NCBI GenBank assembly: GCA_943737045.1
Contig: CALSFV010000001.1
Coordinates: 62,001-126,000 of the forward strand
Reading direction: 5' to 3'
Source: Parapristionchus giblindavisi
Taxonomy: Eukaryota; Nematoda; Chromadorea; Rhabditida; Diplogasteridae
Length of the DNA stretch: 64,000 nt
Made by a program: the position numbers and the translations under genes
Notes under the pieces: generated by a model
Told to the model about the DNA's origin: nothing
The model's database searches: none
The model's input: only the letters and a program-made list of their open reading frames with translations
Shown here: piece after piece, positions 1-64,000 of the stretch
Numbering within the stretch: position 1 is the stretch's first letter
How the letters are laid out: every line of letters begins with the position of its first letter

Positions 1-39
1 AGCATGTAGATCAGAGAGATTGGCCTTGAATGATCACTG

Positions 40-118
40 GGGTGATGTGATCTATAGTTCTGCCTGGCCAGTTTAGTTACGAAAAACTCTAGTGTCCCCT
101 TCTTTAATGCACTTTATT
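40..118 (-). repeat. Tail of a tRNA-derived (SINE-like) repeat
   Basis: The stretch reading GGCCAGTTTAGTTACGAAAA and ending in CCCCTTCTTTAA matches the non-tRNA tail of repeats at about 19,071-19,317, 31,618-31,866 and 51,374-51,640. Only the tail is present and there is no tRNA-like head, so this is a fragment. The family assignment rests on within-window similarity only. Confidence 0.5.
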
Positions 119-860
119 TTAAAATTAGTACATATGGCTGAATTTTAGAAGAGAACAGAAGTACCCTTCCCCAAGAGACTGATGTGCAAAATAAAATAAA
201 AATAAATATATAGACATATGTTTTTGTAAAGATGCATGACCGCGTCAAAGCAAGCAATCTCTGTCATCTACAAAAATAAAAAATAAATTAAAAATAAAAT
301 ACCGAGTTAGAGTCTTCAGGCGATAAATGAAATGATAGGCAAGGATAAGAAATGTTTGATAAAACGATGCGATGAAGATATTACAAACTACCAGTAGTAG
401 AAATCCTGAAAAGAAGTCTGTGTGTATACAATGCTTACAGGGAATGTGACCTCTCCAATGGCCTCTTCACCGCGCACAATATTTCTCTCTAACAACGAGA
501 GAGCGGAGACGTTCAAGCGGCCATTGACAAAGGTGTCAGTCCGTTTAATATTATATGCATCTTCAAAAGCCATGCCTAGCCGCTTGCAAATTGAGAGAAA
601 AAAGCATGAATACCTCCTTCAGATTTCAATGAATTGGAATATTTCGTGAAAAAGTAAAATCCGGTATCAGTCATGTGAAGGTGCTGAAATGTATTTTTTA
701 TTTAAAAAAAAGTTACTCAATTATATATTTATATTATATCTATTTTCAAGTGACTAGGAGAATTTAATTCCAAATAAATTTAGTTCATCTTAAGTGTTTT
801 CCAAATGAAATAGATTCGAAGTTATCATTTCTCATTTATAATACAATTATTAAATGAAAT
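119..860. other. AT-rich stretch without a recognised gene
   Basis: I see no convincing exon here. The part at about 440-545 contains a hairpin built on CTCTCTAACAACGAGAGAG, resembling the short hairpin MITEs seen elsewhere in the window. Because the Str-like exon just upstream on the minus strand needs further exons downstream, a decayed remainder of that receptor could lie here, but none could be aligned. Confidence 0.4.
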
Positions 861-902
861 TTATTTTACAATAAAATTTCTGGTATCAAAGCGCAAACTC
901 AC

Positions 903-1115
903 AGGCACTAGCGCCGCATGTCCTATGGTCACTACCAGGTCGCAAATGGTAAAAATCAGTAGAAGATACCGATATGAACCAATGTCTGCGGTGACTGGAG
1001 TCTTGCAAATCACGACTAACAGCAGTCCATTAGACAGGAATGATACGGTAGTGGTCACGGCGAGGAAAATAGAGTGAAACGGATCGGCGAATATCCAACG
1101 ATAAGGGGCGTCCAT
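903..1115 (-). pseudogene. Str-like chemoreceptor, first exon only
   Basis: A 71-codon exon with an ATG start at 1115 and a donor GTGAGT directly after 903. The translation begins MDAPYRWIFADPF and contains one hydrophobic segment (about residues 14-37) followed by IGSYRYLLLIFTICDLV. That pattern resembles the first loop and second membrane helix of the nematode Str family of seven-transmembrane receptors. In that family the receptors act in chemosensory neurons. No later exons with receptor character were found between the donor and the window start, so the gene is either a relic or continues outside the window. I cannot exclude a long intron. The subfamily is inferred from the short GSYRYLL-type motif only. 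Confidence 0.45.
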
Positions 1116-1267
1116 TTTGTGATCTGTAATAATAAAATATTTAGAGAAAAAGTCTAGGCTAATGTAGTGTAAAGTGTAATTTGTGATGGTATATATTAAT
1201 GAGGCATTTCGGTGGGTGGAGCGATGGTTGCAATGATCAATTAATCTCGAACTTACAATATTTCCAT

Positions 1268-1269
<2 letters not shown>

Positions 1270-1336
<67 letters not shown>
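1270..1336. repeat. (TA)n microsatellite
   Basis: About 33 consecutive TA units; a second short TA run lies at about 1396-1411. Open frames that run through it (IYIYIY tracts) are artefacts. Confidence 0.95.
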
Positions 1337-1339
<3 letters not shown>

Positions 1340-1453
1340 GCACATAAGGTAGCATGTATAAAACAATTGTAGTGTATTTTAAACAACTGTTACTATATAT
1401 ATATATATATATTTTTTTAAAACTTAATGAACATTGAATATTCAAAAACTAAT

Positions 1454-2830
1454 CTATTTATCTAGTTCATCATAATGGAACGTCTCTGTGGATGAAGGAA
1501 GCGATGGTCTAAGACCAAAGATCAGTACTACTTGCACGGATATGTATATAGAATGATGTGTTAGTCTACTGCGCAGTGTCTGCACTGAATACCTAGTAGT
1601 AGCATTTCCGCATTGAATGGGGGATGAGAGGGGATTAGTCATCTTGCAATCAAAATATGCATGACGATACTTTATGTTTTTCTAATCCGTTTTATATACA
1701 GATTCGAAGCAATGCTCGAAAACAGAAAATTCAATAAAGAATTGATTGCGTAATGAACAGTTGCCGTTAAACAGTGTTCGTTGATTTCCATTTCTTTTCG
1801 TATTCTCATAATATTCATGAAATTAATCACGGTTGTAATTTTCAAAGAGAAGAGAAATAATTTATTTTTGTTAGACGCACTATGATAACAGTTCTATTAT
1901 AATTTTGTCGACGTAAACTGATCTTAAATAATCGATCACTTTTCATTTTTGTTCTTAAAATCACACATCGCGATAATTACAAATCTCCTATCTGGCAATA
2001 ATCTCTCGCAGACGAATAAAGCGATAGAGTCTGGTCAGAGTAGAGGGTTTTGGATCAAATCGAGTCGATTCTTTAATCTCATAATTCATTGCATATCTAT
2101 ATCTTCACGTGAAAGGCAGATTGTAACCTTTTTGCAGTGATTTTTTGATCTTTCTATGACTATCAATGAGGCTATAACATGCAAGCCATAAAGTGAGCGT
2201 TGGTCATTCGTCCATTATTTCTAGACTTACAATAATCTTATTATGATAATATTATACATTCTTTATAAGATTCGGAACATTGGTCAGGTGAGTCATATTC
2301 CAATGCCCAATGGGATTCCTTTGTGGTCATGGGAAATTCGTTCTAAAAAAACTTTTATGAATTTTTCGTGAATTTCGAACAGCAAAGTAGCTGTATCATA
2401 CAATTCTTTTCAGATATTTTGTGTTTCGAAACATAAACTTGTAAATAATTCTAGACTCGTTGCCACTTCTTTGTTAACTGTTTCGGTGATGTCTGATGAT
2501 ACTGCAATTCTTTACGTAATTTGTTTCCATGCTTTCATGAAGGTAGGAGGACGATTTTCCCCAAACGAATTCCATACGATTGTAACGTCACGTTTGTAGG
2601 CAAACAGTTTTATGGATACCATAACTCCATGTTTTCTTCATTGATACACTTCGAAGTTCCATTCCCTGACAATTATCTCACAATGACATTGCAAGCTGAC
2701 GATGACTGGCATATACCGAGACAACGCGACCGACCTTCATCAATCCATAGATATTATATAACTGTTTTCTCTCATTGCTTGTGATGAAAAACTTTTGTAA
2801 TTCGATAATAAAGTATTTACGAAACTACGT
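1454..2830. other. Intergenic, partly duplicated, no gene recognised
   Basis: The part at about 1598-1790 is repeated in the same orientation at about 4855-5035 (shared GGATTAGTCATCTTGCAATC and CAGATTCG.AGCAATGC.CGAAAACAG), showing that intergenic DNA was duplicated along with the family genes. A plus-strand open frame at 2521-2784 contains PYDCNVTFVGKQFYGYHNSM and might be an old exon. It has no recognised domain or partner exons, so I do not call it a gene. Confidence 0.5.
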
Positions 2831-3050
2831 TCATTGAATGAGAAACGAAACAATAATCAGAATGCAAGTCTGTTGGTACATCGACGAAGGTGATCTCACT
2901 AAACGGATGAGTCTATTCAACCATTCAACAGTTTGAGAGCTTATGGAAAGAGAAGAGCATGTAGAGATCGAATATGATGGAAGGAGAAATAGAGAATAGA
3001 TGAGAAGAGACGAAGAGAATAATGAAAGATCTGGACCAACCATGATTTCA

Positions 3051-3058
3051 TATAAAAG
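3051..3058 (+). promoter_or_regulatory. TATA box of family gene A
   Basis: TATAAAAG lies 102 bases before the ATG and follows a block reading AGATCTGGACCAACCATGAT. The same block plus TATAAAAG occurs before gene C (33,840-33,847). TATAAAAG also occurs before gene B (7102-7109), pseudogene D (46,752-46,759) and, inverted, before gene E (54,480-54,487). Conservation in five paralogues supports a real core promoter. Confidence 0.75.
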
Positions 3059-3151
3059 GGTACATAAGCATAAGAGAAATAAAATCATTATTTTTTTCTT
3101 TTCTCTCGGATTCGATCTTGTTTTTATAACTCAGTTACAAATGATTGAATA

Positions 3152-3157
3152 TTTCAG
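3152..3157 (+). promoter_or_regulatory. Splice acceptor directly upstream of the start codon
   Basis: TTTCAG ends only three bases before ATG (TTTCAGATAATG). The same arrangement is kept in genes B, C and D. In nematodes this is the usual signature of an outron acceptor for trans-splicing of a spliced leader. No upstream donor is evident between the TATA box and this site, which favours trans-splicing over a 5' UTR intron. The leader used cannot be read from genomic DNA. Confidence 0.65.
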
Positions 3158-3160
3158 ATA

Positions 3161-4582
3161 ATGTGTAAAATCGTTTTCGTATTTGTGTCTTTAACAGCAC
3201 TTGCTCTTGCTTTCCCTGGAGGTCACGGAGGTCATGGCGGTAGAGGAGGTATTATCACTATGTACATTATATAATTAATTGAATCAAACCAGCAACACTT
3301 TTTCATAACAAATATAGTACACTCCAGTTAGTTATATTTTTCCTTTGTAGAGCCAAAAACAGAATAAGATGCATATTAATTTCTCTCTTTCTGCGATATT
3401 AGCTATCATTAGATGGGATTTATAAATGTAATTGAGACGGATGAGAGTGTCCTTATTCCATTATAATATCATTAGAACTCTTTTCATCTTCAGGTCATCC
3501 TCGTGGTCCTCCACCTCCTCCTTTCCTTCAGAATGTCACACAATCTGCTCGTCAAGACTTTTTCAAAATCTTCAATGTACGTTACACATTGTAGCTATTG
3601 AAATGATACTTACACTATTTCAGGATCGTAATCTAACCAAGGGTGAAATCAAGACCAAAGTCGGAGAGTGGGCAACAACAAATTCAGTTTCGGTGAGTGG
3701 CGCAATATGATCATAATAGATTCATACTGGAAAGCAGAAATTGATTCGTTCAATTGAAGAAGATACATAATTTGAAAATGTGTTTGTCTTCGAATGGCGG
3801 TAGACATTTCAAAGCTTTCTCCTGAAAGAAGTAATACTATGAATAGAACTGATTTGGAAGACTTTCGTTTCGTTTTCGCTTCGTTTTCGAGGAATTGAAA
3901 AATACACAAAATGCGAAGACGTGTTTGTCTTCAAAAAGCTGAACAAATGATAACAGAACAGCTCTCTATTGAAAATCGATAAAGTATGTGTCTCTTATAA
4001 AAATCTGTTCAGGAACAAGTGACAGCTTTCGAGACTGAAATGGAAAATGAAAAGACCGAGCGAAGACAGAACATTCAAATGCTGTTGGACAGCTTGCTGA
4101 TGCTATTTCCACGGTAAGTGTATTTTCATAAATACAATCGATAGGCCTTTTTTTTGTTTTGACTGGTGCACTTCAAACAATCAAAAGTTCGACTTTTTCA
4201 TATGAAAGTTGATCAATTGGCTAAAAGGGAAGAACTGTCGTGAAAAATGAATCGTCCGATTTTGAATGTCTATTGATTTCAGTTGAATGCAATCGAAGAT
4301 GATGAGAGTATCACACCTTCTGAGACAATGCAGAAGATCAGAGATACTATTGATGGGTTTTCTCCTGAACTAAGAGACTTGGTTCTCGCTGCTGTTCCCA
4401 ATCCAAAAGGACCCGGAGGGCCTGGAGGAAAGGGTGGTTTTGGAGGAAAGGGTGGATTTGGAGGAAAGGGTGGATTTGGAGGATTCGGAGGAAGAGGAGG
4501 ACAGAAAGGATTCAAAGGTTTCGGTAACTCAGAAAGCTTTGAGTTCGTTCAATACGGAGGTCGTGGAGGACATAAGTATTGA
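3161..4582 (+). pseudogene. SXP/RAL-2-like secreted protein, copy A, frameshifted
   Basis: Five exons: 3161-3248, 3494-3576, 3624-3692, 4013-4113 and 4283-4582. The intact paralogues C and E have the same exon structure. The protein would start with a signal peptide (MCKIVFVFVSLTALALAF), then a GGHGGHGGRG stretch, a proline-rich PRGPPPPPFLQN segment, the helical DUF148-like region (DRNLTKGEIKTKVGEW) and a glycine-rich tail of GG(F)GGKGG units ending GGRGGHKY. Exon 4 is 101 bases, not the 102 seen in the paralogues. One A is missing after 4075 (ACATTCAAATG against ACATTACAAATG), which shifts the frame and gives a stop at the exon 4/5 junction. Splice sites and exon 5 otherwise look undamaged, so the lesion is recent or is a sequencing or assembly error. 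Family proteins are secreted nematode proteins of uncertain function. Confidence 0.8.
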
Positions 4583-4589
4583 TTAGTAT

Positions 4590-7100
4590 ACAATACTATA
4601 TCACATTTTGTATGTAATGATTTACTCGCAATATCACTTTGTTGAACTCATGATAAAGAAAATTTCTAGTTTTCGGTTTTATGTCAAGCGTTTTTGATAT
4701 AATGATGAAAAGTATAATAATAATAATAATAATACTTTATTATTATTGGGTACGTAATTAAAATCGGATAAAATCCGATATAATTTCTGATATAATGATT
4801 TCTGATATAATGATGACAAGGATGAATATCAGATACAATCCTTTTTTTATCTGTAGCATTTCCTCATTGAAAGGGGATGAGAAAGGATTAGTCATCTTGC
4901 AATCCATAATTGTAAATGCAAAATCATTGTGACGAAACATTATGTTTTCCCTACAGATTCGCAGCAATGCACGAAAACAGAATTTTCAAGAGAGAACTGA
5001 TCGTTTGGTGAAAATTTTCAATTAAACTGTGTTGACTGATGTACATGAAAACGGACATATCAATTTCTAAATAGAGAAAGAGCCAAAAACTCCAGAGTTG
5101 TAGCGAGAGATTCGGATAGGATGATGGGAACAAAATGTTTGGCATACTTGTTTATTTTGAACTTGTGAAACAAGTATTTTGACATTTATTAATAAAAAAT
5201 TTTTTTCAGGAAGCATAATGTGTGTAACTCCAAAACGGCTACAACAAAGATGGGCATAGCAATTTAAGCCCCAGTGGTCCCGCGACGCCTGCGTGTTAAG
5301 GTTTTCAAGCCGTTCTCGGTCCAGCTAGAGGTCTAAAAATTGGGTTCATGTGGCAGAATTCGATGGTGATCACTGATGACGACTGTCTACTTCATTTGTC
5401 ATTGAAAACATTCCAAAAATTTGGAAAATGCAACTTTTGATGGAGACGGTTGCGCCACTATCGAGTTCTACAGTTCGAACCGGCGTGACGATGTTTCCAA
5501 TGATGCACTTTGAGCTCATATCTCCTCTCTCTAGAAGAAAATCTGCATATAAATAAAATAAAATACATATATCTTTGGTCGAATAAATAAACAAAATAAA
5601 TTCCTTGCACCATTATATCGATGACGTTCGTTAGCTGAATGTTTCGCTGATGGCTGCTGTTACAATAATTCTTTATGGTATTTTTTTTTCATTGGGTAGA
5701 GGTTCACTGTCTAGAAATTTATGGCCGAAGCAGTGGATCTCGCCTCTACTAATAACTACTTTTGATTCATTAATATCTAATTTTATGAGTACATTTGCAT
5801 GTTTTACTATGATATATCGGCAGTATTTTCTAGTATGAAGACAAGTATTTGCGAAATATCGTACACGTTATTACTACTGTGTCATATCCGCTAATTGTTA
5901 ACATAACAAAAATATAATTATCGAGTGATTTAGAATCATAAACTAATGTCTACGAAGCGACGAAATACCAGAGTAATTCTTGAGTTCCTCATCATACGTT
6001 TACTAAAAATGTTTAAAAAATTCTTTGCAAGGGCATTATAACATCACTCTTCACATCCCCATTCAATGTATAGTATTGAATACTTGCGATCTTTAATCTT
6101 TAATCTTTGATCTATTAGAGGTTGTTCCTACCGACTACTTCTATGACTCTCACCGTTTCATCATCGACGCTGAGGCTTGCTTCGAACTCAAGCACACTTT
6201 CTCCATCTCTTCTTTTGTAAGATCACAAAGAGCAAAGATCAAAGATGTAATAAAATCACAGACTGATATTCCTCTTCGTGGTCAATAAGGTGCATCAACT
6301 TTTTAAACTATTCATTTATCGTACACCACAAGGGTGTGTCATCAAGTACAAAGTGTACGAGTGCAATAGAATATGTGAAATGTCAAAATCATTAAAAGTG
6401 GGGGATACGGGGATGGAGGAAGGTTGATCACGCACAGGAGCCTCAGGAAGAGTTGAAATGGGAGAAGCCTCTAGATCGTAGTGAACCGTAACCGTGAACT
6501 TCGCCACATTTCCATAGTTGCTAGATTAAAGAAGGAGACCCTTGAGTTAAAGAAGGAGACCCTTGAGCATGACTGACTCCCGCCACGATAAGCATGTCGA
6601 ATATTGTTTATATTATATGGTAGTTCTCGTAAGGGACAATGAGAAAATGAGAGAGCAAAGTATACAAATCGGATGGGCACTCTCTACATGTCTTTCGATT
6701 CGTTCGATGAATCTCTACCATTCTATCCGAACAGTCTTATTACGAAAAAACTCGAGGGTCTGCATCTTTAAGGTTGTTCGGATTACGGTCAAAAGTAAAA
6801 ATGGCTCACTCTTGATATAGTCTACAACGGGATGAGTTTCCTGATGTCAGCATTTCCGCGACCTCGTATGAGAGAGGAAACAAAAATCCGAGAATCTGTC
6901 TGTCAGTCTGTCACCAACTCTGTCGACACATACATAGACGCAGATGATAATACAAGATCGATGATTCAGTCTGTTCGACGGTTTGATAACTTATGAAAAG
7001 GGACTACGATGTAGTTAGCGAATCTGATGGGAGGGGAAATAGAGGCAATCCAACTAAGAGACGAAGAGAAGAATACCAGACATGGACCAACAAAGGTTTC
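4590..7100. other. Intergenic region between family genes A and B
   Basis: It contains a direct copy of the segment at 1598-1790 (about 4855-5035) and a TIR-type MITE (6535-6772). Open frames here, such as 5650-5838 and 5370-5594, lack recognisable domains, splice structure or paralogues. I see no gene. Confidence 0.5.
6535..6772 (+). mobile_element. MITE family 1 (AAAGAAGGAGACCC termini)
   Basis: It begins TTAAAGAAGGAGACCCTTGAG and ends CTCGAGGGTCTGCATCTTTAA, an imperfect inverted repeat of about 20 bases. The first 22 bases are tandemly repeated once. Related copies lie at about 7350-7565, 37,388-37,685, 43,360-44,000 (interrupted), 50,151-50,445 and 61,853-61,998. Ends in TTTAAA or TTAA are compatible with a TTAA-type target, but no transposase is present. 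Confidence 0.7.
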
Positions 7101-7213
7101 ATATAAAAGAGTACCATACCAATAAGATAAACCAAAGCATCTTCATTTTCCTTTTCTCCAGAATCCGATATTACTTTGACAACTCAGTTTCAAGTGATTG
7201 AATATTTCAGATA

Positions 7214-8688
7214 ATGTGTAAAATCATTATCGTATGGGTGTCTTTAATTGCACTCGCGTTTGCCTTCCCTGGAGGTCTCGGAGGCTGTGGGAATTGCTTT
7301 GGTTGTACTATTCTTATTCTTAGGGACCTTTTACCTTTTCAACAATTTTATCATAATACGAGTGAAAATGGGAAAGTGAGAGAGTCAAGTAGGCAAATCA
7401 GCCAGGCACTACTAGCCTTAAAAGTTGCACTTTCAATGCGCATGACAAGCTTCAAACATATCATCAGGCAATATGAAATGTGTCGTTCGGTTCGTGTGAT
7501 AAATCTCTATCAGTCAACCCGAACAGTATTGCTACGAAAAAACTCGACGGTCTCCATCTTTACAATATACAATCGCACACGAAGTCCTGCGGGTGCTTTT
7601 GCCTGTGCCTATTTTTCATTCGCAACGCGTAAAAGGTTGTATGCAAAAAAAGGTTTATTTCTCAAATCTTTTCGGCTATATTCGCTATCATCAGTTTGGT
7701 TTAGCGCCTGCATGGAAGACACTCACTGGTAATTCTCTGAGATATGCCAGTTAGGTATCCTGTCTTTAATAGAAATGATAGCTTATTCCAAACTCTCTCA
7801 AAAATACTTTTTTGTTTTCATTTCAACTCTTTTCATATTCAGGTCAACCACAAGGTCCTCCACCTCCTCCCTTCCTTCAGAATGTTTCCCTATATGCTCG
7901 TCATAACTTTTTCAAGATCTTCAATGTCAGTCATTTTACACTTTAGTTATTTATTTTATTTTATTTATTTATCCAACAGTTTTATAAATTATTGTTGATC
8001 AAATTATTTCAGGATCGTAAACTCACTAAGGGTGAGATCATGAACAAAGTCGCAGAGTGGGCAAAAAAATATTCAATTTCGGTGAGTGCAACAATACGAC
8101 TGGAATAGATTCATTTTGGAAAACACAATTTCTGTGTTTTCGAGCACTTGAAGAAGACTTGCAATGTGTTTTTCTTCGAATGGGGTGGATATTTCAATAT
8201 TTTGAATTTAAAAAAATATCAGAATACTTTATTGAAAATCGATAAACTGTGAGTAACTCTTGTAAAAATCGTTTCAGGAAAAAGTGACAGAATTCGAGAA
8301 GGAAATGGAAAATGAAAACAAAGAGCGGAGACAGGAAATCATGGATACTGTTGGACAGCTTGCTGATGCCATTACTACAGTAAGTTGAGGTTTTTCATAA
8401 ATACACTAATTCAGTAGGTCATATTAGCATAATAGCGGCTGATTTCAGTTGAATGCGATAGAAGATGATAAGAGCATCACTCCTTTTGAGACAATGAAGA
8501 AGATCACGGAAACGATTGATGGATTTTCCCCGGAACTGAGAGACTTGGTCCTCGCCACTGGCCATCCTCGCCATCCATTTCAAATAGGAGGACATGGACT
8601 AATGGGTGGATTTGGAGGATTCGGTGAAGGAGGAGCACAGAATGGATTCCAAGGTTTCGGTAACTTCGTTCCAATCGGACTTCATTGA
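7214..8688 (+). CDS. SXP/RAL-2-like secreted protein, copy B
   Basis: Five exons, 7214-7274, 7843-7925, 8013-8081, 8278-8379 and 8449-8688, join in frame to about 184 residues. The signal peptide is MCKIIIVWVSLIALAFA. Next come a proline run (PQGPPPPPFLQN), the helical DUF148-like core (DRKLTKGEIMNKVAEW, then EKVTEFEKEMENENKERRQE and the LNAIEDD...SPELRDLVLA helix pair), and a shortened glycine-rich tail (GGHGLMGGFGGFGEGG) ending NFVPIGLH. That ending differs from GGRGGH(K/E)Y in the other copies. Intron 1 is enlarged by a MITE family 1 copy. The exon 1 donor is the least certain boundary: GTCTCG after 7274 fits the phase, and GTTGTA about 20 bases later is an alternative. TTTCAG precedes the ATG and a TATA box lies at 7102. 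Function in nematodes is unsettled; these are abundant secreted proteins. Confidence 0.8.
7350..7565 (+). mobile_element. MITE family 1 copy inside intron 1 of gene B
   Basis: Shares AATGGGAAAGTGAGAGAGTC, CAATGCGCATGACAAGCTTC and the end GGTCTCCATCTTTA with the complete copy at 50,151-50,445. The 5' terminus is degraded. It accounts for most of the extra length of this intron compared with genes A and C. Confidence 0.65.
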
Positions 8689-9124
8689 TGATAAGTATTG
8701 ATTACTTTGCAATACCTCATCACATTATTATGTAATCATTTACTTGCGATATGATTTTGTTGGACATTCGATAAAGAAAATGAATAGTTTTCGATTTCAT
8801 GCCAATCGTTTTTGATATACCGATGTAATGAATGAGATAATAGATGAATATCTGGGGTCCGTCCAATCTGTCACTTTGGACACCAAAGTCCAGAAGAAAG
8901 TTCGCATCTTTCCGTCGAAAGATGCGAGGAAAGATGCGAACTTTCCTCGCAACTTTCGTTGCAAGTTCTCTTACCCCTCTCAGGGCAAAGGGGCTTATAT
9001 ACTTGTAATAAAGTGTTCGGCAAACCTCAGACGGGTTTGGTGTGTGACTAAACTAACGGGTGGTGGGCGGAGCTCCGCCGGTTCTAACAACTATCAAGTT
9101 AACTCATTATTTAAGACATCATAA

Positions 9125-9320
9125 TCTACCATATCCGACCTACCGTAACCTACAGTAACCCAGTCCAGTGGGTCAGATTGATTCTGCTGGGTCAGATTTA
9201 GTAATTATCGCGGGAATAAGCAATGTATTCGCGAATGTGATTATGGCCTATCGTAAACTACCGTAACCCGGTTCGTAGGGTCAGATTAAGTGCGGTGTGT
9301 CATTTATTTCGGATCACATA
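9125..9320. repeat. Interspersed TACCGTAACC motif cluster
   Basis: Several copies of TACCGTAACC or its inverse within short distance. The same motif recurs at about 10,200-10,310, 22,400-22,770, 28,080-28,560, 20,290-20,400 and 30,525-30,640. It behaves as a dispersed low-copy satellite, not as telomere repeat. Confidence 0.6.
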
Positions 9321-9939
9321 AATCGTCCGTTTGAACGTACTACTACAATGTGGCAGATACTTTAGCTAATTTCGTTTCGCCAATTTACAAATTTATATAT
9401 TATTTTCATTATTATTAGCATATTTCGGAACAACGACGGTGTGGACAAATATATTTATACAAGCTATTTATAAACAATTTTAAAACTTTAAAATAGTCAA
9501 ACATGGAATTTAAAGGCTTTTCTTTCTTTTTTTTAAAATTGATATAAAAAAAATTTACAATGAAAAAAGCAAATAACGGATATAACACAATATAATCTAT
9601 AATACAATTTGAACAAATCAAGAATAAATTTGTAAGGTGGTTGTGAGGATGTGGATGAATTGAGGTATACGGTAAACACACGAAGATTAACATTACACTG
9701 ATCGCCAGCACATCGATTAGGAGATTGTAGAGTAACGTTGACGTACGCTCGACTGTAAAGACCAAAGATCAAAAATCAAGATGAAAAATCGTAAATGTGA
9801 ATGAAACATAACGATCATTTTTTGAGCCCAATTTTTGTTCTTACTACTACGTAAGACACTCTAAGGCAAGAAATATCATTTACCGCTAATCAATAAATTG
9901 ATCCTATTCAAACAACAATTTCGTATACCGTACCTCATA

Positions 9940-12900
9940 CGAATACATTCATCTTCTGCACACCATCCATGGAACTGCCTGTCGAACATGCTCTTTTGAT
10001 CTGCAATGAGAATAATGATATAACTATATCCAAATGCTTTCCGCTGTGACAACACAAATTCATAAACAATTGTTCAGCTCCTAGTTCACGATCAAAAAGC
10101 ATGAGCTAACGCACGTGGTACCTTTTTTATCTAGTCAATACAAGGACAAATGCTGTATACAAAGTATCTCTCTATGACATTTTACCGCAACCTAATCACA
10201 TTCCACACAACAGACAACTACCGTAACCACTGACTGTACTACCGTAACCCAATCAACCGTACCCACGTACTGAAAGTGCCGTACCGTAATCTACAATCAA
10301 TCGACTGTACTACCGTAGCCATGGTGGGCACGCTGGGGGAAAGGCTGTGCGCAAACCGGGGAAGGGTGAGGCAAGGCTGTGCGCATGGCTATTTTTTGAC
10401 GAATTCGACTGTAAATTGTCCGCTTTTTGCGAGGAAAGGCTAAGCATAAGTCCCCCATGGGAACCCAAGGCTGTGCGCAAAAAATATTCGTTTCCACGCG
10501 CCCACCTATGACCGTAACCCAATCTCTTCCTCCTACCGTATCCCCAACTATACCTGCTCCTTCATCTCCTTGACCACGTCGCCGACGTTCCGCGAGCTGT
10601 CCATGGTCAGCCGCGCGTCCAGCATGTTGCTGCGTAAGGACGAGTATCCCATTGAATGAAGATGAGGTGGATGAAGTCGCCTACAAGTAAATCATACATT
10701 CATACTGTTGTCCATGTGATTTAATTTATTATGGTCGATTCTTACACAAACTCATGTGACAAAAAATTTCAATAAATTTGACTTAATGAGTTTCAGAAGT
10801 ACAAAAGATATGTGTGACAACTGTGAAAGCATGCTGTACATCTAAAAATCATTGGATCATGATTAATTTGAACGATTCAGAAGCCATTCAACGGCGATTA
10901 TGACCGAATGAGGCATTTTTGTTCATATACTTTCTTTTCATAGTTTTTATTTAACTCTAATCTAGTTAGAATCAAGCAAAAATATTGCTGTTTTACAAAC
11001 CTAAGCTGAAACAGTACTCGAGGGAAACACAAAACAGAAGGCGAAACCAGGAAATAGTCCGAAATAGTCCATCGGAATTCAAGAAACTAACTAGATTAGT
11101 TAAGATCTCCCCAGATATAATTATACCTTCTTCCATACATGGGCGGGGTACCTGGAGCTCGATTCTACGGGGGCATCCGAATGAAAAATGGTTAATTTTA
11201 CAGAGGGTCTTCACTTTTTTTGCAAAAATTTCATCTAAACGTCATTTTTTTACATAGGGCATTCCACAAATTTTCGAAAAGCGCTCATTTTACAGGGGGC
11301 ACCCCCATGTTGGCGCCCATGTATGCCTTCTTCTAAGATTCGCCCATAGCTCCCAAACTGCCACTGTACCCAAGAACCCTCACCGATATCGCTACATTAG
11401 CGACGGACAACCATCAATCCCTTTATGTCCTTATTTTCTTGTTACGTATATTATGATGGAATAAAGAATAAGAATAAGAATAGATTAGAGGGAAATAAAA
11501 ACCGCGATAATTTCGCGAAAATCGTCTATTTATGCTCCAATTTAGCGGGTGGGTACACCCCAAGGGATAGCTAGAAACCATGTCTGGTCCTTAATCAAGA
11601 GAAACCTGTATATATCTGCACGACTTCACACGAACACATATGATTACGATTATTTCATGATCTAGAACCACTATACTCTATCCATTCTATTCCATTTACA
11701 TATCCTCTTCTATTCCTTTCATTCATTCATTCCACCATATTATCTGAATGTCCTCACCTACTCCTACTCCTTCGATGACTTCTTCTCACAGCACTTCGAT
11801 CATCTCTCTTCTTTGTTGATGACGGTGTTGATCTGACCATATATTAACATTAATAATACTTATTATTATTATTGTTATTGTAGTTATTAGTATCATACAA
11901 TTCGCATCCCACAGTAAATTGTTCAAAAAATATATATTGAGAAATCCTATAATTAGTTCAAGAAACGCCAAACAATCAGGGCCAGGAAGATGCATCAGCT
12001 AGTGCAAGTAAAATCAATAATTCGTGACTACCGTACTCTGCGACGGCTGAGGACTGGGCGGTCGGGCAGGCGTGAATACGGTAGCATTTGGCGCTTTTCT
12101 GGCAGATTCAAGTGATGATTGTATCATCACTGCTTGAGTAGGTCCAGCCGGATTGTTGAGGACGTCATCATAGATGGCTATCTCTGCACGATCTTCAGCT
12201 GTTGGAAGAGAAAGAGTCTGATGACGTTCCCATATTCACCTAGAATCAATCAATCGATATCGAAAAGATTCTAATCAATCGATACGCCATCAAAATCACG
12301 TTGTTCAATACTCCTTACCAAAGGTCGAAAAGTATGTTACAAAGTACCAAGCCTGGCAGGATTTTAGGCCAAAATTTCACAAAAATCGAAAAACCCGAAT
12401 TTCGAAAACCGATAACCTAGCTATTCGACATATGACACTGCCCCGCATTCGTCCCAGATCTACCGTCTTTCCCGATCTACCATATATACCTGTTCGTTCT
12501 CCTTCTCCTTTCTATCCTTCTCATCTCACTGCTGACGTTGTTCGGTACTTCGCAGCGGTTGGGCAGTCGGAAGAAGAAGGGAGCCTGCAATTAAACAGCG
12601 CATATCTACAACATTGAGTTTTGCACGCAATCACTCAATTAATAGGCTAATACTGAATAATAGTATAGTAGTAGTAGTAATAATTTAAATAATAGTAATA
12701 TTAATTATAAGTCTTAGTAACAGCTACTCTCTCGTTAAATGCCTAATGGTCACTGGAAAAATCGTTTTGCGATTCAATATTCCACAATAGTAGTTTTAAA
12801 TGGGAATGTCATGCATAAATAAAGTCACCAAAAGGTCAACTACACGGTGTCTACACCCAACCACCTACCGTATCCTCCGATTTGCGCCCGGCGTTCGCGT

Positions 12901-14624
12901 GCAGAACCGCGTGCGGCACAGCGACGACCGCCACCCTGAAGGCACTCGACGACGACGACGACGGGAACATGGCTGATTAGAAGGACGAGGTCGTCGTATA
13001 AGGATGGATTCGAGTTGGATGAGAAGGATGACGAGAATGAGACTGAGGGGACGCATTCTGAAATAAGATTAATCAAACTCTAATCAATTAAATATTATTA
13101 ATAATAAATAAAAATCTGAATCAGTACACCCACAGAAAAAAGGGAATTATTCTCTAGAAAAGTCTCTCTACAGAATTCTTCCCTTATAGATAATGCACTG
13201 TTACATTTTGCTTACGTGCCTACGCCGTAACCCCCTCCGCCGCGTGTCCGACGCGACGGAGGGGGTTACGGCGTAGGCACGTAATCAAAATGTAACGGTG
13301 CATAAGGGAATTCGTACCCTATGAGGGAATAATTCCCTTACCCATGAGGGAATAATTCCGTAGAGAGACGTTACTAGGGAATTTTTTCTCTGTGTAATAT
13401 ATATCCCTGAGCCTAAACTGTTTATAAAAAAAGCAAGATAGAAGTGCAAAGGCCTAATTTTTCACCCCACTTCTTATCCTCATACTTTATGAATAAATAA
13501 GAAAGCAATGTCAAATAAAGCTAAAGATCTTCGTTTTGCACACTCTCGCTTCTTTTTGTTACTTTCCATCGCCACATTCAAAAATAAACGACAATTCTCA
13601 CTCGAACTCTTTAAAGGAACTGAGAGCAAACGAGACACAGAAATAGCGCATAGAGCAAGAAAATAAGAGCGAGTAGTCTAGGAATAAATGTTGTATTTGC
13701 AAATAATTATGTTTTAAAAGAACAAAAACAAGCAAAAATGATGTTGGAAATACAGCAGCGAGGAAACAGAATGAAGGGAGGATAATCGTCGCCAAATGAA
13801 GATAAATGAATGAGCGAACATCATAAAGATACTAACTTATATTCTATTATGGAACAGAGCCAACAGTAGAAAGCATATGCGCTAGAGAGAGCAAAAACAA
13901 CAAAGCATAGAAATATACTAGATAAAACGCAATTTCACTGTTTTCATTGCGCGTAATAAGACTAAAATGGGCAAAATAAGACACTTATTCACAAAAGTAA
14001 GCCAATAAACTCAATTGAAAAGAAAGTTGACTACCTGACGCTGTGAGCTGACCAAAAAAGACATATCCATCACATAGATGTCCCTTTGGAGTAGTGCTGA
14101 CGGAGGTCATTTCGGCATCAGAATGGCTCATTTGGGTTGTGGAAAGACCAACAGAGGCGGCGGTAGCTGCTCGCTGCAAATGACATGGAATTACAAAACA
14201 ATCAATCAGCATCAAGCAAGAAAGAGGCCATATAGATGAACGTTGGCACATTTAAATGTGAATCACAGTACATAAAAGCATGCAGGTGTATACATGTACT
14301 CTATTAATGCTAGGGATCGTGAGAGCCGCGAAGTAGAAAATGCTAGGGAACACCGTATATTCGAACACTAGAAATGAGAGAGATTTTGCAAATGGGTTCA
14401 GTCTAAGCTATGGCGTACTTGTACTGTTAATATGATAATAAATAGTAATAATAAAACTAACTTACAACTGTATGGTGCCCGAAGACGGCACATTTAAGAG
14501 GTTGTAGAGGTTGTGAAAGTTCGAACAGAGATCTTCTCGACTCCTTGTTGGGATTGACGACGCTTTTGACATGCTGAGCGATCTGGGAGGGGGCCGATAC
14601 GAGCACTGGTCGTTGCAAACCCAT
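9940..14624 (-). CDS. Multi-exon gene, product not recognised (minus strand)
   Basis: I do not recognise the product. Exons inferred by phase and splice consensus: 14,466-14,624 (ATG start, MGLQRPVLVSAPSQ..., phase 0), about 14,027-14,173 (RAATAASVGLSTT..., through GHLCDGYVFFGQLTAS), about 12,866-13,060 (ECVPSVSF..., a Ser/Pro-rich stretch, then YDDLVLLISHVP), and about 12,040-12,200 (AEDRAEIAIYDDVLNNP...). The first four join without a frame conflict. Further exon-like pieces follow at about 10,566-10,680 (GYSSLRSNMLDARLTM...GDVVKEMKEQ), 9,940-9,993 and 9,650-9,757, but their phases were not resolved. Exons are GC-richer than their surroundings, which supports coding character. The whole set lies between the inverted termini at 8855 and 15,201, so it may be captured host sequence or an ordinary gene invaded at both sides. 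Confidence 0.45.
11134..11325 (+). mobile_element. MITE family 4 (CATACATGGGCG termini)
   Basis: Begins CATACATGGGCGGGGTACC and ends GGCGCCCATGTATG, a terminal inverted repeat, with ATTTTACAGGGGGCACC near the end. Copies of the same element sit in both arms of the large foldback at about 22,461-22,651 and, inverted, 28,207-28,397. No coding capacity. Confidence 0.7.
11330..12035. other. AT-rich intron or intergenic stretch
   Basis: Located between exon candidates of the unrecognised minus-strand gene. It contains trinucleotide ATT-rich sequence near 11,850-11,885 and no convincing exon. Confidence 0.4.
13126..13398. mobile_element. Palindromic MITE with a 34-bp hairpin stem
   Basis: Termini CACAGAAAAAAGGGAATTAT and ...AGGGAATTTTTTCTCTGTGT form an inverted repeat. 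Inside, 13,204-13,239 (starting CATTTTGCTTACGTGCC) and 13,256-13,291 are near-perfect inverses around a 16-base GC-rich loop. AGGGAATNATTCCCT motifs recur, as in the elements at about 47,770-47,840 and 62,765-62,900. Confidence 0.65.
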
Positions 14625-14734
14625 CTTCCGTCTCCAAAATGGATTGAGTTACTGATAAACGCGTCGGAAAGGGAAAGAATAGTCAGTCAGGTCACGCGCT
14701 CGCGGTCACGCACGCGTGTGTTCCCCCCCCCCCC

Positions 14735-14748
14735 CCCCCGCTGTTCGA
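14735..14748. repeat. Poly-C run
   Basis: About 17 consecutive C bases just upstream of the first exon of the unrecognised minus-strand gene. Length is probably unreliable in the assembly. Confidence 0.8.
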
Positions 14749-15214
14749 ACATGTTTTTCAGCTGCTCCGCGCTCTCAAAAATTCGGACGAATGTGACTGA
14801 GAATGCACACGATTTCCTGTGCAGTTTTCGTGTAAACAATAAGTGTTTTCTCAAAAAATATTTATAAATTGTTGAACACACTTTCATGGAGAGTTGAGTA
14901 ACCACAATTTTACCATCACACTATCACTTTTGTAAATTCAACTTTGGTCGCAACTTTGTGTAAAGCTCCGTTTACTTTTTCTGTTCCTCTTCAAATGCAC
15001 ACTCTCTCGCCTGCTCTAACCGACCTCGCAACAAAGTTCGCAACTTTGTTGCGATCTTTTGGTCGCAACTTTCTTCGCAACTTTTGTTAGAGAGAATTAG
15101 AGAGCGTGTATTTCGAGAGATTTAGAGAAAAAGATGCGAACAAAGTTGCGAACTTTGTTCGCATCTTTATTCGCATCTTTTTTGACAGATTGGACGGACC
15201 CCAGATACAGTAGT

Positions 15215-15565
15215 CCCCATTATTTACAGGTGATGATCCTACCATACATGGTTCTTTGAACAATTACTTGATGAAAAATCCCGAAAAGCAAAATTTTAAA
15301 AATTAATTTTCCAAAATGGTGAAATTGACGTTAATCTGTTTTATGTTCTAACTATTTTGTATTTCATAATTGTTCGTTTCAATTCATGTTTCCATTCAAT
15401 ATTTTATTATTTAAAGTATGGGCAGACTTCGTGGAGCAGCTGTTAGAACATAAAACAGAAAAAAATTATTTTCACCATTTTTACAAATTAATTTAAAATT
15501 TTTGCATTCTCAGATATCTTGCCAAAGAACCGTATATGGTGGGATTATCATCTGTAAAAAATGGG
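15215..15565. mobile_element. 351-bp palindromic MITE
   Basis: Left terminus CCCCATTATTTACAGGTGAT, right terminus ATCATCTGTAAAAAATGGG, followed inward on both sides by a CCATA(C/T)A(T/C)GGTTCTTTG block. The two halves are diverged inverse copies and no coding capacity is seen. It abuts the right terminus of the 8855-15,201 segment. Confidence 0.65.
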
Positions 15566-15906
15566 AAAGATTTTTTTTTCTTCTAAACAGTTCATGACGA
15601 AAAAAGATGATATGATATAATTTTGTCGTCTAATGTATTATAGCTTTTTTTTCAAATTTTATTCTAGATCTAATTCGTTTACGCCAAAAAAAGACGAATG
15701 TGTGAGGTAATCGTTTGCCAGTGTAATTGGGGAGGTTACTGAATATCAAGGCAACTTTGTTATCACTGTGCAATACTAAAAATCACATTTTGTAAGTCAC
15801 TCGCTATGCATTCTTTCTTAAACAATGTAAGTTACTATTTACGTCCAACTCATGGATAAGCTCTTGTGAGAGTATCAAGTCTATCTGAAAAAACCAGCAA
15901 AATATT

Positions 15907-15978
15907 CTCTCCGGTCGGGAATTGAACCCGGGTCTCGCATGTGACAGACGCGGATACTAACCACTATACTACCGGAGA
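15907..15978 (-). tRNA. tRNA-Asp (GTC)-like gene
   Basis: On the minus strand, acceptor arms TCTCCGG and CCGGAGA pair over seven bases with discriminator G. The D-arm is GTATAGTGGTTAGTAT (A box), the anticodon stem and loop CGCGT-CTGTCAC-ATGCG give anticodon GTC, and the T-loop is TTCAATT (B box GGTTCAATTCC). The outer pair of the T-stem is a C-A mismatch and one anticodon-stem pair is a G-T wobble. It is therefore either a functional gene or a slightly decayed copy. 72 bases without CCA, no intron. Confidence 0.8.
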
Positions 15979-16429
15979 CATGTTTTGCAAGGCGCCTTGA
16001 TTGCTTGGTCTAGCTGCTTCTCCTTCACTAGTCGTTCATGTATTAGATTCATTTTTTATTGTTTCTCATAATCGGATCATATGGAAAATCATGATGGAGC
16101 ATGAATCCAAATGAATGACCACTGTGGATATAAAGATAATAATAGTACTCGGATTTGTGAAATCGAAGACGCGCATATGAAGATCAACGTCGGTGTACTG
16201 GGACTGTCGGAAGTGAGAACAGCTTTTTCCCCATGCACATCAGAGTCCTACTCTTGATAAATGTGTGTTAAAATCGTTAAATAGTACCATTTTCACTTTG
16301 AGATTCAATTTATCAATGAAGCCTAACCCTCATTAAATGGATATCACTAAATACATTTCCCCAGCTAATTCTACTCTCCGCTCTGCACTGATATCAAGGT
16401 TACCTGGCAAATCGTTACCCACCCCCATC

Positions 16430-16720
16430 GATTACCCCAATATTGAATTCAGCTTTGCGCGCTTTAGATCGACCTAGAATTGACAACTTGAAAACCGATA
16501 GAACACAAGCATAGTTGTTCCAGATCTTTTGTTTACCTCTATCGTCTCTTCATCTCTCTTCTCTTTAATTCCTCCCACCAGATTCGGTCTCTCCGTGTTC
16601 TTCCTTCACATTAGCTGTCAAACAATTCCATAACAAGGGACAGGCTAAAGTTCCCTCCGACAATCCTTTTTGCAGTTCAAAAAAACTGACTAAGAAATGA
16701 ATAGTCACGGGTTCGATACA
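16430..16720 (-). repeat. Relic of a family-gene promoter block
   Basis: Read on the minus strand, this resembles the upstream regions of the SXP/RAL-2-like genes (AGATCTGG.AC.AAC..., GAAGAGA..GAAGAGACGA). A sister relic is at about 45,890-46,560, interrupted by a hAT-like MITE, and both share GACCTAGAATTGA. No TATA box or coding exons follow, so it marks a lost family gene or a stray duplication. Confidence 0.45.
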
Positions 16721-17039
16721 TAACTTTTTTTTTTAAATTAAAAATTTTCAAAAAAAAAATCCCCAAATTTCAAAAATACACCTATAATACCTAGTCCTAT
16801 ACTATCAAGCATGGCTCTTTCATCATTGTCAATAAGATGAATCATCATAAAATAAATAGTGCACGGTATCTTTAATAACGATTTCCTTTCTATCTCCACA
16901 ATTTGTTAAAAACATTCGCGGAACTGTCATAAGCGAAAAACTAGTAATGAAAAGAAAACTATTTTCGTGATTGTGTTGAGTTGATTTTTGATTTACAGAT
17001 AATAGAATTGTAAAAATATTATAAAACGATAAAAAAACA

Positions 17040-17627
17040 AGTATAAAACACAACAAAGAGAACTCTCATCAGCAATCGAAAACGTGATATTCAAGTGTGG
17101 GCTCTAATCCGCCTTAGCGTAGGTGCATTTTCATTTCTATGTACTCGACAGATCACACTTCAGAGAATGTGGAATACACATTGTAACATAACTGGTAGTA
17201 TCATGAATTTTTCAATATCGTAAATTGTCATATATATGAATAGGCGATAGGGAAATTCTGATATATGCTGCTAGAAAAATATCCCTTGCAATATTATTGA
17301 AATTTGACCAAAATCAACCACAATCTACATATGAAGACCCGCACTCCCCTCCCACTTCTCACTCCCCAATTCCTACCACCCACTTTCCCGATAATCCTAT
17401 TCACTTATTTATTATTCGTTTCAAATGTTGTCACATCTTTATTGGATGTATGATAAATAAATAAATAAATAAATGATTTTCCTCATGTCAGCAATTCAAC
17501 TAACATGTATGAGAAACGAAATAATAATCAGCATCTTTCTGTCTATCACAAGTTTTTGAGTACATAGAGTATACAGATGATCATACAAAATCGATGAGTC
17601 AGCCTGTCCCATAGTTTGATAGCTTAT
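17040..17627 (+). repeat. 5' flank of gene C, homologous to the flank of gene E
   Basis: Blocks such as CAGCAATCGAAAACGTGATAT and the run at 17,500-17,620 match the inverse of about 54,600-55,030 upstream of gene E. The stretch ending AGTTTGATAGCTTAT is continued by ATGGAAAGAGAAGGCCATG on the far side of the large foldback. This shows that the region before and after the 15.6-kb element was once contiguous. Confidence 0.65.
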
Positions 17628-18154
17628 AAGAGGCCTTAGAATAAGAAAGTGGCGTAGAATGAGATGAAGATCGATTTTAGCCAACTCTGACGACGTCGGA
17701 TTTGGCATGCCAATAAAGCAGTGTGCAATGTTGTCATGTGTATGAAATTGTACAATTGCCAATTTTGATTCTTTATTTATTGTCTTCCAGTGAGAAACAA
17801 GAAAATGACAAATAATCAATGATCAATGTTGGCAGACTTTTTGTTGCCAATAATGCATCTTGAATAATTGGCAAGTGGGTGAGGTAGAGGATGTAGCCAA
17901 AATTGACGGCAGCCATTTTGTCACGGGAAATGGAGACAAATTTGACGATGTAAATGTTGGCATGGCCAATAATGATCCATTCGTTTTTGGCGCATCGAAC
18001 GTTGACAATATTGAAAGCAGCACAATTGGCGGAAACGTTAAAATTCATTTCCGCCAATAATTCTGCGATCAAAATTGGCAAATTACTTTTCCGGGTGGAA
18101 TGCCAATAATGCAATGTTCTAATTAGGCAAGGTCAGGAAAATTCGGAAATGCCA

Positions 18155-18680
18155 TTTTTGATGGCGTCATTATTGGCAGAAAGGCTTCACTCAGATTTTG
18201 CCAACATTGACGCCGTCATTATTGGCAAGAAAGGCTTCACTCAGATTGTGCCAACTTTGACGCCGTCATTATTGGGCCAAAAATGACGCCGTCATTATTG
18301 GCCCAATTATGACGCCGTCATTATTGGCAGAAAGGCTTCACTCAGATTTTGCCAACATTGACGCCGTCATTATTGGCAGAAAGGCTTCACTCAGATTTTG
18401 CCAACATTGACGCCGTCATTATTGGGCCAAAAATGACGCCGTCATTATTGGCCCAATTATGACGCCGTCATTATTGGCAGAAAGGCTTCACTCAGATTTT
18501 GCCAACATTGACGCCGTCATTATTGGCAGAAAGGCTTCACTCAGATTTTGCCAACATTGACGCCGTCATTATTGGCAGAAAGGCTTCACTCAGATTTTGC
18601 CAACATTGACGCCGTCATTATTGGGCCAAAAATGACGCCGTCATTATTGGCCCAATTATGACGCCGTCATTATTGGCAAC
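18155..18680. repeat. Left tandem array with GACGCCGTC dyads
   Basis: About 14 occurrences of GACGCCGTCATTATTGG. They alternate between units of about 49 bases (with CAGAAAGGCTTCACTCAGAT) and short units of about 25 bases (GGGCCAAAAATGACG, GGCCCAATTATGACG). The inverse array is at 32,254-32,780 with a different unit order and number, indicating unequal exchange after the arms formed. Outer flank sequence is also rich in AATTGGC and TTTGGC words. Confidence 0.9.
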
Positions 18681-18902
18681 TTTGACTACTATTAATGATT
18701 AAAATCTAAAAGGCAACAATTTAGCGTAGAGATATTGCACGTGGTCTACGTGAGCAGGAAAGAGTGGAGAGATGGTAGGGATGAAATAGAAGTATGGGAT
18801 GATAAAAAATCAATAATATATGATACAGTAAGACAACATCCAATCGTGACTAAGGTAGTAATCAAGTAAGTGTGAAGTAGGACAGACAAGGTGGAGATCA
18901 AT

Positions 18903-19008
18903 AAAATATTATACTGTACAAGGGTGCATTTGAACGGCGAGCTCGCTTCATTGAACGTTGAAGTCGCGGACTTATGTCTGGTGGGCGGCCGTGATGACCG
19001 GCTGGTCC
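18903..19008 (-). other. Terminal exon-like piece in left foldback arm
   Basis: Mirror of 31,928-32,036. See that entry. Confidence 0.35.
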
Positions 19009-19070
19009 TGAAACGAAAAAAACGTTTGATTACTGTAGCCAACTAATCGATATTTCAATCAAGTACACTC

Positions 19071-19317
19071 GCTTAAAGAAGGGAACCCTCGAATTTTTTC
19101 GTAACTAAACTGGTCAGGTTAAAGATCACATCTTCCAGAATACAAAAACAATGTTTCAGAATCCAAGCTCAAAGTTCGTTGATGTACCAATGAAACACCA
19201 GGGAATGAACGATTTTTAATATTTGAAATAAAATATATTGAAAATTGCAAACGGGAATCGAACTCGCGTGGCACGGTTACTAGCACTGACTACTAACCGC
19301 TGAGCTATATGGGTGAC
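19071..19317 (-). repeat. SINE-like repeat with tRNA-derived head (left arm copy)
   Basis: The minus-strand head at 19,247-19,317 has an A-box-like TAGCTCAGCGGTTAG and a B-box GAGTTCGATTCC, but its acceptor arms do not pair. The body and tail follow (CTTCCAGAATACAAAAACA, TTCGTAACTAAACTGG..., ending CTTTAAG). The mirror copy is at 31,618-31,866 and a divergent copy at 51,374-51,640. Confidence 0.7.
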
Positions 19318-19429
19318 ACTTTCAGCCTCGCGAATCTGATAGAGAATAGAATTCCACATCGTTGATCCCACGTTCTTCATTATAATATCCATACATTTTT
19401 GGTGCCCTCACCGAATTGTTTTTATATAG

Positions 19430-22160
19430 TTGGTCGATTTAGAAAAATCGTTATTTTTCGCAAAAATTGTAATCTTTCACAAAAAAATGAGCATTATATA
19501 GTGGGTCAACCCTGAAAATGCGCCGTATATCACGGATCTCCTGTAAGAATGAAAGAAGCCAACCGACAGTTTTAAATTTTATATCACCGATTTGGATGAA
19601 ACTTATTTGATTAATCGTAATGAGGGAAATGAGAAGGCTTAGGCACTTGATTTCGCCAAATTTGCATTTCTATCGATTTTTTGATCTACCACTTCGGGGA
19701 GCCATATCTCACTCAAATTTTGACCTAAAGCAAAATTTTTTTTCTTTTCAATCGACTCGAAATGAACTAATCTTGAAGTTACTATGCGGAATGTATGGGC
19801 GAAAACGCCATCTTCTACCTGTTTTCTTCGAAAAACTGATTTTTTTCAGTACATTATGCTAATTTTCTCAAAATGTTTCAACAAAGGGTACGATTTTTAT
19901 TCGCGATTCTGATTCCCCATCCCCGAATTGAGGTAAGCATATATTTCATAATCCGTAACTCACGACAAGCCATATCGATCCTCAGAGTGGACCCGGACTT
20001 TGTGGACCCGGAATTCCCAATTATGGTATACCAATCGAAAGATCTCGGGGGGCGCCCGTTTCGGCAACGAGTTATAAATCGGTTGGGAGAAGGCCTATGG
20101 AAACAAAAGTTGCACCATTGTTATCAGTGTGGTGTACGGTATGGTGATACCGTAACCGTCGGGAATCGTGAACTGATTTTTTAGTCGACCCATGACCGGG
20201 GTTCATGGTTGAAAATGGCCGAAGTCGAAAAATTCATGATATTCCGAGACCAAATACTAGTTGCCATAATATCAATAGTGAGCCAACTTTTATCTTTATG
20301 GTTACCGTAACCCGAACTACCGTAATCAAACCGGGATTTGAAGCGCATTTGGCCATATTATTGCAGGTTACGGTAGCTAGATTACGGTAGTACGGGTTAC
20401 GGTATCCATAAAGATAAAAGTTGGCTCACTATTGATATAATTGCAACTAGTATTTGATCTCGGGTCATCATGAATTTTTCGACTTTGGCCATTTTCAACG
20501 ATGAACCCCGTCATGGGTCGACTAAAAAATCAGTTCACGATTCCCGACGGTTACGGTATCACCATACCGTACACCACACTGATAACAATGGTACAACTTT
20601 TGTTTCCATAGACCATCTCCTAACCGATTTATAACTCGTTGCCGAAACGGGCGCCCCCCCCCCCCAAGATCTCGACGAGCTCTATAAAAATTACTTAACA
20701 GTAAAAGTCATGAAAGTTGACCGATTTCAAGATATGCTTGAAAATCCGTTTTTGCACTACCAAATTGCTGTGCAATGCAATCGATTCGCAAAGGAACGTT
20801 CTTTGCTTTCTCCTTTGTGTTTTTTGCACTCTTTCCTCCTTCCCTGACACCCTCTTCCCCTCTCTTTGCATGCAGTCAGTGCTCTTCCAGCTTCATTCGA
20901 CACTCGAATCTCCTCCAGCACATCGACAACGGGGGAGCACAATATCAGTCCCGAGAAGATATCTCAGTACGATTTCGCCCTCGGTCTCTACAAGCGAAAG
21001 CTCGAGGAAGTGCAGCAAGGAGTAGGAATCTATCTTCTCGTTGAGTCTTTCAAGGAGTACCAGCAAGCTGCTGATCATCCCAAGCCGATGGGATGGGCAC
21101 TGATGATCACGAAGAAAGGAGGTAAGTACAACCAGAAGGCTGGATGATATGCTCATGGATTTGGTGGAGGAAGAGATTCAGACCGAGGAGGAGGTCGATG
21201 TGGAAGAGGATAATAGAGAGAGAGGGGGGAAGAGATAATCACTGCTGAGGCTATCTATAATTTCGTTCACAGTGATCTCAAGGAGTATTTCAATGATCCG
21301 GATATTTTTTTCGATCATTCCGATTCCGATATCGGAAATATCGATGAGTAGTTTCGTATTTCAGAATGCGTATTTGCAATAATGAATATCTCAGATAAAC
21401 CTTTTTGCTGTTTTATTTGTTACCCTTTCCTATAATATTATTAGAAAATAATGTTAAAAACACAAACTGGAGAAAGCAAAGAACGTTTTTGGTAGTGCAA
21501 AAACGGATTTTCAAGCATATCTTGAAAACGGTCAACTTTCATGACTTTTACTGTTAGGTCATTTTTATAGAGCTCATCGAGATCTTTCGATTGGTATACC
21601 ATAATTGGGAATTTGCATGACAATGAGGAGAGGTGATATAAGAAATGCATTTTTGAATAAAAATAACGAAAAGTCCGGGTTTACTCTGAGGATCGATATG
21701 GCTTGTCGTGAGTTATGAATTATGGAATATGTGCTTACCTCAATTCGAGGATGGAGAATCAGAATCGCGAATTAAAATCGTACCCTTTGTTGAAAAGTTT
21801 TGAGAAAATTAGCCTAATGTACTGAAAAAATCAGTTTTTCGAAGAAAACAGGTAGAAGATGGCGTTTTCGCCCATACATTCCGCATAGTAACTTCAAGAT
21901 TAGTTCATTTCGAGTCGATTGAAAAAAACATTTTTTGCTTTAGGTCAAAATTTGAGTGAGATATGGCTCCCCGAAGTGGTAGATCAAAAAATCGATAAAA
22001 ATGCAAATTTAGCGAAATCAAGTACTTCGGCCTTCTCATTTCCCTAATAACGATTAATCAAACAAGTATCATCCAAATCGGTGAGATAAAATTTAAAACT
22101 GTCGGGAAAAGGTCTCATTTTCCTACGTTTCTACAGGAGATCCGTGATATAGTGGGTCAT
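19430..22160. mobile_element. Nested foldback within the left arm
   Basis: Sequence from about 19,430 to 20,040 recurs inverted at about 21,570-22,160 (shared CGACAGTTTTAAATTTTAT, CATTTCGAGTCGATTGAAAA, GGCTTGTCGTGAGTTA). A further palindrome, 20,046-20,662, lies inside it around TACCGTAACC sequence. The mirror of the whole nest is at about 28,770-31,510. Its centre carries the unknown ORF at 20,891-21,121. Confidence 0.75.
20891..21121 (+). CDS. Spliced ORF of unknown origin (left arm)
   Basis: Exon-like open frame with acceptor TCTTCCAG before 20,891 and donor GTAAGT after 21,121. It translates to ...HNISPEKISQYDFALGLYKRKLEEVQQGVGIYLL... and ...HPKPMGWALMITKKGG. The composition is that of a real soluble, partly helical protein. 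Downstream, acidic frames (VEEEIQTEEEVDVEEDN, then HSDLKEYFNDPDIFFDHSDS ending in a stop at about 21,350) suggest a C-terminus broken by frameshifts. I recognise no family. A mirror copy lies at 29,816-30,047 in the right arm. It may be a degenerate transposon gene or captured host sequence. Confidence 0.4.
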
Positions 22161-22460
22161 TCCTCACACTGTGAGGGTATGAAAATGTATGATAATATCG
22201 CGCCCTAAATCTCCTTGTTCCCATTTCTTTAATGTTACTTTTAATCATTCAAAATAATCACATAAACGCAAATTGTGGTTGAACGTGGAAAGCTACAGTA
22301 TTCTGTAGATAGTATTCTGGCTGAATGCAGAATAAAGCTCAGACATACGCTTACATGTCGGCGCCCATGTATAAGACAAATCGTAGTCATTTTACAGTAT
22401 ACCGTAACCCTGATCGTTGACCCTCTACCGTAACCCTGATCTTTGATCCTCTACCGTAAC

Positions 22461-22651
22461 CATACATGGGCGGAGTACCTGGAGCTCGATTCTACAGGGG
22501 GCATCCGACCGAAAAATGGTCAATTTTACAGGGGGCTTTCACTTTTTTTCTAAAAAAATTCACCTAAACGTCATTTTTATAAGGGGCATTCCACAAATTT
22601 TCGAAAAGCCTTAATTTTACAGGGGGCACCCCCATGTCGGCGCCCATGTGT
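22461..22651 (+). mobile_element. MITE family 4 copy (left arm)
   Basis: CATACATGGGCGGAGTACC at the start and GGCGCCCATGTGTG at the end, like the copy at 11,134-11,325. It is embedded in a cluster of TACCGTAACC-type repeats separated by TGATC(T/G)TTGA spacers (22,400-22,790). Confidence 0.7.
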
Positions 22652-23921
22652 GACCGTAACCCTGATCGTTGACCCTCTACCGTAACCCTGATCTTTGATC
22701 CTCTACCGTAACTCTTATGTTTATTCTTCTACAATAACCCTAGTCTTTGATCTTCTACCGTAACCCTTACTGATCTTTGATCTTTACCTGAGTCAGAGTG
22801 CACGCTACTGCGACCGTATCCTGTTCGAGCAGTGCGAGTCGACGGAAGACCGCCTTGAAGGCGTCCACGGGGCTTCGATTTGTGACTACAAATGACATAA
22901 TTGATAGTTGTTTTAAGACAAATTTCTCTCTTGTGCGATCAATGACATTAGCAAAATGGGAGCACGCCGTCACGTAAACCAGCGTTATATTGCGCCTACG
23001 TACACATATCCACGTCCATTTTGGAGCATACATTTCTGGTTTTCCTCATCGGATTGTTTTATATAGTTAGCCGATTTTCGAAATACAGTGGGTCAGTTTA
23101 GAAAAATCGTTATTTTTCGCTTAAATTGTAATCTTTCATATAAAAAATACCCTTATAGCATTATATGGTGGGTGGATCCTCACTTTGTGAGGGTATGCAA
23201 ATGTATGATTTTGGAATGTTTTAGGGCGAACTCGAAAACGGAGATTGGTATACGGTAAGAGGTTATAGTAACCATCAATCAAAAATGGTTGATAACCGTA
23301 ATCTTTTACAGTAATTTTATGACAATCAATAATCGGCTACCGTACCTTCTCCCCACTATGCTATGGTGCTCGCATTCCAATACTGCTCTCATTCGACATA
23401 ACATCGTTGATCGTACTTCCACCTGAGAGCAATCGATAATCAGACAATAATTGACGAAAAAAATATTAATCGGGTTCCCTAGAACTGAAAGCCGTCATTT
23501 CTCTACTTCAATTTATGTCCTAAAACCAGCTAAAAACGACACAGAAGCTGTTCGGCCATGTCCTCTTTCTTTCATGTTTCAACATAATCAAAATACGTGT
23601 CCACACAATATTTACACAAATGTGTAATCAAGAATAAAGGAACAAGTAATCCCTACGGTGGCATTCACATTTCCAAAAAAACCATCACATGCATGCATTT
23701 TCGAGCATCCATATTGTGGGTACGGCTCAGTTTATCATTTTGGTTGGCTTATAAAAAACGGGTGAATTTACCGATTTTGGTTACAAAAAGAGCGAACAAT
23801 GAACAATTTTTGGGAAATACTGCAAGCCTCCAAACTTGGGTGACTTCTGCCTATTACAATCAATACTTTGGACCCACAGTAGTCAATCGTTAATTGATAA
23901 TTAATCGGTAATTGGACTGAC

Positions 23922-24983
23922 CTTCATCATATCCATGATGAAGCTGCCCGTGCCGTGTTTGGCCCAAATTTGGACGACTGGGGGGTGGCCGAACCAGAAG
24001 CCATACGTATACCTGGAACAATAAAACCATCACTATATCGATTTTGAATGGATTTACAGCAAAAATTAACTTAAAACAGATTCATGTAATCGTAAATTAG
24101 TCAATATTTTTATTATTTAAGAAATATACTGTAACGATCGATTGAAAGCACAAAACTACAATCGTAAATTATTCGATATATCGATTTTTAGTACACATTC
24201 TGTCACCGTACAACAGATAGTATAACGATTTTAATAGATTTTTGTAATTATTGATTGCCAACTGACCGGTAGACCTTATCTCCAGATTGTTTGGTATTCT
24301 TCGGTTGAGGTGCACTGAAGTCATGATGTGGGTAGCACATCTCGATTTCCTTCTGTTCATCTTTCTTCTTCTGGAATAAGAACCGGTTAACATCACATTA
24401 TAAACTAATCATAACAGGAAAAGAGTGGGTTCTGTTCGTTGCCCAATGATTTATTTATTGTTTCAACATAAGTTCCAAGCATTGTAAACAGGAAGCATGT
24501 GTAATAACTTTAAAGGAACTCCGCGAGCGCATCTACTCTACGCTCTTGCAATCTTGCAACGCTCTCTCATAGACAAAAGCAAGGGAGAACTGCCAGAACG
24601 GATGGTTTCACAATAGCTCGGAATACGCGTGTAAACAAAACAAGACTTCCTGTTAATAACGTATAAGCAACCCAGCATGACACCCTCCACTCCTGTTTAG
24701 CCTCTCAGACGACAAGGAATTTAATAAATTGTACGTTAAAAAACGAAATATTGGTACACGCACATTAAAGCTAACACTATAAAATATTAATCAAATTAAA
24801 TCAATAATTGTGCCTTATGGTATATGTAAAACAACATGATAAATAGACGCTCACTTCCTCCGTTAGACGGCTGCCATGTTTGATTCCGCCGGACACAAAG
24901 TTGACTGGTCCAGTAAAGTTTGGCTTTCTGTGTCGTCGATCACGACGACTTCCATCGGCGAGGTCCTCGTCGTGCACACATAC
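23922..24983 (-). CDS. TFIP11/STIP-1-like gene fragment, left arm copy
   Basis: Mirror image of 25,882-26,936. Exons 24,855-24,983, 24,267-24,370 and 23,922-24,012 have the same splice sites and phases. One visible difference is FGH in place of FGR in the third exon. See the right-arm entry for the domain argument. Confidence 0.45.
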
Positions 24984-25396
24984 CTTAAATAGGAATTTAT
25001 GTATCAATTATAATCATTCTTAATTTAATTATTTAAAGATACAGAAGAACTGAGCGAAAAGAATTCAAGAACAGAATCACATTCGTTACAAATTGCATTG
25101 CACTTTCTATCTAAGTTTTTCTATCTATCTAAGTTCTATCTATTTCATTATAACAATGAGGCTCGTGGCATTGAAATATACGTACCATAAATGGATTTAC
25201 TCTATGGAGTGGCAACGGCATCGAGGATTGAGCGTGCTTTCCAAGTTTCGGTCATGGATCGAGAACGATTCCTTGCTGTCTCTGTCCTCCGTTCTAGAAG
25301 ACGGAAAGCACTTAACATAAAATGAAAATCGAGAAGTATCAAACAGAACGTAGATAATCAAAAGCAAATTACAAAAAATACGAAAAAAACGACCGT

Positions 25397-25468
25397 AACT
25401 CACGACTGTGTTTTAGTTTTAGTTTGACGTTTTTGACTACAGAATGAAGTAATTGCTATCATGAACTG
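25397..25468. other. 72-bp unique centre of the 15.6-kb foldback
   Basis: Non-palindromic spacer (starting AACTCACGACTGTG) between the two arms, whose innermost sequence is ...AAAACGACCGT and ACGGTCGTTTT.... Loops this short between arms of 7.8 kb are expected to be unstable, so the structure may be recent or under-represented in reads. Confidence 0.85.
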
Positions 25469-25881
25469 ACGGTCGTTTTTTTCGTATTTTTTGTAATTTG
25501 CTTTTGATTATCTACGTTCTGTTTGATACTTCTCGATTTTCATTTTATGTTAAGTGCTTTCCGTCTTCTAGAACGGAGGACAGAGACAGCAAGGAATCGT
25601 TCTCGATCCATGACCGAAACTTGGAAAGCACGCTCAATCCTCGATGCCGTTGCCACTCCATAGAGTAAATCCATTTATGGTACGTATATTTCAATGCCAC
25701 GAGCCTCATTGTTATAATGAAATAGATAGAACTTAGATAGATAGAAAAACTTAGATAGAAAGTTCAATGCAATTTGTAACGAATGTGATTCTGTTCTTGA
25801 ATTCTTTTCGCTCAGTTCTTCTGTATCTTTAAATAATTAAATTAAGAATGATTATAATTGATACATAAATTCCTATTTAAG

Positions 25882-26936
25882 GTATGTGTGCACGACGAGG
25901 ACCTCGCCGATGGAAGTCGTCGTGATCGACGACACAGAAAGCCAAACTTTACTGGACCAGTCAACTTTGTGTCCGGCGGAATCAAACATGGCAGCCGTCT
26001 AACGGAGGAAGTGAGCGTCTATTTATCATGTTGTTTTACATATACCATAAGGCACAATTATTGATTTAATTTGATTAATATTTTATAGTTTTAGCTTTAA
26101 TGTGCAATATTTCGTTTTTTAACGTACAATTTATTAAATTCCTTGTCGTCTGAGAGGCTAAACAGGAGTGGAGGGTGTCATGCTGGGTTGCTTATACGTT
26201 ATTAACAGGAAGTCTTGTTTTGTTTACACGCGTATTCCGAGCTATTGTGAAACCATCCGTTCTGGCAGTTCTCCCTTGCTTTTGTCTATGAGAGAGCGTT
26301 GCAAGATTGCAAGAGCGTAGAGTAGATGCGCTCGCGGAGTTCCTTTAAAGTTATTACACATGCTTCCTGTTTACAATGCTTGGAACTTATGTTGAAACAA
26401 TAAATAAATCATTGGGCAACGAACAGAACCCATTCTTTTCCTGTTATGATTAGTTTATAATGTGATGTTAACCGGTTCTTATTCCAGAAGAAGAAAGATG
26501 AACAGAAGGAAATCGAGATGTGCTACCCACATCATGACTTCAGTGCACCTCAACCGAAGAATACCAAACAATCTGGAGATAAGGTCTACCGGTCAGTTGG
26601 CAATCAATAATTACAAAAATCTATTAAAATCGTTATACTATCTGTTGTACGGTGACAGAATTTGTACTAAAAATCGATATATCGAATAATTTACGATTGT
26701 AGTTTTGTGCTTTCAATCGATCGTTACAGTATATTTCTTAAATAATAGAAATATTGACTAATTTACGATTACATGAATCTGTTTTAAGTTAATTTTTGCT
26801 GTAAATCCATTCAAAATCGATATAGTGATGGTTTTATTGTTCCAGGTATACGTATGGCTTCTGGTTCGGCCGCCCCCCAGTCGTCCAAATTTGGGCCAAA
26901 CACGGCACGGGCAGCTTCATCATGGATATGATGAAG
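25882..26936 (+). CDS. TFIP11/STIP-1-like gene fragment, right arm copy
   Basis: Three exons join in one frame: 25,882-26,010 (43 codons, phase 0 to 0), 26,488-26,591 (phase 2 out) and 26,846-26,936 (phase 0 out). Exon 1 contains GPVNFVSGGIKHG, which resembles the conserved PVNF(I/V)S(A/G)G(L/I)K motif of tuftelin-interacting protein 11 (STIP-1 in nematodes), a spliceosome disassembly factor. Exon 3 ends IWAKHGTGSFIMDMMK, resembling the W..HTKGIG..L..KM start of the G-patch. Closer to the centre (about 25,560-25,660) the frame FSIHDRNLESTLNP resembles the N-terminal F.(I/V).D..LEN.(F/L)NP motif, but its splice to exon 1 was not resolved. Later TFIP11 regions were not identified. The fragment is duplicated in mirror image, head to head, so it looks captured and not a working gene. 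Confidence 0.5.
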
Positions 26937-27435
26937 GTCAGTCCAATTACCGATTAATTATCAATTATCGATTGACTACTGTGGGTCCAAAGTATTGATT
27001 GTAATAGGCAGAAGTCACCCAAGTTTGGAGGCTTGCAGTATTTCCCAAAAATTGTTCATTGTTCGCTCTTTTTGTAACCAAAATCGGTAAATTCACCCGT
27101 TTTTTATAAGCCAACCAAAATGATAAACTGAGCCGTACCCACAATATGGATGCTCGAAAATGCATGCATGTGATGGTTTTTTTGGAAATGTGAATGCCAC
27201 CGTAGGGATTACTTGTTCCTTTATTCTTGATTACACATTTGTGTAAATATTGTGTGGACACGTATTTTGATTATGTTGAAACATGAAAGAAAGAGGACAT
27301 GGCCGAACAGCTTCTGTGTCGTTTTTAGCTGGTTTTAGGACATAAATTGAAGTAGAGAAATGACGGCTTTCAGTTCTAGGGAACCCGATTAATATTTTTT
27401 TCGTCAATTATTGTCTGATTATCGATTGCTCTCAG

Positions 27436-28071
27436 GTGGAAGTACGATCAACGATGTTATGTCGAATGAGAGCAGTATTGGAATGCGAGCACCATAGCAT
27501 AGTGGGGAGAAGGTACGGTAGCCGATTATTGATTGTCATAAAATTACTGTAAAAGATTACGGTTATCAACCATTTTTGATTGATGGTTACTATAACCTCT
27601 TACCGTATACCAATCTCCGTTTTCGAGTTCGCCCTAAAACATTCCAAAATCATACATTTGCATACCCTCACAAAGTGAGGATCCACCCACCATATAATGC
27701 TATAAGGGTATTTTTTATATGAAAGATTACAATTTAAGCGAAAAATAACGATTTTTCTAAACTGACCCACTGTATTTCGAAAATCGGCCAACTATATAAA
27801 ACAATCCGATGAGGAAAACCAGAAATGTATGCTCCAAAATGGACGTGGATATGTGTACGTAGGCGCAATATAACGCTGGTTTACGTGACGGCGTGCTCCC
27901 ATTTTGCTAATGTCATTGATCGCACAAGAGAGAAATTTGTCTTAAAACAACTATCAATTATGTCATTTGTAGTCACAAATCGAAGCCCCGTGGACGCCTT
28001 CAAGGCGGTCTTCCGTCGACTCGCACTGCTCGAACAGGATACGGTCGCAGTAACGTGCACTCTGACTCAGG
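27436..28071 (+). other. Further exon-like frames in right arm
   Basis: The piece 27,436-27,511 (VEVRSTMLCRMRAVLECEHHS) has acceptor CTCAG and donor GTACGG. The piece 27,972-28,070 has acceptor TTTGTAG and donor GTAAAG and reads NRSPVDAFKAVFRRLALLEQ in its best frame. Their phases do not join cleanly in that frame and neither matches a TFIP11 region I know. Mirror copies are at about 23,347-23,422 and 22,788-22,886. Confidence 0.3.
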
Positions 28072-28206
28072 TAAAGATCAAAGATCAGTAAGGGTTACGG
28101 TAGAAGATCAAAGACTAGGGTTATTGTAGAAGAATAAACATAAGAGTTACGGTAGAGGATCAAAGATCAGGGTTACGGTAGAGGGTCAACGATCAGGGTT
28201 ACGGTC

Positions 28207-28397
28207 ACACATGGGCGCCGACATGGGGGTGCCCCCTGTAAAATTAAGGCTTTTCGAAAATTTGTGGAATGCCCCTTATAAAAATGACGTTTAGGTGAAT
28301 TTTTTTAGAAAAAAAGTGAAAGCCCCCTGTAAAATTGACCATTTTTCGGTCGGATGCCCCCTGTAGAATCGAGCTCCAGGTACTCCGCCCATGTATG
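28207..28397 (-). mobile_element. MITE family 4 copy (right arm)
   Basis: Inverse of the copy at 22,461-22,651. The neighbouring TACCGTAACC-type repeat track has more units here (28,400-28,540) than in the left arm, one cause of the arm length difference. Confidence 0.7.
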
Positions 28398-29815
28398 GTT
28401 ACGGTAGAGGATCAAAGATCAGGGTTACGGTAGAGGGTCAACGATCAGGGTTACGGTAGAGGGTCAACTATCAGGGTTACGGTAGAGGGTCAAAGATCAG
28501 GGTTACGGTAGAGGGTCAAAGATCAGGGTTACCGTATACTGTAAAATGACTACGATTTGTCTTATACATGGGCGCCGACATGTAAGCGTATGTCTGAGCT
28601 TTATTCTGCATTCAGCCAGAATACTATCTACAGAATACTGTAGCTTTCCACGTTCAACCACAATTTGCGTTTATGTGATTATTTTGAATGATTAAAAGTA
28701 ACATTAAAGAAATGGGAACAAGGAGATTTAGGGCGCGATATTATCATACATTTTCATACCCTCACAGTGTGAGGAATGACCCACTATATCACGGATCTCC
28801 TGTAGAAACGTAGGAAAATGAGACCTTTTCCCGACAGTTTTAAATTTTATCTCACCGATTTGGATGATACTTGTTTGATTAATCGTTATTAGGGAAATGA
28901 GAAGGCCGAAGTACTTGATTTCGCCAAATTTGCATTTTTATCGATTTTTTGATCTACCACTTCGGGGAGCCATATCTCACTCAAATTTTGACCTAAAGCA
29001 AAAAATGTTTTTTTTCAATCGACTCGAAATGAACTAATCTTGAAGTTACTATGCGGAATGTATGGGCGAAAACGCCATCTTCTACCTGTTTTCTTCGAAA
29101 AACTGATTTTTTCAGTACATTAGGCTAATTTTCTCAAAACTTTTCAACAAAGGGTACGATTTTAATTCGCGATTCTGATTCTCCATCCTCGAATTGAGGT
29201 AAGCACATATTCCATAATTCATAACTCACGACAAGCCATATCGATCCTCAGAGTAAACCCGGACTTTTCGTTATTTTTATTCAAAAATGCATTTCTTATA
29301 TCACCTCTCCTCATTGTCATGCAAATTCCCAATTATGGTATACCAATCGAAAGATCTCGACGAGCTCTATAAAAATGACCTAACAGTAAAAGTCATGAAA
29401 GTTGACCGTTTTCAAGATATGCTTGAAAATCCGTTTTTGCACTACCAAAAACGTTCTTTGCTTTCTCCAGTTTGTGTTTTTAACATTATTTTCTAATAAT
29501 ATTATAGGAAAGGGTAACAAATAAAACAGCAAAAAGGTTTATCTGAGATATTCATTATTGCAAATACGCATTCTGAAATACGAAACTACTCATCGATATT
29601 TCCGATATCGGAATCGGAATGATCGAAAAAAATATCCGGATCATTGAAATACTCCTTGAGATCACTGTGAACGAAATTATAGATAGCCTCAGCAGTGATT
29701 ATCTCTTCCCCTCTCTCTCTCTATTATCCTCTTCCACATCGACCTCCTCCTCGGTCTGAATCTCTTCCTCCACCAAATCCATGAGCATATCATCCAGCCT
29801 TCTGGTTGTACTTAC

Positions 29816-30047
29816 CTCCTTTCTTCGTGATCATCAGTGCCCATCCCATCGGCTTGGGATGATCAGCAGCTTGCTGGTACTCCTTGAAAGACTCAACGAG
29901 AAGATAGATTCCTACTCCTTGCTGCACTTCCTCGAGCTTTCGCTTGTAGAGACCGAGGGCGAAATCGTACTGAGATATCTTCTCGGGACTGATATTGTGC
30001 TCCCCCGTTGTCGATGTGCTGGAGGAGATTCGAGTGTCGAATGAAGC
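29816..30047 (-). CDS. Spliced ORF of unknown origin (right arm)
   Basis: Mirror copy of 20,891-21,121 with the same acceptor, donor and translation. No residue difference is seen in the open frame. Confidence 0.4.
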
Positions 30048-31617
30048 TGGAAGAGCACTGACTGCATGCAAAGAGAGGGGAAGAGGGTGTCAGGGAAGGA
30101 GGAAAGAGTGCAAAAAACACAAAGGAGAAAGCAAAGAACGTTCCTTTGCGAATCGATTGCATTGCACAGCAATTTGGTAGTGCAAAAACGGATTTTCAAG
30201 CATATCTTGAAATCGGTCAACTTTCATGACTTTTACTGTTAAGTAATTTTTATAGAGCTCGTCGAGATCTTGGGGGGGGGCGCCCGTTTCGGCAACGAGT
30301 TATAAATCGGTTAGGAGATGGTCTATGGAAACAAAAGTTGTACCATTGTTATCAGTGTGGTGTACGGTACGGTGATACCGTAACCGTCGGGAATCGTGAA
30401 CTGATTTTTTAGTCGACCCATGACCGGGGTTCATCGTTGAAAATGGCCAAAGTCGAAAAATTCATGATGACCCGAGATCAAATACTAGTTGCAATTATAT
30501 CAATAGTGAGCCAACTTTTATCTTTATGGATACCGTAACCCGTACTACCGTAATCTAGCTACCGTAACCTGCAATAATATGGCCAAATGCGCTTCAAATC
30601 CCGGTTTGATTACGGTAGTTCGGGTTACGGTAACCATAAAGATAAAAGTTGGCTCACTATTGATATTATGGCAACTAGTATTTGGTCTCGGAATATCATG
30701 AATTTTTCGACTTCGGCCATTTTCAACCATGAACCCCGGTCATGGGTCGACTAAAAAATCAGTTCACGATTCCCGACGGTTACGGTATCACCATACCGTA
30801 CACCACACTGATAACAATGGTGCAACTTTTGTTTCCATAGGCCTTCTCCCAACCGATTTATAACTCGTTGCCGAAACGGGCGCCCCCCGAGATCTTTCGA
30901 TTGGTATACCATAATTGGGAATTCCGGGTCCACAAAGTCCGGGTCCACTCTGAGGATCGATATGGCTTGTCGTGAGTTACGGATTATGAAATATATGCTT
31001 ACCTCAATTCGGGGATGGGGAATCAGAATCGCGAATAAAAATCGTACCCTTTGTTGAAACATTTTGAGAAAATTAGCATAATGTACTGAAAAAAATCAGT
31101 TTTTCGAAGAAAACAGGTAGAAGATGGCGTTTTCGCCCATACATTCCGCATAGTAACTTCAAGATTAGTTCATTTCGAGTCGATTGAAAAGAAAAAAAAT
31201 TTTGCTTTAGGTCAAAATTTGAGTGAGATATGGCTCCCCGAAGTGGTAGATCAAAAAATCGATAGAAATGCAAATTTGGCGAAATCAAGTGCCTAAGCCT
31301 TCTCATTTCCCTCATTACGATTAATCAAATAAGTTTCATCCAAATCGGTGAAATAAAATTTAAAACTGTCGGTTGGCTTCTTTCATTCTTACAGGAGATC
31401 CGTGATATACGGCGCATTTTCAGGGTTGACCCACTATATAATGCTCATTTTTTTGTGAAAGATTACAATTTTTGCGAAAAATAACGATTTTTCTAAATCG
31501 ACCAACTATATAAAAACAATTCGGTGAGGGCACCAAAAATGTATGGATATTATAATGAAGAACGTGGGATCAACGATGTGGAATTCTATTCTCTATCAGA
31601 TTCGCGAGGCTGAAAGT

Positions 31618-31866
31618 GTCACCCATATAGCTCAGCGGTTAGTAGTCAGTGCTAGTAACCGTGCCACGCGAGTTCGATTCCCGTTTGCAATTTTCAATAT
31701 ATTTTATTTCAAATATTAAAAATCGTTCATTCCCTGGTGTTTCATTGGTACATCAACGAACTTTGAGCTTGGATTCTGAAACATTGTTTTTGTATTCTGG
31801 AAGATGTGATCTTTAACCTGACCAGTTTAGTTACGAAAAAATTCGAGGGTTCCCTTCTTTAAGCGA
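31618..31866 (+). repeat. SINE-like repeat with tRNA-derived head (right arm copy)
   Basis: Head 31,618-31,690: GTCACCCATATAGCTCAGCG, A-box TAGCTCAGCGGTTAG, B-box GAGTTCGATTCC. The 3' side GTTTGCA does not pair with GTCACCC, so no cloverleaf forms. The tail ends CCCTTCTTTAAG. Confidence 0.7.
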
Positions 31867-31927
31867 GTGTACTTGATTGAAATATCGATTAGTTGGCTAC
31901 AGTAATCAAACGTTTTTTTCGTTTCAG

Positions 31928-32036
31928 GACCAGCCGGTCATCACGGCCGCCCACCAGACATAAGTCCGCGACTTCAACGTTCAATGAAGCGAGCTCGCCG
32001 TTCAAATGCACCCTTGTACAGTATAATATTTTATTG
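31928..32036 (+). other. Terminal exon-like piece (right arm)
   Basis: Acceptor TCGTTTCAG is followed by an open frame GPAGHHGRPPDISPRLQRSM and KRARRSNAPLYSII, ending in TGA at 32,036. The basic run is NLS-like. GC-rich against its surroundings, it looks like a last exon of a host gene. Its source and its link to the TFIP11-like exons in the same arm are unknown. Confidence 0.35.
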
Positions 32037-32253
32037 ATCTCCACCTTGTCTGTCCTACTTCACACTTACTTGATTACTACCTTAGTCACGATTGGATGTT
32101 GTCTTACTGTATCATATATTATTGATTTTTTATCATCCCATACTTCTATTTCATCCCTACCATCTCTCCACTCTTTCCTGCTCACGTAGACCACGTGCAA
32201 TATCTCTACGCTAAATTGTTGCCTTTTAGATTTTAATCATTAATAGTAGTCAA

Positions 32254-32780
32254 AGTTGCCAATAATGACGGCGTCATAATTGGGCCAATAATGACGGCGT
32301 CATTTTTGGCCCAATAATGACGGCGTCAATGTTGGCAAAATCTGAGTGAAGCCTTTCTGCCAATAATGACGGCGTCAATGTTGGCAAAATCTGAGTGAAG
32401 CCTTTCTGCCAATAATGACGGCGTCATAATTGGGCCAATAATGACGGCGTCATTTTTGGCCCAATAATGACGGCGTCAATGTTGGCAAAATCTGAGTGAA
32501 GCCTTTCTGCCAATAATGACGGCGTCATAATTGGGCCAATAATGACGGCGTCATTTTTGGCCCAATAATGACGGCGTCAATGTTGTCAAAATCTGAGTGA
32601 AGCCTTTCTGCCAATAATGACGGCGTCATAATTGGGCCAATAATGACGGCGTCATTTTTGGCCCAATAATGACGGCGTCAAAGTTGGCACAATCTGAGTG
32701 AAGCCTTTCTTGCCAATAATGACGGCGTCAATGTTGGCAAAATCTGAGTGAAGCCTTTCTGCCAATAATGACGCCATCAA
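32254..32780. repeat. Right tandem array with GACGGCGTC dyads
   Basis: Inverse counterpart of 18,155-18,680: about 15 GACGGCGTC dyads in AATGACGGCGTCA contexts with AATCTGAGTGAAGCCTTTCT spacers. The order of long and short units differs from the left arm. A 470-base outer segment with scattered AATTGGC words leads to the terminus. Confidence 0.9.
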
Positions 32781-33363
32781 AAATGGCATTTCCGAATTTT
32801 CCTGACCTTGCCTAATTAGAACATTGCATTATTGGCATGATTAAATTTTCCGAAAAATGCCAATTACGACTTCGAATATATTGGCGAAACGACATTTTGA
32901 GAATATCGCCAATATTGACAGCTGCAACTTTGGCATCTTTCAAATAATCTAGTTGAACGTTTGTCTGCCAATTATGATCCCGTCACTATTGTCAATTATC
33001 TGTTCTCACCCTCTGTGCCAATGTTTCAGTCTTCGTTTTTGTCCATCGATTGTATTTTACCAAATGCCAATAATGAAGCTTTATAATTTGGTTAGCATTT
33101 CACGAGCCAATAAAACACTTTGCATATTTGGCAAACAGACAGCTTTATAGAAATGCCAACAATGAACACGTCGACATTGTCAGTCACCTTCTGCCACATT
33201 CGACGTCGTCAGAATTGGCACAAATCATGATTTTTTCATTCTACGCCACTTTCTTATTCTAAGGCCTCTTTTATGGAAAGAGAAGGCCATGTAGAGAACG
33301 AATCTGATGGGAGGAGAAATAGAGAAAAGAGATGAAGAGACGAAGAGAAAAATAAAAGATCTG

Positions 33364-33819
33364 GGGTCTGTCCAATCTGTCAAAAAAAGATGCGAACAAA
33401 GTTGCGAACAAAGTTCGCAACTTTGTTCGCATCTTTTTCTCTAAATCTCTCGAAATACACGCTCTCTAATTCTCTCTAACAAAAGATGCGAACAAAGTTG
33501 CGACCAAAAGATGCGAACAAAGTTGCGAACTTTGTTGCGAGGTCGGTTAGAGCAGGCGAGAGAGTGTGCATTTGAAGAGGAGCAGAATAAGTAATGCCCG
33601 TTTACTTTTTCTGCTCCTCTTCAAATGCACACTCTCTCGTCTGCTCTAACCGACCTCGCAACAAAGTTCGCAACTTTGTTCGCATCTTTTGGTCGCAACT
33701 TTGTTCGCATCTTTTGTTAGAGAGAATTAGAGAGCGTGTATTTCGAGAGATTTAGAGAAAAAGATGCGAACAAAGTTGCGAACTTTGTTCGCATCTTTTT
33801 TGACAGATTGGACAGACCC
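33364..33819. mobile_element. 456-bp palindromic MITE with CTG target duplication
   Basis: Termini GGGTCTGTCCAATCTGTCA and its inverse; the interior is a palindrome of GATGCGAACAAAGTTGCGAA-type words and CTCTCTCGNCTGCTCTAACC. CTG flanks both sides (33,361-33,363 and 33,820-33,822). The paralogous promoter of gene A reads AAAGATCTGGACCAACC, which is exactly the site with a single CTG, so insertion into the gene C promoter is demonstrated to the base. It lies about 20 bases upstream of the gene C TATA box. Confidence 0.9.
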
Positions 33820-33839
33820 CTGGACCAACCATGATTTTA

Positions 33840-33847
33840 TATAAAAG
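33840..33847 (+). promoter_or_regulatory. TATA box of family gene C
   Basis: TATAAAAG, 117 bases before the ATG. The upstream block GATCTGGACCAACCATGATT is split by the 456-bp MITE: GATCTG remains on the far side and CTGGACCAACC on the near side. Confidence 0.75.
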
Positions 33848-33963
33848 AGTGCCATATGCATAGCAGATATCAAATCATCCTCCTTTCCTTTGTCTCTCGA
33901 ATTTGGTCTTGTTTTTTTTGTGATGGCTCAGAATCAGTTGCAAATGATCGAATATTTCAGATA

Positions 33964-35193
33964 ATGTGTAGAACCGTTTTCGTATTTTTGTCTTTAACAG
34001 CGCTTGCTCTTGCTTTCCCTGGAGGGCACGGAGGTAATGGCGGTAGAGGAGGTAATATTACTGTAACGTTTAATATGTAATTAATAGAATCATAACATTT
34101 CAAATGTTTCCTGATAAAATAGTACACTCTAGTACTCTGATATCAAAGCATAGTATGTTGCTTGATGAGATACGGCATTCCATCATTTTTCCATTTGAAT
34201 TCTTTTCATATTCAGGTCATCCCCGAGGTCCCCCACCTCCTCCTTTCCTTCAGAATGTAACCCAATCTGCTCGTCAAGACTTTTTCAACATCTTCAATGT
34301 AAGTCGTTGCTCATTCTAGTTATAGAAATGTTTTTTTCCTAAAACATTTCAGGATCGTAATCTAACCAAGGGTGAGATCAAGACCAAAGTTGGAGAGTGG
34401 GCAACAGCAAACTCTGTTTCGGTGAGTGGTGCAATAAGATAATAATAGATTCATACTGGAAAGCAGAAATTGCTTCGTTCAATTGAAGAAGATACATAAT
34501 TTGAAAATGTGTTTGTCTTCGAATGGGGGTAGACATTTCAAAGCTTTCTCCTGAAAGCTGTTCAAATGATAACAGAACCGCTCTCTATTGAAAATCGATA
34601 ATGTATGAGTGACTCTATAAAATCTTTCAGGAACAAGTGACAGCTTTCGAAACTGAAATGGAAAATGAAAAGACCGAGCGAAGACAGAACATTACAAATG
34701 CTGTTGGACAGCTTTCCGATGCCATTTCTACGGTAAGTGCATTCCATAAATACAGTGAATAGATCCTTTACTTTCGTTGACCTGTTTGTGTTTCATGGAA
34801 ATATTAATTAATGCGGAAAAAAATGCACTGAATAATCCTCGTTAAAAATTAAATAATGGCCGATTTCAGTTGAATGCAATCGAAGATGACGAGAGTATCA
34901 CACCTTCTGAGACAATGCAGAAGATCAGAGATACAATTGATGGATTTTCTCCTGAACTAAGAGACTTGGTTCTCGCTGCTGGCCCTAATCCAGTGCCAAA
35001 AGGACCCGGAGGGCCTGGAGGAAAGGGTGGTTTTGGAGGAAAAGGAGGATTTGGAGGAAATGGGGGATTTGGAGGAAATGGGGGATTTGGAGGATTCGGT
35101 GGAAAAGGAGGACAGAAAGGATTCAAAGGTTTCGGTAACTCAGAAAGTTTTGAAGTCATTCAAATCGGAGGTCGTGGAGGACATGAGTATTGA
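33964..35193 (+). CDS. SXP/RAL-2-like secreted protein, copy C (intact)
   Basis: Exons 33,964-34,051, 34,216-34,298, 34,353-34,421, 34,631-34,732 and 34,870-35,193 join to 221 residues with no lesion. Order: signal peptide MCRTVFVFLSLTALALA, GGHGGNGGRGG, proline run RGPPPPPFLQN, helical DUF148-like core (residues about 40-150: DRNLTKGEIKTKVGEW, EQVTAFETEMENEKTERRQN, LNAIEDDESITPSETMQKIR, SPELRDLVLAAG), then a glycine-rich tail of repeated FGG(K/N)GG units and the end GGRGGHEY. TTTCAG lies three bases before the ATG (likely trans-splice site). Two transposons, the 15.6-kb foldback and the 456-bp MITE, sit in its upstream region, yet the coding region is the best preserved of the plus-strand copies. 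Members of this family are secreted nematode proteins; the role of this one is unknown. Confidence 0.85.
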
Positions 35194-35199
35194 TTTGCA

Positions 35200-36298
35200 A
35201 ACAATACTTTATCGCCTTTGTATGTATTGATTTATTCGCAATATTACGTTGTTGTAAAGTATGATAAAGAAAATGACTAGTTTTCGATTTCATGTCAAGC
35301 GTTATTTGAATGAGATGGTTGATGAATAACAGGCATTCTATTTTTTATTGGAATAAAAGCATTCATTTGCTTTATAAAGGAACTCGGTTCATTGTTTTTT
35401 CCCCGCCAATTTCCAATATGTATGTCGCCTAAGAGAGGGAAATTCAACGATAGCTATCTTGCAATATTCCAGGTGAAAGAGCAAAAAATTCTGAATAACA
35501 TATACTTCAGTTCATGTCGAAATGTAATCTTTTACAGCGGTCATTATGGCCGAAGCACGAAAGTAACTTTTACTCTGATATGATCAAAGCAAGTTATAAA
35601 ATGTCCAAATGAATGACGACAGCTCTGATAAGATTGGAACAACCTTTGTTGCCATAGGCCATCTCCAAATATATTTATGGTTCGTTGAAGAATCGATCGT
35701 TGCCCCCATCGATTTCCCGCATTTTCAGTCATTTCAAACGTCATTTCAGTCATTTCAAACGTCATTTCAGTCATTTCAAACGTCATTTCAGCCATTTCAA
35801 ACGGGCACTAACATCAACATCACTCACAGCTAAAGCGTCCGTCTGCAGTTTGCTTGAGCGCAACCTGTTCTACATACCTTAATGGACATCCCACCTCTCA
35901 TGCACCCATCTCATGATAAAAGATATTGTTTACATTCATTAGCTTCTCATGTACCTTTGTCTCATGTGCAAGCTCCTTTTGCCACCACGTCAGTTATGTA
36001 TGTACAGACTTATACGGTCCTCCTCCTGTTTGGTATTCTACATCAATTGAGTCCACTCTGAACGTTGATCTTGGCTCCCAAGAACACGTTATTGTGACAT
36101 CACTGAGCATCTTCACCTTCCCTATTTTCCCATTGTCCATGCCCAGCTTTATTTTCCTTTTTTTTCAAATTTTCTTTATTGAAATAGTTTTTTTTTCTAA
36201 CTGCAACATCTCTATCATGATGATAAATAAGTAAAATATATATTACATTAATTCAATCGATTCTTTTTCTACTTTACATACTTTTTGTGCGTTTGATC
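35200..36298. other. Intergenic with a short tandem repeat
   Basis: At 35,729-35,803 a unit of about 21 bases (TCAGTCATTTCAAACGTCAT) is repeated about three and a half times. Elsewhere no exon is convincing; open frames through the repeat (SHFKRHF) are artefacts. Confidence 0.6.
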
Positions 36299-36608
36299 CA
36301 GGGCTGTTCACGAAAAATTTCGAAAAAACTGTTTAAAGCGTTCTGATTGCCCACGTTTGCGAGATATGGCGCATTTGTTTTTGGGAAGTAATAGAATATA
36401 TTTGCTGGTTTCAGATGTAAATGAGAGAAGTCGTCTCCACTTCGAAAAATATTCGAAAAAAGCTAATTATTTAATAATACTATTACACAACATGCAAAAG
36501 TTCAACGTAAAATATGTGTCCCATATCACATACACAATTCATCGAGAAATATTCTATATTAAGAAAGATAATTGATATTTTTTTCGAAATTTTTCGTGCA
36601 CAGCCCTG
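36299..36608. mobile_element. 310-bp hAT-like MITE directly before the C6-like gene
   Basis: Termini CAGGGCTGTTCACGAAAAAT and ATTTTTCGTGCACAGCCCTG, flanked by perfect 8-bp duplications GTTTGATC (36,291-36,298 and 36,609-36,616). An 8-bp duplication and CAGGG termini are typical of the hAT superfamily. The right end is only 34 bases before the ATG at 36,643, so the element now forms the proximal upstream region of that gene. Confidence 0.9.
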
Positions 36609-36642
36609 GTTTGATCTACAAAAGAGTTAAATATAATTGAAG

Positions 36643-37326
36643 ATGTTCGTATTCTTCGTGGCTTGCATAATTATGCACGCTGAAGCGTGCATGCCGATGA
36701 TACCCTCAGAAGAAGTCACAACCCCAGCACCCATCACGGAAGAGCCAACTACGGAAGCACCCGTAACGCGTATGTTTCTAAGAAAATGTATTTAAAATTA
36801 TGCGGAATTACTTTTCTCATCAATCAATCAGTCTACCCCTTTTCTTTTTGACGGATATTGAAGGAGGGAGTAGATTATACCCCAAATCTATTCATACAAC
36901 AACGCTAAATCGAATTTTCACCATACTTCACTTTTCTTGTGCCAATGCGGGAGCCAAAGCTATATCAATTAGCAAAGATATGCAGTTTATGGTTCTTTTC
37001 TTGAACATAATGAAAGTGAAAGAAAGTACCCAAAGATCCTTTATCACAATATCCAAATATCCTCACCAACTTTCGCTTTTCACGACGTGAGACCTTGCAT
37101 AATCATGCTTGTAATACCCTATTTACTCGTTCCAACTACTGGGATTTGGTAAAAAGTTACGGTAACCATGGATCAATAGTGGTTGATTACAGTAATATTT
37201 TACAGTAATTTTATGAACCATCATGGTTTTTCCACTCGAAACACACTTTAATATTTTCGTGAACGTATCCGTCACCCGTTACGGGATGAATGCGTACGTC
37301 CGTCGCGCAAATGTAACATCGCATTA

Positions 37327-37390
<64 letters not shown>

Positions 37391-40286
37391 AAAGGTGGAG
37401 ACCCACGAGTTTTTTCGTAATAAGACTGTTCGGATGGAATGATAGAGATTCATCGCACGAATCGTAAGACATATCTGATATTGTTCCCCGATATGTTTAA
37501 AGCACACTATGCGCATTGAGAGTACAACTTTCAAGGCATGTAAAGAGTGCCCATCCGATTTGCATACTTGCTCTCTCATTTTCTCATTATCCCTTACGCC
37601 AATTATCATATAATATAAACAATAGCCAGCATGCTTATCGTGGTGTTAGTCAGTCATGCCAACTCATGGGTCCCCTTCTTATAAAGTTTACATTTAAAGT
37701 GCATGCAAACATATCTATTAATTTAATTAATGAATTTTGTTACAGAGTGCGCGCAGATCGTATATAATGAGGCTGCATGCAAGATACAATGCGACACTAT
37801 AAAACCCAATAAGTGTACGTGCGTCTCTCCTGATATATCAATGACTGAAGTGACGTGCCCAAGTAACTCCTTCGCGATTGAAATATTCGAGAATGTGAGT
37901 GGAATCTTACGTTCAAATAAACCCATCCCGATTTAACTCTCTGAAAGCACTCTTTCGCATATAAAATGTGAGTCTCGACGTAACACCTTAAGACACCGGC
38001 TCAGTAAGATTCCAGGGTTGTGCCAGTGACCCCGGACATCGACCTCACCGATTTGGCCCAAATTTTTTTATGAATACCCCATGGGCCCCCATCACAAAAT
38101 GGGTATTCATTTGGGCTGGTTCCTTGAAACACAGATGTGGCGGGTTTTCGAATTTTGAAAACTCGATTTTCAAAAAAAAAATGGAGCGACCTAGGACCAG
38201 TGTTAGTGTCGATTAATTATAAGCATAAATAGACAACAAAAACTGGATATACGACGGTCCAGAGATCCGATCGCAAACTGATTTTTTACCTCCTCAAAAC
38301 ATTCTAAAATTAATTAAAATTTTAAAACAAAAAAGTGCAGTCCAATTTTTGCCTCATCTTATAGAGAAAAAAATTTCTCGTCGAATAAGGAAAAAAAATC
38401 AAAAATTGAAAGACCCCTCTTTTGAGATAAATGGACCTGAAGTTTACCCGAAAATATTTTTGCTTCCAAACCTTCTCTTGTTTGTACTCATATTAAAGAG
38501 CTCGTCGAGTAGAACAACTTTCATGTTGAGCATTTTGTTTGAAACGCATGCACAAGAGAAATACATGAGTTAACTTTATTCACACGTTTTTTCAGACAAG
38601 TTTGATTAAAACAATAGTGAACTATTTTTTGTGCACTAAATGCTTTTGCCTATATTGTAAAACTCAAAAATCCATACTTTGTTGTTTCACGAAAAAAAAG
38701 TTTGGTCCCCTATGCTGAAAAATAAGGACTCGAATATGGTCTTGAAAAAACAGTTGTCGGATCCTTGCCATGTTTATACTCATTTTAAAGTACTCGTCAA
38801 GTACATAATTTTTTGTGTTCGTCGTATTGTATGAAAGTCGTTTGTTCTCAAGATACAAGCGATCGAAATGATTTTTATCCAATAAATCTAAATTCATATA
38901 TTTCTCTTGTACATGATTTTCATACAAAAAAGTTCAACATGAACGTTGTTCTACTCGACGAGCTCTTCAATATGAGTACAAACGTGAAAGGGTTTTTAAG
39001 CAAAAATATTTTCGGGTAAACTTCAGGTCCATTTATCTCAAAAGAGGGGTCCTTCGATTTTTGATATTTTTCCCTTATTCGACGAGGATTTTTTTGCTCT
39101 ATAAGATGAGGCAAAAATTGGACTGCACTTTTTTGTTTTAAAATTTTAATTAATTTTAGAATGTTTTGAGGAGGTAAAAAATCAGTTTGTGATCGGATCG
39201 CTGGACCGTCGTATATCCAGTTTTTGTTGTCTATTTATTTTTATAATTAATCGACACTAACATTGGTCCTAGGTCGCTCCATTTATTTCGGTGAAAATCG
39301 AGTTTTCAAATTTCGAAAACCCGCCACATCTGTGTTTCAAGGAATCAACCCAAATGAATACCCATTTTGTGATAGGGGCCCATTGTGGTATCCACAAAAA
39401 AATTTTGAGCCAAATCGGTGAGCTCGATGTCCGGCACTTCCTGGAATCTCACTGAGCCGATGTCTTAAAGGGAGTCTGCCAAGCAAATCAAGTTGAGGTC
39501 ATACAACTTATCTGATGTCAGCGACATCGTTTATGTTTACAAACATAAGCGATTTTTTTTAATCTGAACGAATAATACAGTGATCTGAACCGTGTGATCC
39601 TGAAACAGTTTTAACGGCCTTGGCCGGAAATGATCCTGAAAGATCGGATCGATTTATTGATACCGTTGTTTCAAAAACATTCAAACGTTTTCCAATATTT
39701 GTTAAAACTTTTCATTGTCTAGTAACCATAAGATTAAAGGACACTGAAGATAAATTTTTGATTGGCATTCTCCATTTAACTGATTATGAAACACGATGAA
39801 TGACTGCTGTAAAGTTCAAAAGTTGCGCAAAGAAACGACATGAAATGATAAATTAGCGAAAGAGTGCGCGAAATGAGTTGAGTTTTCTCCGATTTTTATT
39901 TCTTTTCGCAACGTTTTCAATAATAGTATACTTTATGCGGTGAGTTTAACACAATATTCTCGTTAGAGCTAATTATTTGAAGAATACAGTATAGGTATCC
40001 ATGAACGTCGGCAAACCGTTTGCCGGCAAACGTGACGTCACAAACGTAGGCGGTGGCGTTTGCCAGAGATCAACCTACGGTTTGCCAACGTTCATGGATA
40101 CTGCCCCATGAATCAAAAAAATCTTCTTTATCCGATATACTTCAGGATATCCTCTGGGCTTTCACTCTCGACGGTATCATGAAGTGCAACGAGGAAACAT
40201 GGCAATGGGAGTTCAATGGGTTTGGTACAACAAACGACGCAGACATCGAGAAACCACTTAACGTAGCCTGCGAAATCCTTGGATAG
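36643..40286 (+). CDS. Secreted cysteine-rich C6/DUF281-like protein
   Basis: Three exons, 36,643-36,769, 37,746-37,894 and 40,146-40,286, join in frame to 138 residues. Residues 1-15 form a signal peptide (MFVFFVACIIMHAEA). A Thr/Pro/Glu-rich linker follows (TTPAPITEEPTTEAP, residues 26-40), then a cysteine-rich region with Cys at 44, 54, 58, 66, 68, 80, 106 and 134. The motif MKCNEETWQW and the closing VAC fit the layout of nematode C6-type (DUF281-like) extracellular domains. In that family, short C-P-rich secreted proteins are common and mostly of unknown role. Intron 1 holds a (TA)n track and MITE 1; intron 2 holds a 1.5-kb foldback. All junctions have GT/AG and consistent phase, so the gene looks intact. 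The family name is inferred from pattern only. Confidence 0.65.
37329..37387. repeat. (TA)n microsatellite in intron 1
   Basis: About 29 TA units directly abutting the terminus of the MITE 1 copy at 37,388. Confidence 0.9.
37388..37685 (-). mobile_element. MITE family 1 copy in intron 1 of the C6-like gene
   Basis: Inverse orientation: starts TTTTAAAGGTGGAGACCCACG and runs to ATGGGTCCCCTTCTTATAAA. The interior shares CATGCTTATCGTGG and the CGCATTGAGAGTACAACTTT word with other copies. Confidence 0.75.
37988..39468. mobile_element. 1.5-kb foldback with TTAA ends in intron 2
   Basis: Left end TTAAGACACCGGCTCAGT, right end ACTGAGCCGATGTCTTAA. The arms of several hundred bases are diverged inverses (mirrored frames containing DPSFEINGPEVYPKIFLL). 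If TTAA is counted as the target duplication the element begins GACACCGG. TTAA duplications are typical of piggyBac-type elements, but the termini are not diagnostic and no transposase is present. Confidence 0.7.
39480..40050. other. Intronic AT-rich sequence
   Basis: Part of intron 2 of the C6-like gene. At 39,999-40,110 a short inverted repeat (CCATGAACGTCGGCAAACCG with CGGTTTGCCAACGTTCATGG) flanks GTTTGCCGGCAAACG, a MITE-like hairpin of about 100 bases. No exon is seen. Confidence 0.5.
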
Positions 40287-40421
40287 TATTGAAGAAGTCA
40301 CACAACAATATTTAATATTATTACTATTATTATTATTTCTCCCACTAAATCTTTTCATCCATCTTTTAACCTAATGCTATAGAATGAGATATGGACACCC
40401 GCTAACACAGGAACTATCATA

Positions 40422-40488
<67 letters not shown>

Positions 40489-41095
40489 GAATCGCGAGAA
40501 AATCGACCGTTTCGGAGGGTCCGCGGACATAGAAAATTCGACCCCCTGAAAAATTCAGAATAAGTACTTTGAACGATGCTCTATCGAACTGCGTTTTCCG
40601 AATTTGCATATCTGCTCTCATTTTCGAATAGCGGTAGGTCAAATTTGGCAGGTACGGTTTCCGAATTGGAAAAAAAAAGCGTTGATTTTAGTGACGCGAC
40701 CTCGGCTTATTCCTTTATTTAGTGACGCGACCTCGGCTTATTCCTTTATCAAGAAACAGCAAAGGAGCTAAAATGACTCAAAAACATCCGAAAAAACATT
40801 ACGAGCTCAAAATACCCATATATGACAGTTATATGAAACACAAAATCACCAAGTTCCGAAAAATTTGAAAAAAACCGTATTTTGCTTTTCTACGTGGAAA
40901 AAACGTTTCAGTAATGATAATTAATCTTTATAATATTTCTTATAATGTTTTTGGAAGTGAAGGCCTACCTGCTCTTAGAGCCGAGATATCCGCCATCGAA
41001 ATTACACGATGGCGGATATCTCGGCTCTAAGGCTCTAGGCTCTAAGGGCTCTGAGGGACAAAGAACGAGTGTGAGCCCCCCCCCCCCAAACCTTC

Positions 41096-41100
<5 letters not shown>

Positions 41101-41145
<45 letters not shown>
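41101..41145. repeat. (CT)n microsatellite
   Basis: About 22 CT units inside the TA-flanked foldback; mirrored frames (SLSLSL, RERERE) are artefacts. Confidence 0.9.
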
Positions 41146-41147
<2 letters not shown>

Positions 41148-41831
41148 AAGGAATGATGAAGTACAATGTCAAAACTAATGTTAGATAAGATACATTTATT
41201 AGAGAAATCAGTCATAATTGAAAACAATTAACATTGAAATAACATATTACAAAGAGAAATGGATGACAAACGGATGTTTTAAAGATGTTTTTAGTTTAGT
41301 GATCGAATGAGACAGAGACAAATTATATGTGTGATGGATTAACAATAATTTATAGTAGATTCCTAGCAGTGCTAGGGGGATCCATAAATTGTTTTACTTG
41401 CGAGCGTTTTATACTTATGTGCGGGAAGAGCATTTCGCTTGCGCGCCCATCCGCCTCTATTACCCTTTGAGAAGAGATGTTTTTTTCATCGTACCAATCC
41501 TGATTGATCGTTGACCTGCCTTACTTCCATTCTTCAACATGGTTGTGGTTCCACTCATTGTGACACTACTTCTCCTGGGTGTCATTCCTGCTAGGAGAAG
41601 GATCCACGAACTTCTGTTCCAAGGGGCGGTGGGAGAGAGTGAGCTGACCGACCGTTCGCGATGAAGAAAATGAACGTGAATGAAGAGATGAAGAGAGAAG
41701 AGATGTGTTGCCATAACATGAACGTTTTCCAGCTCAGAATGACTCAAAACAACTTGTTTCATCATTCTTAGCACGAAAAATACCGTGGAACACGTTTTTT
41801 GTGTCTGTAAAAATCAGCAAAAGATTTGGAT

Positions 41832-41890
41832 CGAACCGGGGTTCGAACCCGCTCGGTGTTTTTAGAGTGGTACCTCTTTACCTCGATGTC
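41832..41890 (-). other. tRNA-like sequence (no full cloverleaf)
   Basis: On the minus strand GAGCGGGTTCGAACCCCGG forms a T-arm with loop TTCGAAC, and GAGGTAAAGAGGTACCACTC stands where a D- and anticodon region would be. Acceptor arms do not pair well. Likely a tRNA pseudogene or SINE head. Confidence 0.45.
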
Positions 41891-43359
41891 TCGAATGATT
41901 TTGCTTATTTTATTTATTTATTTATCGTAGTTCGCTCAGAGTTTTCTAACATCTCCATTTCGTGTAGTTGTCAGATGTTAGTCTCCCTTCTCCTTTTTTT
42001 CTCTCCCTGTCTGTTCACGAAAGAGCGTGTGGGAGTGAGAGAGCGGATGATGAGCAGTCGCGCGGAGTTGGGGCGCGCGCGTGTAATTTCGATGGCGGAT
42101 ATCTCGGCCCTTAGAGCCTAGAGCCTTAGAGCCGAGATATCCGCCATCGTGTAATTTCGATGGCGGATATCTCGGCTCTAAGGCTCTAGGCTCTAAGGCT
42201 CAGGTAGGCCTTCACTTCCAAAAACATAAATGTTCAAAAACATTATAAGAAATATTATAAAGATTAATTATCATTACTGAAACGTTTTTTTCCACGTGGA
42301 AAAGCAAAATACGGTTTTTTTCAAATTTTTCGGAACTTGGTGATTTTGTGTTTCATATAACTGTCATATATGGGTATTTTGAGCTCGTAATGTTTTTTCG
42401 GATGTTTTTGAGTCATTTTAGCTCCTTTGCTGTTTCTTGATAAAGGAATAAGCCGAGGTCGCGTCACTAAATAAAGGAATAAGCCGAGGTCGCGTCACTA
42501 AAATCAACGCTTTTTTTTCCAATTCGGAAATCCTCTGAAACTTGGGTCATTTTTAGACACATATGGGTGCAACAAAACGCGCATAGAAGAAAAGTGCACT
42601 TTTTCCGATTAGGAAAGTTACGTCACTTTTTCATAAAACCGACCGCCCAGCACCGGCGCATGGTCGAAAAATGACGTCATCAACTGGTAAATGTTGCGCA
42701 AGATCTCCTCTTTCGAAGCTTTTTTTGAAAAAGTGTCTATCATTATTTTGAACGGAGTTATGATCATTTTTCTGACGCACACTCGAGCCAAAAAAACCGT
42801 ACCTGCCAACTTTGACCTACCGCTATTCGAAAATGAGAGCAGATATGCAAATTCGGAAAACGCAGTTCGATAGAGCATCGTTCAAAGTACTTATTCTGAA
42901 TTTTTCAGGGGGTCGAATTTTCTATGTCCGGGGGGTGGTCGAACCTCTGGCGATTCCTCTCATATATATATATATATAACAGAATAGTTACAGCGTTTGT
43001 TCAATCCACGCCCATTTTCATCTCTCGTTTTCTCTTCTACTCTCTCTGTCCTCCTCTCTCTCTCCGTCAAGCCCTTTATATAAGAAATCAAATTCTCAAT
43101 ATCATTATACGGCTCGGCGTGCACCAGACGAGTTTGGTGCGCTATTGAATTGAGCGGCGGAGTGTGGGGCTTATTCTGTTCCAAGCCATACCAAGTTAGC
43201 CGAGTAAAGGAAGGTCTCATTGTACATTCCACCTCCGATAGATTCACAAATATGAAGAAATATTCACAAAAACTCAAAAAAATAATTTTTCTACACACAC
43301 CAATCAAGAACACAACGCGCGATCAAACACAATGCAGCCGGTAAGCGCGCGATAGGGAC

Positions 43360-44000
43360 GAGGGACTGGCTGGTTGTTTATATTGTATGAAAATTGGCGT
43401 GAGGGACATGAGAAATAGAAACATCTCGTATGCTAATCGGATAGGCACTCTCTTAATTCACATAGCATGCTTCAAACATATTACAGTCCCGCACGTTCGC
43501 GCTCCCTAAACGCGGCCCCCCGCGGCCCGCGGGGGGCCGCATCATGCCGCATCGATGAATAATTCTTTTTCAAACATTTCATTGCTTGTGATCGTTGCGT
43601 CATCAGATAATATTAATATCACCGCAGAAACGAAAATTTTTGGTTGAGTGTGGACAGCGTCACACAGCCAGCCGTGCCCCCGAAACGCGGCACGATGCGG
43701 CCCCCCGCGGCCCGCATCATGCCGCTTTTAGGGAGGGCGAACGTGCGACGCTGTCCACACTCAACCAAAAATTTTCGTTTCTGCGGTGATATCAATATTA
43801 ACTGATGATGCAACGATCACAAGCAATGAAATGTTTGAAAGAGAATTATTCATCGATGCGGCATGATGCGGCCCCCCCCCCCCCCGCGGGCCGCGGGGGG
43901 TCGCGTTCAGGGAGCGCGAACGTGCGGGACTGTATATCATGTCATTAGCAAATATGTCTTTCGGTGCGTTTGACAAATCTCCGTCATTCTTGTGAGGGCG
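43360..44000. mobile_element. MITE family 1 copy interrupted by a GC-rich palindrome
   Basis: GGCGTGAGGGACATGAGAAAT and CATGCTTCAAACATATT on the left continue as AGCAAATATGTCTTTCGGTG and GACAAATCTCCGTCATTC on the right, matching the order in the complete copy at 50,151-50,445. The interruption is the element at 43,483-43,933. Confidence 0.6.
43483..43933. mobile_element. 451-bp GC-rich nested palindrome (CAGTCCCGC termini)
   Basis: Termini ACAGTCCCGCACGTTCGCGC and its inverse ending GCGGGACTGT. The interior holds runs of GCGGCCCGCGGGGGGCCGC type and a second inverted repeat (CAGCGTC...GACGCTG around CCACACTCAACCAAAAATTT). The flanks are ATATT on the left and ATAT on the right at the break in MITE 1, so the target was probably ATAT. 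GC content is strikingly above the surroundings. Confidence 0.75.
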
Positions 44001-44009
44001 TTATGTCCA

Positions 44010-44860
44010 ATCCTGCAGTAACCCTATTGATCTTTGGTATGTGGTCTTTGTTTCGGATTGTCATATTTAGTTTGCACTGTGATTATTCTATTGTTCATTT
44101 CCCCTATGGTATATTAATGTTGTGTCATTCGTTGTATGTTAATATCATTGTTCAGCTAAAGCTGCCACTCCCCAACCGAAATCGCTTAAGCGACGGAACT
44201 CCATCACTCCCTTATTGCTTCATTCATTCATTATTCTTGATTTTAACTGATGGATAAATAAATAAATAAATAAAAATTATTTTCTGTCTAGGGCTCATCT
44301 CCTTGTAGAGCACGGATTCGTTTTCCTGCATTTCTTGTAGTGAAACTGATTTTGATAAAACGCTATGTTGATCTTTATTCTTTGGTCATTCGAATTTATG
44401 TGCTATCTGTCAGGATTGGGACCACAATATTCACTGAACACAGAGTTATGATACAATTCAGGGGTGTCGGAATTTTCCACTCATCAGATATGCTGTTCGT
44501 ACACTTTTTAAAACGAGCTTCAGAAAAATACAGCTGAGGAAATAATTTTCAATATAAGGGACAATCATCTATTTCTTACATTCGCCTCTTGCACGGTGCA
44601 TATCTTTCAGATAGTCTTCAGCGTAATGCTGAATTTTGAGGAGACGTGGGAAGCAGAGAAGAGATCAAGAAGTTTGATCGAGTGCCTCGAGGAGGCAGAT
44701 GCTAGTCGAGATATGTAAGGATGATCAATCTAAGATCACGAAGATGCTGGACTTGGCTGACATTGATGTCACTACTTTTCAGAAAGTTATGCCGAATAAG
44801 CCTATTTCATGCCGAAATATGCCGATAAAAATATAGTATGTCGTTATGACGAAAAACCTG
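44010..44860. other. AT-rich region with one exon-like frame
   Basis: At 44,611-44,718 a TTTCAG acceptor is followed by VFSVMLNFEETWEAEKRSRS and IECLEEADASRDM then a stop. The charged, helical composition suggests an old exon, but it has no recognised family or partner. A hAT-like right terminus (GCACAGCCCTG) lies at about 44,862-44,872 without a matching left end. Confidence 0.35.
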
Positions 44861-44898
44861 TGCATGCAGCACAGCCCTGGTATCTAGTATATACGATT

Positions 44899-45601
44899 TA
44901 GGGTGGCGAGAATGACTCTTCACTCACCAGTTCCCCTGGCAGTCTTGTGCAAGTACTCGCGAGAGAGGTCATTTACGACCTCTCTCTCGTCAAGTACTTG
45001 CAATGTGATCAGAAAAACACTGGTGAGCAGAAAAAAGCAATTCTTTTTTCGATTCACTTGGGTTTTCTCTAGTCAAAGTGGTCAAAATGTGCACATCTGA
45101 ATATTTTTGGAATCTACACACCAATAGCAATTCAACAAGCCTAAAATCGACTGTTAAAGTACACTTTTAAATTTCGTTGATTTGTCATGTTATGCATGCC
45201 ATAAATTCGGATCAGACTATGATAATATCATATATTTTTATTATGTTAGTACAGTAAACTCGAATTACAATTAAAACTCTTCTTCATCGTCTTCTGAGAG
45301 ACTCTCTAATTGATAGTATTCATTACATGAGAAATCAACGAAATTTAAAAGTGTACTTTGACAGTCGATTTTATGCTTGTTGAATAGCCACTGACATGTA
45401 GATTCCAAAAATATTCACATTTGCACATTTCGACCACTAAGAGCAGAGAAAACCCAAGTGAATCGAAAAAGAACTGTTTTTTCGACTCACTTGTGACCTC
45501 AGCGAACGGCTGCCAGGGGGAACGAGTGAGCAGTTAGAGAGACTGCTCACCAGTTGGAGGGAGGCAAAACAGGTGAGTGAAGAGTCATTCTCGCCACCCT
45601 A
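44899..45601. mobile_element. 703-bp TIR element with 8-bp duplication
   Basis: Termini TAGGGTGGCGAGAATGACTC and its inverse ending CGCCACCCTA, flanked by ATACGATT at 44,891-44,898 and 45,602-45,609. The interior is a diverged palindrome (AAAACCCAAGTGAATCGAAA and its inverse). The 8-bp duplication suggests hAT. Confidence 0.85.
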
Positions 45602-45686
45602 ATACGATTGGGTTACTAACCAATTTAATTAAACCAACACATCATGGTTGTATTCCTTGTTCCGTACATTGGCTTAAAAGAACAAC

Positions 45687-45902
45687 TTGACTGCTTTCCT
45701 GGACCTAAAGTTGCAAAAAAACAGAACAAAGTGTCGTATGCGAAGTGAAACTAAAATTTTAGAAAAAACTGAAAAACTTTATTCTGGGATTCTTGAAGAA
45801 AGATTGTTGATAGAGATTCCTGAAAGAAGATTGTTCGATAGTTTACAGCAAGATAACCAAGATATCTGGGAAGGTGCACGGAAGGTCGATGCTTGGCGTT
45901 GA
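45687..45902 (+). other. Small charged ORF, unrecognised
   Basis: 72 codons ending KVDAWR, rich in Glu, Lys and Arg (EKTEKLYSGILEERLLIEIP). No signal peptide, domain, splice partner or paralogue in the window. It ends next to a decayed family promoter. It could be an old exon or chance. Confidence 0.2.
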
Positions 45903-45990
45903 CCTAGAATTGATTACATATCAATCACAAATATAGTCGTTCCCGATCTTTTATTTATATCTTTCATCTCTTCATCTCTATTCTATATTA

Positions 45991-46406
45991 CAGGGATGTA
46001 CATTTTACGTTTTACGATTTTACTAATTTTACTAAAATATTTACGATGAAAAGTTTTACGAAAAGTGGAAAATTCAACGAAACGAAAAAAATGGCAGAAA
46101 AACTGGAAAATTGGTGAAATATTTCCAAAAAAATGGCCAAAATCATTTTTGGGATGAAGTCCCGCAAATATTTTCATGAGCTGTAACTTCTTGCTTATCA
46201 CCTGGTATAAGATAGTAGAGAGTAGTTAGATATTTGCATGGATATTCGCATATCTGTTCATCACGAATTGAATTTGATTGTGAGACAATTTATTATGATT
46301 TTACGCTTTAGAAATTTTACGAAAATTTTACGAATTTCACGAGAAAAAAGTGGTAAAACTACGTTTTACGAAAATTTTACGAAAAAAAAATTTATGCACA
46401 TCCCTG
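45991..46406. mobile_element. 416-bp hAT-like MITE
   Basis: Termini CAGGGATGTACATTTTACG and ATTTATGCACATCCCTG, flanked by CTATATTA and CTATATAA (seven of eight match). The interior is AT-rich with many TTTACGAAAATTTTACG words. It splits the promoter relic of 45,890-46,560. Confidence 0.75.
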
Positions 46407-46864
46407 CTATATAACCCCCCCCCCCCTTCAGATTCGGTTTCTCGGTATTCTTCCTTTTCCATGAGCCATCAAACAATTCATTAACAATGGAAAAGCTACA
46501 GTTTCATCTGGTCAAACTTTTACAGCAGTGGAAAAACATCTGACTAATCAATGAATAGTCGCGTGTTTCAAAACGCACATGTTCGCCTATAATATCAACA
46601 AAAAAAACTTTCATTATTCTAGTGATAAATAAGTTGAATCATAGGAAATAAAGAATGCACGTTATGTATAATATCTTTTGTTATTTTTCTAATTGAACTT
46701 AGAGAAGAAGAGACGAAGAGATAAAAAAGATCTTTACCAACCATAGATTTATATAAAAGAGTATCATAGTCATAAGAGAAATCATATCATCATAGTTGTC
46801 CTTTTCTCTCGGATTCGATCTTGGTTTTCATAAATCATTCACAAATGATTGCATATTTCAGATA

Positions 46865-47288
46865 ATGTACAGAACGTTATCGCTTTAACAGCGCTCGCTC
46901 TTGCTTTCCCGGTAGAAGCTGTAGGACAGCACACAAATGCTGTTGGACAGCCTTCTGAACCCATTTCTACAGCAAGTGTATTTTCATAAATACAGTTTCG
47001 TTGATCCGTCTGTTTTTTATAGAAAAGTTATTCAATTCTAAAACAATCATGACCCCATCGTAAAAATATAACGAACGATTTTGAATCGTGGTTGATTTCA
47101 GTTGAATGCAATCGAACATGATGAGAGTATCACATATTCTGAAGCAAAGCAGAAGATCAGAGATGATTTTAGTGGATTGTTCCCGGGAATAAGAGGCTCC
47201 TAGGGGGCATGGAGGGCCCAAAGGTTTCGGCAACTCAGAAAGCTTTGGACTCGATCATTTCGGAAACCCTGGAGGACATACAAATTGA
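46865..47288 (+). pseudogene. SXP/RAL-2-like pseudogene D
   Basis: TATAAAAG at 46,752 and TTTCAG before the ATG are kept. A deletion in the signal peptide region gives an early TAA. Exon 1 is then fused directly to the end of exon 4 (GCTGTTGGACAGCCTTCTGA), with exons 2 and 3 missing. The donor after it is GCAAGT where the family has GTAAGT. The last exon has lost most of the glycine-rich repeats and contains a stop (GGCTCCTAGG), and the end reads FGNPGGHTN as in gene F. A second, older 3' remnant lies at about 47,441-47,490. It is the closest relative of gene F on the other side of the inverted duplication. Confidence 0.8.
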
Positions 47289-47855
47289 TTAGTTTACAAT
47301 GCTTCATCACATTTTTATGGAATGATTTACTCGCAATATCACTTTTTTTATCGAATGATAAATAAAATGTCTAGTTTTCGGTTTCATGCCAATATAATGA
47401 GGATGAATATCGGATATTATAACTCTTTTGCTAATCAGAAACATTTGATGCCGTTGAAATCGGAGGTTGTGGAGGACATAAGTATTTATTAGTATATGAT
47501 ACTATCACATTTTGCATTATTATTATTATTATTATTACTTTATTAGAATGTAGACGAATTCACTTTGGATACAGACATGGTTCTTTTACGATTGACATTA
47601 CCGTAGATACATGATAATTGTGAACGAAAGGCACGTCTGTATTCAGAACTGAAACGCATTGTTGTTAGGTAGAATCAAGGGTATGTACAATGAAAAATCA
47701 CTAGCAAAGTGTCTTGGCTGATTTATTTCCTCATAGGTAGCATTCTCTTATACGTTAACGAGTTGTGTCTAAATTCCTTATCTACGAAGGAAGAATTCCC
47801 TACAGATACTTTGCTAGGGAATCATTCCCTTTCAGATATGAGACTTTTCAATGAT

Positions 47856-50562
47856 CTATGAAACGAACCACCTTGTCAAGTAGTAAACAACATAGTTAGA
47901 AACAAGTGACATGTTCACCGGAACTCCGATCCATAGATCCATTTGTATGAGCATTGGGAAGTCGGGATTCTTAAAGCAATACACCAAGCTAATTCAAAAC
48001 TCCTCGCGCCGGCAACACTCTCTCGCATTCTTTGTCTACGAGAGAGCGTTGCCAGAACGGAGGTTCAAATTCGCTTGGGGTATTCCTTTAAGAGGATGGA
48101 TTTATCTGAGTAATAAGAAATAGAGTTACTTGGATCGTGGCGAATAGAATTTGAGCGAGCGAAAAAGTTCCAACATAGCCAAGGAGAACCGTTAGAAAAA
48201 TAATGGAAAGAGTTCGGAATATACGGCGTTCTTTCTTTTGCTCCGCTATAATCAAATACAATCAATATGAATCGATCAAACACTCACAGTGAATTGTCTC
48301 ATTGTCACAAGGATCGATTCGCCACTTCAAGTTTCTCAAATACAATTTCTCCCTCGCTTTTAGCAATACCGTGTTTCTCAAATGTGACTGAGTACATAAC
48401 TGTCTGATATTTAAGAAACTTGAATCGGAGACAATTCGCTTTGAGTGAAAGGTCTCTTACTTTGTCCTCTCAATTTCAGTGCAACTATGATATATGCAAT
48501 AGCCGATGTGAGACAAACGGTCAATGAGACATTCCACCATTCTTGTTTTGCTTCTCCCATATAACTAGCAGGTATCATGCACAGTAGATCTCTGATTATG
48601 GTATTGATTATTGTCCTTATAAAATGTACTTGCATAAAAAATGTCAAATATGTGGTAAATAAATGTGTAAAGACATAAAACTCGGAACCAAATATTCGCC
48701 TCTCTTGCCTAATTCTCTATTACCTCTTCACTTCATCACACCTGACCGTCGTTGCACTAATTTGGTATTTAAAAGAGTACATAGTTTCTGAACTGTGCAA
48801 AACTAGAAATAGTCAATGAGGCCACTCGCGTACAAATAATTCAAGGGATTTTCATACGACACTTATGAAGCTCATTTTTCAACACTCACGTATCCAATAT
48901 ATTGACAAAGATCAGATGCAAATGATAACACACGTAGACGGCAACAATTAGACAGTGTAGACACAGATAGAGGCAGTTGTTCTTCCTACCGTAACTGTAA
49001 CAAAGATATTTATGCGGTCCTCAGGGGACTGACTATCTACACATACGCAAAGGGAAAGAAACATGCGTATAATCGATCAATTCCAATTGAGAGAACCAAG
49101 AATGTTCCACCGTTCTGTCCGATCATAGGAAGCAACTGAATGCCATTGATTTCTACAGAGTAAATATTTATGTCGTCGCCATTGGAGGACCCTAATGGCG
49201 ACTCAGCTGAAATGTAGAAAAATGTAAAATGTTTCTGCTTTTTGTGTGTGTTTATCTAAATATAATCTGTTCTACCAAGGAGTTTTCTTTTAAAAATCCT
49301 TATATGAATTCGACATTTCTGTATAATGAACTTTTAGGGAAAATGCCTCCGAACTAATTTCACTCTCCACTCTAGCTCTCCCACAGCACTTTTTGTGTGC
49401 TAAAATAACTAAAAAGTGTTAAATATAACACTTCACAGGTCTTATGTGCTGTGGGTTACACCTCTTTTCTCTGTGTGTCTCCTAGAGAAACAATGCGATA
49501 AAGCATTGTCAGAGCGGAGAGCTTCTTATTAGAGGCGAGTGTTACTTTAATTGTTTTCTCTCAAAGTGTACTAATACAAAACAGTATTATGAACTAAGTT
49601 ATTTTGTCTGTAATCTTAATCTCATTTTATTAGATTTTTATTTTGTAACGTTCTTTAATGGTTATGATCGAATATATTCTTTTTGTTAATCAGAATAAGA
49701 TCTCTTGTTAGCATGAGGCAATGTTTCAGCCCATTCCAACGTGCTTATCTCCAAATTTGATGAAAAACTAATACAAAATAAAATAAATAAGTCAAAGAAA
49801 CTGTTGCAAACCTCAAGCCATACACAAACGAGAGAATTTTCGAATAGTTGACCAGTTATGAAATCTTTCAAGAATGGAATATGTCCACACAAATGAAGAG
49901 CGTCACAGAAAGCACTCAACGCTATGAGATAATTACAAGAACTTCGGAGTCGACTAAAAAATATGGAATGAATTATGACAAAAAAAATGCCAGAATTCAT
50001 GACGTCAACAGGGAGGGAGTCTTGAAAACAAGACTCCCTGAAATTTGCTTTAAAGCCCCGGTAATTTGGAACTTTCCGCTTTGGTAATTCTCGCTCGCTT
50101 CTTTTGTCTGCGAGAGAACGTTTCAAATTGGCTCGGGGAGTGCCTTTAAAGAAGGAGACCCTTGAGTTGAAATGACTGACTCCCGCTACGATTAACATGG
50201 GATAGAATGTTAATATTGTATGGAAATTAGCGCAAGTGACAATGGGAAAGTGAGAGAGTCAAGTATGCAAATCGGATAGGCACAATCGACTTGCCTGAAA
50301 AGTTGTATTTTCAATGCGCATAACAAGCTTCAAACATATAATCAAGCAATATGAAATATGTCGTTCGGTTCGTGTCATAAATCTCTATAATTCTGCCCGA
50401 ACAGTCTTGTTACGAAAAAACTCGAGGGTCTCCATCTTTAAAAACTTACGAATTCCTAGACGTAGCGATTATAATTAAAACATTTGTGGTTATTCCAAAT
50501 GAAGCAATAATTCCATAGAAAGCGAAGAGACAGTAAGTTTCTCTGAGCAATTCATATGCCAT
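47856..50562 (-). CDS. Srsx-type chemoreceptor GPCR (intact)
   Basis: Seven exons: 50,450-50,562, 49,812-49,953, 49,041-49,135, 48,890-48,994, 48,461-48,591, 48,130-48,245 and 47,856-47,969. They join without stops to 271 residues. Seven hydrophobic segments are present. Diagnostic stretches are FGITTNVLIIIATSRN (helix 1), LRSSCNYLIALSAFCDALH (loop 1 and helix 2), LLPMIGQNGGTFLVLSIGID followed by RLYA (helix 3 with IDRLY in the DRY position, residues 104-108), and the last helix ending SNYVVYYL. These fit the nematode Srsx family of class A receptors, expressed typically in sensory neurons. Intron 1 carries two MITEs and the last intron a hairpin MITE. The short C-terminus (TRWFVS) is unusual, since many receptors have a longer tail. 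The ligand cannot be inferred. Confidence 0.8.
47990..48095. mobile_element. Hairpin MITE family 2 copy in last intron of the srsx gene
   Basis: About 105 bases with CTCTCGCATTCTTTGTCTAC / GAGAGAGCGTTGCC at its centre and GGTATTCCTTTAAG at one end. Related copies: 24,495-24,610 (mirrored at 26,255-26,365), 50,051-50,152, 52,268-52,480, 55,163-55,264, 58,190-58,305, 58,785-58,915 and 59,430-59,551. Most lie in introns or flanks of the receptor copies. Confidence 0.6.
50051..50152. mobile_element. Hairpin MITE family 2 copy next to MITE 1
   Basis: Starts TTTAAAGCCCCGGTAATTTG and ends CGGGGAGTGCCTTTAAAG. The shared TTTAAAG joins it directly to the MITE 1 copy, so the two lie head to tail at one TTTAAA site. 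The copy at 55,163-55,264 occupies the equivalent intron of the pseudogene, so this insertion predates the duplication. Confidence 0.65.
50151..50445 (+). mobile_element. MITE family 1, most complete copy
   Basis: TTTAAAGAAGGAGACCCTTGAG at one end and CTCGAGGGTCTCCATCTTTAAA at the other. It sits in intron 1 of the srsx gene and begins directly beside the exon 1 donor. The equivalent intron of the pseudogene at 55,152-55,359 lacks it, so this insertion came after the duplication. Confidence 0.75.
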
Positions 50563-51000
50563 ATCTGAATGAAGTAGATCGAGAGAGAAAAAAAGTGTTA
50601 TCCACGGAGCATAAGTACTGTGAAGTGTTATATCTAACACTTTTCGTACACAATTAATAAATATATTACTTCACAGGTCTTATGCTCGAATAACACTTTT
50701 TTCTATGTGTGTAAGGGAGTCATACTACCTTCATGCGCTAATTGCTGTTTTCGCATGCAACAATCACACAATACCACGCTACCGATGGAAAAAACTATTA
50801 ATAACAAAAGCACCGACATAAATATTTATTTCCGGTACATATGAAATATATCGGGGATGCGAGCAATGTACACTTAGTAAACATCGAATACCGTTTTTGA
50901 GTCTGAGTAGAGAGTTCTATTTCGAATTTAAATATCACCACATATCGATATTATTGGCACTGTTGTAGTCATAAAATTCATTACTTCTTATTCACGTTAC

Positions 51001-51215
51001 ACCGGTATTTTTTACTCCCGGGGCACACCGTTCAATCCCGTGGTGTACGCCGTGGGGTACACCGCAGGGTAGCGCTTTTAGACGGGGCACCCCGCGAGCA
51101 GTGGCATCTTGACGGGGTGCCCCGCGAGGTAGAAAACGGCGTGCCCCGTGAGGTGGGAGGGACGGTGTTCCCCGCGATACTTGGCCTCTCAACGGTGTGC
51201 CCCGCGACGAAAAAT
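51001..51215. repeat. GC-rich degenerate minisatellite
   Basis: Six to eight degenerate units containing a GGGGCACCCCG or CGGGGTGCCCCGCG dyad, spaced about 25-30 bases apart. GC content is far above the flanks. The long frames across it are repeat artefacts. Confidence 0.6.
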
Positions 51216-51373
51216 ACTGTCAGAATGGTGGACGAGATCTTAGCCGCTACATTATGGAGCTTGTTTCGTATACATTTCCGCAGCATACAAGCATAATAAG
51301 TTCTGTGACTAGTCACTATTTAATTTGCAATTTAATTCACAATACATAACTATGTACGATTGTTTCACAGTAA

Positions 51374-51640
51374 GTTAAAGAAGGAGAACCTCGAGTTTTT
51401 GTCACTACTATCCAACTATACATAGATCACATCTTCCAGAATACAAAAACATTTTTTTCCTAAAAGTATACAGTTTTCTCTAAAATACCGAGCTGAAACT
51501 TCATTGCTGTGTCAGGGATAGGCGCGATTTTTTTGAAAGATAATTAATAGAAAATAACAAACAGGGATCGAATCCGCGTGATGCGTATTAAAGCTCTGCT
51601 TTTAAATAGGTAGAAACCACTGAGCTGCACGTGCTACGTT
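51374..51640 (-). repeat. SINE-like repeat with tRNA-derived head
   Basis: Same family as the copies in the large foldback: GATCACATCTTCCAGAATAC is shared. The minus-strand head has B-box GGATTCGATCCC and a TGAGC..AGTGGTTT A-box side. It is diverged by a few percent to tens of percent from the foldback copies. Confidence 0.65.
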
Positions 51641-51649
51641 GGACTTGAA

Positions 51650-53300
51650 TCTAGCAAAGAATAGAATGCCAGATCGATTGCCCCCCCCCCCCCCTTTTTT
51701 CGTCATAGTAGTAGCAAGCTCTCCTGGATCTCCTTCTGTGTTACATTTGGCAAAAGTGGCTGCGGCGTAATGTGCTATTCGGCGATGGGCCCGTCAACTG
51801 GACCTTTGTAGAGCTCTTGAACGGAAATTTGGCATGCCGTAGGGAGTACAAACCTGGCTTTTTGCCAAATTTGGATCAATACTAGTGCTTCCGAACATTT
51901 CTTTTAATCGTTTTCAGCGTAATGTGGTGTTACATTTTCAAAACGGGCGCACGCCGTCCTTCGAAATAGTGTTACATTCGGAAACGTCAACGTCAACTTT
52001 GATTTTGAAGTATTTTGGGTCCCAAGCGGAAAACCCTTATTGTCAATTGGGATACGGTAAGAAGTTACCGTATCCATGGATCAATAATGGCTGACTACCG
52101 TAACCTTTTACAGTAATTTCATGATCCATCAGGGTTTTCCACTCGAGACCGAAAACACTTCAAATTTCAAGTTGACGGAGACGTTTTGAAAATGTAACAC
52201 CACATAACGTTTGAATCAATAATCAAGATCTAATGTATACTTGAATAAATATGAGATAAAGGCACATCTCGAGCTAATTTAAAGGGAACGTTGCCTCTCT
52301 CAATGGTATCTTCATTTGTGCACACTATTTCTTTGTTCTCTATCAACAAGAACGAATTGCGCGTCGAAGAGACCATTGAGAGTGGTTACGCCCCCTTTAA
52401 CTCTCCGCTCTGGCCACACTTTCTCGTTGACAATAAAAACGAGAGAGCATTTCACATGTCTCGTGTATTGTGGAGTATAGTTTTTCTCTGTGTGTAAGAG
52501 AGATCTTGGGAAGTTTCGACTCATTTTTTATATTGTTGTAAGTGTAGGCACCATACACCATATTGACATCGTATTCTGACGAGTTTCACACTGGCATCAA
52601 CATTAGAAAATACACCAACGCTAAATCGTTGAGAATTTTGTTCTCTGGAATAAATGCATGATTTTTGTAAGCTGTCTCTCTATGACGTTTAAGAAATATA
52701 TTAACATACTTGTATTTATTTTCTAAACGTATTATAAATACATAAGCACTGCATTGATGACGATTTGATAGATTTGAACAGGGCCTGTGGGAGGATGTGA
52801 TATGCTTTTGTTATAATAATAATGATGATTTATCGATTCTTGAACAAGAGAATGCAATTATCTTGTTCAAGAATTCTGTAAATAATAAATATTGAATAAA
52901 ATAGGAAAAACTACGAAAATGCTTATTGGAACGGACTCTACAGAATGATCCCTCTCTAAGACGATATGTGTATTTATTTATTTATTTCTTTATTCCATCA
53001 AATATAATAATAAAAGGTGATATGTATAGGATCAGAAGAGGGATAGATGGATTTCCGATATGGGATATGTACATTGGAAATCAGCGGGGAAAAACAAACA
53101 AAGAACAAGGAAGATATTTCGTACATAAAGTTGTGAATAAATCAAGTTAAATGTTAAAAAAATATTCATCCACCTCATTGTCACCATTATATCAAAAACA
53201 CTTGACATGAAACAGAAAATCGGTCATTTTCTTTATCATGAGTCCAACAAAGTGATATTGTGATTAAATCATTACATACAATATGTGATATAGTATTGTA
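51650..53300. other. Intergenic, transposon-rich, no gene recognised
   Basis: Contains a poly-C run at 51,681-51,694 and a palindromic element at about 51,760-52,210. In that element AAGTAATGTGGTGTTACATT-type words are inverted and GTTACCGTATCCATGGATCA is followed by TGACTACCGTAACC. A hairpin MITE lies at 52,268-52,480 and a (TTTA)n-like tract near 52,970. The last 150 bases resemble family-gene 3' flank. Confidence 0.5.
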
Positions 53301-53306
53301 TACTAA

Positions 53307-54375
53307 TCAATACTTATGTCCTCCACGACCTCCGATTTGAATGACTTCAACGCTTTCTGAGTCACCGAAACCTTTGAATCCTTTCTGTCCACCTCTTCCT
53401 CCAAATCCTCCAAATCCATCCTTTCCTCCAGGTCCTCTCGGTCCTTTAGGACCTGGATTGGGACCAGCAGCGAGAACCAAATTTCTTAGTTCAGGAGAAA
53501 ATCCATCAATCGTATCTCTGATCTTCTGCATTGTCTCAGAAGGTGTCATACTCTCATCATCTTCGATTGCATTCAACTGAAATTAAATATTATTATACAA
53601 ATACGACCAACTCAATTGGATTAATCTATTCATTAAAAGCATCGACTAACTGTAGAAATGGCATCAGCAAGCTGTCCAACAGCATTTGTAATGTTCTGTC
53701 TTCGCTCGGCCTTTTCATTTTCCATTTCATTTTCGAAAGCTGTCACTTGTTCCTGAAACGGTTTTATAATAGTCACTCATGCTTTATCGATTTTCACTAG
53801 AGGGATGTTATGTTATCATATGAACAGCTTACTGGGAAAACTTTGAAATGTCTTCCCCATTTGAGGACAAACACATTTTGTATCTTCCCGCTCGAAAACG
53901 AAGCATTTTTTTCCGAAACGAATCGATTCTAGCCATATTGTACAACTCACCGACACTGAATTTGTTGTTGCCCACTCTCCGACCTTGGTCTTGATTTCAC
54001 CTTTGGTTAAGTTACGATCCTGAAATATTCTCAGTGAAAACTATTCCTGAAATGTTTTGGGTACAAACCGTTTTAATAACTAAAATATGCAAAGACTTAC
54101 ATTGAATATGTTGAAAAAGTCTTGACGAGCAGATTGGGTAACATTCTGAAGGAAAGGAGGAGGTGGAGGACCACGAGAATGACCTGAAGATGAAAAGAGT
54201 TCAAATGAAAATAGAACTAGAGTGCACAATGTTATGGTGAGAGAGTTGAAATGCTATGATTCCTTTAATTATATATTATATTAATACCTCCTCTACCGCC
54301 ATGGCCTCCGTGACCTCCAGGGAAAGCTAGACTAAACGCTGCTAAAGACACGAATACGATAACGATTCTACACAT
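53307..54375 (-). CDS. SXP/RAL-2-like secreted protein, copy E (intact)
   Basis: Exons 54,288-54,375, 54,101-54,183, 53,951-54,019, 53,651-53,752 and 53,307-53,576 (lengths 88, 83, 69, 102, 270) join to 203 residues. Exons 1-4 have exactly the lengths of gene C. Signal peptide MCRIVIVFVSLAAFSLA, GGHGGHGGRGG, SRGPPPPPFLQN, core DRNLTKGEIKTKVGEW and EQVTAFENEMENEKAERRQN, SPELRNLVLAAGP, then a tail with fewer FGGKGG units than A or C, ending GGRGGHKY. The TATA box is at 54,480-54,487 and TTTTTCAG is near the ATG. It is transcribed away from the srsx pseudogene. The tail length differences among A, C and E come from gain or loss of 15- to 18-base glycine units. Confidence 0.85.
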
Positions 54376-54479
54376 TATCTGAAAAATTCAATCATTTGCA
54401 ACTGAGTCATCACAAAAACAAGACAAAATCCGAGAGAAACGGAAAAATATGAGTTGATTCCTATTATGCGTATGGTACT

Positions 54480-54487
54480 CTTTTATA
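54480..54487 (-). promoter_or_regulatory. TATA box of family gene E
   Basis: TATAAAAG on the minus strand, 105 bases before the ATG, followed upstream by TTGTTGGTCCAGATCTTTTAT, the inverse of the AAAGATCTGGACCAACCA block of genes A and C. Confidence 0.75.
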
Positions 54488-55408
54488 TTAAATCATTGTT
54501 GGTCCAGATCTTTTATTTTTCTCTTCGTCTCTTCTTCCCTTTTCTCTATTTCCCCTCCCATCACATTCGAACTCTACATGGCCTCCCCTCTTCATAAGCT
54601 ATCAAACTATTGAATAGGCTGACTCAGCGGTTTTGTGTGGCCATCTGTCTACTCTATGTACTCAAAGACTTGTGATAGGCAGACAGATGCTGATCACTGT
54701 TTCTTTTTCTCATACAAGTTGGTTGGATTGTTGACATCTGGAAATGTTAATGCTGCTTTTGGTCAAATTTCAATGATTGGATTTTTCAGAACAGTACAGA
54801 TCAGAATTTACATGTCGCCTATTCATATACATGACAATTTACGATAAAGAAAAAAGTTAAGATACTGTCTGTTATTTTTGAATGTGTATTCCATATTCTC
54901 GTGTGATCTGCCAAGTACATTGGAAAGGAAATGCACCTACGCTAAAGCGGATTATAGCTCTCATTTGAATATCACGTTTTCGACTGCTGATGAGAGTTAT
55001 TTTTGTTGTGTTTTTAGACGTGTTTTTAATCGTTTCATAATATTTTCTCAGTCCTATTATCTCTTTCATCGGGTCAAGCTTTCTATGCAATTATTGCTTC
55101 ATTTGGAATAGCCACAAATATTTTAATTATAATCGCTACGTCTAGGAATTCGTAAGTTTTTAAAGGCACACCACGAACCAATATGAAACGCTAACTCGCA
55201 GACAAAAGAAGCGAGCGAGAATTACCAAAGCGGAAAGTTCCAAATTACCGGGGCTTTAAAGCAAATTTCCGGGAGTCTTGTTTTCAAGACTCCCTCCCTG
55301 TTGACGTCATGAATTCTGGAATTTATTTATTTTCTCATAATTCATTCCACATTTTTTAGTCGGCTCCGAAGTTCTTGTAATTATCTCTTAGCGTTGAGTG
55401 CTTTCTGT

Positions 55409-57879
55409 CAGGGCTGTGCGAAAAAAAAAATTCGAAAAACGAAATTTTTCGGAAATAAAAGTCGAAAAATTCGAACAATTTCGAAAAAAACGAAAAATAT
55501 TGTACAAAAATTTCTAAATGCTTTTTCTTTTAATTTCTCGCGACTTGGATGGATTACACCAGTCCCGGTACTATATCAAGCGAAAGAGTACTATCTAAAG
55601 TGTCTATTTGAGAGAGTTTGGATTACTCTATGATAGTTGAGTTAGACAACCTATCCCTAAGAGAATTTTCCAGACAAAATATGACAATTACAGCGTCAAA
55701 AATGATTAAATTATTAAATCACGCTATCTGAGAAAATCCACATAGGTGCGGTATCGATGAAAAATGAATTTTTCTGTTTTATGTATGATAATTACAGGCT
55801 CCATGAGTGAAGTACACTGGTACTTGGAAATTGCTTCCAATTGAAAATTCGCTTCAGGGGGTGACCACACAACGATTTGGCGCCTTTTCCTAAAAAGTTT
55901 ATTTGGAATCCAATCGATGCGGGAGTGGGCTCAATCGAATCCTTAGCTAATTCTAAGAAACTATTGTCTAGGTGAGTTTTTTGATCAACGGACAACGAAG
56001 GCTGGAATCGGGAATTTTCGAAAAAAAAATCACATTTAATTAATTTTCACTATTTCACTATAACAAGCCTACAACTTTTTATTTGCTCAATCGCTTCTAA
56101 AAATCATAACACATCTACAGTTTGAAAACCATAATTTTTAAAAAATATGAATAATGCGAACAAATCGTTTTTATAACGAAAATCGTAATTATGGTGTGCA
56201 CCTACAGTAATCCCTAATCGCTCAATTTGGAAATTTGATAGTTTTAAACATATTTCACCGCTGTTCTTGACATGACTGAGGTATACGACTACTTCGGAGC
56301 GCACCTGCACGGTAAAGTGCTGGCCAATATTCTATGATATTTTGGTTTTTCAGCAATAACTTTCTTCGCAGTCAACCGTTTCTCTTTATTTTTTAGTATG
56401 TTTGCATAGATGGTAAAATGGAATAATGATCCAATTTTATCGATATTGGATCACAAACAACGAAATAGTGATCAATTTACGAAAAATTTCAATTTTCATC
56501 AACATCAGCACCTGGGCACGGGTGCACTCCGAAGACGAGGAGTAGTCGTATACCTTAGTCACGTCAAGAACAGCGGTAAAATATGTTTAAAACAATCAAA
56601 TTTCCAAATTGACCGATTAGGGATTACTGTAGGTGCACACCATAATTACGATTTTCGTTATAAAAACGATTTGTTCGCATTATTCATATTTTTTAAAAAT
56701 TATGATTTTCAAACTGAAGATGTGGTATGATATTTAGAAGCGATTGAGCAAATTAAAAGTTGTAGGCTTGTTATACAGTACAGCCCGATCTCCTTTTGTA
56801 CACGAGTAACACTGCGGCGCGCAGAGGCGCTCATTTGCGCTCATCATTTATTTCTGCGGGTACTGAATACTTTTCGATTCTCAAAGTCTTAATCACGAGT
56901 TTCTGTTATGAAAAGTTATTTTAATGACTAAAGCAACTGAAACAAAATTTGTATTAATGAGAAAAAGCAATTAAAAGACAAATCACACTGGTCCGAAAAC
57001 GATGGGTAATTATTTACTGGAAAGGTATACTGTAATATCACGAATCGATCGCACGATCGCCGTAAGACATTTTTCGAAATTTACAGTACCCATCATTTTC
57101 GGACTAGTGTGTTTTGCCTTTTAATTGTTTTTTCTCATTAATAGAAATTTTGTTTCAGTTTTTTTAGTCTTTAAAACAACTTTTCATAACGGAAACTCAT
57201 GATTAAGACTTTGAGAATCGAAAAGTATTCAGTACCCGCAGAAATAAATGATGAGCGCAAATGAGCGCCTCTGCGCGCCGCAGTGTTACTCGTGTACAAA
57301 AGGAGATCGGGCTGTACTGTAGTGAAATAGTGAAAATTAATTAAATGTGATTTTTTTTTCCGAAAATTCCCGATTCCAGCCTTCGTTGTCCGTTGATCAA
57401 AAAACTCACCTAGACAATAGTTTCTTAGAATTAGCTAAGGATTCGATTGAGCCCACTCCCGCATCGATTGGATTCCAAATAAACTTTTTAGGAAAAGGCG
57501 CCAAATTGTTGTGTGGTCACCCCCTAAAGCGAATTTTCAATTGGAAGCAATTTCCAAGTACCAGTGTACTTCACTCATGGAGCTAGTAATTATCATACAT
57601 AAAACAGAAAAATTCATTTTTCATCGATACCAAAAAATATTCCAGTTATTGAATTCTCTCAGATAGTGCTTTTTAAAAACGTTGCGTGGAATACAACTAA
57701 AGAACTTTAAAATAGCACCGAATCGATGAAATAATCAATTTTGAGTGTTATTTTCTGTTCACATTTTTTTCGATTTTTCGAGAAAAAAGTCGAAAAATTT
57801 TTCGTCGAAAAAATTGTTTGAAAAAAGTCGAAAAATCGATAAATTCGAAAAATCGAAAAACGAAAAATGCACAGCCCTG
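55409..57879. mobile_element. 2.47-kb hAT-like element in srsx pseudogene exon 2
   Basis: Termini CAGGGCTGTGCGAAAAAAAA and ...GAAAAATGCACAGCCCTG, flanked by CTTTCTGT at 55,401-55,408 and 57,880-57,887. The intact srsx gene has a single GCTTTCTGTGA at this point. The interior is itself a palindrome with mirrored frames (SVDQKTHLDNSFLELAKDSI at 55,995 and 57,395; FQI(E/D)RLGITVGAHHNYDF at 56,104 and 56,410). These frames look degenerate and no hAT transposase domain was recognised. Confidence 0.9.
56774..57321. mobile_element. 548-bp Tc1/mariner-like MITE nested in the hAT element
   Basis: TACAGTACAGCCCGATCTCC at the left and its inverse ending GGGCTGTACTGTA at the right: CAGTACAGCCC termini with TA duplications. 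The other arm of the hAT palindrome reads, inverted, AGGCTTGTTATAGTGAAATAG (about 56,050-56,070), which is the empty site with one TA. Internally palindromic, non-coding. Confidence 0.85.
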
Positions 57880-60115
57880 CTTTCTGTGATGCCCTTCATC
57901 TGTGTGGCCATATTCCATTCCTGAAAGACTTCATAACTGGTCAACTTTTCGAAAACTCCCTCGTATGTGTATGGCTTGAGGTATGCAACGGTTTCTTTGA
58001 CATTTTTATATTATTTTAAGTTGTATCGGTGTAATCATGTGATAATAGATAAATCACTTCTTAACAGTAAGAATATTTTCGATAATAATAATCAATGAAC
58101 GTCATCAACATGAAAATTTAATAAAATGAGATTAAGATTGCAGAGAAAAAAGATAATTGTTTTGCGTGGGTGCATATTGAAAGAAAACAATTAAAGTGAA
58201 TATGAGATTCTCCACTCTGGTATTTCTCTCTCGATTTCTTTGTCTATGAGAGAACTCTGCGAAAGCGGAGAGTAAAATTAGTTTGGGGTTATGCCTTCCC
58301 CGTGCATTTCAGATACTGATTTAAAAAAAAAAACAAAAGTGACATTATCTTTGGCAGAACAGATTATATAAAGAAACAAGCTCCAACAATGGAGAATGAA
58401 TAATTATTCTGTACAAAGTAATGATAACATTATTTATATTATTATTTATCATATATCATATTATATATACTATATTATATTATATTATATTATTATATTA
58501 TTTATTATTTATATTATCATTTAGTTGCTTCCTATGATAGGACAGAACGGAGGAACATTCTTGGTTCTTTCAATTGGAATTGATCGATTATACGCGTGTT
58601 TCTTTCCTTTTTCGTATGTGTAGATAGTCAGTCCCCTCAGGACCTCATTAATATCTTTGTTGCAGGTACGGTAGGAAGAACAACTGCCTCTATCTGTGTC
58701 TGCATTGCCTAATTGTTGCCGTCTACGTTTGTTATCATTTGCACCTGATCTTTGCCAATATAATAGAAAAGTGAGTCTTGAGGAAGGGGTTTAAAGTCAC
58801 ACCCCGAGCTAATTAAAAACTCTCCGCTATGGGTACAATCTCTCGCTTTCTCTGTCTGCAAGAGAGTATTGTCAATGCGGATAGTACAATTAGCTTGGGG
58901 CGTGCCTTTAATAATTAATCAATATCATAATCAGAGATCTACTGTGCATGATACCTGCCAGTTATATGGGAGAAGCAAAACAAGATTGGTGGATTGTCTC
59001 ATTGACTGTTTGTCTCACATCGGCTATTGTATATATCATAGTTGCACTGAAATAGAGAGGACAAAGTAAGAGACCTTTCACTCACAGCGAATTGTCTCCG
59101 ATTCAAGTTTCTTAAATATCAGACAGTTATGTACTCAGTCACAATTGAGAAACACGGTATTGATAAAAGCGAGGGAGAAATTGTCTCATATTTGAGAAAC
59201 TTGAAGTGGCGTATCGACCCTTGTGAGACAATTGTGAGTGTTTGATCGATTCATATTGATTGTATTTGATTATAGTGGAGCAAAAGAAAGAACGCCGTAT
59301 GTTCCGAACTCTCTCCATCATTTTTCTAACGGTTGTTCTTGGTTATGTTGGAACCTTTTCGCTCGCTCAAATTTTATTCGCCACGATCCAAGTACAATCA
59401 TTTCTTATTAGTAAGATAAATCATATCTTTTAAATGAATACGCCATGCTAACTTGAACCTCCGCTCTGGCAACGCTATCTCGTAGACAAAGAGAGCGAGA
59501 GAGCATTGCCGGAGCGAGGAGTTTCGAATTAGCTTGGCGTATGGCTTTAAGAATCCTGACTTCTCTATGCTCATACAAATGGATCTATGGATCGGAGTTC
59601 CCGTGAACATTTCACTTGTTTCTAACTATGTTGTTTACTACATGACAAGGTGGTTCGTTTAAAACGCGTTCTCCGTAAGAGCGGAGGAGGCATGGCACAA
59701 TGTTTCAAAATCATCCTAGGCGATTCATATTTGATGGTTGGAGTCCCTAGGGGCCGTATAAACTTCAGTAAAAAAATTGACCAAAATTATCGATTTTTGA
59801 TCTAACAAAAGTCGAAAAATCAAAGTGTGATTTCCATGGTATGTTACATACCATTCGATAGAGGATCCAAAGTTATATAAGAATGCCAAGTTTCATAATA
59901 TTTCATAGCTCCATGTTCGAGAAATACCCGATTTTCCGAATTTTGACAAGATTTTTTTGTTTTGATCTCATGGCTTACTATGTTACCATTATTTCCAGGG
60001 ACTGAATTTTTCGGTATGTTAAGTACAAATGAATGGGCTATCCGAATATCACACTTATTTGGACCAAAAACAAGCCAGGCATAGTGATATCGCCAGTCAT
60101 AGTGGTCAGTTTTAA

Positions 60116-60150
60116 CGCCCAAACACCGACGCAGGTTAGAATCCGGTCAC
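60116..60150 (+). other. tRNA-like T-arm, decayed (left arm of 3.1-kb foldback)
   Basis: CGACGCAGGTTAGAATCCGG carries a B-box with one mutation (GGTTAGAATCC). The mirror at 62,225-62,290 keeps GGTTCGAATCC on the minus strand. Confidence 0.45.
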
Positions 60151-62223
60151 AGACATGAATTTTTGCAAATTTTTATTCGGCTCAAATTTGACTTTAAATT
60201 ATACTTTCATGTGTTTTACCTTGTTTTCATTAATTTATTGTATGAAATAACCATCAACATTATCAGAAATACTAAAAAATCCAAGAAGTCATGGGACGAG
60301 CAAAAATAACGGTTTTTCGACAGTGTCGCTTCTTTAAAATGCAGTATTTTCTTTCTTGTGATAAAATAAGATCAATCTACGCTTGAACTCTTCAAATCTC
60401 GGTAATCGTAAAATGTTTGAAAAATTGTTGACAAAGATCAAAGTTCAAAGATCAGAGACCTAAGTTCAGCAATAGAGTGAATACTTTTGTGAACATTTTC
60501 AGCATATATCGGAGCTTTAAAATAATAATAATAATAATATCTTTATGTGCGTTTCAGGTAAGAATGATAATGAGATACATAGAGAAATGCATTAGGGACA
60601 CATAAATACAATACCACAACGAGGTAGTAAGGTTGAATAAATACATAATGACGATAAAACTTTAGTTATAAAGCATAGGTAGAAATACAATTACGAAAGA
60701 TTTTGACAGTAGGACAAATTATGGTAGAAAAAATGAAAGATTTCATCAATACAAACGTTGGGACGAAACCACTGCAAAAGAAAAAAGCCTAACAAGGAAC
60801 CTCTTTTACATTAATCTGGCGATGAGAGATGTGTTATAGCTCATTTGAAAGCCCTTCTTCTGTAGATATCTACTTAAAAAATGCAACCGAGGTCTGTGCA
60901 CGGACATAAAATTGGAGGAGTGTCTAAAACGCAATGATGCGCGCAATGATGCACTAGCACTACGCGTTATCTCTGCGAACCAGTGGTATCACAAAGGTAA
61001 AGATGAGTAATTGGGGTGTGTCTGACGAACTTCGGTGAGGTAAGACGCACGGAAGATGTCAAACATTAATTGGAAACTACTGCAAAAGTTTTTTTCAAGA
61101 ATGGAGAAGGTTCTCTACAGCCGGTTCATTTACATCAGCGTCGAATCTAGCAACTTACAATTGTAAATTCACTCGGAAACGGAGAAGGAGGATCACTAGC
61201 TGGCTGTACAACCACTAGCGCGCAGAGATAAGGCGTAGAACTAGTGCATCATTGCGCGCATCATTGCGTTTTAGACACTCCTCCAATTTTTCAGCATGTG
61301 CACAGACCTCCGTTGCATTTTTTAAGTAGATAGTCTTAATCTACAGAAGAACTGCTTTCAAATGAGCTATAACACAGCTCTCATCGCCAGATTAATCTAA
61401 AAGAGGTTCCTTGTAAGTCTAAGCCTAGACGCTGAAATCCAGTAGACCTCAGAAGAAAGTTTGCTGCTGTCTGAAAAGAATCGTAACCAAATCAAACTCA
61501 GCGAAATCATTATTTGATAATCTGCCTGCGGAAGAACCATAATTTTAGAATACTTTCCCTCTGAACGTTAGGGTCTCAAAATCCGTCCTTCCAACAAAAT
61601 TTTTTAAATGTCCTGAGGGAGCTATGACTACCATACTTTATATAAACATTACTCGCTTCTAGCATCATTTTGGCACTTAGAATTAAGCGCATCTACAAGA
61701 AGAGTATTAAATTTTATGGCATAAAAATTGCAGCACCGCTAGCGCTTGAAATCGGAGTCAGATTTTTTCACCTTCGGCAACCCTAGTGAAGGCCTCCACT
61801 CTCACAATGTTTCAGAAAAGCAACATGTTTCACTAAGGAACTATGCATCTTAATTTAAGAGGCCCTTGAGTTGGCATGGCTGTCTCCCGCCACGATAAGC
61901 ATGTCGAATATTGTTTATATTATAAGGTAATTGGCGTAAGGGACAATGAAAAAATGAGAGAGCCAAGTATGCAAATCGGATGCGAACTCTCTGTCACAAG
62001 AAAGAAAATACTGCATTTTAAAAAAAAGTGACACTGTCTAAAAACCGTTATTTTCGCCCGTCCCATGACTTTTTGGCGATATTAAATAAGTTATACGATT
62101 TTTTAGTATTTATGATAATATTGATGGTTATTTCATAGAATAAATTAATGAAAACAAGGTAAAACACATGAAAGTATAATTTAAAGTCAAATTTGAGCCG
62201 AATAAAAATTTGCAAAAATTCAT

Positions 62224-62295
62224 GTCTGTGACCGGATTCGAACCTGCGTCGGCGTTTGGGCGTTAAAACTGACCACTATGACTGGCGGTATCACT
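62224..62295 (-). other. tRNA-like sequence (right arm of 3.1-kb foldback)
   Basis: The minus strand reads GTGATACCGCCAGTCATAGT, an A-box-like TAGTGGTCAG, then GACGCAGGTTCGAATCCGG and GTCAC. GTGA/TCAC could close a short acceptor helix, but a full seven-base stem is not formed, so a tRNA pseudogene or SINE head is likelier than a working tRNA. Confidence 0.5.
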
Positions 62296-62749
62296 ATGCC
62301 TGGCTTGTTTTTGGTCCAAATAAGTGTGATATTCGGATAGCCCATTCATTTTTACATAACATATCGAAAAATTCAGTCCCTGGAAATAATGGTAACATAG
62401 TAAGCCATGAGATCAAAACAAAAAAATCTTGTCAAAATTCGAAAAATCGGGAATTTCTCGAATATGGAGCTATGAAATCTTATGAAACTTATCATTCTTA
62501 TATATCTTCGGATCCTCTATCGAATGGTATGTAACATGCCATGGAAATCACACATTGATTTTTCGACTTTTGGTAGATCAAAAATCGATAATTTTGGTCA
62601 ATTTTTTGACTGAAGTGTATATGGCCACTGGTGACTCCAACGATTAAATATGAGTCGCTTCGGATGATTTTGAAGCATTGTGCCATGCCCCCGATGCCGC
62701 CCCTTCGCTGTAAGGGAGAATGCGTTTTAATAGATCATAGAACAGAGCA

Positions 62750-63515
62750 GTCTCATATCTGAAAGGGAATGATTCCCTAGCAAAGCATCTTTAGGGAGTT
62801 CTTCCTTCATAGATAAGGAAATTCGACCATATACGTTGTTTAGATATAAGGGAATGATTCCTTACCTATGAGGAAAGAATTTCGCAAAGACACGTTGCTA
62901 GAGATTTTTCTTTGTGCATGCCCTTTGTTCTTCCTAACAACAATACGTTTCAGTTCTGAATACAGACGTGCCTTTCGTTCACAATTATCATGTATCTACG
63001 GAAATGCCAATCGTAAAAGAACCATGTCCGTAACCAAAGTGAATTCGTCTACATTCTAATAAAGTAATAATAATAATAATGCAAAATGTGATAGTATCGT
63101 ATACTATGTCCTCCACAACCTCCGATTTCAACGGCATCAAAGGTTTCCGATTTATCGCTATCTTCGAATCTTTTCGAGAACAACGTTACGTGAGAAAAAG
63201 AGATTATTGCGATGGATTTGCATAGGATCCTTCGGTTGGAATGAATTCTACCTAGACACTTCCCTTTCTTCGATGATGTAAATTGGAAATTAGCTGATAA
63301 AAGCAACGAAAGAAAGGACAAAGAAGAGATTTCTTACAATTAGATAAATCATAAGAATAATATAAAAATTTTAGCAAAAGAGTTATTATATCCGATATTC
63401 ATCCTCATTATATTGACATGAAACCGAAAACTTGTCATTTTCTTTATCATTCGTTAAAAAAGTGATATTGCGAGTAAATCATTCCATACAAAATGTGATG
63501 AAGCATTGTAAACTA
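62750..63515. repeat. Outer part of the right arm of the inverted duplication
   Basis: Matches the inverse of about 47,290-47,840, including TCTCATATCTGAAAGGGAAT, CAGACGTGCCTTTCGTTCAC and AATCGTAAAAGAACCATGTC, followed by an ATT-rich track. At about 63,100-63,150 the word CCTCCACAACCTCCGATTTC is the mirror of the second 3' remnant at 47,441-47,490. No gene. Confidence 0.65.
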
Positions 63516-63516
63516 A

Positions 63517-63959
63517 TCAATTTGTGTGTCCTCCAGGATATCCAAAATGATCGACTCCAAAGCTTTCTGAGTTACCGAAACCTTTGAATCCTGTCGGTCC
63601 TCCTCTTCCACCGAATCGTCCAAATCCACTCTTTCCTCCACGCCCTCCGGGTCCCTTAAGAGCTTGATTGGGAACAGCGACACCAACGAAGTTTGTTAGA
63701 TCAGCAAAAAATCCATCAACAGAATTTCTGAACGATGAGTCGACTTCTCTTGCCTTCATCTGAAATCAACCACGATTCAAAATCGGACGTTCCGTTTTTT
63801 TACGTGGTTTATCCCTGTTTAAGAATTGATTAGCTCTTCCATAAAAACGTACAGATCAACAAAAATGTATTATATTTATGAAAACACACTTACTGGAATT
63901 TCAGAGTAAGCAAGAGCAAGTGTTGCTAAAGTCAGACATACGAAAACGATTCTGCACAT
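63517..63959 (-). CDS. Shortened SXP/RAL-2-family protein F (signal peptide plus glycine-rich tail)
   Basis: Two exons, 63,894-63,959 (22 codons, phase 0) and 63,517-63,759, give 102 residues. Exon 1 encodes the signal peptide MCRIVFVCLTLATLALAYS plus EIP and ends with a good GTAAGT donor. Exon 2 (after GATTTCAG) starts MKAREVDSSFRNSVDGFFAD, the C-terminal part of the family core. It continues into KGPGGRGGKSGFGRFGGRGG and ends FGYPGGHTN. Family exons 2 and 3 and most of exon 4 are missing. The junction resembles that of pseudogene D (signal peptide joined to CTTCTGAA..CC...). The frame is fully open and TTTCAG precedes the ATG, so it may be a functional short derivative. The cleaved product would be about 83 residues of largely glycine-rich, basic sequence. 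Confidence 0.65.
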
Positions 63960-64000
63960 TATCTGAAATATTCAATCATTTATGAATGATTCATTTAAAC

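Follow-up and report, generated by a model that had tools for sequence, protein, structure and literature searches.

The foldback element at positions 17628-33270 (15,643 bp) of the window, the 64,000-nucleotide stretch of Parapristionchus giblindavisi DNA that we analyzed, is not unique; it belongs to a family of giant foldback DNA transposons with many copies in the genome. We give a probability of a little under four in five to a reading in which this family is likely mobilized in trans, duplicates 4 bp at CATATG-like target sites, and has arms that are likely kept alike by gene conversion between them. Below, W denotes the copy in the window, and C-numbers (C388, C13, C298 and so on) denote other copies in the genome.

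The window copy and its family

The bounds of W are exact, and its parts lie as follows, in window positions.

17624..17627, no strand: left target-site duplication TTAT, directly before the first element base
17628..17662, + strand: left 35-bp terminal inverted repeat, an exact match to the reverse complement of 33236-33270
17628..18099, + strand: left-specific end (L type), common to other copies and unlike the R end
18100..25396, + strand: left mirror arm, from the arm alignment
18158..18679, + strand: tandem array of the left arm, in ~49/26-bp units
19530..22147, + strand: nested transposon A in the left arm, with ends TCACGGATCTCCTGTA, a TA duplication and exon-like frames inside
25397..25468, no strand: 72-bp centre between the arms, exact
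25469..32838, - strand: right mirror arm, from the arm alignment
28789..31405, - strand: nested transposon A in the right arm, mirrored at the same place, from the arm comparison
32259..32780, - strand: tandem array of the right arm, in ~49/26-bp units
32839..33270, - strand: right-specific end (R type), from the comparison of ends among copies
33236..33270, - strand: right 35-bp terminal inverted repeat, an exact match to the left one
33271..33274, no strand: right target-site duplication TTAT, directly after the last element base

The initial annotation had read W as a foldback transposon with a 4-bp duplication, describing exact inverse termini, TTAT on both sides, a 72-base centre and outer tandem arrays, and all of this was borne out. 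The terminal repeats are identical over bases 1-35 and mismatched at base 36. Each arm is built of four layers, namely the 35-bp inverted repeat, ~440 bp that are unlike on the left and right, the tandem array, and the long mirrored arm, and the mirror spans from ~18100/32838 inward to the centre. The two arrays align with each other only with gaps of ~50 columns; inward of them, the arms differ by 14 mismatches and 6 gap events over 6,684 aligned bases (99.79% identity). Of the mirrored arms as first described, the long mirror stands, but not as a single simple mirror: the ends are unlike and the arms homogenized.

When the flanks of W were joined with one TTAT and used as a query, they matched uninterrupted repeats at three places in the window.

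54504..54744, - strand: best paralogous empty site, with a single TTAT; 208/241 identical (86%) to the joined flanks
2835..3034, + strand: second paralogous empty site, 74% identical to the joined flanks
6832..7075, + strand: third paralogous empty site, 74% identical to the joined flanks

Thus, the target of W was a dispersed repeat, in which its insertion duplicated 4 bp. The second of these is the empty site that had been placed near 2937 before; it is real, though only 74% similar, and the site at 54504-54744 is the better one.

A search of the genome with the termini, as the initial annotation had proposed, uncovered many other copies. In the 251-Mb assembly, the 30-base terminus has 96 matches at up to two mismatches, and its reversed control has none, which excludes a chance origin of the termini. 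At three mismatches there were 251 matches against 150 for the control, and these were discounted for that reason; all of those among the matches listed are exact. Queries of the host genome with the L end and the R end gave at least 40 scored matches each. Among the matches listed, 130 ends pair into at least 51 elements of 984-24,089 bp, with 28 ends left without a partner, and at least 41 of the paired copies are 10 kb or longer (median 16.7 kb). Additional copies with diverged ends appear in two further genome searches. In the same genome, the nematode SL1 leader, taken as a 22-mer, has 351 exact matches and its control 0, which marks the host as a nematode.

The count of 41 large copies is one of paired ends; a complete reading of five of them (W, C388, C13, C298 and C222) showed long mirrored arms in each. 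In the smaller copies C212, C235, C10 and C203, the mirrored fraction is 37-75% of the length. Both flanks were read for 43 copies, and 40 of these carry an identical 4-bp flanking duplication (38 ATAT, 1 TTAT and 1 ATGT); none of the 43 matches at 5 bp, and in C35, C203 and C423 the 4-bp flanks do not match. The base before the duplication is C in 31/43 copies, and the base after it is G in 27/43. W and the other copies read share the build of the foldback structural class, with long inverted arms, tandem sub-repeats and a variable middle, and they are dispersed as that class is, by the duplications in 40/43 copies and the empty sites of W.

Inverted duplication of an ordinary genomic segment, with no transposon involved, could produce a long inverted repeat by itself, and a lack of other genomic copies had been named beforehand as the finding that would point to it. 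With 96 terminus matches and at least 51 paired elements, that objection falls. The termini and duplications shared by many copies across the genome, together with the empty sites of W, already refute this origin, to which we assign next to no probability. We also considered whether C7 and C388 could be one site with a flipped element. Their flanks match over only 661 and 893 of 1,500 bases; as these flanks match in part and are themselves mirror-like, the two were counted as separate insertions into a repeat.

Insertions in both arms and in one

The arms were compared in depth in four copies. Transposon A (2.6 kb) occupies an identical base position in the two arms of W, and the arm alignments of C388 and C13 continue across it; in both arms of C298 its site is uninterrupted, with one substitution. 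Conversely, transposon B (~1 kb, duplication not clean) is present in both arms of C298, and its site is uninterrupted in W; the alignments of W, C388 and C13 pass straight through it in both arms. The arms are common to the groups with transposon A and with transposon B, so the palindrome is older than both insertions, each of which later came to be present twice.

Other insertions are found in one arm only. The left arm of C298 carries a 5.4-kb insertion with a TTA duplication, and the corresponding site in its right arm is empty. The left arm of C13 carries three, of 2.2 kb (TA), 1.1 kb (TA) and 2.0 kb (TTAA), and again the right-arm sites are empty; the duplications of these one-arm insertions were read by eye from the junctions. 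In both arms of W, the sequences that flank the first and the third of these C13 insertions adjoin, and for the second site one flank was checked. C13 also has a right-only segment of ~0.3 kb without a clear duplication.

The exon-like frames of W had been taken for captured sequence. They lie instead inside transposon A, in both arms. By eye, one coding family recurs: transposon A of W contains its first part, the middle region of C652 contains its second part, and the first insertion of C13 contains both. A 114-aa piece of this recurring nested gene, the one piece searched, has no relative at E<=0.001, from which the exon-like sequence most likely belongs to the nested transposons. Since pieces of related coding sequence turn up in C13, in another nested element, and in the middle of C652, the frames look more like a gene carried by nested elements than one captured from the host.

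Unlike ends and like arms

Across the outer 450 bases of 18 copies, mean divergence is 0.8% between L ends and 1.9% between R ends, and 41.7% between L and R ends. C423, a related copy outside this set, is bounded by left-type ends on both sides, and its flanks are mirrored; the ends of a copy are therefore not always unlike. Immediately inward of the ends, the arms of a copy resemble each other: the mismatches between a copy's own left and right arms total 12 over 17 copies, compared with a mean of 65 and a minimum of 36 in 20,000 permutations. This test covers 17 of the 18 copies; C2 was left out, as the alignment of its left arm does not start at the first base. Together, W, C388 and C13 have 105 variable gap-free columns, of which 56 are mirrored, 49 are arm-private or mixed, and none is split between left and right. 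Because the family is young and near-identical, the nearest arm, with ties counted, is the partner in the same copy in just 10 of the 17 copies; we counted this figure, along with the 49 arm-private or mixed columns, against conversion.

Arm identity inward of the arrays is 99.79% in W and 99.86% in C388, and within single copies it can be uneven. In C298 there are 13 mismatches in 1177 outer bases (98.9% identity) and 7 in 5996 inner bases (99.88%; Fisher p 1.5e-6). In C222 the figures are 16 in 1063 (98.5%) and 1 in 3556 (99.97%; Fisher p 7.6e-10).

If a fold-back read or polishing had doubled one arm during assembly, arms as similar as the 99.8% of W, which is known from the assembly alone, would be expected, and the mirrored flanks of C423 would suit such an error as well. 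However, a doubled arm would not have unlike ends, arrays that align only with gaps, or insertions facing an empty site in the opposite arm, nor would it account for matching 4-bp duplications in 40/43 copies and intact empty sites. We regard an assembly artefact as very improbable. The unlike ends, the one-arm and mirrored insertions and the patchy identity together led us to reject both assembly fold-back and simple segmental duplication.

The mirror might instead be rebuilt in one step at each transposition, through a hairpin or replicative intermediate that copies one arm into the other, in which case mirrored cargo would mark copies that had moved after its insertion. Arms that are near-perfect throughout after the arrays, as in W and C388, are in keeping with this; unmirrored insertions could be later than the last move, and C423 could be a product of such copying. 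Patchy identity within C298 and C222 speaks against it, as does the retention of distinct L and R ends by the 18 copies in the comparison, and we consider one-step rebuilding unlikely.

Arm-to-arm gene conversion, by comparison, fits both the patchy identity and the occurrence of insertions in one arm and in both, and tract-like conversion fits the uneven identity better than rebuilding of the whole mirror at each move. In the model that we favor, a putative transposase supplied in trans would move family copies by acting on their two unlike ends, L and R, and would leave 4-bp duplications at CATATG-like sites. The two arms of a copy would pair and convert each other, and cargo landing in one arm would be copied to, or erased from, the other, so that elements could grow yet stay palindromic. 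The persistence of unlike ends suggests a requirement of the transposase for one end of each type. Counted against this model were the 3/43 unmatched duplications, the two left-type ends of C423, and the fact that no transposase or autonomous copy was recognized.

Long palindromes are expected to be unstable. Despite this, the genome still holds at least 41 paired copies of 10-24 kb, with ends that are young and near-identical. The natural series of one-arm insertions, mirrored insertions and patchy arms could yield the rate and tract length of palindrome conversion in a nematode. Rather doubtfully, we also entertain the idea that the family is a new lineage of giant palindromic transposons, with mirror capture by conversion, selection on the unlike ends, and an undescribed transposase that makes 4-bp duplications at CATATG and moves 15-24-kb cargo.

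Class membership and known systems

The initial annotation had suggested looking for a full-length copy that carries a transposase, and none was recognized in the copies read. An inspection of the longest open frames by eye yielded no recognizable transposase. For W, C388, C13 and C298 it took in one arm or the copy-specific region, for C652 the 8.3 kb at its middle, and for C222, C212, C235, C17, C10, C87, C203, C47, C214 (two) and C423 the entire copy. Thresholds were 75-110 aa, mostly with the longest 10-14 frames per copy, a procedure that intron-split genes could escape. The longest open frame of the W arm is 119 aa. A Pfam scan took in 10 chosen frames, comprising 3 of 14 from the W arm, 3 of 25 from the C13 region (>=75 aa) and 4 from C17. 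The 5.9-kb C17 was considered as an autonomous copy and rejected, as its reverse transcriptase (RT), RNase H and recombinase belong to a PAT-like element that is nested within it and has split repeats at its borders. DIRS/PAT membership was rejected likewise: RT, RNase H and tyrosine recombinase occur only in this nested C17 unit with its split direct repeats and were not seen in the other copies read. C203 contains a mariner-like frame (by eye) within a nested inverted-repeat unit.

The length of the duplication bears on several other classes. Mutator/Tm1 membership requires 9 bp, and was rejected with 4 bp in 40/43 copies and 0/43 reaching 5 bp. Tc1/mariner and Tc4/Tc5 duplicate TA or TNA, and were set aside because the TTAT and ATGT duplications and the TTAT empty sites require 4 bp. 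The family differs from Galileo in its 4-bp duplication and its unlike L and R ends; the Galileo duplication is 7 bp, and Galileo/P superfamily membership was rejected on that length. A Maverick/Polinton-like large element, degraded beyond recognition, would fall in a similar size range, but Maverick/Polinton duplications are 6 bp as opposed to the 4 bp here, and the longest W-arm open frame is of 119 aa; we find this origin extremely improbable. The C. elegans elements Tc4 and Tc6 are likewise nematode foldback elements, a few kb or less in size and with a shorter duplication, and W, as had been noted from the outset, is far larger. Our literature search, partial in its coverage, found no giant foldback family with a 4-bp duplication in nematodes.

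Sola elements have 4-bp, AT-rich duplications (including ATAT in Sola2), can exceed 15 kb, and have very variable ends (PMC3627910, PMC10741241). The duplications here are also of 4 bp and AT-rich, as in Sola2, and sizes above 15 kb are shared. Sola is, however, defined by a DDD transposase (PMC3627910, PMC10741241), and none of that type was recognized among the open frames inspected. The 4-bp AT-rich duplication recalls Sola, with membership unproven.

Tm1, a Mutator/Foldback family of root-knot nematodes, resembles the present family in being a foldback family of nematodes, in its composite inverted repeats, which vary in length, and in including MITE-like members (PMC3169594). It differs in its 9-bp duplications, against 4 bp here, and in having some copies that encode a Phantom/Mutator-type transposase (PMC3169594). 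Tetris, a foldback element of D. virilis, is similarly non-autonomous and modular, with internal tandem repeats, and no transposase copy was found for it (PMC4079207). Its duplications are 8-10 bp and its structurally complete copies three (PMC4079207), whereas here the duplication is 4 bp and the paired elements number at least 51.

The closest parallels are with Galileo in D. willistoni, which has foldback arms with tandem repeats and in which transposon insertions in one TIR become part of both (PMC4168063). Its longest copy there, copy 112, is 9,021 bp with 4.2/4.7-kb TIRs and lacks the transposase segment (PMC4168063). The family described here is in a nematode host and has at least 41 paired copies of 10 kb or more, up to 24 kb, and both reciprocal mirrored insertions and one-arm insertions are resolved to the base. 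The family appears to work like Galileo at a larger scale, with Galileo as a smaller precedent for mirrored capture.

Insertion points and ends of individual copies

Two family copies, at C7:1472835 and C388:203060, share an identical insertion point within a mirror-like repeat and lie in opposite orientation relative to that repeat. In the copy at C423:152690-158520, both ends are of the left type and the flanks are mirrored too, an arrangement that is either genuine, as an inverted duplication of larger extent, or an assembly error of the fold-back type.

Coding sequences nested within copies

Nested elements repeatedly carry one coding family, whose pieces we related by eye:

window 19530-22147, nested transposon A in the left arm of the window copy
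C13 copy, element coordinates ~5633-6180
L091 (the C652 copy locus), ~6456-7270

A database search with a single piece found no relative. At C17:606340-612320, the host is a small family member within which a PAT-like retroelement is nested (about 813-5814 of the locus), encoding a zinc knuckle, reverse transcriptase, RNase H and a tyrosine recombinase, and bearing direct repeats of the split type.

Other repeats in the genome and window

Short family members, ~0.85-1 kb as judged from end positions, are clustered on contig C204 (331-514 kb) of the host assembly. On contig C145, units of ~1.17 kb are repeated in a long tandem array that extends over about 26-83 kb among the matches listed, and every unit includes an exact SL1 (nematode spliced leader) sequence. 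The window itself contains several short palindromes (self-complementarity 79-92%), which may be other foldback or MITE elements:

56774-57321, short palindrome
43482-43934, short palindrome
45023-45490, short palindrome
33363-33820, short palindrome
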